DNA of 64,000 bases, from assembly GCA_028753945.1 (NCBI GenBank), contig JAPNXP010000015.1, positions 1,426,001 through 1,490,000 of the forward strand, given 5' to 3'. Origin of the DNA: Hexactinellida sp. DTS-2022 (Eukaryota; Porifera; Hexactinellida). The position numbers were made by a program, and so were the translations under genes. The notes beneath the pieces were generated by a model, which saw only the letters and a list, made by a program, of their open reading frames with translations, was not told where the DNA came from and did not search any database. This document shows, piece by piece, positions 1-64,000 of the stretch. Position 1 is the stretch's first letter; every line of letters starts with the position of its first letter.

Positions 1-316
1 ACCAATTTGTAAATATTTGAATGTTAAATTTGTTAGGATACTTATGAAGAATCTCGTCGCGTGATCTTTGAACTTTTGTCGGTTGAGTGCAGCAAGTCTA
101 CAATAATCGGAACCATTTGAAATACGTTTAGACAATATTAACTTCATTCAACATTATATTCCTCACCCAGTTCCTTTGCTCATTTTTTTCAAACAATTAT
201 TTAAAATAGTTAGAACGTGATTAATCACTCCTGCTGAGGTAAAGTCCGGATATTCTCCTAGCAACTAAAGAAGCAACAGATATAAATAATTCTTCACTCA
301 GGTAGAATAATTATAC
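1..316. other. No gene seen (left edge)
   Basis: No coding stretch or family signature is recognisable here. It lies downstream of the last visible exon of the minus-strand RNF213-like gene and is probably intron of that gene. Confidence 0.5.
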
Positions 317-480
317 TCAGGGTTTCATCCAGGCGTGCGCAACTTTGAAAGCAAACTTGTCAAGGTGCGCAAATTGAGAGATGCTCTAATAAAGGTAATA
401 TAAATTGCGTATTTAGGAGCATATGATAAAGCTCAAACTTAATCTAGGCGCACATAAAATTTTCCTGGATGAAAGCCTGA
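317..480. mobile_element. Small MITE with 17-bp terminal inverted repeats
   Basis: The left end starts TCAGGGTTTCATCCAGG and the right end is its near-perfect reverse complement (one mismatch). The direct repeat TTATAC abuts both ends (311-316 and 481-486), a 6-bp target duplication. A diverged relative lies at about 34813-35027. No coding capacity; superfamily not assigned. Confidence 0.75.
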
Positions 481-712
481 TTATACCAAAATACAAAAAC
501 AGAGGATCTGACCATAAACAGTCTATTGATGCTAGATTCTGTAGCATTGAATCCAACTCCAAATGTACAGTGAGAAATAAACAACTGAACAGCAACAATG
601 CGATTCCACTTATCTCTAGAAGAACATTTTGTAATTATAAAATATTTTGTAATAGGTAAGTTTTAGTACTATGTATATTAATATATCAGCTAAAAGAATA
701 AGCCTGTAATAC

Positions 713-1136
713 CTTATATTGAGTTGATATTGATATGATTCATCTGATTGGACAAAACTCAATCCCTTTTCCACAATAGGTAGCCATTGTCTGATCTCAC
801 TCACATACTTCTCAGCTAGCTCCTCTCCAGCAGTACGCTCCTTCCTATGACAACACAATGCTATTATCTCTTCTAACAGAACTAGTTCTAAACAGGACAA
901 CTTCCTGTCATTATTAGTTCTCATGTCTGAGAATATTCTAAGGAGTATTACTCCCAAACTCTTCTCCAATAGAAATGCTTCTTGCAAGAGATCCAATAGC
1001 TGTTTTGATTCCTCATAAGCACAGTGGATTCTAGGAATGGAGGGTTTGTTTCTAGAACAAATAGTACTCCTTCTTCACTAATATCACCAAATGAATTGAA
1101 CTGTTCGATGCAATTCAACAGGATAAACTCGTACAC
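713..1136 (-). CDS. RNF213-like exon, leftmost in window, with a frame break
   Basis: The acceptor is a pyrimidine-rich tract ending CTCACTAG just before 1136; the donor is AAG followed by GTATTA at 712. Translation starts VYEFILLNCIEQF and later gives an open helical segment with LLDLLQEAFLLEKSLGVILL. These two parts are in different frames, so a base has been lost or gained between about 1010 and 1080. In RNF213 this region lies between the AAA core and the RING finger. No RING cysteines are seen inside the window. Confidence 0.55.
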
Positions 1137-1215
1137 CTAGTGAGAAAGAAAAATTAAGTTTCTATTTAATGATCTGATACTTGTACTAAGCATGTTAGAA
1201 GGGATCTTAACTCAC

Positions 1216-1391
1216 TCCATATTGATCCTTTGTATAAGGAAATATCCTCATGAATATAAAATCCCTTAAGTAGAGAAGAATGTACTGAGGGTCTTCTTCA
1301 TTAGTCATTAAATTATGGTTAATCTTGTCCCCTATGGGCGTATTGTTGAATATGGTCTCGAAGCGCATCCATTGACTACCAGCAATTTCAC
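1216..1391 (-). CDS. RNF213-like exon
   Basis: Acceptor TTTTCTACAG precedes 1391 and donor GTGAGT follows 1216. The exon encodes FETIFNNTPIGDKI and later LLYLRDFIFMR, matching the family region that follows the PFSW segment in vertebrate RNF213. It is open throughout. Both splice sites are near consensus, so the boundaries are well supported. Confidence 0.7.
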
Positions 1392-1813
1392 CTGTAGAAA
1401 ATAGAACAATTTTGAGCTTTTTTAATACAAATAGCTGTGCCGACAGCGTTTTCTTCCCGATGCACGAATTTTGGTGGTTTATTGATAGTGCTTCCATAAG
1501 AAAACGCTGCCTACAACAACTGTAATTTTAGATTATGGATATCCATGGGCGGACTGTAATTAATCCTAATTGGTTTTGTGTAATTTGATATATTACAGTA
1601 TTTTCGTTGAGTGGCAAAATATCGGCTAAGGAGGATTACAAGGTTAATTCTCCTAGTCTAACAAATGCATACAAGTCCGGTTAATAGAAATTTTGCATGA
1701 TACCAACAAGTTTCAGGGTTCTCTGCTGCTCGTATTAACGAGAGTCTATAAACGTATAATCAATTACATATTAATATTGTTCTGTTTCTATCGATTGACA
1801 AACGGTTACAAAC

Positions 1814-2261
1814 CTTTAAAATTGTTTATCTCAGACAACACTTGAGAAGCACAGTCATTAATCAACCAAGAGAAAGGGAAATGTGCTTTGAAGTATTTAC
1901 CACCAGCTCCATCACTCGACACAGGTACTCTCCTTCTAGACAACAGAGTGTGAGGAGATACTGTGTCTTTGTACTGTAGTACAAACAGACGCTCATCTCG
2001 GAATACATCTTGCCAGAGATTGAATAAACACTCTGGCACTTCTTCATTACTAAGAGCTAGTTCTAGATTCCCATTTCTATCCAGACAAGCAATCAACTCT
2101 GACAGGAGAGGAGTAATAGTATTGTTAATACGGAGATTAACAGCCTTACGGAATGTACCACAAGATTGTATGTCTTCTCCACAGTTAGCTGTCTGTAGTA
2201 ACCAGTCACAGCTGTTGTCCAATGAAAATTCGTATTGGTCTTTCAATAGAACTGTCATTCT
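1814..2261 (-). CDS. RNF213-like exon containing the PFSW motif
   Basis: Acceptor ATGTCAG ends at 2262 and donor GTTTGT starts at 1813. The translation includes GTFRKAVNLRINNTITPLLS, then ACLDRNGNLEL, then HFPFSWLINDC, all resembling the conserved stretch after the AAA core in RNF213. It is open along its full length. It joins in order to the exon at 1216-1391. Confidence 0.75.
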
Positions 2262-2434
2262 CTGACATAGTGTTAGTATAAAGTTAACTACATAAATATA
2301 GGAATATAGGAACTACAAGCGAATGAACATTGGGCAGGTTGTTCTTTCTCCAAAAGTAGACTATCTGTATTACCAAGAAGTTTTGGACAATCGATTACTA
2401 AAATAAAATCATTTATTCATTAATTATTACATAC

Positions 2435-2600
2435 CCGAATATTGCTTTTCAGTGATTAAAAGATTAAAATCTCGAATTCTGTCAAAGGTTCGATCTTCAC
2501 TCCCATTGTTATCATCTAATCTTGATGTAGAAAATTGAATGCAACTAATCAATTTCTTTTTTAATGACATTGCGTGGGGAAAATTGGCTTCAGAAGAACC
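2435..2600 (-). CDS. RNF213-like short exon
   Basis: A 166-bp open stretch between acceptor CATTCTTAAG (ending at 2601) and donor GTATGT (starting at 2434). It reads GSSEANFPHAMSLKKKLISC and continues to RDFNLLITEKQYS. Position and codon quality fit a further exon of the RNF213-like gene. I do not recognise a named motif. An additional exon at about 2610-2800 (reading SIVERFEHTHYHLILSLEIL) is possible but its splice sites are unclear. Confidence 0.55.
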
Positions 2601-3650
2601 CTTAAGAATGAGAAATATTCATTAAAATTGCACCCATAGTATACAGTTTGGGAGACAACTCAGTCGTAAAAGATTCATCTGAATATAATTTAATACAGTA
2701 TAAAATTTCAAGAGATAAAATTAAATGATAATGAGTGTGTTCAAACCTCTCAACGATACTAGTTAGAAAGGGGATTGTATACCTGACTAGACATTTGAAT
2801 CGAGTATTGAATCTATTGATGACCAATTACGGTGCAGTCAGAGACGTAGCTGAATATAGTTATCCTTGCCATGTTAAAAAAATGGACATTTTCAAATTTG
2901 AACTTGGTCAAGTCAAATTATAATTCTAAGTGGTAGAAATAACTTTTTGTCATATTTGGGCTCAAAATATTGGCATTTAACATGAGCACGCACATTTGGT
3001 CAGAAAATTTGTGGCTTGTTGAAAAACAAACTATAGGAGCCAACCTTACTTCATGTATAAAATGGAAATTCAACACCACTACTTATTTGGGAAGTCATAA
3101 TTTGATTGAGTCTTGGTTAGGGTTTAAATGTACGCATCGCCAATTCTTAAATATATTTTGATAGTCATTGAGTCCCGCCCAATGTATGCGATATATCATC
3201 ATTAATTAAACGAGCCCTTCGGTCTCGGTCGCTTCGCGACGGATCACTCTCTCACAAGTTTTGTTTTGTTCTTGTTAGATACTACGCAACACAATTAACG
3301 GCCGCTTTGCTGCATTACCTTCCTCAAAATATTACTCATAATAAATATGTTAAACCTGTGACTTTTACCTTACACGTACTCCTATCAGTTCAGTATGTAG
3401 CTATTTGGGAGCAAGTATGTCAACTAATTAATGAATGCTATTTATGATTAATTTGTTGCATTACTCTCATCAATATAACATATACCGTGACGAAGGTCAC
3501 GCATATACGTATTATGCAGAATATAAATCCTGGGTTAGTAAATTGTCAAATAACTTTGATAGTAATATTATGTATGTAATTGGCGTAAGCTAATAATACA
3601 TCATCAATAGAATAAACATGGAAGCCAAACTGGATTAATCAAGTACCTTA

Positions 3651-4023
3651 TTATAGGAAATTAACGCGCCATGAAATTTTAACGCAAAGGAAATTAACGT
3701 GAATTGGAGCTGAACATTTTCAAATACATTAAATTAACGCGAATAAATTTTATAAAAAAATTTCAGGATTACTAATCTCCTGATTGAATACTATTATTGT
3801 GCCCAAATAGGCTTCCAATCTACTTGATAGACATGGTATATCCTATCAAACTAGTTGCACATCTGAAAATATGTAACTCGGAAGTTTCCATCCATTATAT
3901 AATTTTGCTAAATAGCAGGAAATTAAGGTCATGGAAATTAACGCTCCATGAAATTATCGCGAAGGAAATTAACGCGATTTGGAGAAATTCGCGTTAATTT
4001 CATGGCGCGTTAATTTCCTATAA
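3651..4023. mobile_element. Mariner-type MITE with TIR TTATAGGAAATTAACGCGCC
   Basis: The terminal inverted repeats read TTATAGGAAATTAACGCGCC at both ends, with TA on each side. The motif AATTAACGCGAA recurs several times next to the ends. A second copy, clearly alignable by eye over its length, is at 32309-32697. No ORF. The TA duplication points to Tc1/mariner. Confidence 0.8.
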
Positions 4024-4025
4024 TA

Positions 4026-5579
4026 CAGGGATGGATTATGGGGTATGGAGGCCCCTGGGCACCAGCGTCCTTAGAGGCCCCTCCCACTGTTGGGCGGACA
4101 CAAGCACACCTCGTTCTCCGTGTTGTAAGAGCATAATCGTTGCAATAGAAATTCCTGTAGATATAGCATCAGTGTTGCCAACCCTCCAGCTTTTTTGCCT
4201 TTTTTCTCCCATCTTCCCGACCTCACGCCAAACTTTTCAAAGTCCCGCCTTTTTGGAAATTGTTTATATATTTAGATTTTATGATATAGTATAACTAAAT
4301 AACGGAATTTTTTGCTAAAATTAGTCAAGATACGAGTACCAGTTTTGTTCTACTCGTATTACTTGTAAGTTAGCTAATTAAGAATTTCTTCGAAATTCGA
4401 ATTAAATATAATAGTAGTGTATTAATAGGTGGGCTAAGGAATCTTAAGAATATCCAGATGGCCTTGTACCTGCATCCTGCAGAAAGTTGTTATACTAGAT
4501 ACGATGGTGAATTTCTTTCTCGTTTAGTTTATATGTCGATCTATGGAACCACGGGTGGAATGAGCTTTTCACACGGTTTACAAATTTTATTGTCTAATAG
4601 TACTTCGTTGCTCCGGAATGTCAAAGTCAAACTGAAAGTTAACTCAAATTCAATTGAAAGTGAAAATGGGATTTTTCTATTTATACCTTTTACCCCATGG
4701 CAACGAAAGTTAAATCGTCATGAAAATCCTTGAAATCTCAAGAAAAATGTCCGTAAATTACGAGAACGTTTGAAGATATTTCTGTCTGCTACATCTACGT
4801 ATATCTATTAAAAATACATACTTTGTAGAAATTTAAAATTCATTAATCTATCTTTTTCGTTTTTGTTGTATTAATGCATACGCAGGAAGAAATTTGATTG
4901 AAATAACTAGAAAAATATGCGTTTCCTAATTGTAGATATTCAAACATACTAAATACTGATATTGTAACGTTCCAATCATGATAGATTCAAAGAAATAGCA
5001 TATATTTTGAGGCTCCCGCTTTTCTCCCGCTATTCCATCTTCGACCTCCCGCTATTTTAGTAACACTCCTGACAAAATGGCAAAACCACCCGCTTTTTGG
5101 TTTCTAGAGGTTGACATCCCTGATAGCATGTCATATAGGAATTACGGCATAAAAATCATAGCATCTTGCAAAAGGTGTTCGAGAACGCCTCGAATCACAG
5201 GCGAATATTTTTGTGAACGCCAAGAACGGTCGTGGGTCATACATATATCATTCAAATTCCAACCACAAATTAGTAACCATAAGAACATGATATAACTATT
5301 AACTTAAGCCTAGCATGTATTTACTAAAGGATCAAAGTGTCCAACTGTGGTCTATACAAAGTTCAAATTCAAAATATTTAAAAAGATAGTAATAATTAGG
5401 ATACAATTAGATAATTTTGAAATAGATAATCGCAATGAGGGATACTATCTAGTCACATTTTTGAGATGTGATAATGTATGCGCAATAGGATTGCTAAGGG
5501 AACCAAAGGCCCACGAGGCCCCTGTGGTCAGAGGCCCCTGGGCACAGGCCCAGTAGGCCCGTCCGTTAATCCGGCCCTG
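4026..5579. mobile_element. Non-autonomous hAT element (8-bp duplication CTATAATA)
   Basis: The left end starts CAGGGATGGATTATGG and the right end is the inverse of CAGGGCCGGATTAACGG. The 8-bp direct repeat CTATAATA flanks it exactly (4018-4025 and 5580-5587), diagnostic of hAT. It landed in the right end of the mariner-type MITE. GC-rich GGCCCCTGGGC blocks lie just inside both ends. No transposase. Confidence 0.85.
4170..5122. mobile_element. hAT-like element nested in the hAT at 4026-5579
   Basis: The ends are CAGTGTTGCCAACC and the inverse of CAGGGATGTCAACC, with ATAGCAT repeated on both sides (7-8 bp duplication). Related, partly inverted copies are at 23890-25385 (itself interrupted) and 28495-28976. 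No credible ORF; the open frame within it is repeat sequence. Confidence 0.75.
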
Positions 5580-5861
5580 CTATAATAAGGTATGCAATTT
5601 CGGATTTAATATAGGTGAAGAATAAATCACCAACCTCAATATGTGCAATGAGGGAGGAATAGGAGGTTACATTTTGTTAATGCCTGGCGCAGATTAAATG
5701 TGAAAATTACAAAATATTGCAGAAACATGCAAGCTTAAAAAGTAGTCCGTTTGTTAAAAACAAACGTGAAAATTCATTTCAAAAACTATAGTTGCACATA
5801 CCCAAACTGCTCCCCTCGGGCACCTGTGGGTGTAAATTTGGTGAAGAATATTATGGAAATA

Positions 5862-6034
5862 CAGTGGAGTTGCTTTATTAGCAACTCACCTATTAGCAAT
5901 ATGCTTTATTAGCAACCGGTTTTTAGATCCCAAGCGTAACAATACTGTTAATTTCATTCCCATATTAGCAACATTCGCCTATTAGCAACCAGATTTAGTG
6001 CCAAACACGGGTTGCTATTAAGCGAACTCCACTG
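5862..6034. mobile_element. Pogo/Tigger-like MITE (AGCAAC type)
   Basis: It starts CAGTGGAGTTGCTTTATTAG and ends with the inverse, flanked by TA. The inner part repeats TTAGCAAC many times. The terminal CAGTGGA with a TA duplication is the pogo/Tigger signature. Confidence 0.8.
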
Positions 6035-6662
6035 TATACAGAAATGGTCAGAAAATTAACAACAGTCGTTAATAAATACACACCTAACCAACGCAAATTA
6101 CACTAAACTTGAACAGCTGGATTATTTTCCATGAACAGGGGGAGTATCCTACCTGAGCAGGGTTGGTAAATCCTCCCTACGAAAACTGGGAGGGGGTGTT
6201 AAACCCCTACTGACCCCCCTTTCGGCACATACACTACTACGTATATAACCCGACTTTGTGCGTGCATGGGCAGTATAGTTACTAAATTATGGCTTTTATA
6301 TAATGGACTTTTGTAAGTACGAAACCCCGAGTAAGATGAACAAATTTTAAGTCTTTCTAAGTCCCATTCGTTGCCTTTTCAATGAAAATAATTTCGGTTA
6401 ATACGAATTCCGGATATGGATTACAAATTTCTACCGTACCTTGATGTTCGTCTTATTTGGAGTAGTCAATAGACCAGCGATTCCCAAACTTTTTCAATCG
6501 TGGACCCTATAGAAAATACCAGACATTCTGTGGACCCCTCCCATTGACCGTAATACATCTTAGTAAAGCCGAGAAGATACGTAATAAGTGCAGAGGTCCA
6601 AAAATAACAAAGAAAAGTACACAAGAGTGTATTATTGCAAAGTAGCTCACCAAATCACCTAC

Positions 6663-7812
6663 AGCAAATACTTCATATATCTGCTTTCCAATGAGCTGAG
6701 ATATAGGAGGCAGCTCTGTTTAATCAAGAGAACGTATATCATCAATATGCACTGTGTTCCAGTCTCCTCCACAGAAACTCATAAATTTACTCCCGTGTGC
6801 TTCTCTACTTAGTTGGACCAAGAATAATAGAAAGATATCACACTTAAACTCTCCTCTCTGTTCCTCTCTCCAGTCTTTCAACTCATCCACTGTCTTGTGA
6901 CGAGCACAAGCAATTAATTTAGCATTATCTGCTCCTCTCTCACACTGGACAAGTAATATCCTTTTGTGAGTCCTTTCTGTCGTCTCACTCTCCGAGTCTC
7001 CTCTCAAGAACTTATGAATCTCTCTGATGTACTGCTGTTCTGTCTGGAACTGCTGTAGAGATAGACTCCGTATCTGTACTGAATCTGTATCTGTGGACAG
7101 ACGCTGTTGCAATTGATCTATGTCCCTCTCTGTGAGAAGTCTTGAGTGAGTTGTAGCAAGAGTGAGATGTGCTCCTGTCGCATACCCACATATACCACTC
7201 AGTACCTGACTCAGATACTCCTCTAGGCTACCTAACTGTAGCTTGAAATACTCTGATATAATTTGTTTCGACTGGATAGAGAGATGGCTGTTCTTAACAC
7301 GCAACACCGCATCTGTAGTGGCCATTCTAAGTAACAGAGTCTGACTTCTCTCCAATACAGCGATCAGATCTACTTCATCCTCAGTAGGTATACCGTTTGG
7401 ATACATCTCTTTCATTACATGGAATACAATGGAAGAGGGTGTGTCATTATGATAACCTATGAAACAGTCTCCTGCACTAAACTGATTAACCCTCTGGAAT
7501 GCAAAATATTGATTATCATCAAGTGTCGAAAACTTAAGTGCCCACTCGACTAGGTATTCGGATACTTTGACACATTCTTCAGTCAGTACAGTGGACATAG
7601 TGAGGACATGCTTTTCAAGTCGGTTGATGAGAGGAGTAGGAAATCGTTCCTGTACAGTCTCTTTGTCAGCTACGACAATCAGTTTGAAATCATTATGTAC
7701 ACGACATTTCATTCTGTGGGTACCTAACCCCAGATCCACATACCTTTGATTATTCATTTCCATGTAATACTGGTTAAGAGCATCGTACAGAGATTCATAG
7801 AGGTTCTCAAGG
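6663..7812 (-). CDS. RNF213-like: end of AAA4 region, with stop and frame break
   Basis: Encodes RYVDLGLGTHRMKCRVH, then DFKLIVVADKETV and PTPLINRLEKHVL, a strongly conserved RNF213 stretch. The preceding segment (7764-7812) reads LLNLENLYESLYDALNQYY in this frame and belongs to the same protein. However, the frame upstream of 7813 must change by one base to reach it (extra base near 7824). After HIDDIRSLD there is an in-frame TAA at 6720-6722. The same frame then continues with TELPPISQLIGKQIYEVFA up to a GT at 6662, so the stop interrupts coding sequence instead of ending it. Confidence 0.8.
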
Positions 7813-10800
7813 TTAAGTAGTAGTTACTGTCTTACCAGATTCCATACACACTTTAATCCTATTGATGTTACGACAGACTGCAGAGTACTCCTGGTCACAC
7901 GGAAAGCTGGACCCGAATATGACACGGATACTCTGAATGTCCTGCTGCTTGGGCCACATATCTGGAGATCGAAGTAGGATGTTAAGAGCGGCATAGTTCT
8001 CTGTCAGCAGCAGGAGGTAGCGTGTTTCTCCGTGGTAAGAGCGAGATAGATTCATTAAGTTAGCACTGATTAGACCGAGTGGTGATGAGTCTGGACCTTT
8101 CTTATTATCAATAGGCAACATAACAAAGTTTAGAAAAATTTCTACTGGGTCGATATCTGATACTCCGCCGAAGTTTCTCTTAACAGCATGCACTAAAATA
8201 GAACGATTTAGGGTTGTATTACTTTCAATACAAATAAATACCAGCATTTTAACGAGACTATAAAAATCTCTGAGTCCATAATAATCTCTGCTAGAATTAT
8301 CTTTCTGTTTGACATTTTTTGATGTCAAGGTCATATACGCCTTAGCCAAAGATTGAATTCTCTTCTCAATACTTTTTAATATCGTGCCTTTATTAGATGT
8401 AGATTGGCAAATCCCATTAGCACTGGTAATTAATTCGTCTTTATCTGGGTCTCCCCTTGATAACATAATTCCCCTATTCATCTTAGCAGAATCAAGAGAC
8501 CAGTTAGATATGCCAATGAATGCAACATGATCCTTCATATCATCGAACTGAATGGGAACAACATCCTCCTCTTTGTCAATGGGCGTTTCGAAATGCTTTG
8601 TACATAATCCAATATCTTCTTCCGTAAATTCTACCTCTTCAGAGCCATAACTACTATCCTCAAGAAGAGGATGAAGTACTTTGAGAGGAAGTTGAGGAGA
8701 ATCTTCTGCTAATCCTACCTCATCTAGCACAACACAAGCTGTGAAATTGTTACTTCCTGTCTTACGCTGAAGGTTTCTACAGCTATTGAATACTCCAATT
8801 ATTCCATCTGCTGTAGATAGCTGACTGCACTGATACGACATAATTTGAACTTGTTTAAAGTTCTGTAGAATACTGCCGTCTGGACAACGAGCTCCTTGCA
8901 TGGAGTTGGATATGATGGATTTAGCAAGAGACTTGGAGCTGCCTGGCTTACCTATCACGAAAAGAGGAATCTTCAACTCAATGCATACAAACATCATGAA
9001 CACATTCTCCTTCAAAGCTGTATTCTTGGCTATATTAGCTCCAACTGTCATCTCATCTAACAGCAACTGTTGACACCTGTCTACTTCTCTGTGAATAACT
9101 TGACAGTCAATAATTGGTGTTAGAGGATATTCAAAAAGATCAATGATTTGCAGATCAAAATCATCTCTGTTTTGTAGTCTGGCTCTATAACATACGGCTA
9201 AAGATATAATCAAACTGTATGTTATGGGATCAATCCTATTAATAGCAGAAACTATTAAATTATTCATAACAATTTCTCCATCTTTACGATCCATAATATA
9301 GGGATGAGTATTGAAATCAATCATAGGCATTGGTTCAGGAGTTACTAAAGTATCTCGCATATCAGTTTCATCAGCGGACATTACACCATCATCAGGGATA
9401 CCTTCATCAACAGATGAAATTGCATCGGATTCATTAGAATAAGCATCGTGTTCTGGTCTAAAGTAATCAAGCTTAGAATAAAACCATAGCATCACCCTCA
9501 TTGCTCTCTCCACATCTCTCAAACTAACAAAGCTACACTCTTCCTTCCTTTCTCTCATGTAGTTCTGTGCACCAGCAAGAACATCACTTATCACATCTAT
9601 AATGTCATCTTCTGCTTCTATCGGGCTGTTACGGTCTCGTAGATGTCTCGCTACTATCTCACGTGTGTATGTCTTCTCTATGCTGTTACTCAACTGACCA
9701 AAATCCCACACCAATGGTCGTAAACTGGCAGGTAGCTCCATCACTCGATAGACCAACTCACGGAGAGGAACGTCTCCCAGTCTGTCTGTGGTCTCACTGG
9801 ACTTGGTGAAGAACCCGAGACCAGCAGAACTCAGTTTATTCAGCATCTCCTCTGTGTGATTGCGATAAGGATTACAGGCTGCTATGAACTGCAGTCCAAT
9901 GTCAGTGCGGATGTGTCTACCGTACATTCTCCTGTCACACATGATCTCTTTGATCAGCCCGATGGCTGGACTCGTATTAGCTTCATCAAAAAACAATACA
10001 GTATCAACCTGGTGTTCAAGATAATTCCTCTGTGCTAGCTTCTCAGCTTCCTCTACCTTACACATGACATCAGTCTCTGTAGTACCTCCATGTACCTTCA
10101 ATATTAACATGTTAGTAGCACCAGTCTGTAGGGCTTGTAGCGAACACATGAATTGAATGAGTCGCGTCTTGCCACAGCCTGTCTCTCCCATTATAACAAC
10201 GGGGATGTTACAACGGAATCTCATCAGAATAGCTAGAATCTTTCTCATGTTGTCAAGAGTTAATACATAACCAGAATCTGGGTCTGCTAGCCATTCAATA
10301 CCCATAACACCAGCAATTTTCATTATTTTTTGTATTTTATTTTGTTGATTGAAGTTTTCCTGAAGATTGACTCTGTTATCAGTCAATATTTGAAGGAGTT
10401 GTGGATGCATCATGTTGGTTTCTAGTACATTAGATGGATTATCTGAATCCACTAAGTGTCCTTGACTGGATATGTGGAATCCAAGAAATGTCATTGTGTT
10501 TCTGTCTGGATTGAAAAATATGTAAGGATGAGAATTATTCTCCCATTTTCTCCTTTCCATTACTTCAAAATGGGTAAGAACATTCGGGTTATCTTTTATA
10601 TTATTTTCCTTGAGAGAAGGTGTAGCGAAATCTCTCGACATTAGTATCATGAATTTCACAACAAACGATTTAAATCCTTTCCACTCATGTCCCATAATAC
10701 CAGATTGACAATAATCAGAATTGTCACAATCTGAAAGTTGTTTATCAAGAAATGATACGAAATTACGTACTTCCGTCCAAGATGGATCTACGATACCACA

Positions 10801-10866
10801 ATGTTTCAATATATTATTTAAGTTGTTAATATTTGATACTCTTCCAATGGTTTGTGATTCGTTCAT
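7813..10866 (-). CDS. RNF213-like AAA core (AAA3 and AAA4, both Walker sites)
   Basis: This 1017-codon open frame holds the heart of the protein. Walker A GETGCGKT is at about residues 227-234 with its Walker B DEAN near 294 (AAA3). A second P-loop GKPGSSKS is at about 639-646 with Walker B VVLDEVGLAED near 713-721 (AAA4). CGIVDPSWTEVRNF near the start is the family landmark before AAA3. All nucleotide-binding residues I can check are present. At the 5' side the frame must shift by one base in a run of six T (10866-10871) to join the preceding frame. At the 3' side it runs into a stop right after MESGKTV, where another one-base shift restores the next conserved segment. Confidence 0.85.
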   Translation of the reverse strand: MNESQTIGRVSNINNLNNILKHCGIVDPSWTEVRNFVSFLDKQLSDCDNSDYCQSGIMGHEWKGFKSFVVKFMILMSRDFATPSLKENNIKDNPNVLTHFEVMERRKWENNSHPYIFFNPDRNTMTFLGFHISSQGHLVDSDNPSNVLETNMMHPQLLQILTDNRVNLQENFNQQNKIQKIMKIAGVMGIEWLADPDSGYVLTLDNMRKILAILMRFRCNIPVVIMGETGCGKTRLIQFMCSLQALQTGATNMLILKVHGGTTETDVMCKVEEAEKLAQRNYLEHQVDTVLFFDEANTSPAIGLIKEIMCDRRMYGRHIRTDIGLQFIAACNPYRNHTEEMLNKLSSAGLGFFTKSSETTDRLGDVPLRELVYRVMELPASLRPLVWDFGQLSNSIEKTYTREIVARHLRDRNSPIEAEDDIIDVISDVLAGAQNYMRERKEECSFVSLRDVERAMRVMLWFYSKLDYFRPEHDAYSNESDAISSVDEGIPDDGVMSADETDMRDTLVTPEPMPMIDFNTHPYIMDRKDGEIVMNNLIVSAINRIDPITYSLIISLAVCYRARLQNRDDFDLQIIDLFEYPLTPIIDCQVIHREVDRCQQLLLDEMTVGANIAKNTALKENVFMMFVCIELKIPLFVIGKPGSSKSLAKSIISNSMQGARCPDGSILQNFKQVQIMSYQCSQLSTADGIIGVFNSCRNLQRKTGSNNFTACVVLDEVGLAEDSPQLPLKVLHPLLEDSSYGSEEVEFTEEDIGLCTKHFETPIDKEEDVVPIQFDDMKDHVAFIGISNWSLDSAKMNRGIMLSRGDPDKDELITSANGICQSTSNKGTILKSIEKRIQSLAKAYMTLTSKNVKQKDNSSRDYYGLRDFYSLVKMLVFICIESNTTLNRSILVHAVKRNFGGVSDIDPVEIFLNFVMLPIDNKKGPDSSPLGLISANLMNLSRSYHGETRYLLLLTENYAALNILLRSPDMWPKQQDIQSIRVIFGSSFPCDQEYSAVCRNINRIKVCMESGKTVTTT

Positions 10867-12643
10867 TTTTTAGTTCTTCTAAATCTATTGTTTGAGTAGT
10901 ATCACTTTGTGGTGTTGTTGCATTAAAAGCCTGAATACATTGGACATGGGGATAGAGTCTAGTAAAACCCGCCAATGCATTTTGACTATAATTCAATGTC
11001 ATTTCAATTACATAATAATCTTTTTCCCTATAGTACCATATCTCGCCTGATCTCTTACAAATCCCGCCTAATATGATCAGTTTGAATAAAATCGGTTCCA
11101 AACATAGCTGGACGGTAGAGGCTATATCAACATGATACATGACTCCATGCTTAATACCACTAACACTCCTCTTCAGCAACTGTTCAGCTAGATGTTCCTC
11201 TGAAGCTTGTTTACCGTGTAAAGCGACAGTCACAGCTGATTGCTCTCTCTCCTCCTCACTCACTATACCCTGACTCAACAGGTCTGATTTCAGATTGTTA
11301 ATATAGAGAGACTTACCTGATCCTACGCTATCTGATACTACTAGTCTAACTCTTGATTTCTCTTTGTCTACCATCCAAGCAGGTTCTGTGCCTTTGAAAA
11401 TTGCACGTCGAAGTACGGGAGAAAGTTTTTGACATAAATATTGCTTAATATCTGATGATTTTTGTATTGATAACATCGGTACCTTGCAATCATCAAAGGC
11501 AGCTGCCATATAAGAAAATCCTTCATTTTCTTCAGAACAGATTAACACTAATTTGTAAAGAAACTCTTCCTTTCCAGTCGTCACCATATTTTTGGATTGT
11601 TGGAACCATTTCAACTTAGAAACAGCTTGAACTGCTACATCATAGCTTAGATACTCAATTCCTATTATGCAGAATAGATAGAGATTCAATTTATCAGGGA
11701 TCATAACTGCTCGTCTCCAGAATATTTCTATTTCTTCGAGTCTGGTTTGAGGAGTACAAATCAATATTTCATGATAATAGGGCAGAGGTAGCTTATCATT
11801 GTCACTCATGTAAAGAGAGAGAACGAATTCTAACATTCCTTCTGAAGGTATCACAATAAGATTAGGAATTCCTGCCTTCAAATAGTAAGGAAATTCTCTC
11901 TCTGCTCGAATTTTAGTCGCACAAGATTGAAACAAATCCTCAAGGAAATAACCCAACTGATAAAGGTCTAGTACTGCATCAATGGTTGATGCTTCTTTAT
12001 TGGGAGGATTTAGAAGAGATTCAACTGAAGAATATGTAATGGGTACTTCATTAATGGATTCTGTGTCACCATCTGCTTCATTGTCAAAGCACCAAGTCAG
12101 TAGTTTATCCTTCAAACCAATACCTTCATTGTTATTAGTTATATCAATAATCCCACGAATAACTAGTTCTAATGGCAAGTCTGCTTCCTCACTCACTTCC
12201 TGAGCCAGTTCCGTTTCCATAGTACTAAAACTCTCAGGAAATTCAGTTTCTTCATCAATTGGAGTAGAGAATGACTTTGGTGTAGGCATGCACTTTGGTT
12301 TAGTAGGACCAATATGAGAGTAGTGAGTAGAGATGGCTGCAGATAGTGACTGCTTTGAGAAATCGTGTGTATTTTCATAGTTAGATTTTAAAGTGGGATT
12401 CCGTTTAGGAATAATATTAAAGTGTTCTAATGCTTGTTGTATATCCTGCTTGGAGACATCAGGGTTTAACAATCTCAGTAGATGGTACAACTGTTCCAGT
12501 TCTCTATCCTCTCTGTCTTCAATAAATGAACTTATTCCCTTCTGTAAAAACACTATCTGCGATATAGTATAGTAATTTAGGAAATAATGCCTGTTCCTTG
12601 CTTCTTCAACATTTACTTTCCAATCTTCTAGAGTATCCCTCAA
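10826..12643 (-). CDS. RNF213-like region before AAA3
   Basis: This open frame starts at LRDTLEDWKV followed by HYFLNYYTISQIVFL, the family segment preceding the AAA ring. It contains a degenerate P-loop-like VVSDSVGSGKSLYINNL that would fall in AAA2. To join the frame on its 5' side one base must be added at a run of four T (12648-12651). The two frames overlap by only a few bases and the protein is otherwise continuous. The family assignment rests on its position and the LNYYT segment. Confidence 0.75.
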   Translation of the reverse strand: MRDTLEDWKVNVEEARNRHYFLNYYTISQIVFLQKGISSFIEDREDRELEQLYHLLRLLNPDVSKQDIQQALEHFNIIPKRNPTLKSNYENTHDFSKQSLSAAISTHYSHIGPTKPKCMPTPKSFSTPIDEETEFPESFSTMETELAQEVSEEADLPLELVIRGIIDITNNNEGIGLKDKLLTWCFDNEADGDTESINEVPITYSSVESLLNPPNKEASTIDAVLDLYQLGYFLEDLFQSCATKIRAEREFPYYLKAGIPNLIVIPSEGMLEFVLSLYMSDNDKLPLPYYHEILICTPQTRLEEIEIFWRRAVMIPDKLNLYLFCIIGIEYLSYDVAVQAVSKLKWFQQSKNMVTTGKEEFLYKLVLICSEENEGFSYMAAAFDDCKVPMLSIQKSSDIKQYLCQKLSPVLRRAIFKGTEPAWMVDKEKSRVRLVVSDSVGSGKSLYINNLKSDLLSQGIVSEEEREQSAVTVALHGKQASEEHLAEQLLKRSVSGIKHGVMYHVDIASTVQLCLEPILFKLIILGGICKRSGEIWYYREKDYYVIEMTLNYSQNALAGFTRLYPHVQCIQAFNATTPQSDTTQTIDLEELKNERITNHWKSIKY

Positions 12644-15056
12644 TTTCTTTTACTTTCCATGAGAATATCATCCTGATGGTTACATTCTGAGAAAAGTTCA
12701 TAGCTAAGATAGCGCTGATTACCAGTCTCAGCCAATTGGATTACAATTGTTCCTATCTCTATTATTGTGTCTAATTTGTGATTAAATAATTGGGAATTCT
12801 CATAACTACTTGTGTGTGTGTCTAGACCAGGTAACTCAGACTTACCAACGACAAGCATTAATTTGCTACGAAACTCTCTCAGCTGTTCTAGAGAGTATAT
12901 TCTCTTCTCGCCATTCTCTCTTACAACACTTAGACTCACTATATCACAGAGATTCAGTGACTCTCCTATTTTTAAACAAAATTCTCCAGATTTGATAACA
13001 CTATCTAGTTGCATAAGAGTTGTCTCCTCAACTGATCCATGAGACTTCTTCATTTCCTCCCAAAATCTAACATTCTCTCCGACCTGTCTCAGCAGCTTAG
13101 TCAGCTCCTTATTCCTCTCAACACTCTCAATCACCTGTCTGCATCTAGCAATGAGTGTCTCGTAACTGGTGTTCTCGTTTATCTCAAATATGATAGGAGC
13201 AAAGTTAGTGCAGACAGAACTGAGACAAGTTATTCTATCCACATCCACTGGACTACCTCCACAGGTTGTTAGAGATATGTCAACGAATGTTTTAAGCTCA
13301 TTTAGGTCTTTTAGGTTGCTTCTTATCCACATTATGAATTCAATTCTATCAATAATAGCTTGTATCACGTCAAGATTGGATTTAGAGAGATTACTCAGGT
13401 TAGTTGCGACATTAATTACTTTATCAGTCACTTCCTTTAATTGTTTGTTTTCGAAGGTATGCTTTATGTTTTTCATATTTTGAATAATTTCAAAGTTACC
13501 GACAAGTCGAAGCTCATTTTTTAGCTTGATTATTAGGTTAGCACCATCAGAACATTGCTGTAGATCGGAGTAGAGGTGGATTTTATTTGCGCAAGTTTTA
13601 TGAAAGTTTTTTTCACCTGTTTGAATTTTCATACTACCATAATCAAGTGCGATTAAATCTTTCAAAATAGTATCAAGACTCTCAGTACCATCGAAATAAT
13701 AGCTCACATCAGAAATTAGAATAGTTTCGCACTTAAATTTATTAAGAAGATTGATTGAAAAATCATTGGCAGGCTCCCATATTTCTTCGTAGAATATTTT
13801 AATGTCAAATGAAGTTTGCATTGTAATCCCTTTTTGGTACATGTATTGATCAAAAACTCGAATGATAATTCTTGAATTCGATAGAGGAATACAAGCTCTG
13901 CACATAGAAACATATTGAGGGAAAGTAATGATTGCATTTATGTCTGGAGAATCAGTAAATATGTATGTATCTCCGTCAGGATAACAAATATCACCGATAC
14001 ATTCTTTTTCAAATTTGAAAGATAAGAAAGCAGATATTATTTCGCAGTTTACGTTATGTATAATTTCTATAAAGTTATTAAAATAACTCAGTAAGTTAAG
14101 CTGCTCTAAGATCCACTTGTACATCTTCAGACAAGAATCCAACTTAATAGTAATATTTTGAACAGAGTATTCACACTCTTTTACATTAAGAAGTATTCTA
14201 GTGAGGGTTAAGAAGTATTCCCTATTCTTATCAATCAATTCAAGATCTACTCCAGATATTTTGAAGTAATTTATTTGTTCAAACAAAGAGAAGAATTGTA
14301 TTGAAGCCACTTCAAGCATATTTCTAGCTTCGGCGGAAAGAAATTGATCAATATTTTTATAGGAAAGAAAGGAAAAGTATGTGTCCCAAGAAGTCCAAGT
14401 AACAAAATGTATTATCGGATTGAGATTAAAGTTACCTTCTTCATTCAGTAATATCTCACTGAATATGCTGTTCACCTTCTTCAGTTGTCCAGTTAGCGAT
14501 AATTGTTGATATAATCGCTTAACAAACTCATTTTTATCTCCTGACCTGATCGTCTGTAATCTTGAAGTAAGTTCCTTTAGAAATATCTCTTGTAAGAGAG
14601 GTGAATAGTTTACTTTTGTGTGAAGATGGATAAATATATCAATTATAAACTGTTGACTTAATTGAGGATCACTAAATCTAGTGACAAGAAAGTGTTCAAT
14701 AATATCAAGCCACTTAATCTTTTTAGGAAATTGATATTGTGTTATAATTTCTTCCCAAAACATTATTTCGTTTAAGTAGTCAAAATAGAACATGTACTGT
14801 TTTAAAATTCTGACCGAATACCATTTATGTACAAAATTATTGAAATATTCAACCATTTTTTCAAAAGGAATTAGTGGATAATCTGGTAAATGAGAATCAC
14901 AATAACTAAGCCCTTGAGATAGTAGAGTCAAACAGAGTTTGAACTGTTCTTGATTGAAATACTGAATTGGTAGTCTCATGTGAAAACAAGAATTAATTTT
15001 GTTAGACGATTAATGTCATGGACATCTAATTTTGTAGAATCCTTTGTAAAAGCTAT
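12640..15056 (-). CDS. RNF213-like N-terminal stalk region
   Basis: The main frame (from 14979) encodes a long alpha-helical, poorly conserved region typical of the RNF213 stalk. Upstream sequence 14980-15056 reads AFTKDSTKLDVHDINRLTKL in another frame. Adding one T at the T4 run near 14983-14986 would join them without a stop, so the ATG at 14979 is not taken as a real start. The 5' end of this exon abuts the 15-bp tandem array at 15071. A possible acceptor CCCAATAG lies there. Confidence 0.65.
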
Positions 15057-15070
15057 TCCTATTGGGAAGT

Positions 15071-15206
15071 CCGACAATTCGCACCACGACAATTCGCACC
15101 CGACAATTCGCACCACGACAATTCGCACCAACGACAATTCGCACCGCGACAATTCGCACCACGACAATTCGCACCACGACAATTCGCACCTAATTTGATT
15201 GGCCAA
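15071..15206. repeat. 15-bp tandem array, left member of an inverted pair
   Basis: About eight units of CGACAATTCGCACCA, followed on the inner side by CTAATTTGATTGGCCAA. The same array plus the same inner sequence occurs in opposite orientation at 20228-20393. They may be terminal inverted repeats of a 5.3-kb element or two separate insertions. Short translated stretches such as DNSHH across it are repeat products, not protein. Confidence 0.8.
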
Positions 15207-15245
15207 CTACTTAATCCCAATTTTAATTTTAAATTATGGATTCTT

Positions 15246-15430
15246 ACTTGATTAATTTGCGAAAATATAAATTTAACTTGCCACTCTTTTAAAGCATTGT
15301 TCTCAGGAAGGTGATATATAGGTTTACAGTCGACTCTTTGAATAAAGTAAATTATGAATCGATATAATATTTTCGAAAAGTAAACAGGATGTAGAGATGA
15401 AGTATAGCAGCTGAATTGTATTGTTCTTAA
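15246..15430 (-). CDS. Possible RNF213-like exon between the inverted arrays
   Basis: The minus strand reads DCKPIYHLPENNALKEWQVK and ends FSQINQ before a good donor GTAAGAAT. It looks coding and could be an exon of the RNF213-like gene lying between exon blocks at 20.4 and 15.05 kb. If so, the two arrays are not ends of one transposon. I cannot place it by any named motif, and the 5' boundary is uncertain. Confidence 0.35.
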
Positions 15431-15572
15431 CTTCAAAAGTTTTCAAAGGCGTACAGGTCACCTGTTATTATTAAAATAGGCACCCTAAGTATAAAATATA
15501 AATCTTAATTTAATTATCAAACATTATACACAAATATATTTTTATTGGCGACAACAACAATAATAAAGCGGC

Positions 15573-17003
15573 ATGGAAGAGCCTCTTAATCAGCCTTTTA
15601 GGCTGATTAAGTCGCAAAGAGGAGGAAGCAAGCTGGTGGAGAGAGGCTATATATATGGGATACAGAGGAGAGCAGGAGAGGTGACGCATTGGCTTTGCGA
15701 GAAGAGAGGGGTTTGCAACGCAAGAGTTCATACACAAGGTACGGAGAAAGTGAAGCGCACGAATGAGCACCTCCATGCCCCTGACGAGCAGGCAGTGAGC
15801 TGCTGTGAGACCAAGATAGGCATCAAGAGGCGGGCACGGGAATCGCAGGACAGCTCGCACCACATAGTGGGGGAGAGTATGGTGACGGTATCTGAGGGCA
15901 CGGCTGTTAAGCTACCCAAGCTGGACAGCCTGAAGCGAACAATACAGCGCCAGCGCGTGCAGCAGCTGGCAGCCCCGGTGCAGCCTGCCGGTCTGGAGGA
16001 GCTGGTGCTACCGGCAGAGTACCAGCAGACAGCCAAGGGGGAGCAGTTCCTCCTCTACGACTCGGGACCGGGGACGCAGAGGATCCTCATCTTCGGGACA
16101 CAGCGCAACCTGGAGATGCTGCGACTGTCGGACTACTGGATGGCTGACGGCACCTTCAAGACGGCGCCCTCCCTCTTCGCCCAGGTGTATGTGGTGCATG
16201 CACTCCGTGGAGGGCCTCATGTCATGCGGGATGGTCACCTGCTGCCGAGTCTGTTCGTGCTGCTGCCCAACAAGACGGAGGCTACCTACAGGAGGATGTG
16301 GGAGCAGATTCGCCTACTCTGTCCCCTTGCCCAGCCGAGGGGGATGCTCTTGGACTTCGAGAAGGCTGCGATTAACAGCTTTGAGGCGGTGTGGCCGGAC
16401 ACACTGGTCAAGTGCTGCTTCTTCCACCTCACGCAGAACGTATGGCGCAAGGTGCAGGCTGCTGGCCTGCAGGCTGCCTACAGCCAGGACGAGGAGCTGG
16501 CTATGCGCATCCGACACCTCCCAGCTCTCGCGTTCGCCCCGATCACGGATGTGCCCGGCCTGTTTGCAGCTGTAGCGACGCTGCTCCCGATGCCAGAGGC
16601 CGCCGAGCTGGTCCTGTACTTCGAGGGGACCTACATCGGGCGTACTCTCCCAGGCGGCACATACCAGGCGCCGCTGTTCCCTATCGACCTCTGGAACTAC
16701 CACATGGAGACGCCCTTCGGACTGCCTCGGACTACCAACGCCGTGGAGGCCTGGCACCGCAGCTTTAACGCCACTGTTGGCTGCCACCACCCTACCATAT
16801 GGAAGTTCTTAGCTGCCCTGATGCGGGAGCAGGGCCTTGTGGAGGTGCGGCAGGCTAAGTTCACCGCAGGAGCGGCGCCCACCAAGCGGAAGAGCGCACA
16901 GGCTAACGAGAAGAAGTTGACTAACCTAACAACCAGCTATTATAGTCGTAGTCGTATAGAGTTCCTAAGAGTCGTAGCACACCCTTTAGTAGAGAGGGAT
17001 TAA
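15573..17003 (+). CDS. FLYWCH zinc finger / MULE transposase, copy 1
   Basis: 476 residues, uninterrupted. The N-terminus has a FLYWCH-type finger (HW at 39-40, Cys42, Cys48, His66, His68). The centre is an MULE DDE domain: ADGTFK with Asp192, LLDFEKAA with Asp261, CCFFHLTQNVWRK at 281-293, and Glu392 in NAVEAWHRSFN. It would cut and join transposon ends in the nucleus. It is GC-richer than its surroundings. Residues from about 55 to 464 are repeated exactly in the inverted copy at 17021-18367. A perfect 11-bp stem (CTTAATCAGCC) occurs at 15585-15611 inside the first codons, so the true start may be later. Intact catalytic residues suggest recent activity. Confidence 0.85.
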   Translation: MEEPLNQPFRLIKSQRGGSKLVERGYIYGIQRRAGEVTHWLCEKRGVCNARVHTQGTEKVKRTNEHLHAPDEQAVSCCETKIGIKRRARESQDSSHHIVGESMVTVSEGTAVKLPKLDSLKRTIQRQRVQQLAAPVQPAGLEELVLPAEYQQTAKGEQFLLYDSGPGTQRILIFGTQRNLEMLRLSDYWMADGTFKTAPSLFAQVYVVHALRGGPHVMRDGHLLPSLFVLLPNKTEATYRRMWEQIRLLCPLAQPRGMLLDFEKAAINSFEAVWPDTLVKCCFFHLTQNVWRKVQAAGLQAAYSQDEELAMRIRHLPALAFAPITDVPGLFAAVATLLPMPEAAELVLYFEGTYIGRTLPGGTYQAPLFPIDLWNYHMETPFGLPRTTNAVEAWHRSFNATVGCHHPTIWKFLAALMREQGLVEVRQAKFTAGAAPTKRKSAQANEKKLTNLTTSYYSRSRIEFLRVVAHPLVERD

Positions 17004-18292
17004 CAGCCTAGTGATAGGTATTAATCCGCTCCCAAACTGAAATGATGTGCTACTCCTCTCAAGAACTCTATACGACTACGACTATAATAGCTGGTTGTTA
17101 GGTTAGTCAACTTCTTCTCGTTAGCCTGTGCGCTCTTCCGCTTGGTGGGCGCCGCTCCTGCGGTGAACTTAGCCTGCCGCACCTCCACAAGGCCCTGCTC
17201 CCGCATCAGGGCAGCTAAGAACTTCCATATGGTAGGGTGGTGGCAGCCAACAGTGGCGTTAAAGCTGCGGTGCCAGGCCTCCACGGCGTTGGTAGTCCGA
17301 GGCAGTCCGAAGGGCGTCTCCATGTGGTAGTTCCAGAGGTCGATAGGGAACAGCGGCGCCTGGTATGTGCCGCCTGGGAGAGTACGCCCGATGTAGGTCC
17401 CCTCGAAGTACAGGACCAGCTCGGCGGCCTCTGGCATCGGGAGCAGCGTCGCTACAGCTGCAAACAGGCCGGGCACATCCGTGATCGGGGCGAACGCGAG
17501 AGCTGGGAGGTGTCGGATGCGCATAGCCAGCTCCTCGTCCTGGCTGTAGGCAGCCTGCAGGCCAGCAGCCTGCACCTTGCGCCATACGTTCTGCGTGAGG
17601 TGGAAGAAGCAGCACTTGACCAGTGTGTCCGGCCACACCGCCTCAAAGCTGTTAATCGCAGCCTTCTCGAAGTCCAAGAGCATCCCCCTCGGCTGGGCAA
17701 GGGGACAGAGTAGGCGAATCTGCTCCCACATCCTCCTGTAGGTAGCCTCCGTCTTGTTGGGCAGCAGCACGAACAGACTCGGCAGCAGGTGACCATCCCG
17801 CATGACATGAGGCCCTCCACGGAGTGCATGCACCACATACACCTGGGCGAAGAGGGAGGGCGCCGTCTTGAAGGTGCCGTCAGCCATCCAGTAGTCCGAC
17901 AGTCGCAGCATCTCCAGGTTGCGCTGTGTCCCGAAGATGAGGATCCTCTGCGTCCCCGGTCCCGAGTCGTAGAGGAGGAACTGCTCCCCCTTGGCTGTCT
18001 GCTGGTACTCTGCCGGTAGCACCAGCTCCTCCAGACCGGCAGGCTGCACCGGGGCTGCCAGCTGCTGCACGCGCTGGCGCTGTATTGTTCGCTTCAGGCT
18101 GTCCAGCTTGGGTAGCTTAACAGCCGTGCCCTCAGATACCGTCACCATACTCTCCCCCACTATGTGGTGCGAGCTGTCCTGCGATTCCCGTGCCCGCCTC
18201 TTGATGCCTATCTTGGTCTCACAGCAGCTCACTGCCTGCTCGTCAGGGGCATGGAGGTGCTCATTCGTGCGCTTCACTTTCTCCGTACCTTG
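15735..18292. repeat. 1230-bp inverted duplication with 98-bp spacer
   Basis: Arms are 15735-16964 and 17063-18292, equal in length, with identical translations in several frames, so they are essentially identical. The first differences appear at both outer and inner limits. This is a very large palindrome covering almost the whole MULE gene. Confidence 0.85.
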
Positions 18293-18367
18293 GGTGTGAA
18301 CTCTTGTATTGCATTCCTCCCTCTTCTCAAAAAGCCATTGCCATCCTCTCCTCTCTCTCCTCTCCAT
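17021..18367 (-). CDS. FLYWCH / MULE transposase, inverted copy 2
   Basis: 448 residues, facing copy 1 tail to tail with about 98 bp between the identical arms. From TQGTEKVKR to RIEFLR the protein equals copy 1, including all DDE residues. The N-terminus differs and lacks the first part of the FLYWCH finger (it begins MERRERRGWQWLFEKREECN), so this copy is 5'-truncated or recombined. The last dozen residues also differ from copy 1. Confidence 0.85.
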   Translation of the reverse strand: MERRERRGWQWLFEKREECNTRVHTQGTEKVKRTNEHLHAPDEQAVSCCETKIGIKRRARESQDSSHHIVGESMVTVSEGTAVKLPKLDSLKRTIQRQRVQQLAAPVQPAGLEELVLPAEYQQTAKGEQFLLYDSGPGTQRILIFGTQRNLEMLRLSDYWMADGTFKTAPSLFAQVYVVHALRGGPHVMRDGHLLPSLFVLLPNKTEATYRRMWEQIRLLCPLAQPRGMLLDFEKAAINSFEAVWPDTLVKCCFFHLTQNVWRKVQAAGLQAAYSQDEELAMRIRHLPALAFAPITDVPGLFAAVATLLPMPEAAELVLYFEGTYIGRTLPGGTYQAPLFPIDLWNYHMETPFGLPRTTNAVEAWHRSFNATVGCHHPTIWKFLAALMREQGLVEVRQAKFTAGAAPTKRKSAQANEKKLTNLTTSYYSRSRIEFLRGVAHHFSLGAD

Positions 18368-18369
18368 CA

Positions 18370-18421
18370 GGTGCAGCTACCAAAGAAGCAAGGACAGAGG
18401 TCAAGAAGTGGTAGCTGCACC
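18370..18421. repeat. Short hairpin beside the MULE copy
   Basis: GGTGCAGCTACC and its exact inverse GGTAGCTGCACC are separated by 28 bases. It lies just outside the outer end of copy 2, within a CT-rich stretch. Its role is unknown. Confidence 0.7.
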
Positions 18422-20227
18422 TACATCTCTCTCTCCACCAGCATACGACAACTTAACTTAACTATATATTAATTAACTTTACACTAAACAACTTAATTCT
18501 TCTACATAACTCTGCAACTATCAACTTAAGAGAATTAAATCCTACAACTATCAACTTAATTCTCTATTTAATCCTACAACTATCAACTTAATTCTCCAAC
18601 TTAATTAATCAAATATTCATTAATTTTTATCTATTTTGTTATAATTATATCATTATTTTATGTTTGTTGTAAAATGTATTTATTAAATCATTCTAATATA
18701 CTATTTAAACTCTTAAGTGAAATGAATAACTGACAGGGATTAATTATTGTCCTCAAGGAATTTGACCTATGTTAGCTAGTTACCCTAATCCGAGCAGCGG
18801 TGTTCTGATTCAAAAAAATCTGTTCCGATTAGTTAATCCGTTCGGATTAATGAAGTAATGTTACAGTTTATGGACGTGCCTGGTGTATCCGCGTGACTGT
18901 ATGGTATTTATTAATAAATAACTAATAGAACTAAGTAACTAAACTGAAATCATGCAGGTGGAGCCAGCAGGTAAATCACCAAACTTCAATATGTACAGTG
19001 AATTTAAAGAAACATACAATAGTATCTAATTTTAAATGTCACATACTAATTAGTTCCCACTTGACGCCTTGTACCCATAAATCGGTAACGTATGTCTCAT
19101 TGTATGCTGTGTTGCCATCTAATATTGAGGGCGAATCGGCTAAAAACTGAAAGAGTTATTCCCAAATATGTGCCTGTATAACGTCATAATCCCGTTATTT
19201 CGTTTAGAAACCCCATAGATCGTTGTCAGCGTGTAAAATTACCCCTGCATGCAAATTTTCAGATTTCTAGAGCTTGTGGTCTTTCCTATTTATTCTGGAC
19301 AAACACACAAAAATTGTACTTTTGATTTGCCGTAGAACTCGGTTAAGACGTACAACCTGCCACCTGGGAAACAAGAAAAAGTACGTACTAACCGAGGTAC
19401 AAGTCGAATACTGTGTTCAATGATATGAATACGTTGTAAGGTATTCAAGTCTTTAACATACTTAACGATAAGATTAAAGTATTTTAGTTGTCAGCTACTC
19501 ACTTAAATCAAATACTAACTGAGTTCCGCTGATAGTTTTCTAGAGTACGAACTAACCGAATTAAGATGAATACATTTTATTTACTTGGTAATATAAATTG
19601 ATACGTCTTATCCGACTATGTATTTATAATGGATCAGATAGAAAAAAGATCGTTATTCGAGAACAGTAAGTAGTATAGTATCCGAGAGTACGTACTAAAC
19701 GAGTTAAACTGTATAAATTAATTAATTAAATAAGCATTAATTTGAATTAAAAAGTTTCAATAATATAAAGAACTAGATTGAAAAAGTTAAATTTAGAATA
19801 ACTTGATCTAATAGATTTATGTAATGGAATCAAAATGTTTTGGGTAATCATAATCACTTTGATTAACGGTTTGTCTTTTGTATTTGTACTTCGTATATTT
19901 GAAAACAATTCCAAAACAATAATCAATACGTATTCTTAATTCGACTTGATCTAATAGAATTTATGTAATTGATTCAAAATGTTTGGGTAATCACTTCAAG
20001 GTTTTTCTTTTGTACTTTCCGTATATTTGAAAACAATTCCAAAACAATAATCAATACGTATTCTAATTCACTTGATCTTAATTCACTAGATCATAACCGG
20101 ATAACATTTCTTAAATATAATTTAGCTAGCAACGATGAAACCAATAAAGAATAGTCTTAAAATTCATCTTAATGCATTTATCTAACGTTTGTTCTAAATG
20201 CAATTAAATATTTATTGTGCCATTAAA
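18422..20227. other. AT-rich, no gene; short tandem repeats
   Basis: Three direct repeats of CAACTATCAACTTAA occur at 18510-18600. A two-copy tandem duplication of about 140 bp (both copies with TGAAAACAATTCCAAAACAA) covers 19799-20090. A degenerate pogo-like stretch with ACTCGGTTAAGACG lies at 19325-19600. No coding sequence recognised. Confidence 0.5.
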
Positions 20228-20393
20228 TTGGCCAATCAAATTAGGTGCGAATTGTCGTGGTGCGAATTGTCGTTGGTGCGAATTGTCGTTGGTGCGAATT
20301 GTCGCGGTGCGAATTGTCGCGGTGCGAATTGTCGCGGTGCGAATTGTCGGGTGCGAATTGTCGGGTGCGAATTGTCGTGGTGCGAATTGTCGG
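20228..20393. repeat. 15-bp tandem array, right member of an inverted pair
   Basis: It begins TTGGCCAATCAAATTAGG and continues as about nine GTGCGAATTGTCG-type units, the reverse complement of the array at 15071-15206. Its outer end abuts the coding frame of the RNF213-like exon with no splice donor, so it interrupts that exon. Confidence 0.8.
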
Positions 20394-21191
20394 TATCCGA
20401 AATTGGAATGTCAAACTGAAAACATTTATTTTTCAAAATTGGTTCAATTGATTCTTCAATCAATTCAACCAATTTTATATTTAAATCATGGTTTTCAAGT
20501 TGGTAAATATAAATCAAGTAACATCCTAGATAGAACTTGCTTACAAGAGATTTTAGATCCATATGTGCATTTTTCTCCGAAGTATATGCATTCTTTATCC
20601 AACCTCCAACTAGTTTTACCAAATTATCATAAACCATAGATTCTGTGAATTCCCAATTTCTTATACCTTGACCACCAGAAGGTTGAATATCAAAAGTCAT
20701 TAACATATTTACTAGTTTCTTAAAGTGTGTAACAAAATCTTCCAAATTACAACAAGGCTCTGAGTGCCCTAATCCCAAGTAAGAAGGCAATAAGGTTTGT
20801 AGAGATGCTAGTCTTCTATCAGCAATATTGTAGAACGGGATATCCTTATCATTCCTTCCAGATCCCCCCACGTAACTAATAGCTGTACTTACAATGCTCC
20901 AAAACACTGTGTCCTCTTTTTTACGGATTTCAGGTAGAATCATCATATCAAATTGTTGATAAGTAGCATTAATCAAATTTTGTTTGGGATGTTTAATAGT
21001 GTCCCATATAAAGTAACGATCAAAGTTGTTAGAAAAATGGTGTAGTTGTTCAAAACCTTTATTGTTGTCCTTTGAATAAATGAAATATTTGTAAGGGAAA
21101 CAAATCTTGCCACTAGTAATAAGTTTCAATGGAAATTTCAATGTACCGCTGATAGTTACGAACTTACCACAGTGTAACTTGATAGTATTTA
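20394..21191 (-). CDS. RNF213-like: second half of CBM20-like domain and stalk start
   Basis: This continues the exon broken by the MITE at 21192-21691. It reads KLITSGKICFPYKYFIYSKD; the PYKY-x-IY segment is the hallmark of the RNF213 CBM20 domain. A helical region follows, up to FQFDIPIS, where the 15-bp array begins. It is open throughout. The CBM20 domain in the family binds glycogen and lipid-droplet-associated targets. Confidence 0.75.
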
Positions 21192-21691
21192 CAGTGGAAC
21201 CTCTATAAGTGGGGGAGCTGGGACGGGGAAAATTTCAATTGCCCCCCATTCCCCGGTTATAAAATTCAATTGGAAAAACATTACATATGCTATATTATAC
21301 AAAATATTCATATAACACACACATTAATGCACGTTCTAGTTCTTATTTGTATATTATGACAATTTAGTTAACTGCTGATATACACTAGGTGATTTCTTCT
21401 AAAAACATCAGAGTAGATCAATCGAAAAAAAAATTTCTGTAGAACTTTAGAGTCGATTTATTGGAAATATTGTAATATTTTATAAGAATCATGTTAGGAT
21501 TTGTCCATTCCCCCCATTTATGGAGGTTGTTTTGTATGGAGATAAAAACTCCTTGAAATTTATGGTCCCCCATTCCCCACTTCCCCGCTTATAGAGGTTC
21601 ATTTGTATGGATATAAACGAATATGGTAAAAAAATTCCCCACTTATGGAGGTTCCCCATTTATAGAGACCCCACTTATAGAGGTTGCACTG
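21192..21691. mobile_element. Pogo/Tigger-like MITE inserted in an RNF213-like exon
   Basis: It starts CAGTGGAACCTCTATAAGTG and ends with the inverse of CAGTGCAACCTCTATAAG, with TA on both sides (21190-21191 and 21692-21693). CCCCACTTATAGAGG-like motifs repeat along its length. Removing it with one TA leaves the coding frame continuous on both sides. Confidence 0.9.
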
Positions 21692-23524
21692 TATTCTACT
21701 AAATAGAACAACAGATGTGTGGAAATTACCAAAATACTTATGTCCTATTCGGAAACAAATAGCGTCGACCTTCTTCCAATATTCTTTAAGTATTAGTGTG
21801 GTAAATTGAATGTTGACATAAGAAGTTTCGGATGGATCAATTTCTGAGTAAATTTTGAATTTTGTATTTAAGGATTGATGATCTGGTTGGGACTTATCGC
21901 TGTACTTATCCTCAATTCTCTTACTTTTACGGCTGCAGGAAATAGGATCTGAAATCTGAGAGTCTTCATTTTTACCCCTCTTTCGATTAGCACCATGAGA
22001 ACTATCTTTATCTCTTTGATTTGCTATTTGTGCGTCGGGTTTAGCTTTTAACTGAAGAATGCCATTTGTTGTGATGTTATTAGAATTTTCTCTATTGAGT
22101 AATTTGGGGAAATTTGATGAATGTAAATCGAATCGCTTTTCCTCTTGCTCCAGAGGCAAATCTACAACTCCAGATAGAGAAGAGTGTAAATCTGAAGGAG
22201 TTGTATGTGACAATTTCTTTTCCTGGACACTAGCTGGATCGCTTTCTCCGGGTAGAGATGATTGTACATCTGCCGGAGCTGAAATTGGAGGTTCCTTTTC
22301 TAGCTCGCAAGCTGAATTGCTTTCTCCAGGTAGAGATGATTGTACATCTGGCGGAGTTGAAAGCGAAGGTTTCTTTTCTTGCACGGTAGCTGGATCGCTT
22401 TCTCCAGGTAGAGATGATTGTACATCTGGCGGAGTTGAAAGCGAAGGTTTATTTTCTAGCTCGCAAGCTGAATTGCTTTCTCCAGGTAGAGATGATTGTA
22501 CATCTGGCGGAGCTGAAATTGGAGGTTCCTTTTCTAGCTCGCAAACTGAATTGCTTTCTCCTGGTAGAGATGATTCTACATCTGGCGGAGCTGAAATTGG
22601 AGGTTCTTTTTCTAATTCGCAAGCTGAATCGCTTTCTCCGGGTAGAGATGATTCTACATCTGGCGGAGCTGAAATTGGAGGTTCCTTTTCTAGCTCGCAA
22701 GCTGAATCGCTTTCTCTTGGTAGAGATGAATGTACATCTGGCGGAGCTGAAATTGTAGGTTCCTTTTCTAGCTCGCAAGCTGAATCGCTTTCTCTTGGTA
22801 GAGATGAATGTACATCTGGCGGAGCTGAAATTGTAGGTTCCTTTTCTAGCTCGCAAACTGAATTGCTTTCTCCTGGTAGAGATGATTCTACATCTGGCGG
22901 AGCTGAAATTGGAGGTTCTTTTTCTAATTCGCAAGCTGAATCGCTTTCTCCGGGTAGAGATGAATGTACATCTGGCGGAGCTGAAATTGGAGGTTCCTTT
23001 TCTAGCTCGCAAGCTGAATTGCTTTCTCCTGGTTGAGAAGATTGTACATCTGGCGGAGCTGAAATTGGAGGTTCGTTTTCTAATTCGCAAGCTGAATTGC
23101 TTTCTCCTGGTAGAGATGAATGTACATCTGCCGGAGCTGAAATTGGAGGTTCCTTTTCTAGCTCGCAAGCTGAATCGCTTTCTCCTGGTAGAGATGAATG
23201 TACATCTGGCGGAGCTAAAAGCGAAGGTTTATTTTCTAGCTCGCAAGCTGGATCGCTTTCTCCAGGTAGAGATGATTGTATATCTGGCGGAGATGAAAGC
23301 GAAGGTTTATTTTCTTGCACGCAAGCTGAATTGCTTTCTCCTGGTAGAGGTGGATGTAATTCTAGAAAAGGTAGCCTCTCCTTAAGTTCAAGAAAATTTG
23401 GTGATGGCTTTTCATTTAATAATATTTGAGAACAATAAGGACATGCTTTTGCTTTTTTTCCTGGCAATCCATCTGGAAAATCTTCCCAGAAATCACATTT
23501 AGTATCTGGACAAAATTTAGACAT
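21692..23524 (-). CDS. RNF213-like N-terminus: zinc-ribbon-like start, coding minisatellite, CBM20 start
   Basis: The ATG at 23524 gives MSKFCPDTKCDFW and, later, ACPYCSQILL. This Cys-pair start resembles the zinc-ribbon-like N-terminus of vertebrate RNF213. Residues 58 to about 447 are 15 tandem copies of a 26-residue unit of the type SSLPGESDSACELEKEPPIS, acidic and Ser/Pro-rich, probably disordered. A basic linker with KRGKNEDSQ follows. Then comes the first half of the CBM20-like domain (SYVNIQFTTLILKEYW, IGHKYFGNFHTSVVLFSRI), which is cut by the MITE. This is the most upstream coding sequence and the likely gene start. Confidence 0.75.
22184..23353 (-). repeat. 78-bp coding minisatellite, 15 units
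   Basis: Fifteen in-frame 26-codon units plus a degenerate sixteenth. Two recurrent unit subtypes alternate (ELEKEPPISAPPDV and QEKKPSLSTPPDV), suggesting local duplication and unequal exchange. The opposite strand is also open here only because of the repeat. Confidence 0.9.
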
Positions 23525-23791
23525 GTTGCATCATTTTCGGTTTCTGTTAGAAATAAATCTAAATCTGTAATGGAAATATTTCAAGATTGATAGATAATTA
23601 CAATAGGCCCTAGCAAATTCGACACTCTTGCAGTATACTGATAAAAAAATTGTTGGATTATTGAATGTCCCATTATAAAAGACATTATATTTCCAACCAA
23701 ATTGTGAGATGTGTATCCTATAAGTCGCAATAAGCGAGCGTTCAATTTAGAGGAGCACCGGATAGGAAATTTTGCTTACCTATTATTTATA
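23525..23791. other. Upstream flank of the RNF213-like start
   Basis: Presumed promoter/5' UTR side of the minus-strand gene. I see no convincing core promoter motif. Confidence 0.4.
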
Positions 23792-24508
23792 CAGTAGTCT
23801 CCCAAAAACGGACACTCCGAGAAGCGGTCAACCTCTCTACAACGGACAAACCTCGTGGAACGGAATGAATTTTCTATACAGACTTTAATATCTTTTACGG
23901 ACATTTTTCTTGAGATTTCAAGGAATTTCATGACGATTAGGCCATAAAAATTGTAAATGTGTTGAAAAGCTTATTCCATCCCTCGTTGCATAGATCGACA
24001 TATAAACCAAAAGAGAAAAAATGCAGCATCGTACCCAGTATAACAACTTTCTGGCAAGAGGCTACCAGGGATATTTTACGAATTTCTTCCAAATTCGAAT
24101 TAAAAAATAATAGTAGTGTATTAATAAGTGAGTAGAACAAAACTGGTGTGACAAAACTCGTAGCTTTACTAATTTTAGCAAAGAAAATCCCGTTATTTAT
24201 TTATATAGCCATACTTGCCAACCGTCCCGCTTTTTGGCGAAGATTTTGTCAATTGTCCCGCGTCCCACTTTTAGACACATTTGTCCCGCTTTTTGTACCC
24301 TGTATTTCATTTTTGTGACAATAACAATAAAATATAAAGATCTGAGCATTGCTTCTTCCAATTTATAATAGGTAATAAATCTGTAGAATTGACTAGATTC
24401 CCGTTTTATTGACGGGACGTCTCGTTTTATGCAATTGGAGCAAGGTTCCTTCCGTTGGGATAATCAAATTATTACAATTACTAGGACATCCGTACAAATA
24501 GTAATACT

Positions 24509-24837
24509 CATAGGCGTAGCAACATGTCCCAACCATGGGGGGGCGGACGAAAGAAGCTTAGCTTCCTTACCAGGTCTCTTAAAAAGTTAACTATATTTAT
24601 GGGACGCTTAATTAACCCTATAGGGCATGTTATTCGTGGAGTGGATTTCCCGTAATTATCACCATGACCTTTATTTCACTCAAAATGATTCCAATAGCGC
24701 ATTAGGTGAATACTAGTGGATGTCTGCATATTTATCGTAATTTCATGGGGGGGGCGGACAAATACAGCGCCCCCCCCCATGACTAAGCCATTGGGGGGGC
24801 AGTGCCCCCCCCTGCCCCCCCCTCAGCTACGCCTATG
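24509..24837. mobile_element. GC-rich MITE with CATAGGCGTAGC ends
   Basis: It starts CATAGGCGTAGC and ends GCTACGCCTATG, with long G and C runs just inside. It is immediately followed by the element at 24845. Superfamily likely hAT; its own target duplication is not clear. Confidence 0.6.
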
Positions 24838-24844
24838 TACTAAT

Positions 24845-24989
24845 CATAGGCGTCGTAAATGCAAAGGTCAATCCTTCGGGCCGCCCGGAAATTCCGGGTA
24901 AACTCGGAGTATAGTATTAGTAGCATAGGGACAATCCCTTCGGCCCGCCCGGACATTTCCGGGCACCCGGGCGGTTTACGACGCCTATG
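24845..24989. mobile_element. 145-bp MITE, 8-bp duplication GTACTAAT
   Basis: Ends are CATAGGCGTCGTAAA and TTTACGACGCCTATG, with GTACTAAT on both sides (24837-24844 and 24990-24997). Inside are GCCCGCCCGGA-type GC-rich blocks. The 8-bp duplication supports hAT. Confidence 0.8.
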
Positions 24990-25112
24990 GTACTAATACT
25001 ACTTCACTTTTTATGTACTAATGTTCTTTGTCCCGCCAAACTTCCTTATGTCCCGCCAAAATTCATTCCTCCGTCCCGCCAAAGACTTGCTATAGGTTGG
25101 CAAGATGATATA

Positions 25113-25300
25113 CAGTCTACCCCGCTTAATAGAGTCACCTCGGGACCAGGTTGCTTTGACCCGATTAAAAGCGGAGAAATCTATTAACAGTAAATATTTT
25201 AAGCCAAAACGTAATTCCGTCCTATAAATCCTGCGAAATTTTGACCCGATTATGCAGTGAAATCTATTAACCGGTGGCTCTATTTAAGCGGAGTCGGCTG
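25113..25300. mobile_element. Pogo/Tigger-like MITE (CGCTTAATAGAG type)
   Basis: CAGTCTACCCCGCTTAATAG at the left and its inverse-like CTATTTAAGCGGAGTCGGCTG at the right, flanked by TA. The inner sequence repeats GAAATCTATTAAC. Confidence 0.75.
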
Positions 25301-25385
25301 TATCATAAAATCTTAATATAGAAACAATTTCCAAAAAAGCGGGAGTTTGAAAAGTTTGGCGGGAGGTCGGGAGGAAATGGGATAC

Positions 25386-25790
25386 ACATTCGAAGATAAA
25401 TACGTAGAGATATACTATCAAACTGTTACGGGTTTTGTCACCCTTAGTAACGAACCTTAAGTATTAGAGTTAGGCTGATAGTTATAACTTAGATTAGAGT
25501 AGGTTTTTAGTAGTATCTATACTTGTTTGTTTCCCTTCTAACATTATTTCTTTTTATTTGTTGTTAATAACGGACAACGATACTCAAGATTGCAAAAACA
25601 TTATTTTCGAGTTTATTTCATATTCCTGGTTGTACTAATCGGGAAGATAAGCAGACAATTTTTTTTTAAATTCTGAGTTGAATTGAAATCATTGATATTT
25701 GCCAAATTTAGTGGAAGTATTTATGATATACGCACTATGCTGTTCAGAGAAATTGATACTAGTCTGTTTTTCGATAGTACCCTAAAGGTA
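25386..25790. other. No gene seen
   Basis: AT-rich spacer with no recognisable coding or repeat structure. Confidence 0.4.
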
Positions 25791-26708
25791 CAGCTACACT
25801 GAAAATTTCAGGTGATTCTGACAACTAGTTTTGCTGTAGTGACCATTATAAGTTCCAGGAATGTGAAGGTCATCATGAATCTCATTGGGTGGTCCATTTT
25901 TTAATATTTAATGATTCTCAGGCATCCGTCCACTTATATTTGAAATTTTGAGCGCAAAATGCTCGCAATACCCGACTTCCTATTAGTCGATAATACTTTT
26001 CGTGACCCTAACACGCACAGTTTTCAAAATGATCCATATATGGGCATGTAATGTGCCCATTTTTGATGACGCAGCAAATTTTTAACTCCTCAAATAATGA
26101 CTCTAGAGCTTAGCACTAAATTTCCAATCACATCGATGCACTATTGCAAACCTATTAGAAGAACAATTGAACCCATTATCCAAAAGTTTGCTAACTTATA
26201 AATTCAACGGTTTACGCCCATAATAGTGTGAAAAGTAAAATAAAAATATATTTACATTAGGTTCAACTATTGCAAATTTGGTCCAAATTGTTTGAAACCA
26301 AGTCTAAACTAATGAGGACATATGTAATTCCGGAGGATTTTTCAAACTAACATCTACCATGCAAACTTTCTAACTTCTATATCTTTGAAGTTGGTTATGG
26401 ACAGCCAATTTACAAAATTAGTCCAATCATTCAAATTTGGAGGTCGAAATGTGACTTCAAAGGGCTATAACTCCCAAAGTATGAATGGTAGATGTTAGTT
26501 TGAAAAATCCTCCGAAATTACACATGTCCTCAGTAGTTTAGAGTTGGTTTCAACCAATTTGAACCAAATTTGCAATAGTTGAACCAAATGTAAATACTTT
26601 TGATTTGAAAAATGACCTTTGCATGATGATACACACATTCCTGAGCTCTAAAATGGTCGCTAGAGCAAAAGTAGAGGTCAGATTCACCTGAAAATTTAAG
26701 TGTAGCTG
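25791..26708. mobile_element. Long palindromic element with TA duplication
   Basis: It starts CAGCTACACTGAAAATTTCA and ends with the inverse-type TTAAGTGTAGCTG, flanked by TA. The inner 26250-26600 is itself a long imperfect palindrome (AAACTAACATCTACCAT and its inverse). About 918 bp, Tc1/mariner or pogo-like, non-autonomous. Confidence 0.7.
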
Positions 26709-27074
26709 TATTTTACTGAGTACTGAGCGAAAACATTCTAATCTCACATTCGATCTTGAGTATCGTAGTCCCTTACTCAACTCACCGTGGATAACATTGC
26801 TAAAATAATTAACTATATTTATATAATTTATTATATATACATAATTAATTAATGGCATTAAATTCAAGATTGTGTATGATACAAACAAACTTCAAATTTA
26901 TAAATCGTTCCTTTGTCCCGTACTAACTTGATAAATTGGTGTAAATATGTACCTTGAGGCGTTCATTTCATGTCGAAAAAAATCCAAAATTGCAGCAATG
27001 CCGACAGCATGTTCCTTTGGAGGCACTATCAATAAACCACCACCAAAATATAGTGCCACCTGGGCCGTAGCCAC
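26709..27074. other. No gene seen
   Basis: AT-rich; nothing recognised. Confidence 0.4.
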
Positions 27075-27232
27075 TGGTCAGATTGGTCAGGTTTCAACCT
27101 GACCACTTTTGGTTAATGAATTTTCCCAAAAATGGCACCACTCGGTCAGGTTGGTCAGATTAATCTGACCAATCGATCAGGTTGGCTAGATTAACCTGAC
27201 CACTCGGTCAGGTTAGTTAGGTTAACCTGATG
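27075..27232. repeat. GGTCAGGTT tandem/inverted repeats
   Basis: Units such as GGTCAGGTTGGTCAG and their complements AACCTGACCA alternate over about 160 bp, able to form several hairpins. It lies directly beside the hammerhead-bearing segment. Confidence 0.7.
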
Positions 27233-27281
27233 TAATAATCTAACCATTGATCTGTATACTAGTCGGCCGTACCGATACTAG

Positions 27282-27333
27282 TGGGGTTTCGTTCCATTAC
27301 AGGAACTCATCAGGAGGGTGACCCTCGACCCCA
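27282..27333 (-). ncRNA. Hammerhead self-cleaving ribozyme, copy 1
   Basis: Read on the minus strand: stem III strand TGGGG, cleavage triplet GTC (its G is the last base of that strand), stem I hairpin GAGGG-TCA-CCCTC, core CTGATGA, stem II GTTCC with loop TGTAAT and GGAAC, core GAAA, then CCCCA closing stem III. Every conserved core base is present and all three stems pair perfectly (5 bp each). Stems I and II are closed and stem III is open, the type III topology. Cleavage is predicted after the C of GTC. The surrounding 27240-27520 is GC-richer with hairpins such as GTAGTAG/CTACTAC, probably a retroelement relic. Confidence 0.9.
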
Positions 27334-27785
27334 TGACTACCCCTGGTATCAGGGTGGTCACTGGTCACGCTTATTGCCACGGTGACTCCTTAACAACCAC
27401 TCGTGCCTCCTGCCGGCGTAGTAGTCCCAGACTACTACCAGTCTCGATACTACACCTGAGACCTGACCACTTAGATTTTAGTGGCTTCGGCCCTGTCACC
27501 AAAGGAACATGTGTAGGCACAGCTGCAATTTTTTCTGATTCAAACAACAATTATTTAAATGTATTAGGAAATCCGTAAATGGCACTCATAGGATCCTCTC
27601 TATATACTAAATATTCCTGAAGTTAGAAATCATTAAATACGTGAAATAATTTTTTTGAAAGTGGGCGCACGTTGGATTGGATTTACTTTCGAGAGTAAAA
27701 CATCAGTGCATCGTGCGGTATGCATCTATGTATCTATCTATATTATTAATTAATACACAAACCTTTATGTGTGCATATGTCACCC
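27334..27785. other. Flank of hammerhead copy 1, no gene
   Basis: 27334-27520 is GC-rich with small hairpins and only patchy resemblance to the flank of the second hammerhead. 27520-27785 is AT-rich with nothing recognised. Confidence 0.45.
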
Positions 27786-27971
27786 TCAATACCCGAAATC
27801 AGTCAGTACCCGTAATGACAGTACAGTTTTCTAAAGACAAGTTAGTACAGTTTTTACTACTCAGTACAGTACAGTTTTACAATTGAATAGTCAGTACAGT
27901 TTACTAGGCAGTACAGTTATTTTGCGGGTACTGACTAGTCATTACGGGTACTGACTGGTTCCGGGTATTGA
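27786..27971. mobile_element. MITE with GTACTGACTG-type inverted repeats
   Basis: The left end TCAATACCCGAAATCAGTC and the right end mirror it around repeated CAGTACAGTTTT units. CAGTACCCGTAATGAC also recurs in inverse near the right end. No ORF. Confidence 0.65.
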
Positions 27972-27992
27972 CCTTAACATATATATATATTA

Positions 27993-28348
27993 GTTTGTAT
28001 GCTCCGAGTTGATTGAAGAAAGTGGACGGTTTCCAAATGTGATATTTGGCATATAGGGCTAACTTTTGGCACCCGCCAACAAGTTGAGGTTTCCACTCAA
28101 AATTTATCACACCTCGACAAGTTATGACGTCATTGTCACAATTCGAGAACCCTGAAAATTCACTTATTGGCACATAATTCGCGCCCTCTAAGAGATAAAA
28201 AATCTGAAAATTTAATAAAACTTGTACATTATTGATGCGGACACGTTGGTGTCCGCATCAATAATGTACAAGTTTTATTAAATTTCATATGCCAAAAATC
28301 ACATTTGGAAACCGTCCAGTTTCTTCCATCAACTCGTAACATACAAAC
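27993..28348. repeat. Fold-back element with a perfect 37-bp hairpin
   Basis: Outer arms GTTTGTATGCTCCGAGTTGA and the near-inverse at 28330-28348 enclose a perfect hairpin at 28208-28285: two 37-bp arms around the 4-base loop GTTG. The perfect pairing indicates recent formation or continued selection for the hairpin. Confidence 0.8.
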
Positions 28349-28494
28349 AAATATAGCACACACCCACCCACCCAGGCTTGTGTTTTAATAGTATAGATAT
28401 TGAAATTCTTGTTAAATTAAACATTCGGCAAGTGCAATCAGAAGAAGCACACTCCCATCCCGTCTGTGAGGGGCTTTTACTAGTAGAATCACAC

Positions 28495-28976
28495 TAAAAT
28501 CCCATTTTCAATTGAAATTCAATTAACTTTCAGTTTGACTTTGACATTCCGAGGCAACGAAGTATTTAATTAGGCCATAAAATTTGTAAATGTATTGAAA
28601 AGCTTATTCCACCCTGGCTACATAGATTGACATATAAACTAAACGAGAAAAAAATTCACCATCGTATGTATAACAAGGCCACCTGGGATATTCTTAAGAT
28701 TCTTTAGCCCACTTATTAATACACTATACTTTTATTTTTTTAATTCGAATTTGGAAGAAATTCTTAATTAACTAACTTACGTTAGTTAATTATATGAGTA
28801 GAACAAAACTGGTACTCGTATCTTGACTGATTTTAGCAAAAAATCCCGTTATTTTACTTGTATCATAAAATCTAAATATAGAAACAATTTCCAAAAAAGC
28901 GGGAGTTTGAAAGATTGGATGGAGGTCGGGAGGATGGGAGAAAAAATGGCAAAAATCGGGAGAGTTGGCAACCCTG
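28495..28976. mobile_element. Truncated hAT-like copy
   Basis: Reverse-orientation relative of the element at 4170-5122, ending GAGTTGGCAACCCTG. The other end is missing. Confidence 0.65.
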
Positions 28977-29439
28977 CTATTAGTGCTATAATATGTGACG
29001 AAATCTCTCCCAAATTTTTCATATTATACCAGTGGCGGACCGAAAAATTATTTTCTATTTTGAATTTCTTGATGAAATTTTCTGTGAGTAAATCCAACAT
29101 ATAGAACATGCGAAATAAGGGGACATACCTAATTTACGGAACGGAATGGAACAGTTCCGTATTTTGTTGATGCCTAATTTACGGAACGGAACGGAACCAT
29201 TCCGTAATTTGTTGATGCCTAATTACGGAACGGAAAGGAACGATTGATAGTTTATTACTGACCGAAACTCGTTCGATTAATTAAGCATTTATCACCCTTT
29301 CTGACTACAGAATACGTGAATAGTAGAATTGTATTTAATTATTGAAAGATAAATATTTGTATTAATTAAATGATAGATTAAATAAATAATACTATTAGAA
29401 ATAGGTAAGTGAAATCTGGTAAAACACCACTATCAGACT

Positions 29440-29651
29440 TTAGGACATCTTCTACATTACCATCTAAATGCTTTGTCCTTCATTTGGGTGACTGCTATAG
29501 ATACACAGGCTCCAATATGGAACCATTCAGAACAACTATGGCATCTAACCATGGGATTGATTTCCGGCATCCTACAGTAGCAATATTCCCTGATGTTTCT
29601 TTCAACGTTTATAATATCGCCTCTTCTTCTCTCTTTGATAACAGGAAACAT
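29440..29651 (-). pseudogene. PHD finger of the MULE protein
   Basis: EYCYCRMPE, MVRCHSCSEWFHIGACV and AFRW form a C4HC3 PHD pattern. The codon between AFRW and CRRC is TAA where an aromatic residue is expected, so the finger is cut before its last cysteine pair. PHD fingers usually bind histone H3 tails; here it may have guided insertion. Confidence 0.7.
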
Positions 29652-29978
29652 TGAAAATGTTCACGTCCAAGGCAGGTCAGCAAATGGTTCCGAAATAGCT
29701 TTTGATTAAAGCGATACTTACCAGGACTCTTTCCGAAACATAAGGCTGTTGCATAAGCTATAGCAAAGATCCCGCAATCATTAACTCCAGCTTGTTTGAC
29801 TATATTTAAAAATTTTAATAAAATCCACTCTTCCTTCGTACAAAGTAGACTTGAAATTTGTTTTTTCACATCTTCTGCTACGGTAATGAATAAACTATCG
29901 TACAAGCGTACTTCAGGGTGCTTAGTTCCAATTGTAGAAATTGTCAACCAATGATTAGACCCGCTGTGGTGAGCATGA

Positions 29979-30205
29979 GACACCGTAAATGTATCTCACA
30001 CCCATCGGGATACGACATGTGGTGGAAGTGGTTTCGTCCTATCACAAGGACTCATCAGGAGGGTAACCCTCGACCACACTACAACTGGTCTACTCCAGTT
30101 CTAGTTACCAGTGAGCCATGCCGTTCTCCTACCACAGGTACTAAGCACAACCCACCTACACTAGGACCCCTCTAGTGCACTCCTGTCAGCCCGTCATCAC
30201 ACCGC
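29979..30205 (-). mobile_element. 227-bp hammerhead-bearing insertion (retrozyme-like)
   Basis: The 5-bp repeat CATGA flanks it (29974-29978 and 30206-30210). It has no terminal inverted repeats, no poly-A and no ORF. It is GC-richer than its surroundings and contains the ribozyme at 30028-30077. Size, lack of coding and the ribozyme match small retrozyme-like elements, which move by reverse transcription of a circular RNA using another element's enzyme. Confidence 0.75.
30028..30077 (-). ncRNA. Hammerhead self-cleaving ribozyme, copy 2
   Basis: Minus strand: stem III strand GTGG, cleavage triplet GTC (its G is the last base of that strand), stem I GAGGG-TTA-CCCTC, core CTGATGA, stem II GTCC with GGAC around a TTGTGATA loop, core GAAA, then CCAC closing stem III. 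All core bases are present. Topology is the same as copy 1 (stem III open). The stem sequences differ from copy 1 with compensating changes in stems II and III, which supports selection on structure. Confidence 0.92.
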
Positions 30206-30357
30206 CATGAAGAATCTGAATGAATTCGCCAGTTTCAATCTAGAGATTGCCGCACAATCCAACAGCTGTATCTTGGAAACCTGACCCGACGAATGAATCT
30301 ATTCACAAATTGTTTGGCTAGAATTTTCTGACTCGCGTGAATCAACTTATCATCAAT

Positions 30358-30803
30358 CTAATTATTGCTTAATAACATCTGTTTGTGGTCCTGTAATAGA
30401 TTATATTGTTTTAGCCAATATTCGTTTTCTTCACAATGACTTTGTGAAGCTTTAGACTCATCAATCTCAATTACATCATCGTTTAGAGGGTAACTTTTCT
30501 TCTGTTTATGAAAATACAATAGATTGCGTGCAAGCTCATTTTTCTTACACTCATATTGAAAAGTGGGTGTATGTGTCTCGTTTCCCTGTTTATAAGTTAA
30601 ATTGAGGGATTCACTTTCACTCATATTTCCAGTTGAGGAGGTCTCGGAAATATTATCACATAGAAATAGAAAATGCGAGTATTGAGAAGAATTGTCTTCT
30701 TTCGTATCTAGTATGTTGACGTGAGGAACTGATTGTTTGAATGGGGATGAATTGTCTTGTTTTGCATTTTGTGGGTTTATTGTTACAGGTGAAATGGAAT
30801 ATA
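30358..30803 (-). pseudogene. Linker of the MULE protein before the peptidase
   Basis: Low-complexity, Asn/Ser-rich region ending EENEYWLKQYNLLQDHKQML, typical of the segment just before the Ulp1-like domain. A TAA follows LLSNN where coding clearly continues. The upstream end is cut by the pogo-like MITE at 30804. Confidence 0.55.
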
Positions 30804-30990
30804 CAGTAGAGCCTCTGAACAACGGACACCTTGGGACCGGAACCGTTGTCCGTTATTTAGAGGTTGTCCGCTATTTAGAAGTTGCTTTTCTATTAGACAT
30901 ATGCTAAATAAATAAATCCGTGCCACGAGGGTTGTCCTTTATTTAGAGGTTGTCCGCTATTTGGAGTGTCCGTTATGGGAGGCTCCACTG
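30804..30990. mobile_element. Pogo/Tigger-like MITE (GTCCGTTATTTAGAGG type)
   Basis: CAGTAGAGCCTCTGAACAAC at the left and its inverse-type end at 30990, flanked by TA. The inner sequence repeats GTCCGCTATTTAGA. It lies inside the MULE coding region. Confidence 0.85.
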
Positions 30991-31474
30991 TATATTAGAA
31001 TTTTCCGAACTAGAATCCACCAGACGTTCTTGAGTAGTATTTGAATTCGAGCATATATTTTCAGGTGTTAGGTCAAGTGGAAAATATGCTGGGATATCCA
31101 TTTTTATCTGGTTCTCATCTACGTCCATCTTTCGTGCTCTCTTCCTTCCTGATGTTTTATCTTTACGAATGCGAGTTCTTTTACGAAACATTGTCAAATT
31201 TAATTTCTGATGCTTCGTAACACTAGTTTCGCTACCAATGCTTATTTTTACAGCTATGATGTGATAACATATCCCACTTGGGGCAACTACACATCTCCCG
31301 TGGGAATAGGCGGACAACAGATGGGCGGTTGCCAGAACCAATAACATTGAATAAATGTAGCTTGGGATCAAATGAGATGTTTCCTGAGTGTAGTATTATA
31401 TGTGCTCTTTCAATTTGGGTTAGAGAGGAGTGGGGCTTCTGGTATCCTAATTTCACTTCCTGCTGTTCTGACAA
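30991..31474 (-). pseudogene. SWIM zinc finger region of the MULE protein
   Basis: CSCP in one frame and SGICYHIIAVK in another together form the CxC...CxH SWIM pattern, so a frame break lies inside the finger (near 31280). A basic segment KRTRIRKDKTSGRKRARK follows. SWIM fingers accompany MULE transposases. Confidence 0.65.
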
Positions 31475-31578
31475 TCGAACGTCAGTGTAAGCAACAATAC
31501 CCTTTTCTCAGATACGATTGACAATCTCTTGAAGAGATACACATATGAATTCAGGTTCTGAGATGTCAGCCTCCTCCA

Positions 31579-32300
31579 TCATAGAGAGAAATTGTGTATG
31601 AAGGTGATAATTGCCTTGATTAGCAAAATTCTTTTTATTTCATTCATAAAAAATGATTGAAGGAGGTAAAATGATAAGAGGATACAATCTACTGGAACTT
31701 CTTTCCATTGTTGCAAACTTTTCAAGACCATGTTAAAGCTTTCAGACTGATCCGTAAGTACTCCACTGAATGGACAATATACACCTTCTTTCTCTAGTTT
31801 CCACCGGCCAATAGATTTATGAATTTCTGGATGTATATTCTTCAAGTAATATTGAAGAATTGGATTGATCCAGTTCGCAGTACGTTTTTCAAGCTCTGCC
31901 TCGTAAGCATCATGAGAAGGCTTGTGGAATAGATCATTCATGTCAGAGATTAATATTTGAACTTGATTACGGTTGATGTTATGATTCCTGCACCAGTATC
32001 GTGCACTTCTGAAAATGTGGTTCCAGCAGCGGAGTCTGATTGAATTGGGAAGAAATTTTCTAATCGCATTTACAATTCCTTTTTCTTCGTCAGTCACTAT
32101 TGGATATACTCTTTGTGTAAGTGCTGAAACTTTAATAGCGGCCATTTCAAACAGGATCTCATGGTTTTTTTGTAGCTTCCGTTCATGTATTAAAAATAGT
32201 CCTGGAATTACTGGAGACTCTTAAGCTCTTAAGATCGTGTGCCGAAAGAGAAGCGGAGATACGAAGAAATCTCCAAGGTTGAATGTGGTATCATATGAGA
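31579..32300 (-). pseudogene. MULE transposase catalytic region
   Basis: It begins SYDTTFNLGDFFVSPLLFRH, then SPVIPGLFLIHERK, TDEEKGIVNAI, CWNHIFRSARYWCR and DQSESFNMVLKSLQQWKEV. This order is characteristic of animal MULE-type transposases; the Asp in SYDTTFN and the Asp in TDEEKG are probable catalytic residues. An in-frame TAA sits between LFRHTILRA and ESPVIP, so it is inactive. The upstream side is interrupted by the mariner-type MITE at 32309. Confidence 0.75.
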
Positions 32301-32308
32301 ATACCTTA

Positions 32309-32697
32309 TTATATGAAATTAACGCGCCATGTAATTAACGCGAAGGAAATTAACGCTCCATGAAATTAACGCGAATTGGAGCTGAACATTTTCAAATACA
32401 TGAAATTAACGCGAATAAATTTTATAAAAAAATTTCAGGATTATTAATCTCCTGATTGAATACCATTATTGTGCCCAAATAGGCTACCAGTCTACTTGAT
32501 AGACATGGTATATCCTTTCAAACTAGTTGCACATCTGAAAATATGTAGATCGGAAGTTTGTCCATCCATTGTATAATTTTGCTAAATAGCAGGAAATTAA
32601 GGTCATGGAAATTAACGCTCCATTAAATTAACGCGAAGGAAATTAACGCGATTTGGAGAAATTCGCGTTAATTTCATGGCGCGTTAATTTCCTATAA
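32309..32697. mobile_element. Mariner-type MITE, second copy
   Basis: Same family as 3651-4023, with the same inner sequence and the same terminal repeat TTATANGAAATTAACGCGCC. TA precedes it; the right flank is AA. Confidence 0.8.
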
Positions 32698-32935
32698 AAG
32701 GTAACTGTTTTGACTGTGACTCTATTTGCAAGATGCGATCCATTTGATCCATAATGTCCTTCATCCCACAAACAACTATTAGATCTAGATAAGTCTGGAT
32801 CGTCCACACGAAATCTGGTAAATCATAAGCTATTTCATGTATATTGTATAAAGCATCATGAGAAATTCTGTTCTGTTTATTAATAGTCATCTTAATGTTT
32901 CGTACCTTAACACAAATGAAATACATATTGGTCAT
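32698..32935 (-). pseudogene. MULE protein fragment between two MITEs
   Basis: Reads NRISHDALYNIHEIAYDLPD and VVCGMKDIMDQMDRIL. It lies in order between the N-terminal module and the catalytic region of the MULE and is bounded by insertions on both sides. Confidence 0.5.
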
Positions 32936-32942
32936 CCTTCTA

Positions 32943-33344
32943 CAGGGTTGTTTGATTTAAATCAAGTGATTTAAATCATGATTTAAATCAATGATTTTTA
33001 TTAATAAAAATCATGATTTAAATCAAAAATCTGATTTTGATCAAAGAAGTCTGATTTAAATCAAAAAAGTCGGACTTTTTTGATTTAAATCAGATTTTTT
33101 ATGTCTATTGTTTTTTGCGAAAAAAGAAAAGAAATACATTGATAATGAATCAAATTACATTGATAATGAGTCATTAACAATGTAATTAATCTATTAGCCA
33201 AATAATATACGCCAGTGTGATATAGATTGCAAAAAAAAACAATTAAAATCAAAATTCTGATTTAAATCAAAAAAATCTGATTTAAATCAAAAAAATCGGA
33301 TTTTTTTGATTTTTTAAAAAAAATCATGATTTTTATCAACCCTG
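32943..33344. mobile_element. hAT-type MITE built of GATTTAAATCA repeats, 8-bp duplication TCCTTCTA
   Basis: The ends are CAGGGTTGTTTGATTTAAAT and the inverse of CAGGGTTGATAAAAATCATG. TCCTTCTA flanks it exactly (32935-32942 and 33345-33352). The interior is AT-only palindromic repeats around GATTTAAATC. Confidence 0.88.
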
Positions 33345-33477
33345 TCCTTCTATAACTTTTTCCCATTCCAATTCATGCTATAAAAGCACAGTGTTAACAT
33401 TTATGGATGGCGGAAAGAAGTTTACAGAATTATGAGTATTTTTGTGCTAGCAAGGATGCAAAGTTAAAAACCTGGTA

Positions 33478-33661
33478 CAGTGAAGCCTCGTTAATACGAA
33501 TTCCAACGGACGGTAAAAATTTCGTTCGCTTTATCCGGAGTTCGTATTAACCGGAGTATTACCCATTCAATAGGCATTGTAGGGACTTGATTTGTGGATC
33601 TGTTTGTTCGTCTTATTCGGAAATTCGTATTAAATGTGTTCGTACTAACGAAGTTCTACTG
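33478..33661. mobile_element. Pogo/Tigger-like MITE (TTAATACGAATTCC type)
   Basis: CAGTGAAGCCTCGTTAATAC and its inverse-type end, flanked by TA, lying in an intron of the MULE gene just after a donor. Confidence 0.85.
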
Positions 33662-33674
33662 TAATTGAATTTAC

Positions 33675-33900
33675 CTGTTTGATATCCCTGGGTTTCATAA
33701 CTCTTGATAGAGAGGGGTTGCAGTTCATTGCTGCAATTTCTGATTTATACAGTTTAGCTGGGTCAGTATTTGAGACTTTCTCTGCTATCAATTTCAATGA
33801 GGAAGGGCATTGTTTGCAGTAGATTGTTCGGTGTGCTTCTTCTGGTTGCCATGAGGGAAATCTTCGGATATGTTTTCATCTCCAATGTACTAAATTAAAC
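33675..33900 (-). pseudogene. MULE protein exon
   Basis: Reads LKLIAEKVSNTDPAKLYKSE and MNCNPSLSRVMKPRDIKQ before a donor GTAAAT. The preceding YIGDENISEDFP is in another frame, so a small break is present. Confidence 0.5.
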
Positions 33901-33959
33901 CTACGTGTATTTAATATTATTATCCTGTAAAGGTTAGGGCTGGAGCCTAGTACCCCAGT

Positions 33960-34711
33960 ATTTATATTACTTACTTTATCTTCATTGTCAAGTAGCACAT
34001 ACGCATGTCTAGTAAAACCATTTGAACGTCCTTAGGTGTATCAATAGAATAATAACTTTTTCGAACGATTGGTCTAGATCGAGGAAGTTTAATGACACCA
34101 TTATTTGCCCATCGATATTGATCCGACTTCCAATCATCTAAACAATAGAAATAGTATATCTACAGTAAACTCCCATTATAACGAACTCGGTTATATCGAA
34201 ATACCTGTTATATCGAATTCAGTTAAATTCCCCAAATCTTTCATATTGAATTTGAGTACAATTATTAAGTCCGGTTTTATCGAACTGTATATATCGAAAT
34301 TCCGCTTATATCGAGGTAATTTTTATCCCCATGACCAGTAAAGCAATTAATTATTGTCCGCATATATCGAATTCTCTTATACCGAAGTCCGGTTATATCG
34401 AAGTAATTTAGAGGGTCCCTTCAACTTCGATATAACGGGAGTTGACTGTAGTATTAATATTACCTAATTATTAATTGTTTCTCATTACCTTTAGAATCTT
34501 TGTTCGAAAAAATGAACACATCGCCAGCTTTGGGCTTTACGGGAGGTAGTGCTATCGTATCTTCAAAAGATATTCTGAGAAGCAGATTAGCTGCTTCCTG
34601 TGCGATATTATATAACTTATACGTTGTGTAGCGAATAGCATATGGTTGTGGTGATTCCATAATCTTAAGTTCCGAAATGACATATTTCCTTATACTGTAT
34701 TCTGGATACAA
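33960..34711 (-). pseudogene. N-terminal module of the MULE protein (two exons)
   Basis: Exon 1 ends PKAGDVFIFSNKDSK at a donor GTAATGAG near 34480. Exon 2, after an acceptor TATTGTTTAG, reads DDWKSDQYRWANNGVIKLPR and SYYSIDTPKDVQMVLLD. This W- and R-rich module occurs before MULE domains in related animal elements. The intron contains a pogo-like MITE. Confidence 0.55.
34163..34448. mobile_element. Pogo/Tigger-like MITE (TATATCGAA type)
   Basis: CAGTAAACTCCCATTATAAC and its inverse-type end, flanked by TA. TATATCGAAnT recurs many times inside. Confidence 0.85.
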
Positions 34712-34812
34712 GTAGGCACGTATTTGTAAAATTTTATCGGTATTAAAGTATATGAATCAATCACAATATATACAATAAAATCAATGTGTTAAAATATACA
34801 AATATATCAAAT

Positions 34813-35027
34813 CAGGGTGTTATCCAGGCGTATTGAGCGCTCCTAAAGGAGCGTAATTTGGATGGATTTTAATCTAGGCGTACAAAATCGTGTCTAGGCG
34901 TACAATATCGAGAGATGCTCCCATAGACTTAATACAAAATGTGCAAACTAGGCGTACAAAATGAAAAATGAACGAGCTCGAACTAAATATAGGCGCGCAG
35001 AAACTTTTGTCTGGAAGAAAGCCTGTA
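34813..35027. mobile_element. MITE related to the one at 317-480
   Basis: TCAGGGTGTTATCCAGGCG at the left and GAAAGCCTG at the right, with TATCAAA on both sides. TCTAGGCGTACAA-type units repeat inside. It lies in the 5' end of the 6.2-kb MULE. Confidence 0.7.
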
Positions 35028-35285
35028 TCAAATAGACATGTAAGTCAATGTGTTAAAAGTATACAAATATATCAAATAACATGTAAGTCAAATGTGTTAA
35101 AAGCATACAAATCTTAGTACGTACTACGTATATGAATGTGATGAACTTTAAAAGTATACAAACGCAAATTTATCACAATATTATTTTGTAATTAAACTAT
35201 CAATCGTTCCGTTCCGTAAATTAGGCATCAACAAATTACGGAACTGTTCCGTTCCGTTCCGTAAATTAGGTATGTCCGAAATACG

Positions 35286-36862
35286 CATTAATTAAAAACT
35301 ATCATTAAATAGTCTTGTCTAAAAACGCAATAAAAATTGGGGGTTATCGATGTCGAAAATTTGGTACCCTTTCTCCTTAAGAAATTATTTTCTGAAGGTG
35401 TGGGTCGAGCCATTAAAAGTTCGAAATGTTGTTTTCAAAATGTTTTCAAAACTATTCATATATAACTAACCAATTGTTGGCCTATTAATTAATAGCGGTT
35501 AGTACATACTAAACCAATTGGAATGTGCAGTAGACGCGTGCGATGGGTGTTGAACCTAATGCAGGGTGACCAGATGTCCCTCTTTTGGAAGGACAGTCCT
35601 TTCTTTTAGACTAATTGCCTTCGTTTTTTTGCATCCTTTTTTTCCTTCTTTCTTCTAATTGTCCTTATTTGTCCTTATTTACATTGTTAAATTAGCTAAA
35701 CCTATAAATATGGCCAAAATATCTCATAATACATAATTGTATCTCATAATACAAGTACAATAACAATATTATTAATAGGTTCTAAATATTAAATACAAAG
35801 AACTACTGTGTATGCAATATTTCTGAAAATCACTCCGGCAGTCTACGGTTAACTTGTTAACTATTATTTTTGATCTATTGTAGATTATTTTCGTCAATGA
35901 TTGCTTGAATAGAGTAATGATACTACCAATCTTACCATTTTTGTGGAATACAATGCTGATAATTTTTCAAAGTGGTGAAACCAGTAAACTGCTCTACAAA
36001 ATAGCTCATAACTCTGAAAATAGGCTTGGGCCAGACTCCAAACCAAGTACAAACGACATTTATGGTCCTTGGGCATGCTTGGTCCAAAAAATTGAAAATG
36101 GGGTCATGTTGAGTTTGGAATAATTTTCTGTTTTTTTAATCTTAAGGACACCCTTAAAATTATTTATTATTAATATTATTATTATTATTGTTACCAGTGC
36201 CGTTTCAACTAGTAAAGTAGTTGAAACGGGTTTGGACTAGTTGAAGGGCGTTTGCGCTGGAAACGGGTTATGACTGTAAGAAATACATTATATTATATCG
36301 GTCCTATGTATTCCTATTTAATGAATCTATTGTACAATTATGACAATAAATCCACTGGTGAGTCTCAACTGTGGATCTTTGTGTTATCCAGACTACCAAA
36401 CGCCGGAGAGTGTACACATTGAGCCCTGATAAATTGCCCTCAGAGAGCATAGTCATAAACTTCCCATCTCGATCAGTTTGGGTAAGGATACACATTTCCC
36501 AGGGTGGAGAACAGAGGAAATCAATGACTGCCAAATTTTCGCTCTGTGTTCTGCTGCGAAATCGCTGTAGTTATTATTGCAAAAAACTCCTATTTGTCCC
36601 CTCCATGTAAATTATGCCCCTACAGCTTCCCCAGTCACTTTCATAAATAAATCTAATGCATCTTGGAGGTGTTGTCAAGCATTTCCTTTTGTCACTCGTG
36701 GCATGATCGCTTATTGATAATAAGAGTAAAGAGGAATTTGTTTATCTTAGCTCGATTCAATAAGTATCTAAAAGCCAAATTTATTAGCATTGGAAACCAA
36801 TCTGATTTACCTAACAAAAGCATTTGTATTTGTGTCTTACTCATGAGCCTATAATTGTGTAC
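35286..36862. other. No gene; diverged repeats
   Basis: A hAT-like end (AGGGTGACCAGATGTCC) is at about 35565. A copy of the CTCCGGCAGTCTACGGTTAA terminus is at 35830-35860. A short GTTTCAACTAGT/ACTAGTTGAAAC-type hairpin region is near 36205-36240. Otherwise nothing recognised. Confidence 0.45.
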
Positions 36863-37042
36863 AATCTGTGTACTTCCCAGGGATCATGATCTGTGTATTT
36901 TCTTGTGATCATGATCTGTTACTTTCTAAGGATCATGATCTTTGTACTTTCTAAGGTTCATGATCTGTGTAATTTCTAAGGATCATGATCTGTGTACTTT
37001 CTAAGGATCATGATCTGTGTACCTAAGGAGCATAATCTGTGT
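36863..37042. repeat. 25-bp tandem repeat around GGATCATGATC
   Basis: About seven imperfect units of the type AAGGATCATGATCTGTGTAC, each containing the palindrome GATCATGATC. Confidence 0.8.
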
Positions 37043-37398
37043 ACTTATGAATAATGTAGTTATATAACAATGTTAACTAAGTAATATTATGCAATCGTTT
37101 CTCCCTAATTTGTGAAGTAATTTACAATAAATATATGATTATGTCTCTATAAAATGTGACGAAATCCCCCGCAAATTTTTGTATTACGTCAATGGTGGTA
37201 CAATTGAGTTTTGAGAATCGTTCTATGGGTGTGTTCATCTTATTCAATCCCTTACGATAGCTTGGTTTCTGAATTTGTTCGGTAGTCTCACGATTGGCTT
37301 CAATGGCATAAACTTGGAGATCAAAGAGTGCGAGTCCTGGGGCCTTATTCACTAACATTTCCTAAACTTAAACTTAAACTTAAACTAAGTCTAAACTA

Positions 37399-38037
37399 AG
37401 GCTAAGTTCCTTCTGGAATTGAAAACCCTAATTATCTTCCTTAGTTTGTATTCTATTTACTCTCTTTATTATCTATCATTTAAAACAAAGTTTGACTCTC
37501 TAGCTCATATACATTCCGAGTTACAGCCTGGTATGTGAATATGGAACTAAATGACATATCATTTAATTTAACATTAATTGAAATTTTACTATAAACAAAG
37601 TTACTTTGGAAATTTGGGTAGTTATCAATGCGATGTTAATGCCTATATAGTTAGTACTAACTAGTAGCACGGGGGCGTCAGACTGCTTTAAGCAATTACG
37701 TGTATACTTTAAAAAAGTCCCCAAAAGCTTTAAAAAAGTCCCCTCAGTCCCCAAAGATATTAGAATGAGTGGATCAGTTGATATTTTTAAGAGACAATTA
37801 AAGACCTTTCTATTCGGAATTAATGAAGATGCCTTGTGGTTAAGTTAGCTGAGATGTATTAATATTATAATTTTTCATTGTCATCTGTTCGCACTCTTAG
37901 TCCAATTAGTTAATGTACTTTACACCCCTGAACTTAATCTTATTACTGAATATATTCTGAATCTTTTTATTTATTTTATTTTCATGTACAAAATTGTAAG
38001 CGCATTGAGACATTTGTATAATGCGCAAACAAATGCT

Positions 38038-38069
<32 letters not shown>

Positions 38070-38260
38070 GTAAAATTTCAATTAATGTTAAATTAAATGA
38101 TATGTCATTTAGTTCCATATTCACATACCAGGCTGTAACTCGGAATGTATATGAGCTAGAGAGTCAAACTTTGTTTTAAATGATAGATAATAAAGAGAGT
38201 AAATAGAATACAAACTAAGGAAGATAATTAGGGTTTTCAATTCCAGAAGGAACTTAGCCT
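37399..38260. mobile_element. Element with 192-bp terminal inverted repeats
   Basis: Arms 37399-37590 and 38069-38260 are equal in length and look identical by eye. The inside contains CCTATATAGTTAGTACTAAC and a LINE tail. A second copy, split by a MULE, is spread over 52258-54000. Class unclear. Confidence 0.75.
37755..38068 (+). mobile_element. 5'-truncated non-LTR retrotransposon tail
   Basis: A short C-terminal frame reads SGSVDIFKRQLKTFLFG and ends LWLS with a stop. A 3' UTR with AAGCGCATTGAGAC and ATAATGCGC follows, then an (ATT)n tail ending at 38068. This is the typical end of an animal LINE. Confidence 0.7.
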
Positions 38261-39139
38261 TTAACTAAGTCTCGACTTAGTTTATGCTAAGTTTATTTAA
38301 CTTCTCAAAACTTATCCAAAAACTTACTTTTTGCTTAAACTTAAACTTAAGGCATAGCCTACTCTATATATGGCCTGACAGTAGATGTACCAGGGATGCA
38401 CAAGAAGATGGGAAATTTTAATTTTTAATGTTTTCTATATTGAACTACTAAGTTCTTTATGGGTCTCTAGGTCGTAAACATAACTCAGCAGTGCTAGCCC
38501 GTGATTAATATTAGCTGTAATGAGAACGGTGATTGGATTTTCATAATTTAATAGTAATATAAACACAAACAGTACAATTTCTAATATTAATATACAGTAA
38601 ATAATACACAATTATTTGCTTTCTTTCCTCTCTCTGGCTCTAGCAGTGACACACGACACACTTAACTACATAATAGAAATAAGAATAACAGAGTAATACA
38701 AATCATGGTAAATACAAATAAGTAGACACATAATTAAGGGAATTTCTTAAATTTACGCTTTCTATACTTTTTGAAAGAACCAGCGAGTTATAATTCTTAA
38801 CTTTGTTTGTAAGAAGCAATTCGCTGCAGTAAAGACGAGCTTCGATAAGATGTTCCAACTAAACACACCACAGCTAATTCAAGTAGACTTTCAAATACTT
38901 GGATCACGATTATCACTATCTTCCAAATACATCAACGTGAGTTCAACTAGTATTTTCCTAGAAGGTCCACTTACAAGCTTCGCCATCAGCTCTTTATTGT
39001 TTTCGATGGCACTAAAGGTCTTCCATATAACAAATATGGAATTCAAAACTGGCTCAGATGGATATTTAATTCGCCACGGTACGTTAGCTGCATAAGTTTA
39101 TACTAGGAGTCCAGGTCTAAATCAAGGAGAAATTCTTTA

Positions 39140-39394
39140 TCAACTGTTAGCATATGTACAGACATGACACGGTTTTGTTTGATTCAGGTACTGATGGACA
39201 GTATAGCCTGCAATAAAGGCTAATGATTGAAGAAACTGTGAACCACAATCAATTGTTGATAATTCATTAATCGCATCAAGAAATGGCTCCAAATTGAACT
39301 CATCATCAGTAGTGGAATACGCTATACGTAGAAGAAATGACTTAACAAATGACTGAATACATAGATTGAAAGGAAGTGTCTTGTTGGTCAGCAA
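39140..39394 (-). pseudogene. P-type transposase C-terminal fragment
   Basis: Reads FLQSLAFIAGYTVHQYL and CHVCTY, the conserved IAGY and Cys segment near the end of P-like transposases. Neighbouring sequence is out of frame. A hAT MITE interrupts upstream sequence at 39493. Confidence 0.6.
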
Positions 39395-39492
39395 ATATGT
39401 TTGATAATGCTAGAAAGTTTAAGTCGACGCTCGGTTCAAGGATTTGAAGTTAGGAGATGTGATAATTAGAACCCGACATCATACGGTATAGA

Positions 39493-39662
39493 CAGTAGCG
39501 TAGCCAGCTTTTTTATTCGGGGGGGGGGGCCAATGTAGTTTCAAATTCTAGTATAGTTAGTCTCATTAGTTACTAGAAGCTATAGATATAATTGTAACTA
39601 ATCATCAAAATATTTCGGGGGGGCCATGGCCCCCTTGGCCCCCCCCCCTGGCTACGCCACTG
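39493..39662. mobile_element. hAT MITE, 8-bp duplication GGTATAGA
   Basis: Ends CAGTAGCGTAGCCAG and CTGGCTACGCCACTG with long G and C runs inside. GGTATAGA flanks exactly on both sides. Confidence 0.9.
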
Positions 39663-40179
39663 GGTATAGACCGAAATGGTCCAAGGGATTCGTCTGTAGA
39701 AAGGAGGACAAGACAACAGATATGTAATTCCACAAGATTGAGTCAAATGATTGGTAATTTGTGGTAAGGTAATACAAGCATGTCTAAAGCTGGTGTATGT
39801 TGTTTACTCAGTATGCCAAATTTTTCTGGTAAAGTTTGCCAAGCATCTAACCAAAACTACATGAGTAAAAAATAGAAATCGCTCGTCATTAAAAGTCAAA
39901 GGCTAGAGAAATTATCGTTCAAACGTATTCCTTTAAATGGTGTGTTAAAGCAAGTTCCTGCAAAACAGATTCAATTTCTCGGATGTCACTAATTGCAGCA
40001 ATGGAAACGGATATACTCTGTCTATTAAAATAGGCTGAGGTGGATAAATAAGCATTGCTTTCAAGGTACAAATCTACGGAGATATTTTTTCAGCCATTTT
40101 AGCGAGAACAAACGTTATGTTGCTTTCATTACGGGACCACACCAACCAACTATTAGGTAAATAAATCAAGGTTAAGGTC

Positions 40180-40636
40180 TTAAGACCTTAACTTATCTTT
40201 CAAGTCCTGTGGAGAGTTGACCACAAACTTCTCTTTCTCTTGACTCTCGGATCTCAAGCTGAGTTGTAGTGTTTGGTTCATCAATTCTTCCTCTTTTGCA
40301 TCGTATGAGAAGCGATTCCGTTTGTAAGGTTTGGATGAGTAATATGCTGGGCAGCCGGGCAGTAAACTTGGTACAGCGCCTTCTTTCAGCTTTGGCTTTG
40401 CCCGCGGTACATCTCCTCTTGGGACTTGGAAAGTGTAGTCTATGTTTTCTTTCTGAAAATGGTTGATACATACATAGACCACCTTCAGGTCACCGATATC
40501 CTCGCGACGAAGAGCGCGAGCGCATGTCCAGGCATGATTCAGGGTTGGTGGATTTTGAGGCATCTTGAACACAAGGAACATGGTCATCAGGGTTGTAGTT
40601 GCTCTTGCATCCGGGGACAGAACACGAGTTAGGCAT
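40180..40636 (-). pseudogene. THAP domain of P-like element A
   Basis: MPNSCSVPGCKSNY and, after a one-base frame change near 40600, VFKMPQNPP, AWTCARALRREDI and VYVCINHFQKENIDYTF: the C2CH zinc module of THAP proteins. It would bind the transposon ends. The extra base in the middle of the domain disables it. Confidence 0.75.
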
Positions 40637-41002
40637 GAATAGAAGCTAATATGAATAAAATACCAAAGCGAAATTAAAAGGATGAGATTTTACGTCAATA
40701 GAAGAGTTTGGAATAAAATATGATCAATAATTGTATATATTTCAAGAATATTTCTAATTAATGTGGTTGATTATGATTATGATTTTTGAAATTAAATATT
40801 GTGGTTGGATAAATATTACCATCTTCTCCTTCATCCTTGGACAACATTTTCTAGGTTACTGTCAGGCCATATATAGAGTAGGCTATGCTTAAACTTAGTC
40901 TAAACTAAGTATTGACTTAGTTTTGCTTAAGGGCAATGATTTGAGTAATTGTATTATATCTGCGCCTATTCTTCAGAATGCATAGATTTCGGAGTTGGCA
41001 AA

Positions 41003-41840
41003 CTATAAAATGGAGCGAAGGAAGAAAAGGAGATCATTGGAAATATCAACGATGTCTTCCTTTGAGTGGTCTTCAATACTAGATATTGCATTATGAAGAA
41101 GAGCAGTGGCTCCAGCTATCATATCTCTAGGTTGGGATATCTTTCTGGAAGAACGAGTTATTGTATTAACTAATTCTGTTAGCAGAGTTTCGATCTGCCT
41201 GACATCAGAAATGCAGTCGATCCCTAAGGATATTTCTTTGGACTGGAAGAAACCTCGTGCTGTCAACGTAGAGTCAATGATCAAAGCTGCTTCTACTCTA
41301 ATAAATCCCTCTGATTTACATGGATAAATTAAGTTTACCATATCTTCTTGTAACAACACAAGCCAAGGATCAGGATAGTTAGAATTTATTTTCTCCTTCA
41401 GGTCAGAAAAACTATCGACATCCTGCAATTTGCCTTCTGTATCTTTTGTTTCGAGACTAAGATTACGAGCGATAATAAATAATTCTTCTTCCGTAGTTTC
41501 ATGTGAGAAACGAGATGTTCGCGATGTCTGCGTAGAAGATAAATGTCTAGGACAGCCAGGAAGAAGTGAAGGTATAGCACCTTTAACTAACTGGTCTGTC
41601 TCGTTTGAGGTACTTGATCTCTACGCCGTCATTAATTCTAAACGTAAAGTCAATGTCTTGTTCAAGGAAATGCTTTATACACACAAAGAATCTCTTAGGA
41701 GTATTAACATGTTCTCTGTGTAACGCGTTTAGCCAAGCTTGACGTAATTCTGGGTCTTCGGGAGATTTGAATACGGGTGTACAGGTATCATTCGGATAGT
41801 AGTTGCTTTTACATCCAGGAGCCCAGCATTTGTTTGGCAT
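41003..41840 (-). pseudogene. THAP protein N-terminal half, P-like copy B
   Basis: The THAP domain is complete: MPNKCWAPGCKSNYYPND, VFKSPEDPELRQAWLNAL, FFVCIKHFLEQDIDFTF. After a frame change, GAIPSLLPGCPRHLS and a later segment (41003-41428, IEDHSKEDIVDISNDLLF) follow. No catalytic region follows on this strand, so it is a truncated copy or a domesticated THAP fragment. Confidence 0.7.
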
Positions 41841-41844
41841 ACTC

Positions 41845-42902
41845 TCACTCGTTGTAGATATGAACCAAAAAATATCTAATATATATTGAAAATGAAGAAT
41901 ACGGTAGAATGTAGAATAGGTTATAACAGGTACAAAAGATTGTCAAAAGCATACATTGGAAGAAGAAAATTCGTTGTAAAGTAAATATAATGAAAATATT
42001 GTGATAAATGTAGTAACACAAAATTAGCAAATATTAATTATGGTTGTGTTTTATCCTATAATATTAACCGCACACTGCCCAGATTCTCAAAACGTGACAT
42101 TTGGAAATGAGGTCTATAAAATCATTCAAATTTCGTGTAAATAAGGATTTAGGGATTATTTTGTATACTCCATCGATTTCAATAATAAAAAAGACATTTT
42201 CAAAAATTTGCGATGAAGACGTAGCAGAATAGTGAAATGCTCCACTTGCATGCCACTCGCTTTTGTACATAGGATTAATTAAAATTTCACTGTGGAAATA
42301 GCCATAAGAAGATATTATACTAATATTAACTTTTTTACGATATTTTGTTAGTCTTTTATAGAGTTGTGATAGATATTACTCAAATAAATTCAATTTCTGG
42401 TAATCCATGGTTCATCTAAGACAGATTTGTCATTTTTTTGAATATCAACGTAACTTTTTACTGTGCCGACTATACTATAGTATAGTGGCCCAGTATTGGA
42501 ATCACTGCCTTTATTTTATCCTGAGGCAGAATTGTTCAAACATTGAAGATTTGATATGTAGCACTATAGTCGTATTTGTTCATGTTGAGAAACAAAGGTT
42601 TATTGATATGCTAGGTCTGTTATGTTGATTTTAAGAAAAGGTATGTGTCATCACTTTTTGTCAAATCCTTGATGAAATTTTTTTCAAAAATTGTAGCATG
42701 TTTAGATACTATTGTGCTCTTTTTGGATCTCGAATCACTAATATCTAAATATTAAATACAATGAACTACAGTAAATCCTATTTTGCAGAAAAAGCCTTGG
42801 GCAGTCTTCAGTTAAGGATCGACTCGCTCACTCAGAAATAAAATTTCAAAGTAGACAAATTAAATGTTTAGTGCATATTTAGCAAGCTTTATATGTCTAG
42901 AT
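41845..42902. other. No clear gene; P-related terminal sequence
   Basis: 42640-42850 is a diverged copy of the inverted-repeat sequence at 44449-44653. An open stretch at 42064-42270 (minus) has no recognised motif. Confidence 0.4.
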
Positions 42903-44448
42903 ATAGCCTACTCTATATAAGGCCTACCATCAAATGTACCATGGATGAAGTAGTGTACGATAATAATTACTAAGTTACAATATGTACATAATGGTAGGAA
43001 TGTGTTATTTGTTCTCTTGTTGAGAGAGAAACACATACTACTGTGTTTCCTAATTCTAATAATTTCACAAATAATGGAAACAAAACATAGAATAATAAAG
43101 GTAAATATGTAAGTGTTCAATGGTTATGTATCCTTTTTAGTGAGGGAATTTTTTTAATTTACGCTTTTCTATACCTTTAGAAATAAGAGCGGAGTTATAA
43201 TTCTTGACATTATTTGCAAGGAGACAATTTGAAGATGTGAAAATAATTTTATTTATGATAATAATCAGAGAGACACCACAAGATATGCAACTTGAGTCAC
43301 CAATCATACTAGTGTCTTCTAAGAATATCAACGTAAGCTGGACAAGAGACTTTCTGAATGATCCTTGCATGAACATCGCCGTCAAGTTGTCTTGCTCTCA
43401 ATCGCAGTCAGAGTCTTCCTTAAAGTTATTATAGAGTCTAGTATAACCTCGGATGGATATTTTAGACCGCCACGGTCATTAAATCTTATAAGTGTAAGCT
43501 CAGGTTGTGAATCTTCATCAAAAAGAAAACCATTATCAATAGTTATAATTCATTGCAAAAATGACATGACTGAGTGTTTTTCAAATACTTATGTACTGAA
43601 TATCCAGCAATAAAAGCCAATGACTGAACTATTTGTCTACTCATTCAATGGAAGTTAAATCACCTATTTCATCCATGACCAGTTGCACATCTATTTCGCT
43701 ATCATTACAAGTATCACACGTTGTTGAGTATGAATCGAAAATGTTTGAAGTGAATTAAACCCAGATTCTTGTTGGGACAAAAATATCTTCAAAATGTTGG
43801 ATAATTTTAGGCGGCGTTCAGTTTCAAGAATTTGAAGATATGTAATATGATAATTCGAACCTGACATCATACGATATAGGCCAAAATGATGTTCTAACGG
43901 ATCTGTCTGTAAAAAAGAACTCAAGAGATATCTAAATCCACAAAACTCAGTTAAATAGTTGGTAATCTCAGGCAAGACAGTACACGAATGTTTGATGCTG
44001 GTAAAAGTTTGCTAACTTAATTTTCCTTTATCGCCTGGTAATGCTTGCCAAGCTTCTAACCAAGTTACAACACAAGCTAAGAAGGAAAATCGTCCGTCCT
44101 GGAATATTAAAGGTCTTGAGAAATCATCATTTAAACGTTGACCTTTAAATGGTGTGTTTATATTGAATATTTTCCAAATTTTAAGGAGGATATCAGCAAA
44201 CTCATGAGTATTGTTTCTGGTTTCTGACTGACGAAGTTCATTTTGTAATTTAAAAGCTGCAATTGTCAATTCATTGATTACTTTCAGAACTAGTTTCACA
44301 TTTTGGCGCTCAATGATAGAAGGAAAGCATGCTTTGATCGTTAAGTTTGGAGCTAATTTAGCAAAGGATTGTTTCTCTGAATTGTAGAGGAGGCGCACAT
44401 CATTGAAAGATGCTGATAGAACTTTAACTGGATCTTCATAAGAACTTA
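42903..44448 (-). pseudogene. P-superfamily transposase, copy C (C-terminal two thirds)
   Basis: The element end ATAGCCTACTCTATATAAGG is at 42903. The minus strand encodes SFAKLAPNLTIKACFPS, RFSFLACVVTWLEAWQALPG, then DPLEHHFGLYRMMSGSNYH, and a basic C-terminus. These are P-transposase landmarks. Several frame changes separate the pieces and the THAP end is missing; the upstream side stops at the 205-bp inverted repeat at 44449. Confidence 0.7.
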
Positions 44449-44653
44449 ACGGCGTTATAATGATTTAAAGAGAAAGTATGTTTCATAAATTTTGTCGAAA
44501 TCCTCTAGTCAATTTTTTCAAAAATTCTAGCATGTTGATATTATTTTGTTTCCTTGTTGGATTTCAAATTAATAGGTTCTAAATATTAAATACAAAGAAG
44601 TAGAGTGTATGCTATTTTCCTGAAAATCACTCCGGCAGTCTACGGTTAATTTA
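44449..44653. repeat. About 205-bp inverted repeat, left arm
   Basis: Runs from AACGGCGTTAT to AGTCTACGGTTAA; the inverse is at 48227-48430. Solo relatives occur near 35850, 42650-42850 and 52240. Confidence 0.7.
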
Positions 44654-45589
44654 TTGATGATGAAAAAAGTCCACATTTAATGATGAAAAATTTGACTCAT
44701 AAGTGATTAAAAGAATTCTTGCACTCATATGATAGTTTAGAAGTTTCTCCATGCAATGCAACAACAATCTACTCCTAATCATTAACAGGAAAAACTTATC
44801 CGTTCCGCAAAATACGATTCTCAATCCAGCTTCACACGAGATCTTTTACGCAACTTCTGACAAGATGCTGTTATTAAGATCGATAAATCACTTCAACTAA
44901 AGACTTTGACCTTATATGGGCATAAAATGTGACAATTTCTGATGACCAAGCAAAATGCATATCTCCTGAACCTTTGAGTCTAAAGCTTAGCTCTAAAATC
45001 CTTGTAACATCATTACTGCAAATAATAATCATTGAAATGACAACTTTAGCTCTGAAAATATTAAGTAGGTCATTCTATATAATTTATGCCCATATATGGT
45101 AATTGGGAGGTGCATTCAAACAATAACTAAGCATAAAATTCACCTAATAAACAGATCAGCTTGAACTAAGCTCTAAGTTCCTAATTGGTTTTAAAATCAA
45201 ATTTATAGGCAAAGATTCATATAGCATAGTTTGCTGATGCAAATAAGTTCGATATATAAAATAAGTTAATATTCTTTTCAAATGGTCATAAATCCATTTA
45301 TTATTTTCCAGTATTCCTCAATATTTCAAAATATTTTCCTGAAAAGAATAACTACAATATCATGCTGAAAATATCAAAGCATGTTCACGATATCTATACC
45401 CTAAATAAACATGTTTTTGATTATTGATTAACTGCTCAAAAATCATTTGTAACTTCTCTTTGAAAAATCTAGACAAATGAAAAGTGATGAATGCAATTTA
45501 ATAGACTTTTATACATTCTTAGGATAGTACCATATACTAGCAGCTTACATAGTTAACTCAATACAGTTCTGTAATATACAACGCTCTTA
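44654..45589. other. No gene seen
   Basis: AT-rich; only diverged repeat-like sequence. Confidence 0.4.
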
Positions 45590-47530
45590 AGAAGGAACAT
45601 TTCGACCGATACAGGTATTTTACATTTTCTCAGTTAAAAAATGGGCTGTTCTGCCGGTATTGTGTATTATTTGCTTCACTAACCATCAGAAATAACAAAA
45701 TACAAAAGCCCGGATCTCTCGTTATCAAGCCATTTACAAACTACGCTCGGATGTTCGGATCACAAGGAACAATATATAAGCATACCTCCACTGACTATCA
45801 TCGATATGCGACTGAAATAGCTGAATAATTTAAGAAGCGGTCAAAAGATACCTCAAAAAGGATTGAGAACATTTTAAACACAAATCGGGCACAACAAATA
45901 AAGGATAATCGCGAACGTCTTAAGCCTTAATAAAGTCGATACTTTCTGCGCCAGCAACGGACTTGCATTGAGAGGACACCGAGACAGTGGTAATTTTACT
46001 CTAGACCAGCCAACAGAAAATGATGGTAACCTGCGCGCTTTGTTGCGATTTCGAGCGGAGTCTGGCAGTGTAGCTGTTTCCGAAAAAATATTGACAGCTA
46101 GCTAAAAATGCCCGATATCTGCACTACGAAATTCAAAATGAAATTATACATATTTATGGGGATCAGATTATCAACGTCTTATTAAAACGAATAAATGACA
46201 GTGGATATTTCTCAGTACTAGCTGACGAAACAACTGATATAAGTGGCATAGAACAACTGAATATTTGTATACGTTACTATTACAACAGCACTATTTGTGA
46301 AGACTTTCTAACATTTTTGCCTGTTTATGATTTGACTGGAAAATCTCTTTCGAAACCCATACTTGACACGCTTAAAGGCTATAACATCAACCTAAACAAA
46401 TGATCGGACAAGGATACGACGGTGCTAGTGCCATGTCAGGAGTGTTCAAAGGTGTGCAATCAGAAATTAGGAGAGAATGCCCGACTGCTTCGTATGTACA
46501 TTGTAGCTCACATTGCCTGAACCTTTCACTGTCCAAGGGCTCGATAGTACAAGCTATACGAAACACTGTTGGAACAATGAGTGAAGTGCTAACATTTATC
46601 AACGCCTCCGCAAAAAGACTCCACTGTTTCATAGAGAAAACTAAGGATGCTCCGGATGTTGGTGCAAAGCGGCGTTTAATAAGGCTTTGCGAGACACGTT
46701 GGGTTGAGAGACACGAATCCGTCTCCAGGCTTCGCAAATTTCTTTGAGGAAATACGATCGTTTTGCAGGAGATTTCAACGTGGCGTGATGTAACGTCGTC
46801 ATCTAAAGCATGGACGTTGAAGCTATCAATACTGAAACACGAGTTTGTCATTGCACTGTTGGCAATGGAGAATGTGTTGGCCGTAACTAAACCCGTTTCT
46901 GAGAAGCTTCAGAAAGTGGACAAAGATCTTATACATTGTGTAACAGAAAAAATTTTGTGTATAGATGTGCTAAAGGATAAGCGAGAAACGCCGATTCTGT
47001 CATGAGAGAACTATGTATAGAAGCTGAGAAGATATTAAATGAGGAATTACAACAACCGCGCATTACGGGGCTCCAACGAAATCGAGCTAATATGACTGCT
47101 TCAAATGCAGGCGAGTACTTCAAACGTTCGATTTTAATACCCTACCTCGACAGAAATATCAGCGACCTCATTGACAGATTCGACAAACACAACACGATGG
47201 CAATGAGAATTTCCGCCCTACTCCCTTGCTACGTGGATAAGTATGCATTTATAAATATTGAAGAAATAATAACGTTTTACCAGAATTGTTGCCCATATTT
47301 AAATATTGAAGTACGAGGGGAGCACGACCGATGGGTACTGAAATGGAAGAAGATCGAGATTATGAAACGACCGAGATGTCCCGCCGAAGCACTTTCCGAA
47401 TGTGATCGAAACTTTTATCCTGCTATCTATACATATTTAAAAATCTACTGCTGCTTACCAACTACTACGCATCATCCGAACGGACTTTTTCGACATTAAA
47501 ATACCTTAATATCAGCAAAAAAATATTGTT
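45590..47530 (+). pseudogene. hAT transposase with TTF-type finger (DUF4371 type), degenerate
   Basis: In order: a TTF finger (NGLFCRYCVLFA, KPGSLVIKPFTNYARMF), ASNGLALRGHRDSG, YFSVLADETTDISG, GQGYDGASAMSGVFKGVQ, HCSSHCLNLSLSKGS, RLCETRWVERHES, and a C-terminal dimerisation start DLIDRFDKHN. Stops and frame changes occur at about 45828, 46100, 46390, 46750 and 47000, and the last conserved serine-rich motif is truncated. It lies between the two 205-bp inverted repeats. Confidence 0.75.
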
Positions 47531-47673
47531 TGTAGATATTCATCTTTATACTGTAGAACACATATACATATAGAATGATAACACCGTCTCTTAAATTTCA
47601 ATTATACAATTATTTTATTTTATTTTTTGATTTTTAAAATTTTTCTAATGTTCAATTCCTATACCCTAGAAAA

Positions 47674-48030
47674 CAAAAGTGGGTTTGCGCCAACATTCGC
47701 CCAGAAGTTTATATAACAGAAATCTAGTTGAATGTTTTTCTATCTTATAGTTCATGAATAGATCTGTGATTTGTCGGGTTGTATAAGCTCTATCAAATAT
47801 AGAAGTATTTTTCTTTTGAAGTTAAAAAAAGTTCCGGACAAAAACCCCCACTTTTCTTGGATTTTCATGGAATTTCGTGAAAATTTGGTAATAAAATGTG
47901 AAAAATGCATCGAGAAGTTTAATCAAACCAACTAATCACAGATCTACTCATAAACTATACGAAAGAAAAGGATTTAACTTGATATCTAGCAAATAAATGC
48001 TTAGGGAATGTTGGCGTAAACTCACTTTGT
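47674..48030. repeat. Fold-back element
   Basis: CAAAAGTGGGTTTGCGCCAA at the left and an inverse-type GAATGTTGGCGTAAACTCAC at the right enclose repeated GATCTGTGATT/AATCACAGATC arms. Non-coding. Confidence 0.65.
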
Positions 48031-48226
48031 CGATTTTTGAAAAATTTCGTCATAATAGGAGTTAATATTATTAAAAAATAGAAAAATACCAAAAAAATTG
48101 TTCTATACCGATTTTCGAATTTTTTTTTAGATCTGTATACTACATATATAGATGTAGCGTTGAATGCAATAAACTGTAAATGAGTGTATTCTCATTTTTT
48201 TTATTTGCTGATATTAATTAGCCTTA

Positions 48227-48430
48227 ACCGTAGACTGCCGGAGTGATTTTCAGGAAAATAGCATACCTGTAGTTCTTTGGATTTAATATTTAAAACCTAT
48301 TTATTTGAAATCCAACAAGAGCACAATAATATATCAACATGCTTGAATTTTTGAAAAAAATTACTAGAGGATTTCGACAAAAAGTGATGACACATACTTT
48401 CTCTTTAAATCGATATAACGCCGTTAACAT
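48227..48430. repeat. About 205-bp inverted repeat, right arm
   Basis: Reverse complement of 44449-44653, starting TTAACCGTAGACTGCCGGAG and ending ATAACGCCGTT. Confidence 0.7.
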
Positions 48431-48991
48431 GTTACTACTCCTTTGTTTCTAAACTTGAACAAAGATGACTTTTTTATTAGTTATCAGCGGCCGTATTCAC
48501 TAAGAACTTAAGATCGAACTTAAGATCGATCTTAGTGCTTAAGTCTTAAGTTTGATCTTAAGTCGTATTCACTAAGATCGGTATTCACTAAGATTTAAGT
48601 TCGATCTTAAGACCGAACTTAAGACCGAACTTTAAGCTACTTAGAGAGGTGTCTTAAGTATTGTATTTGATTCGATTTTCATTAATTACTTCATAAACTT
48701 TGTTCAAATTTACTTCTATCGAACATTTAATCTACCTGAGATTGAATATTAGACTTTCAAATAAACGTTAAATATTTTTTGAAAGGTTTCTGGTATTGTG
48801 TGTAATCACATGATATAATTCGTAGCATAATATTACTGATCGTATGAATAAACATACCTACATTGTTTTAAATGTAATACTAGTTCTAATATGCATTACC
48901 ATAGAGAAAGGATTTTCTATATTTATTCATATGGCTGTTGGAAATCATTTACATTATTTTTCCATCAGTCTTAGACGTTTCAATCTATAAA

Positions 48992-49707
48992 TTACTCCCT
49001 CTGCTCTTCTATCAACTGAAGCTGTGCTGAGAATACAGCCATCTGTTGATACAAAACTGCCTGCTGTAATGGAAGTAAGTCTGCAGCACTCAATAACTCG
49101 ACCGAATCATCTTGGTTATCAACAGTTCGCCTCCTCTTCCGACTTTTCTTCGATGGCTTATATGTCGGGATTTCAACTTCTGGAGATCTAAAATTGTACT
49201 TCCTTCAAATTCAACGGGACCCTCAATTGATGCTGTTAAGCTATTTGATGCTATTGGGATTTCATTGTTCCCAGCTGGTGATTGGAAAAAATCAACAGCA
49301 CCTGAAATTCCACTAAAAGCAGGGGTGTTTTGAAACATCTCTGTTACCCGGTCTGCAGAGTCAGAAATACCTCTATCTGCTGATATAATGAGCATGTCCT
49401 CGTCTTCGATACGTCCAGCAGTGTTTGTACCCCCCCCAGTCTTTCTGGCTTCCCTAAAGCTTGCATCAATTTTATGCTTGGCGTTTAGCTTAAGGTTGGT
49501 CCATTTTTTTTTCACATCTTCTACAGCTCTGCCATTGCCATATGCTGAATTAAGTTTGACTACAATGTCTCTCCAGATTTGTTTCTTCTTTTTGTTTTTG
49601 TCAGCACTATTTCCTGAGCCTTTCAAAATCTCACCTGCTGATTCAATTTCATTAATGAGACTACATTCTTCTTCTCTGCTCCAATTTGTTTTGCGGTTAT
49701 GCTCCAT
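48992..49707 (-). CDS. Harbinger Myb/SANT-like DNA-binding protein (one frame break)
   Basis: The N-terminus NWSREEECSLINEIESAGEI followed by QIWRDIVVKLNSAYG and VKKKWTNLKLNAK is a Myb/SANT-like trihelix, the partner that brings the Harbinger nuclease to DNA. After GSTI the protein continues in another frame as RSPEVEIPTYKPSKKSRKRR, DSVELLSAADLLPLQQAV and QLIEEQRE to a stop at 48992. Adding one T at the four-base run 49190-49193 joins them. Without that change the frame stops at 49090 after an unrelated tail. Confidence 0.75.
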
Positions 49708-50006
49708 TTTTTTCGGTATTGTAAACTTATTGCAAGTACTCAGCAGCTATTTATATTTACGGTTGGAGGCCGACTTACGAAATCATTAATGACACTGTTT
49801 ATTTCGTAACGCAAATGACGCAGAAATTTTGATGTCGATATGTTAATTTTTTGTTTTAGTGAACTGTTTCATGTTACAATATACAAAGCACTTGTTGTTT
49901 ATATGTTTTGTTTAATCTTTATGTAATGAATGCATTATATACAACTTATGCTCTTTGATATATAAATTATATTAATTGTATAGTAGCGTTTAAATACAAT
50001 CTTAAT

Positions 50007-51050
50007 TCAACTAAAGTTATGAATAACAAACTGATCCCTGTAGTGTTTTGCAGCAAAATGCCCAGTTTCCTCAAATGCGAACGGTTCATCCATCATACTT
50101 GTATGATGATCAATAATGGAATCTTCCAACATGGGTTGCTTCCAAACAATAGCCATATTATGAAGAACAGCACATGCGAGAATAATAGTGCAGACTTTAT
50201 CTGGAGCCATGCGGATCTCTCCGTGAAGGCAATGAAATCTTCTCTTCCACCTCCCAAAGGTTTGCTCGATTAATACACGCGTTTTTTTGTGGGAATAATT
50301 ATAATTCTCTTGAACATTTGAAGCAGGTTGCCGGTATGGAGTTAATAAATAGGATTTCAGCATATACCCGCTATCACCTAAGATATGCTCTCCAACCAAG
50401 AAGTTATTCTCCACATATGTTCCAACCTGAGAGAGCTTCCAAATACGTGAGTCATGTACTGAACCAGGGAATCTTGCCAATACATCGGAAAATCTACCAT
50501 CAGGTAGACAGAGAGCTTGAACATTTATGGAGTGGTAGAAATGTCTGTTTACATAATCAGCCTCATTTTCAGAAGGCTTTTGAATACGAACATGTGTTCC
50601 ATCTACAAGTCCAAGAACGCCGGGTAGGTTCGCGAGCTCATAAAACTGGGACTTAATCGTAGCCTTGTCAGCAGAACCGGGCATGCTAATAAACTTTGAA
50701 TATACCGATTGTAGTCCGAGTGCAACGGCTCTAATGTACCTGCAAGCTGAGGGTTGGCTCACGTGAACTCCATCACCACAAATTATCTGAAAAGTCCCAG
50801 ATGCAAAAAATTGTAGAGCAACACAAACTTGTACATGTGGATGTGCAGCATGAGATCTATCAGTTGAATTAAGATGATCAACTATGATCTCTTTAATCCT
50901 TAATATTGCTGTCCTTGAGAAGCGGTAACGCTGCACCAATTCTAGATCATCATAGAATTCCAAAGGATCACTACGATCTCTGAAGACTCTCTCTCGAGCG
51001 AGAGAATTTTCCGATTCTTCTGCTAAAAACAATGGAATCAATCCTGCCAT
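50007..51050 (-). CDS. Harbinger nuclease/transposase (HARBI1-like)
   Basis: 347 residues, uninterrupted, close to the 350 of HARBI1. The DDE residues are visible: Asp150 in GLVDGTHVRI, Asp226 in ILGDSGYML and Glu262 in LIEQTFGRWKRRF. The helix-turn-helix-like N-terminal part contains FASGTFQIICGDGVHVSQPS. It cuts DNA at the element ends in the nucleus together with the Myb-like partner encoded downstream. The start ATG at 51050 is the first in frame and gives the expected length. Confidence 0.9.
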   Translation of the reverse strand: MAGLIPLFLAEESENSLARERVFRDRSDPLEFYDDLELVQRYRFSRTAILRIKEIIVDHLNSTDRSHAAHPHVQVCVALQFFASGTFQIICGDGVHVSQPSACRYIRAVALGLQSVYSKFISMPGSADKATIKSQFYELANLPGVLGLVDGTHVRIQKPSENEADYVNRHFYHSINVQALCLPDGRFSDVLARFPGSVHDSRIWKLSQVGTYVENNFLVGEHILGDSGYMLKSYLLTPYRQPASNVQENYNYSHKKTRVLIEQTFGRWKRRFHCLHGEIRMAPDKVCTIILACAVLHNMAIVWKQPMLEDSIIDHHTSMMDEPFAFEETGHFAAKHYRDQFVIHNFS

Positions 51051-51828
51051 TTAGATGAAAAGAGAAGAGTATGATAATGATAAATAGCACTAACAAATGA
51101 AAATATGCATATCATTTTTCATTATAAACAATTATACTCGAGTAAATCATCGCTATTATATTGTACATTCCTAATCACATTCAATAGATGTGTTAGTTGT
51201 CAGGAAGATTCCTTATCTTCGTTTGATATTTAATTAAGGTTCCTAGTTGGAAGTCTTATATAATCCTACTAGTGTATAATCATTATATTATAGATTACAA
51301 ACATAAAACATTTAATTTTCATAATAAATCCAATCAAGTTAAAACAATATTGGCACCACCGATATCATGAGACTCGCCAGCCGGCGTGCAGGCAGTACAA
51401 CTACATAAATAGAAACTATGTATTATAGGAGTGGGGAATCATTCTTCTTTGTTCCTAATAATTTGACATTAATTGCCTCAACTGTTGCTCAAAAAGAAAA
51501 ATTAAGAAATATATATTTTACTAGATCAATAATAAATAAACACTTACCATAACTAAATTATACATTAGTTTTGTATTTAATTAGGATAATGCTCTATTCT
51601 AATCATATTTACCTTAAAGTTATTTTTAAGTTCGGTCTTAAGATCGATCTTAACTAAGATCGATCTTAAGTTCGATCTTAATTCTTAGTGAATAGCTCTA
51701 AGTTCGGTCTTAAGATCGATCTTAACTAAGATCGATCTTAAGACTTAAGATCGATCTTAAGACTTAAGATCGATCTTAAGACTTAAGACTGATCTTAGTA
51801 CTTAAGTTCTTAGTGAATACGGCCGCAG

Positions 51829-52600
51829 ATCTCAAAAATTGAACAAATCCGATTCAGTAAACGAAAGTTACATCATTGTAAAAAAATGATAAATTTGTTT
51901 ATGATGGACCATGGATTATGAATTTTTTTATATATTTTAGTTATATCTATCACAACTCTATATTAGTCAAACCAATTATACTAAATAGATATTATTTAGT
52001 CTAATATCTTTTTAGGGTATTTCTACAGTGAAATTATAACATTTAGAATTTACAAAAGTAAGTGGCAGGGGAGTGGAGTAGATCACTTTTATGCTACGTC
52101 ATCATTACAAATTCTGAAAATTTTGATTTTTTGAATGAAATCGATAGAGAGTACAAAACCTATCTAAATCTGAATTTTCATGAAATTTGAATTATTTAAT
52201 CGACCTGTTTTCCTTCTGTTACAACGTGTATCAGTTAGGCAGTCTACAGTTAAAAAACAAAGTTTGACTCTCTAGCTCATATACATTCCGAGTTACAGTC
52301 AGGTATGTGAATATGGAACTAAATGAAATAGAAATTACTTATATAGAGCTGAGCTTTGCAGAGTTCAGTTTTTCACTATGTGATTCATGCACTGAGAAAG
52401 GTCAGTTTTTTTCCAGAGTTTGAAATTGACCTTTAGAAAGTAAGCCTGGGCTTTTAGTATGGGAAAAAATCTGAACTCTACAAAGCTCAGCTCTATATAA
52501 GGATTCCCAATGAAATATCATTTATTTCAACATTAATTGAAATTTTACCATAAACAAAGTTACTTGACAAATTTGGGTAGTTATCAATGCGATGTTAATG
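51829..52600. other. No gene; repeat fragments
   Basis: A P-related terminus (GGCAGTCTACAGTTAA) is near 52240. A copy of the 192-bp repeat starts at about 52256 and is interrupted by a segment with CTGAACTCTACAAAGCTCAG inverted repeats (about 52335-52510). Confidence 0.5.
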
Positions 52601-53942
52601 GGACATACCTAATTTCCGGAACGGGACGGTACGGAACGGTACCATTCCGGAAATTCAAAGTACCTAAATTACGGAATTCCGCGGAACGGTTCCGGAAAAT
52701 ATGAATACCTAATTTCCGGAACTAAATTATTCCGGAAATTCAAATGCCTATTTCCCGGAATATTCGATTCCGGAAATTATAAATGCCTAATTTCCGGAAC
52801 AAATTTATTCCGGAAATTTAAATGCCTAATTTCCGGAATATACGATTCCTTTAATTTTGATCCCTAATTTCCAGAACAAAGATACCTCCTTTCACTTAAC
52901 CCTCGATCGAAAGATATGTGCAACCCCGTGGATGCCCTACCAAGACTCCGAGTAAATCAAGTTAGTGATTCCAATTTCCAATCTTCCTTTCCCGTCTAAA
53001 ATTCCTATTTTTTATTCTTTTACACCCGGGCCTAAATCAATAGCGTTTTAGGGCCCGCTTAGTCCGAAATCGCTAAATGTAGGGATGATCAGTCCAGTGA
53101 TAGGGACTAGACCACTGCGCGGGATAATAATTAATTAATTCATTCATTCATGCGGGACAAAGGATCTGAATATTTTGCGGGGCGTGGCGGCACCCGCATA
53201 CGACCCGCGCAGAGGACCCCTTAAAATATTACAATATTATTAGTCATACTAACTAAGTGTCGCACTCAGGAAGGAGGGCAGTGATACAATTGGCATTTTA
53301 CAACGAGAGTTATCATTAATTAAAAACGTATGTAAGTTCCTAAACACTAAGTATGTATAAGTGACACGTGTCGGACGTGTAGACTGTAGACAAAGTGGTG
53401 TAGAGCACCACCATCACCAAATGTTCTCACGCACGAACGCATTACATACTGATGAAACCTGTGTTCACTACCTAATTGAAAGTCCAACTAATACCACTCC
53501 TGTAATTTATTTGTAGTTAGGGTTCCGTTATTTAATTTGTTAATTTATGTACTTGAGCTGGGATAAATCAACTAAAGATTGATTAAACCTATAACAATAT
53601 ACTTAATCTATGCAAAACGCGGGTCCCTAAATCGCTAGCGATTTAGGGCACCCCTAGAACACAATAGGTTAGCTATTTCGGCCCCTGGGTCCCTAAATGC
53701 CCTTACACCGGTTTGTTTCATTTTACCTTGATAATTTAGCACATTTAGTACAAAATAGTATATCAGAATGCAAGACCAAATGTTGTTAAAGTCTATAATA
53801 ACCAATACCTTGGTGGTTCTAACCCGTTCCGTAATTTAGGTACTTATATTTCCCGGAATGGTACCGTTCCGTAATTTAGGTACTTTGATTTTCCGGAATG
53901 GTTCCGTTCCATACCGTCCCGTTCCGGAAATTAGGTATGTCC
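52601..53942. mobile_element. 1342-bp non-autonomous MULE, 8-bp duplication TGTTAATG
   Basis: The ends start GGACATACCTAATTTCCGGA and its inverse; TGTTAATG is repeated exactly at 52593-52600 and 53943-53950. The inner ends repeat CCTAATTTCCGGAA. No ORF. It shares termini with the 6.2-kb MULE at 29120-35276, its likely source of transposase. Confidence 0.88.
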
Positions 53943-53997
53943 TGTTAATGCCTATATAGTTAGTGCTAACTAGTAGCACGGGGGCGACAGAGATTTT

Positions 53998-54127
53998 TAA
54001 GCACTTACGTGATTGATTAAAAATATTTCTCGAATGAATAATCAGAATTTTCTATAAATATCTCGAATTCTCAAAAATTCTGATTAGTCATTCAAGAAAT
54101 ATTTTTAATCAATCACGTAAGTGCTTA
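53998..54127. repeat. Palindrome upstream of UTP3
   Basis: TAAGCACTTACGTGATTGAT and its inverse form arms of about 50 bp (near-perfect) around an AT-rich centre. Belongs to the end of the repeat family at 37399-38260. Confidence 0.75.
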
Positions 54128-54275
54128 AACAAAAAATGTTTGAATATGAAAAAAGTCCTTCTTTTTGACATAGTAGATCTGGACACCCAGACCTAATGCG
54201 CATGCGCACTTGACTTTTTAATAGCTCCCCTAGATAGATAATTTGTAATGATACGTAACGAGATAGAGAGATAAA

Positions 54276-55685
54276 ATGCCAAAACGCCGCCTTAATAAGC
54301 AGTCTCGTCCCGCTACATTACTTCCCCCAGAGACCTCAGGTATTACGAGCCCCAATCAGATCCTGGACGAGATAGACAGCTACCACCAGTCTCGGATCTC
54401 CGATCTGAAGCATCGGGCATCTACTGGGGATTTCCGGGACGGTCTCTTGTCAGCCTCTGAGGGGGACTCCAGTTCGGGGGAGCGGGAGGAGGTGCTCTCT
54501 CTGCGCCTGTCCTCCTCCAGCGAGGCGGACGCGTATGATCAGCTAGGAGCAGTGTGGGAGTACTTCTCAGACGAGTCGGAGGCGGAGCTTGAATGGGGGC
54601 GCAAGAAGACAACATTCTACCACACAGACTTTGTGGGGGATGAGAAGAGAGGGCGGAGACAGGATGAGACGGACCTCGCGCGCGAGGAGGAGTTAGAGGC
54701 GATATCTCTCCAGAGTAGACTCGCAGAGGGTTTCACAGAAAGGGACTATCTCACACACGACCTACTATCAGCCCTAACTGCTTCCAGACCGGACACCACA
54801 CACGTTGGCGCCAGTAAGCAGAACGATGTGCTGCAAGAATCTCCGGAGTTGAATGAGCTGATGCAGGATCTGAGTTCCCATCTCTCTCTTCTCAACTTAC
54901 TCACTCTACCGTCTCTCTCTCTAGCACGTTTAGTCACACACTCGCCTACCAACCTCATGCGCTACCTAAACACATCTTCTTGTCTCTCTCTGTCCTACTG
55001 CTGCGGTATTCTCTTCTACCTCTCCCTCAGGGCGAGTGGAAAGCCCGTGGAGACACACCCCGTCCTCAAGAGGCTCGTCTCCTGCAGATCTCTCATAGCT
55101 CAGCTGTCGGTGCTGGATAAGGACCTACACGCTGATCTGCGTCGGTCGCTGCAGACCAGAGCGGAGCTGAATGGGGACACGACTCTCAGCCCGGACTCTG
55201 ATCAGCTGGCTCGGTTGAAAAACCGAAATACTTATGTGGAGCCAAACAAAGATTCACACAACTTTATTCCTGATTCAAACCTCCCTGACAATAGGAACCT
55301 ACCAAAATCTGCTGCTAGCGCGGATAAGTATGCCTCTCTCACTCCGCTAGAGTACTATGATGAAATCATGAGAGAGAGGGAAGAGAAGAAGAAAAGGAAA
55401 CAAGAAGCAAACAAACAACAAAATAAGAACACACTTGATAGTGCAATAGGGCACACCGAGAGTGCTAAACGAGCTATTGACTATGCCATAAGAAAGAATA
55501 AAGGTTTGACTCCCAGACGTAAGAAAGAGCTGAGGAATCCAAGAGTGCGTCAGCGTATGAGGTACAAACGCGCTTTGAAACACCGGAAGGGACAGTTCCC
55601 CGGGGTCAGACCCAGGAGCAGCCTCTATCCAGGGGAGATGACTGGCATTAGGGACGATATAAGTAAGAGCAGGCAGATTAGGTAG
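54276..55685 (+). CDS. UTP3: UTP3/SAS10, small-subunit processome protein
   Basis: 469 residues in one exon, close to the human length of about 479. UTP3/SAS10 is a nucleolar component of the U3 snoRNP small-subunit processome needed for 18S rRNA maturation. A Sas10/Utp3 domain lies in the middle (LNELMQDLSSHLSLLNLLTL). The C-terminal Sas10 domain is strongly conserved: AIRKNKGLTPRRKKELRNPR, RMRYKRALKHRKGQ and the end YPGEMTGIRDDISKSRQIR. The N-terminal part is acidic and Ser-rich. The first ATG at 54276 gives the expected basic start MPKRRLNK. It is followed 380 bp later by PRPSAP on the same strand. Confidence 0.9.
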   Translation: MPKRRLNKQSRPATLLPPETSGITSPNQILDEIDSYHQSRISDLKHRASTGDFRDGLLSASEGDSSSGEREEVLSLRLSSSSEADAYDQLGAVWEYFSDESEAELEWGRKKTTFYHTDFVGDEKRGRRQDETDLAREEELEAISLQSRLAEGFTERDYLTHDLLSALTASRPDTTHVGASKQNDVLQESPELNELMQDLSSHLSLLNLLTLPSLSLARLVTHSPTNLMRYLNTSSCLSLSYCCGILFYLSLRASGKPVETHPVLKRLVSCRSLIAQLSVLDKDLHADLRRSLQTRAELNGDTTLSPDSDQLARLKNRNTYVEPNKDSHNFIPDSNLPDNRNLPKSAASADKYASLTPLEYYDEIMREREEKKKRKQEANKQQNKNTLDSAIGHTESAKRAIDYAIRKNKGLTPRRKKELRNPRVRQRMRYKRALKHRKGQFPGVRPRSSLYPGEMTGIRDDISKSRQIR

Positions 55686-55797
55686 TGTCTGCTATTGGCG
55701 ATTATGCAATTGAATTCAGGTTCAGTAAAATTAAATAGATGCTAAGAAAGTTGCGTCATATCACAGGCACCTATGAATGGTATTGAGTTTATATATA

Positions 55798-55991
55798 CAG
55801 TCAGGTTCTTTTATTATGAACATTCAAGGGACCAAAAATTGTGTTCATAATAGAGAGACTTCATAATAAGCGAACTCAACTTAATACAAACCCTATGTAA
55901 ATTATTAAATTTGGACCGTAGGGTTTGTTCATAATATGAAATCTTCATATTAAGCAGACGAAATCTTGTTCATAATAAGCAGACCTGACTG
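55798..55991. mobile_element. Pogo/Tigger-like MITE between UTP3 and PRPSAP
   Basis: CAGTCAGGTTCTTTTATTAT and its inverse-type end ACCTGACTG, flanked by TA. TCATAATAAGC recurs inside. Confidence 0.85.
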
Positions 55992-56064
55992 TATTTCTTA
56001 TTGAATACTTGGTATATATTTATATTGAGTGTAATGGTTAGTGTAGTCTAGTACACAGCCTGAG

Positions 56065-56565
56065 ATGCTACGTTACTCTGACGAGTCCCACCCTCACTCC
56101 TTCATCCTTCTCGAGGGCTCCTCCCACCCAGAGCTCTCCCACAGGATTGCTAAACGCATCGGACACCCAATCACGATAGTGCACGCTACTATACAGGAGA
56201 CAGGAGAGACGCTTCTGGACCACATCCCCCATTCACTCAATGGGAAGGATGTGTTCATACTGCAGACTGCATCCGGTAACATTAATGACTCTCTAATGGA
56301 GCTGTTGATGCTCTGCTATGCCTCCAAGACAGCCGGGGCTCGTCGTATCATAGGCGTTGTTCCCTGTCTGCACTACGCTCAGCAGTCTAAGATGAGGAAG
56401 AGGAGTGCCATACCTGCTAAGCTGGTGGCTAGCATGCTGTGTAACGCCGGACTGACTCACCTCATCACAACTGACCTCAGAGACAGAGAGGTACAAGGAT
56501 ACTTCTCCGTGCCAGTAGACAATCTCAGATGTTCTCCCTTCCTAATACAGTATCTCAGTGAGCAG
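56065..56565 (+). CDS. PRPSAP: PRPP synthetase-associated protein, exon 1
   Basis: PRPSAPs are catalytically inactive paralogues that join the PRPP synthetase complex and modulate it in nucleotide synthesis. Exon 1 has SHPELSHRIAKRIGHP, DVFILQTASGNINDSLMELL, YAQQSKMRKRSAIPAKLVAS and LTHLITTDLRDREVQGYF, all in family order. It ends YLSEQ at a donor GTGACT (56566). Joined to exon 2 the protein is 364 residues (human 356-369). The start ATG at 56065 is the first in frame; the N-terminus is a little shorter than in vertebrates. Confidence 0.9.
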
Positions 56566-56968
56566 GTGACTATCTACTATTACTACTACATTATTTGCGA
56601 TTAATAATCTGATCAATGTGCCTATTTTGTAAGGTTAAAACTGTTTAGACCAAATAATTATTGCATTAGAATTTAGAATACATGTAAGCAAAGAAGGATA
56701 CATAAACTGCAGTAGAACCAAACTGAGCAGGATATACTATCCTCATAGGATTAATGGCAGTAACCAGTGACCTTTGTCATGAAGTACACCTAGTACACAA
56801 ACGTGAATAGACAATTTACAAGCCAATACCAATTTAACCTAATAGTTATTCAACTGTAAACGGTCAACCGGTTGCAATATACTGTTGACCAAATTGTTAA
56901 ACAAATAAGCATTTCAGACTACCATACAAAGGGATTACAGTTTTCTGGTCAAGTAAATATCGTTTTAA

Positions 56969-57361
56969 TAGGGCTAAAACGAATATTCGAATGTAACGAG
57001 CGAACCTTTTTCCAAACGAACGAATATTCGAATATTAGTTCGTTTTGATGACTAAGCATTTAATCAATTTCAAGACTCAAAATACAGTGAGAAATAGATA
57101 GTTGTTTATGCTACAATAGTTTAACCATAGTGACAAAGTTTATTAGACACAAGTTAGTTATTACAAAGGCTTGTTTAGGTAGGAATTTATATTGGCGATT
57201 TCTCCATTTTAAGCCAAAGTCATGTTGTGTCGAAAAGTAGTAAACTAATGTCTGTTTCAATCTAATAATCTTCAAATGAATATTCATTTGGAAACGAACG
57301 AATATTCGTTCAATCATTTCGAACGAATATTCGAGTATTCGGTATATTCGTTTCAGCCCTA
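56969..57361. mobile_element. hAT-like MITE with ACGAATATTCG repeats
   Basis: Ends TAGGGCTAAAACGAATATTC and the inverse-type TTTCAGCCCTA; CGTTTTAA and GTTTTTAA lie on either side (imperfect 8-bp duplication). Confidence 0.65.
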
Positions 57362-57975
57362 GTTTTTAATTATTGCATTGCTCAAATATAATTAGTCAAC
57401 CGAATATATTCGGCTCCTGAGCTCCTGCTAAATACCCAATGCTCATATTCTGTAATCAACCAAATATTAACTACAATCGACTCCGAGTAACGCTAGAGAC
57501 CGCTAGAGCATATATAGTTTTATTTTATCCAAAAGAAATTCTCCTTTCAGTACATCCTCAGCCATTTTATCTTATTATTTGATCCATTTTCAAGATATTA
57601 CCACAATCAATGCTCAATTAAAACAAATACAAACATTTTCCTATAATAAAATTGATTTTTGCTGCTGGATATAAACTAGTTCAGTGGTTCTCAAACTTCT
57701 CACAGCGCGTACCACTTCATCAAATATTAGGGTCTCGGCGTACCACCATAATTGTATTAAGTCATTTGGAATAATATTTTCAAAACTATGATCGGTTTAG
57801 TGGTGATTAATTCAATTTTTGGACGTTTTCAGCACTACCGGAGTGTATTATAATAATAATACGCATTAATGTCCCTAAATTTTCATTATTTAGACATTTC
57901 ATATAAAATCTCTAGGATATAGCGCGAATCTAGCATCAAATGTGAAATTTTGGTCCATAAACCCATATACGTGTA

Positions 57976-58162
57976 CAGTCGAAACCGGTTAAATTTCTAA
58001 CTCGGGTTATTCTAACTTATCGGTTTATTCTAACTATTAGTGATACAATCTTTTGTAACAAATTCCAACTTTACTAGTGTTTTTAATCGGTTTTTTCTAA
58101 CTATCGGTTTTTCTTACTATTTTTATCTGAAAAGAAATAGTTAGAAAATACGGTTTCAACTG
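57976..58162. mobile_element. Pogo/Tigger-like MITE (TTCTAACTATCGG type)
   Basis: CAGTCGAAACCGGTTAAATT and the inverse-type GGTTTCAACTG, flanked by TA. TTCTAACTATCGG units recur inside. Confidence 0.8.
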
Positions 58163-58872
58163 TAGGTTCAAATTCCAAACATCCGTGAATAGCACAAAAA
58201 CGAAAAATGATAAATCAGCCCAAACTATCCCAGAGTTAATTAATATACCTCATTTCCTAGACGTAACTAATACCTAATTGAGCCTTCTCTTTTAAAATAT
58301 AGATTTTGTCATGCCAATTTTGATGACGAAGCAAATTTCCATCTCCAGCACGAATGATTGTATAACTTAGCTCTAAACTTCTTATCACATCTATATCGTA
58401 TATCTCAATTATTGGATTAACTTCATGCTTCAAGGCCTATAATATATATGGTTGCAATAATATTAATTAAAATTCCCATATAGTATGGTGGTGGTGGCAT
58501 GTGGCTATAAATTATGACGCTGACATAGTTTTCTTTCGATCCAGAAAAGGTAGAGCTTAGCTCTAACCTCCTAGAACTATTTTTAATCTATTTCAAGAGA
58601 CCTGGAATAAATTTTTGAAACTTAGGATCTAGTTTTTATTTTATAAGTTATGCCACTTCGACACAAATTCTAACTCATCTAATTGTCTACCTAGTGGCTA
58701 CAAAACATAACTCAAATTCTAATACAGTATGTGAATTTGGTTGAAATTTTTGTACAATGTTGTTAATATATAAATGCATTCATTTATAGATAGATAGATT
58801 CTTAATAAAGTGTATTTTCCAAATTATGTGGCTTTTTTAGCTCAAAATGATGCCAAAACATTGAAAAAAAAA

Positions 58873-59320
58873 CAGGGCTTTTCATAAGTCACCGAGTCAT
58901 TTGACTCGTGATGAAATTTAGTGAATCGAGTCACCGAGTCAATTGACTCGTGACAAAATTCAGTGGCTCGAGTCACCCGATGACTCGTGGTGACTCGCGA
59001 TTCATCAAGTCAATCAGATAATATCTTTTGAGATTCATGGCTTAATTCAAATTCTGAATATAATCAGATTAGTAAAAGAATATTCAGGTAATACTCAATT
59101 TCCAATTGTTTAATCTTACCATACGTACACATCAATAATTCGCGTTTCCTGAACATGATGGTTCGCGAATCCTGACTCGATGATTCGCGAGTCCTGACTC
59201 GAGTCACCGAGTCAATTGACTCGTGACAAATTTCGGTGACTCGAGTCACCGAGTCTGACTCGATGACTCGCTTTGACTCGCGAGTCATCGAGTCAATCAA
59301 ATGACTCGTGAAAAGCCCTG
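58873..59320. mobile_element. hAT-like MITE of GACTCGAGTCACCGAGTC repeats
   Basis: Ends CAGGGCTTTTCATAAGTC and GTGAAAAGCCCTG. The interior is dense with inverted and direct copies of GAGTCACCGAGTCAATTGAC. Confidence 0.75.
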
Positions 59321-60061
59321 GGAAAAACGGTGTAACGAAGACAAACACCTACAAAATTGTGTTTACAAACGTTTAACGAAAATAAGCACACAAACCTATT
59401 CGATTAGATCATAAATGCAATTTTCCAATAAATTTCTCTTCATGATAGATTTAATTCAATTCCAGAATTTTTGTTTCCGTTGTATTATATTCAATGGAAG
59501 CTAAAATTAGCATTTCAAAAAAATTGGGACAAATCTTCATGAACAAAATCATTTAAATACAAGCTATTGTTAATTTTATTCAGTTGGTCGGCACAAATCT
59601 ATCTTAATTGTGGCAAAATTTTGGTTAATCAAGTCAATTATCATTTATCAATTATTTACTATGAATTATCAATTATCTACTATGAAATTATACAAAGATT
59701 TCAGTAGATATAACACATATCCTTGTACCACCCGTTTTAATATAGTTTTCAGTACGTAAACGGTGAATGATAGAATTTGTAAGCGTATTTTTTATTCAAA
59801 TGATATAGTAAATTAGTGATAACTTATATAATAATCATTAATTAGTAATTACTTCTGTTAGAATTGCTAATTGATCATTTACATTTGAATTCCCTCAATT
59901 CTATTCAAGTACTCATCTGAATCAATTATGCATCAATTCAATTTCATATTTTATTTTATTTTATTATAACAAAAATTTATTTATAGACAACCTTATTAGT
60001 TTTCTCATATTCTCTCTAGACTAATTATGTTCTATGTGCTTAAGTAAATATATTTATTTAG

Positions 60062-60655
60062 GGAGACCTGAACATTTCTGAATCAGTTGTGGTTGCTAGG
60101 AATCCCAATGTTACAAAGCGGGCGTCCTCTTACGCAGAGCGTCTCGGAACTCGAATTGCTGTCATACATGGGCACATGAATATAACTGAAGAAACTCATG
60201 AACTTGTGGACGGGCGCTCCAGCCCCCCTCCCCAGTCCATCTCCGCCTCGCCTCCCAAGAGAGTATTCTCCAATAAATTTATTCTGGACAAGCAGCTTCT
60301 CCCGCTGACTCTCATTGGTAACGTGGAGGATAAGACTGCTATTCTGATAGACGACCATCTGGACGAAGTAGACTCCCTGGTGAGAGCAGCTGTTCTCCTG
60401 CGGGAGAAGGGAGCTGTTCGGGTAGTAGTCATAGGCACACATGGCATTATGTCTTCCAATACTCCAGAGAAGCTACAAGCATCTCCCATCGATGAAATAA
60501 TAGTAACCAACACTCTACCACAGGAGGAACACGAGAAGAAGTGCGATAAGATTAGAGTGGTGGACATTAGCTTGTTGATGAGTGAGGCTATTCGCAGGAT
60601 TCACTTCGGGGAGTCCATGTCCTACTTGTTCCGTAATGTCCCTATGGAGGATTAG
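60062..60655 (+). CDS. PRPSAP: PRPP synthetase-associated protein, exon 2
   Basis: Starts GDLNISESVVVARNPN after the acceptor at 60060-60061, in phase with exon 1. Contains SYAERLGTRIAVIHG, DGRSSPPPQSISASPPK (the Ser/Pro insertion that separates PRPSAPs from active PRPP synthetases), LIDDHLDEVDS in the PRPP-loop position, VVVIGTHGIMSS, IDEIIVTNTLP and the ending IRRIHFGESMSYLFRNVP. The stop is at 60653-60655. No breaks. Confidence 0.92.
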   Translation, partial: GDLNISESVVVARNPNVTKRASSYAERLGTRIAVIHGHMNITEETHELVDGRSSPPPQSISASPPKRVFSNKFILDKQLLPLTLIGNVEDKTAILIDDHLDEVDSLVRAAVLLREKGAVRVVVIGTHGIMSSNTPEKLQASPIDEIIVTNTLPQEEHEKKCDKIRVVDISLLMSEAIRRIHFGESMSYLFRNVPMED

Positions 60656-62151
60656 ATGCTTATACACCCCCACCAATCGTAAGTTCAATGATTTAATTTT
60701 CTCAATTGATTATTGAATATGAAGATTTCATATTTATCTTCTGCCTATAACGGGACTCGGATTCCCCAATAATAGTGTATATAGTAGTAATTATCATACC
60801 ATGGTTTGCTAATAACAAGGTTAACTTATTCGAATGAAGCATAGTCCAAATCCGGACCTTGTGTGTGTATTCATTTTTAAAAATCCTTGGTGTTTGGAGC
60901 ATTTTCTTTTCTTGCAAAGAACCTCAAATTGTGTTGAATATTATTACATAGTTTCACTAATTCCTTTAGAAGAATCATCCTAGCATATACTTTTACCAAT
61001 TCCGTAGTCATGGTTCATATAGTAGTTATCTGATACCTCAACTTCTGACTTTGTATTTTACAGTTTTGTTCACGCAATAGGTCGCATTTTGTACGAAATT
61101 TGTTTGCTATGATGTGAACTTGCTATTAGAGGGACAAAATTAGCCTTTAATGCCCCCTTTGGTAACTGAAAATAACTTGCTAATAGAGCAATAATATATA
61201 AATTCTTGCTATTAAATCAATTGCTATTAGGCTAACACCAGTTACACCACTGTACTTGTTAATACTACAGCGGGGTTCACCTAATATCAATAGTATAACA
61301 GCAATTACATAATCAACCTTTACTTACCGAGTGAACAGAAGCGTGCTGGGTGCAAGGGGCCCAGGCGGGATTATCTTCCAAAAGGGTCCTGGTTCGGGCC
61401 AAAAGGGCCCGAAATTTTTTCGTGGGCCGTAGGGCCCACGGTAAGCAACTTTCCGGGTGGTCCGGTCGGGATTTCCGCCTGCCATGTATGGCCGGCACGC
61501 CCCTGCGAGTGAATGCATAAGTATTTACAACTGTTGAGTTCGCGTATTAACAGATGGCTTAACAGCAACTAATTTCATATTTCTCAAAGAAAAATAGTTT
61601 GTCTTTTAGAAAGAATATTTTTATATAAGTCAAATACAACTTGTTTTATTAGCAAAATATATTTTGGTACCAGCGAGCTTTGCTTGATAGATCACTTTGC
61701 GATGGAATAAAAACATCCCAAAACAAACGCTTCGCGGTAGGTATATTAGTTTATTACTTAATTATTTATTTTCCTACTGATCTAGGACTGAACGAAACAG
61801 TTTGTGAATAATTTATCAGTTTTGGGACTGGAATGGAATATTCGTATGATATTATTGCACTGATCCATCCTTGGAATTTATCTAACTTTATTCTATATAC
61901 ATTTATTAGAGGAATAACTAGCTATAGTCCGTATATTTATAGACCAGATTTTCCTGACTTAATTAGTATTACCCATGGACTGCAGGGACTTTTGTTCTAC
62001 AAAATTATGGCTTATCTCATAAGGGCTTTTATAGACTCACTCACTGTCTATATAGTATATAAGGATGCTCTATAATATACTACTACATACTACTTGTGCT
62101 AATATTATTATACGCCGTTAGTTTCTAAATATTAGTAACCCTATCGCTTCA
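60656..62151. other. Intergenic between PRPSAP and cyclin B
   Basis: 61125-61260 has degenerate pogo-like TTGCTATTAGG units. 61310-61510 is a GC-rich block with GGGCCC motifs in several frames, probably a transposon fragment. An 80-codon open stretch at 61833-62075 has no recognised motif. The cyclin promoter presumably lies near 62000-62150 but no clear element is seen. Confidence 0.45.
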
Positions 62152-63252
62152 ATGGAGAACGTACTACCTTCCTCTGAACAACAGAAACCAGCTCAGAAAC
62201 CCACAAAAGTTTCTAAAATTCCCCAGGCCATCCCCTCCCGCCCCGCTCTTAAGAGTTTCAACCGTCCCTCTCTCCGCTCCAACACAGATCCAGACGCTCA
62301 CAAGTCTCACAAGGTCCCACGGCTGGATGTAGTCCCAATAAAGCTAGAGGACACCTGTCCGGTCAGTAAGATAGCCGCACTGCAGGATCTGCTACCCTCC
62401 GACATAGACGCTAATGACGGCGACAACCCGCTCCTCAACTCCGAGTACGCTTCTCTCACGTACGAGTACCTCTCACAACAGGAGACGCGCCTCAAGATAC
62501 ACGACTACTTCTCGAGCCAGCAGGATATAAAGCCCAAGATGCGTAGTATACTGATAGACTGGCTGATACAGGTGCACCACCGCTTCAAGATGTACCAGGA
62601 GACGCTCTACCTGACTGTGTGGATAATAGACAGGTTTCTAATGCGCAAGCAGGTTAGGAAGAACAAGCTGCAGTTGGTGGGTGTGAGCGCTATGTTGCTG
62701 GCCGCTAAGTACGAGGAAATATACTCCCCAGAGGTGAGGGACTTGGTGCACATCACAGACTCGGCCTACACTGGACAGGAAATTCGGGAGATGGAGAAGG
62801 AGCTCTTCTTTACGCTGGACTATTGCTTAGGCACGCCTCTCTGTCTGCACTTCCTACGCAGATTCTCCAAGGCGGGAGAAGTCACACCTGTAATGCATCT
62901 GATGTCCAAGTTCCTGATGGAGCTATCCCAGCCCCAATCCGTGAGTCTGCTGTTCCCGCCCAGTGAGCTGGCTGCTGGCGCTCTCTGTCTGACTGCTAAC
63001 ATCCTCCCGCGGGACGGGAAGCCAATTCCCTCAGGCTGGAATAAGACTCTACAGCACTACTCGGGCTACTCACAGGAACAGCTGGTGCCCGTGATGAAGG
63101 GACTCGCCCAGCTGGTCAGTAGTATGGCTAAGTCGAGTCAACAAGCTGTGTACGCTAAGTACAGCTCCACTAAGTTCTTGGAAATAGCAAAGAACTCACA
63201 ACTCACCAACTCTCCATTCATCCAGGAGCTCCTAGCAGTAGTCTCCGGTTAG
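62152..63252 (+). CDS. CCNB: Cyclin B, mitotic cyclin
   Basis: 366 residues, single exon, intact. Cyclin B activates CDK1 at G2/M and is degraded through the APC/C. A destruction-box-like RPALKSFNR is at residues 30-38; no KEN box was seen. The cyclin box begins MRSILIDWLIQVHHRF (130-145) with QLVGVSAMLLAAKYEEIYSP (174-193); the second fold has PLCLHFLRRFSKAGEV and PPSELAAGALCL. FLRRFSK favours B over A type. The N-terminus is shorter than in vertebrates (433 in human CCNB1). Confidence 0.93.
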   Translation: MENVLPSSEQQKPAQKPTKVSKIPQAIPSRPALKSFNRPSLRSNTDPDAHKSHKVPRLDVVPIKLEDTCPVSKIAALQDLLPSDIDANDGDNPLLNSEYASLTYEYLSQQETRLKIHDYFSSQQDIKPKMRSILIDWLIQVHHRFKMYQETLYLTVWIIDRFLMRKQVRKNKLQLVGVSAMLLAAKYEEIYSPEVRDLVHITDSAYTGQEIREMEKELFFTLDYCLGTPLCLHFLRRFSKAGEVTPVMHLMSKFLMELSQPQSVSLLFPPSELAAGALCLTANILPRDGKPIPSGWNKTLQHYSGYSQEQLVPVMKGLAQLVSSMAKSSQQAVYAKYSSTKFLEIAKNSQLTNSPFIQELLAVVSG

Positions 63253-64000
63253 GCCAGAACTTATTTGCTATAGCACGAGACTATTAGTTTACTTTTTACA
63301 ATCGTAGCCCTATTACGCATCACACTTTGATATATCTTACATTAGATAGCACAGTACATTAGATAGCAATACTATTCAGAGATTGCCCCAGTAATGTATG
63401 ATTCTATGTTACCATTACAATCTGAACCTACCTTTATAGTGTACTGTAGCTAAGGGGTTAGCTAACTATCTAGATTTTGTTAGATCTGGCTATTGGTAAT
63501 GCATACACTAACCGGCCAAAAGTATTTGAACAGCAATAATTTGTATTCAGACATTTGAGGTTATACCAGGCCTGGGGTAATAGTAATATGTAATAGTAAT
63601 TGTATTAGTAACGATTACATTTTAGAAGTAATAGTAATAGTAATAAGTAATAGTGTTTCAAATAGGATGTAATAGTAATAGTAATAGTAATAGAACCTAT
63701 TGTAATAGGAATTATCTATTACAATTCTATAACTTCGGACTGGCTTATTTGATTTTTCGTGAAGAAATAGGAAGTTGTTAAAATATAATTAAGGCAAGAT
63801 GATTATCGTTTTGAATTTGTCACTTTATTAAAATTAGTTGTTTTATTGAAATTAGTTGTTTGCTTAGATTAGATAATATGTTTTGTTCAGGGTTCTTGCC
63901 AGGATTTTTTGTTGTAAGGGTACATGAGAGTGAGATATTACTTAATGTCAATGTTTTAATGAAACCTTCAAAAAATAATATTGACTCGAAGGGCACATGC
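63253..64000. other. 3' flank of cyclin B, with TAATAG microsatellite
   Basis: 63578-63720 is rich in TAATAGTAATAG repeats starting near AGGCCTGGGGTAATAGTAAT, possibly one end of a hAT-like element that is not closed in the window. Nothing else recognised. Confidence 0.5.

Follow-up and report, generated by a model that had tools for sequence, protein, structure and literature searches.

The window (the whole 64-kb stretch of DNA that was analyzed) carries a cyclin-B open reading frame at 62152–63249 and two LTR-like units on the minus strand, each with one hammerhead ribozyme. Among named proteins, the best match of the cyclin-B frame is that of the glass sponge Oopsacas minuta (72%), and an ENA protein matches at 93%; judged by this gene, the host is a glass sponge. 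A scan of the whole window against Rfam at gathering thresholds gives two matches in total, both to RF00008 (Hammerhead_3) at full length (model positions 1–54) and both above its gathering score of 48.5 bits: 27281–27334 on the minus strand in unit 1 (57.7 bits, E = 3.3e-10) and 30026–30079 on the minus strand in unit 2 (58.3 bits, E = 2.2e-10). The core (GTC, CTGATGA and GAAA) is intact in both copies, and the predicted cut lies directly 3' of C17, the base at 27327 in unit 1 and at 30072 in unit 2. Both share the stem I GAGGG/CCCTC, while stem II (GTCCT/AGGAC in one and GTTCC/GGAAC in the other) and stem III (GTGGT/ACCAC and GGGGT/ACCCC, respectively) vary between the copies with pairing kept by compensatory changes. 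By sequence and by model these are type III hammerheads. An earlier note, made from the letters of this DNA, had described two complete type III hammerheads in which stem I is kept while stems II and III vary with compensation; the RF00008 scores and intact cores confirm the first point, and the window sequence the second.

Unit 1 (family D, 27231–27454, minus strand) is 224 bp long, reads TGTAGTATCG...GATTATTACA with TG...CA ends, and is flanked by an exact 5-bp target-site duplication, CCTGA, read in the sequence at 27226–27230 and 27455–27459. Unit 2 (family C, 29965–30201, minus strand) is 237 bp long, reads TGTGATGACG...CTCACCACA, also with TG...CA ends, and lies within an exact 4-bp duplication, CCGC, read at 29961–29964 and 30202–30205. 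In the genome search, unit 1 has two further listed matches over positions 1–224 (90% and 84%), and 30 of the 51 listed matches of unit 2 (its own copy included) cover at least positions 1–235 at 93% or more. Unit 1 is nested inside a repeat with inverted ends (26986–27532), the arms of which pair 26986–27006 with 27512–27532 (86%) and 27008–27025 with 27494–27511 (89%). We set aside the reading of this repeat as a MITE carrying the ribozyme, since within it TG...CA ends and a 5-bp duplication delimit unit 1 separately. Neither window copy is a complete element; each is one LTR-like unit.

Every one of the assembly's 18 contigs carries relatives of the window units, and the genome-wide hammerhead search returned at least 68 scored copies, at least 64 of them over the cut-off, a lower bound that leaves out even the two ribozymes of the window. 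The same search found a match in none of 14 control genomes; a search of the genome with RF00163 (type I hammerhead) gave no match, with the controls silent too, and a 26-base ribozyme string had no match in viral contigs. Pairs of units of different families 4–8 kb apart do occur, e.g., on C14 and C15. Pairing was examined in 63 distinct 54-mers drawn from 88 copies selected by a pattern fixing CTGATGAG and CGAAA, and the pattern-fixed columns as well as stem positions G29, C44, and A48 are invariant because of this selection. Standard pairs fill 91.6% of the cells of the 16-pair structure, compared to 43.5–62.2% with slid partners, and 40 cells are altered on both sides, compared to 4–12 with slid partners, in a set many of whose loci were recruited by the RF00008 search, the score of which itself rewards pairing. 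The number of pairs with any two-sided change is less telling (6 vs. a shuffled mean of 4.1, with 30 of 500 shuffles reaching 6).

Both ends are definable, with no hairpin after them, in 43 of 90 distinct copies; an LTR end of the A/B/C type is absent from 28 of the 90. An exact 4/4 duplication flanks 21 of the 43 (two of these, L049 and L052, duplicate one another), a 3/4 duplication flanks 10, and 12 have none, while each of 12 shifted-position controls yields 0–1 of 43. A first pass with looser TGT/ACA end rules found duplications in 22 of 82 copies, compared to 1–7 in shifted controls. A first class count, which had taken CTCATCTCA as an LTR end in error, was discarded. In family D, to which unit 1 belongs, a 5-bp duplication is seen in 3 of 6 copies, and in two of these three (L063 and L008) the 5' TG is not intact.

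The complete copies found (L079, L035, and the tandem L103) are few compared to the many single units. L079 is bounded by the duplication TACT and has two 330-bp LTRs with one difference between them, enclosing a 174-bp non-coding interior that ends in the polypurine tract AAAAAGGGAAGGTGA; the distance from ribozyme to ribozyme is 504 nt. The interior of L035 is 161 bp, likewise without coding room, and its polypurine tract is AAAGGGAAGGTGA, so that in both L079 and L035 type III hammerheads lie within the LTRs and a polypurine tract precedes the 3' LTR. The polypurine pattern by itself shows no enrichment: allowing up to two mismatches, it matches 76 times, compared to 97 for a reversed control. 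L035 is a multimer in which the 5' box of the LTR occurs twice on the plus strand and three times on the minus strand within one CTAT duplication, and L103 is a tandem nearly devoid of interior. Four further loci (L018, L069, L043, and L104) are inverted dimers within one 4-bp duplication. The inverted LTR runs on directly from the hairpin arm in L018, L043, and L069, and in L104 one arm is shortened and there is an extra inner hairpin. Where they can be aligned, the arms of L069 and L043 diverge by 8–10%, which exceeds what is expected of a fresh self-copy and counts against the explanation given below. The single units might also be recombination products or remnants.

A covarying hairpin of 14–16 bp spans the junction of LTR and interior in all six testable loci (L004, L035, L041, L070, L079, and L092); the covariation takes in the final 7 bases of the LTR as well as the 8 that follow. 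Since the hairpins had first been chosen by eye and by a hairpin rule, the search was redone by interior similarity; it returned the same six loci with an LTR end no more than 220 nt upstream, again with the hairpin in 6 of 6. Four others (L046, L055, L072, and a weak match in L022) have no LTR end within that distance and are uninformative on the hairpin. Among 14 junctions folded, the hairpins of L042 and L011 take in only part of the LTR end, and L094 is truncated. The motif of a tRNA-Met primer site is TGGTATCAGAGC, and after the 5' LTR L079, L035, L070, and L092 each match it at 7 of 12 positions at best; their first TGG lies 89, 52, 135, and 33 bases inside the interior, respectively, in no case near the LTR end. 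The 8 bases 3' of the LTR differ among copies and their complement, 20–27 nt further on, varies with them; therefore no single tRNA could match. Complementarity of the primer site amounts to 5–7 nt with the element's own LTR (6 copies), short of self-priming of the Tf1 type by an LTR complement, and to 7–9 nt with the adjacent hairpin arm.

The same genome holds Ty3-type elements, for which 150 integrase matches were scored among 706 candidates. Two of the three fetched, L099 (duplication CTAC, ...GGGAAGGGTGA/TGTCATGAT) and L100 (duplication GTAG, ...GAAGGGGGAATGA/TGTTATACG), have LTR starts, a polypurine tract, and the length of the duplication in common with the hammerhead elements; the ends of the third, L101, are not of this kind. 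L099 and L100 have the domain order reverse transcriptase, RNase H, integrase, and their LTRs (175–177 bp) are different from the hammerhead LTRs. Over 13 and 11 nt, respectively, their primer sites have a complement in the element's own LTR, in a stretch that would have to be the 5' end of the RNA for priming of the Tf1 type. None of 3002 shuffled LTRs reaches such a length in either case, and both elements look self-primed in the manner of Tf1. In Tf1/Tj1, as described in the available text of PMC4600332, the complement of the primer site likewise lies in a stretch of the element's own LTR; the sponge hammerhead elements differ in that the complement lies in the hairpin beside the primer site and not in the LTR.

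At the sequence level, then, the elements have a hammerhead in each LTR, TG...CA ends, target-site duplications, two-LTR copies, a polypurine tract, and a junction hairpin. To go by these features, they follow the plan of plant LTR retrozymes without the tRNA primer site. The TG...CA ends, duplications, two LTRs, polypurine tract, and animal host also support the earlier suggestion that the DNA may hold an undescribed lineage of small, ribozyme-bearing animal retroelements. The most probable explanation (a probability of roughly 0.8) is that these are hammerhead LTR retrozymes that would pass through a circular RNA, be primed by a hairpin, and be served by Ty3-type machinery. A transcript spanning two LTRs would be cleaved by both hammerheads, and the RNA thereby released (504 nt in L079, and 486–504 nt predicted over the sponge elements) would be circularized. 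A Ty3-type reverse transcriptase, through its RNase H, would nick the junction hairpin past its 3' arm, and the fresh 3' end would prime copying of the LTR; the polypurine tract would start plus-strand synthesis, yielding linear DNA for insertion by the Ty3-type integrase. Copying for less than one lap would give single LTRs and copying for more than one lap two-LTR elements and multimers, while synthesis that continues into the attached primer RNA would produce insertions of LTR, hairpin, and inverted LTR. The specific proposal that the primer is part of the RNA circle itself, as a covarying junction hairpin nicked by the RNase H of a Tf1-like reverse transcriptase and priming in cis, may as well be wrong as right; under it the circle would replace strand transfer, the hairpin would replace the tRNA, and the inverted LTR-hairpin-LTR insertions would be genomic fossils of the covalent joint of RNA and cDNA.

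A different priming route is the alternative to be taken most seriously, though we consider it rather unlikely. The overall plan would hold, with a tRNA or half-tRNA bound elsewhere as the primer and the junction hairpin a structural feature like U5-IR. The case for self-priming is drawn from sequence, and Tf1 also needs a U5-IR-like RNA structure, as the title of a paper cited in PMC4600332 indicates, both of which speak for this alternative. Against it stand the lack of a TGG near the LTR end in the four elements inspected, the variation of the 8 bases after the LTR, which one tRNA cannot match, and the inverted LTR that continues straight from the hairpin arm in three of the inverted dimers.

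It is improbable that the units are just the solo LTRs of autonomous, coding LTR retrotransposons in which a hammerhead happens to be present, even though single LTRs make up most of the copies and the scored integrase matches indicate that Ty3-type elements are plentiful here. The two-LTR copies examined have no coding room in their interiors of 161–174 bp, no same-family, same-strand pair stands at the 4–8 kb spacing of a coding element among the matches listed, and the Ty3-type L099 and L100 carry other LTRs. Ribozyme-bearing DNA transposons of a fold-back or MITE-like kind, with the inverted LTR-hairpin-LTR copies as the actual elements and the single units as halves of them, would fit the inverted dimers bounded by one 4-bp duplication as well as the short inverted repeats at the unit ends (TGTTA...TAACA in L079). 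This seems highly improbable given the direct two-LTR copies with interior and polypurine tract, the LTR starts and polypurine tract in common with Ty3-type elements, and the exact duplications that flank single units on their own in 21 of 43 cases. The ribozyme family is best known from plants and viroids, but contamination by plant or viroid-like sequence has a negligible chance of being the explanation, with unit relatives on every contig, an animal cyclin-B gene in the same window, and target-site duplications belonging to the copies themselves.

The reading as hammerhead LTR retrozymes places the sponge elements closest to those of plants. As described in the available text of Cervera et al. 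(2016, PMC4918200), plant LTR retrozymes carry a type III hammerhead within LTRs about 330 bp long and have 4-bp duplications, a non-coding interior, a polypurine tract, ends shared with Ty3-type elements, frequent solo LTRs, and two hammerheads bounding one RNA, all as in the sponge (where the 4-bp duplication is exact in the 21 of 43 copies noted above). Their interior of 300–600 bp is longer than that of the sponge elements (174 and 161 bp), as is the ribozyme-delimited RNA (600–1000 nt), and they have a tRNA-Met primer site in place of the junction hairpin; their circular RNA accumulates in tissue, where for the sponge elements circles are predicted; an animal host, inverted LTR dimers, and one family with 5-bp duplications are found in the sponge only. 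The available parts of three papers (PMC7229834, PMC7761336, PMC11722881) describe animal retrozymes as type I and non-LTR, in agreement with the earlier note's statement that reported animal hammerhead retroelements are mostly type I. Metazoan non-LTR retrozymes (Cervera and de la Pena, 2020, PMC7229834) are also small, non-coding animal elements with RNAs of a few hundred nt, but in the text available they are type I tandem copies with duplications longer than 4 bp and without LTR, primer site, or polypurine tract, whereas the window pair belongs to RF00008 and LTRs and a polypurine tract are present in the sponge. Type III hammerheads in animals are described from HDV-like circular RNAs and from termite and dipteran genomes (PMC7936874, available part). 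They are atypical there in having a loop-loop pseudoknot and an extended helix I, and those of the termite genome are isolated motifs; the sponge hammerheads, unlike these, are short, close to the RF00008 consensus, and inside LTRs. Bivalve TRIM elements and the Conserved Hairpin Site of GalEa (PMC6934838, available part) resemble the sponge elements as small, non-coding animal LTR elements with no clear tRNA site, and a hairpin was proposed there as a possible priming site. The inverted repeats differ in being 9–10 bp and described inside the inner domain, and the terms hammerhead, ribozyme, and retrozyme are absent from the main text of that paper.

In the literature searched, the accessible part of which lay outside subscription journals and preprints, LTR retrozymes with type III hammerheads are otherwise plant elements; no report of an animal type III LTR retrozyme was found, nor anything joining a hammerhead ribozyme with Porifera or with LTR self-priming. 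If our reading is true, LTR retrozymes would be older than thought, or would have been transferred between kingdoms, or would have had two origins, and those of the sponge would bear on the proposal that viroids originated from retrozymes. The junction hairpin would offer a concrete, testable priming route for reverse transcription on circular RNA, an unsettled step for retrozymes. The predicted fold of the L079 circle has an energy of −203.7 kcal/mol (z = −5.4 against 60 mononucleotide shuffles), with a paired fraction of 0.67 that is hardly higher than the 0.64 of the shuffles, and in the predicted fold of the 238-nt L103 monomer the hammerhead is misfolded.

The earlier note's two type III hammerheads, within 27282–30077 of the window, are borne out as the only two Rfam matches at gathering thresholds in its 64 kb, and reading of the DNA confirms that both have an intact core and that, between the copies, stem I is kept while stems II and III carry compensatory changes. 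The covariance-model search for more copies that the note had proposed was run on the organism's own genome (112.4 Mb, 18 contigs) and gave at least 68 scored type III matches, at least 64 of them above the cut-off (all our genome-search counts are lower bounds); with ribozyme and unit searches combined, relatives are found on 18 of 18 contigs. The stems of these further copies covary as well, with standard pairs in 91.6% of base-pair cells across 63 distinct ribozymes vs. 43.5–62.2% with slid partners, and both-side changes in 40 cells vs. 4–12, although these 63 were chosen by a pattern that fixes the core columns and many loci came from the RF00008 search, whose score rewards pairing. A type I hammerhead search of the same genome, run without a positive control, gave no matches.

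Comparing loci around the ribozyme reveals sharp ends (TGT...ACA) of a unit of roughly 220–360 bp, and each window hammerhead lies in one such LTR-like unit: unit 1 (27231–27454, minus strand, LTR family D) and unit 2 (29965–30201, minus strand, family C). We classed 90 distinct copies, leaving out locus L079 as a duplicate; the A/B/C-type end is absent in 28, the 5' end is not recognisable in 8, a hairpin and inverted LTR follow the unit in 5, and a hairpin then interior follows in 6, including L073, which is rather a truncated inverted pair. A target-site duplication could be tested in 43 of the 90 and is exact in 21 (L049 and L052 among these being duplicates of one another), matches at three of four bases in 10 and is lacking in 12, compared to 0–1 of 43 at each of 12 shifted positions. 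On the minus strand, unit 2 is flanked by GCGG and unit 1 by TCAGG; in family D, to which unit 1 belongs, 3 of 6 copies (the window copy, L063 and L008) show a 5-bp duplication, and of these the window copy alone has its 5' TG intact. Of the 51 matches listed for unit 2, 30 cover its whole length at ≥93%, so its family probably spread recently. Family D relatives also occur as same-strand pairs about 350–370 bp apart (C2:5624853/5625224, C14:4308303/4308674 and C11:12237740/12238087 of the genome), perhaps small two-LTR elements.

Complete elements show how such units are arranged. L079 (minus strand) reads TACT, a 330-bp LTR, a 174-bp interior, a second 330-bp LTR with one difference from the first, and TACT, with 504 nt between predicted cut sites. 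L035 holds five LTRs of a 325-bp family (two plus, three minus), three 161-bp interiors and a stray fragment within one CTAT duplication, with a predicted spacing of 486 nt, and in both loci the interior ends (AA)AAAGGGAAGGTGA immediately 5' of the 3' LTR. In L103 (minus strand), two unit-2-like LTRs lie head to tail with two bases (GA) between them in one CTCC duplication; the predicted 238-nt spacing makes it a possible source of a minimal circle of that size, or else a two-LTR junction. For the 504-nt L079 circle, the predicted fold retains the hammerhead stems and exceeds shuffles in stability (z −5.4), with a paired fraction hardly above theirs (0.67 vs. 0.64); in the 238-nt L103 monomer the hammerhead is predicted to misfold.

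At the junction of LTR and interior in L004, L035, L041, L070, L079 and L092, the last 7 LTR bases and the next 8 pair with a partner 20–27 bases on, giving 14–16 continuous pairs, closed by a short tip beyond a small mismatch. Both sides covary: LTR end and partner read CATAACA/TGTTATG, CATGACA/TGTCATG or CGTAACA/TGTTACG, and on the interior side TAATATCT, TAATAACT, TAATAACC, TAAGTACT and TTAGTACT each pair with their own complement, with a single mismatch in L041. When loci were sought by similarity of their interiors, with the hairpin not a criterion, the same six alone had an LTR end a short way upstream, and the hairpin is present in 6 of 6; the hairpins of L042 and L011 do not wholly include the LTR end, and L094 is truncated. 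The interiors of L079, L035, L070 and L092 were checked for a tRNA-type TGG, and none lies near the LTR end.

The hairpin arm itself may prime LTR copying, and the plus strand would then be copied through the attached RNA to give LTR-hairpin-inverted LTR. An inverted LTR directly on the arm is the expected outcome, and it is what we observe in L018, L069 and L043 (1345–1877), which have this form within single CGTA, ATAC and TGAA duplications, respectively. A fourth such locus, L104 (one ATAT duplication), has a shortened second arm and an extra inner hairpin. Arm identity is 99.2% in L018, 91.9% in L069 and 90% over the aligned stretch in L043, where the ribozyme stretch is missing from one arm; the values for the last two require either that the arms diverged later or that the template was switched. 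Another ribozyme family, ending ...CGTTGACA, lies in an inverted pair in L063 (1290–1560, minus strand), so that the inverted arrangement is not confined to a single family.

The likely helper is a Ty3-type element. Of three such elements analysed, L099 and L100 carry 4-bp duplications, with LTR lengths of 175 and 177 bp, respectively; polypurine tract and LTR start read ...GGGAAGGGTGA then TGTCATGAT in L099 and ...GAAGGGGGAATGA then TGTTATACG in L100, while retrozyme L018 likewise starts TGTCATGAT and retrozyme L079 starts TGTTATAG. The ends of the third, L101, do not fit. A further 3' LTR, L102 (AAAAGGGAAGGTGA then TGTGATAAAG), lies 829 bases past an integrase match with an in-frame stop. 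In L099, Pfam searches on pieces identified zinc knuckle, protease, reverse transcriptase, RNase H and integrase; L100 has the last three as well, its protease falling below the cut-off and the zinc knuckle being absent. In both, the primer site is complementary to a stretch of the element's own LTR, 13 nt at position 107 in L099 and 11 nt at position 104 in L100 (equalled by 0 of 3002 shuffles of the LTR in either case), similar to the arrangement described for Tf1/Tj1 in the relevant part of PMC4600332. A circular RNA cut within the LTR may not present a Tf1-like 5' end, and for such a circle we infer that a built-in primer adjoining the primer site would be a natural adaptation.

The plant LTR retrozymes, as portrayed in the sections of PMC4918200 concerned, match the sponge elements in the type of their ribozyme, the length of their LTRs, their duplications, their polypurine tract and their Ty3-type ends but differ in their tRNA-Met primer site and larger interiors. 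Because neither of these two features is found here, we regard the sponge elements, on their sequence, as LTR retrozymes in a broad sense, outside the plant family. The pertinent passages of PMC7229834, PMC7761336 and a December 2024 review (PMC11722881) portray animal retrozymes as non-LTR elements of type I, and those of PMC7936874 portray other animal type III hammerheads as atypical and outside LTRs.

Elsewhere in the window, a cyclin-B ORF (62152–63249) has its best named match in the glass sponge Oopsacas minuta (72%) and matches an unnamed ENA protein at 93%, from which we take the host to be a hexactinellid outside Oopsacas. Two very similar FLYWCH/MULE transposase ORFs (Pfam on the first) lie head to head at 15567–18376 in a G+C-rich island (0.604 in 16001–18000), and a DDE_Tnp_4 transposase ORF adjoins a 218-aa ORF at 49090–51050, a pair which we take to resemble a Harbinger-type transposon. 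Very long minus-strand ORFs at 6720–15009, one with AAA domains, may represent an RNF213-like gene. A 78-bp unit is repeated 14.3 times at 22232–23349 within ORF 21599–23530, and a perfect 37-bp inverted repeat with a 4-base loop (28208–28285) is nested in a larger inverted pair (27986–28054/28287–28355).
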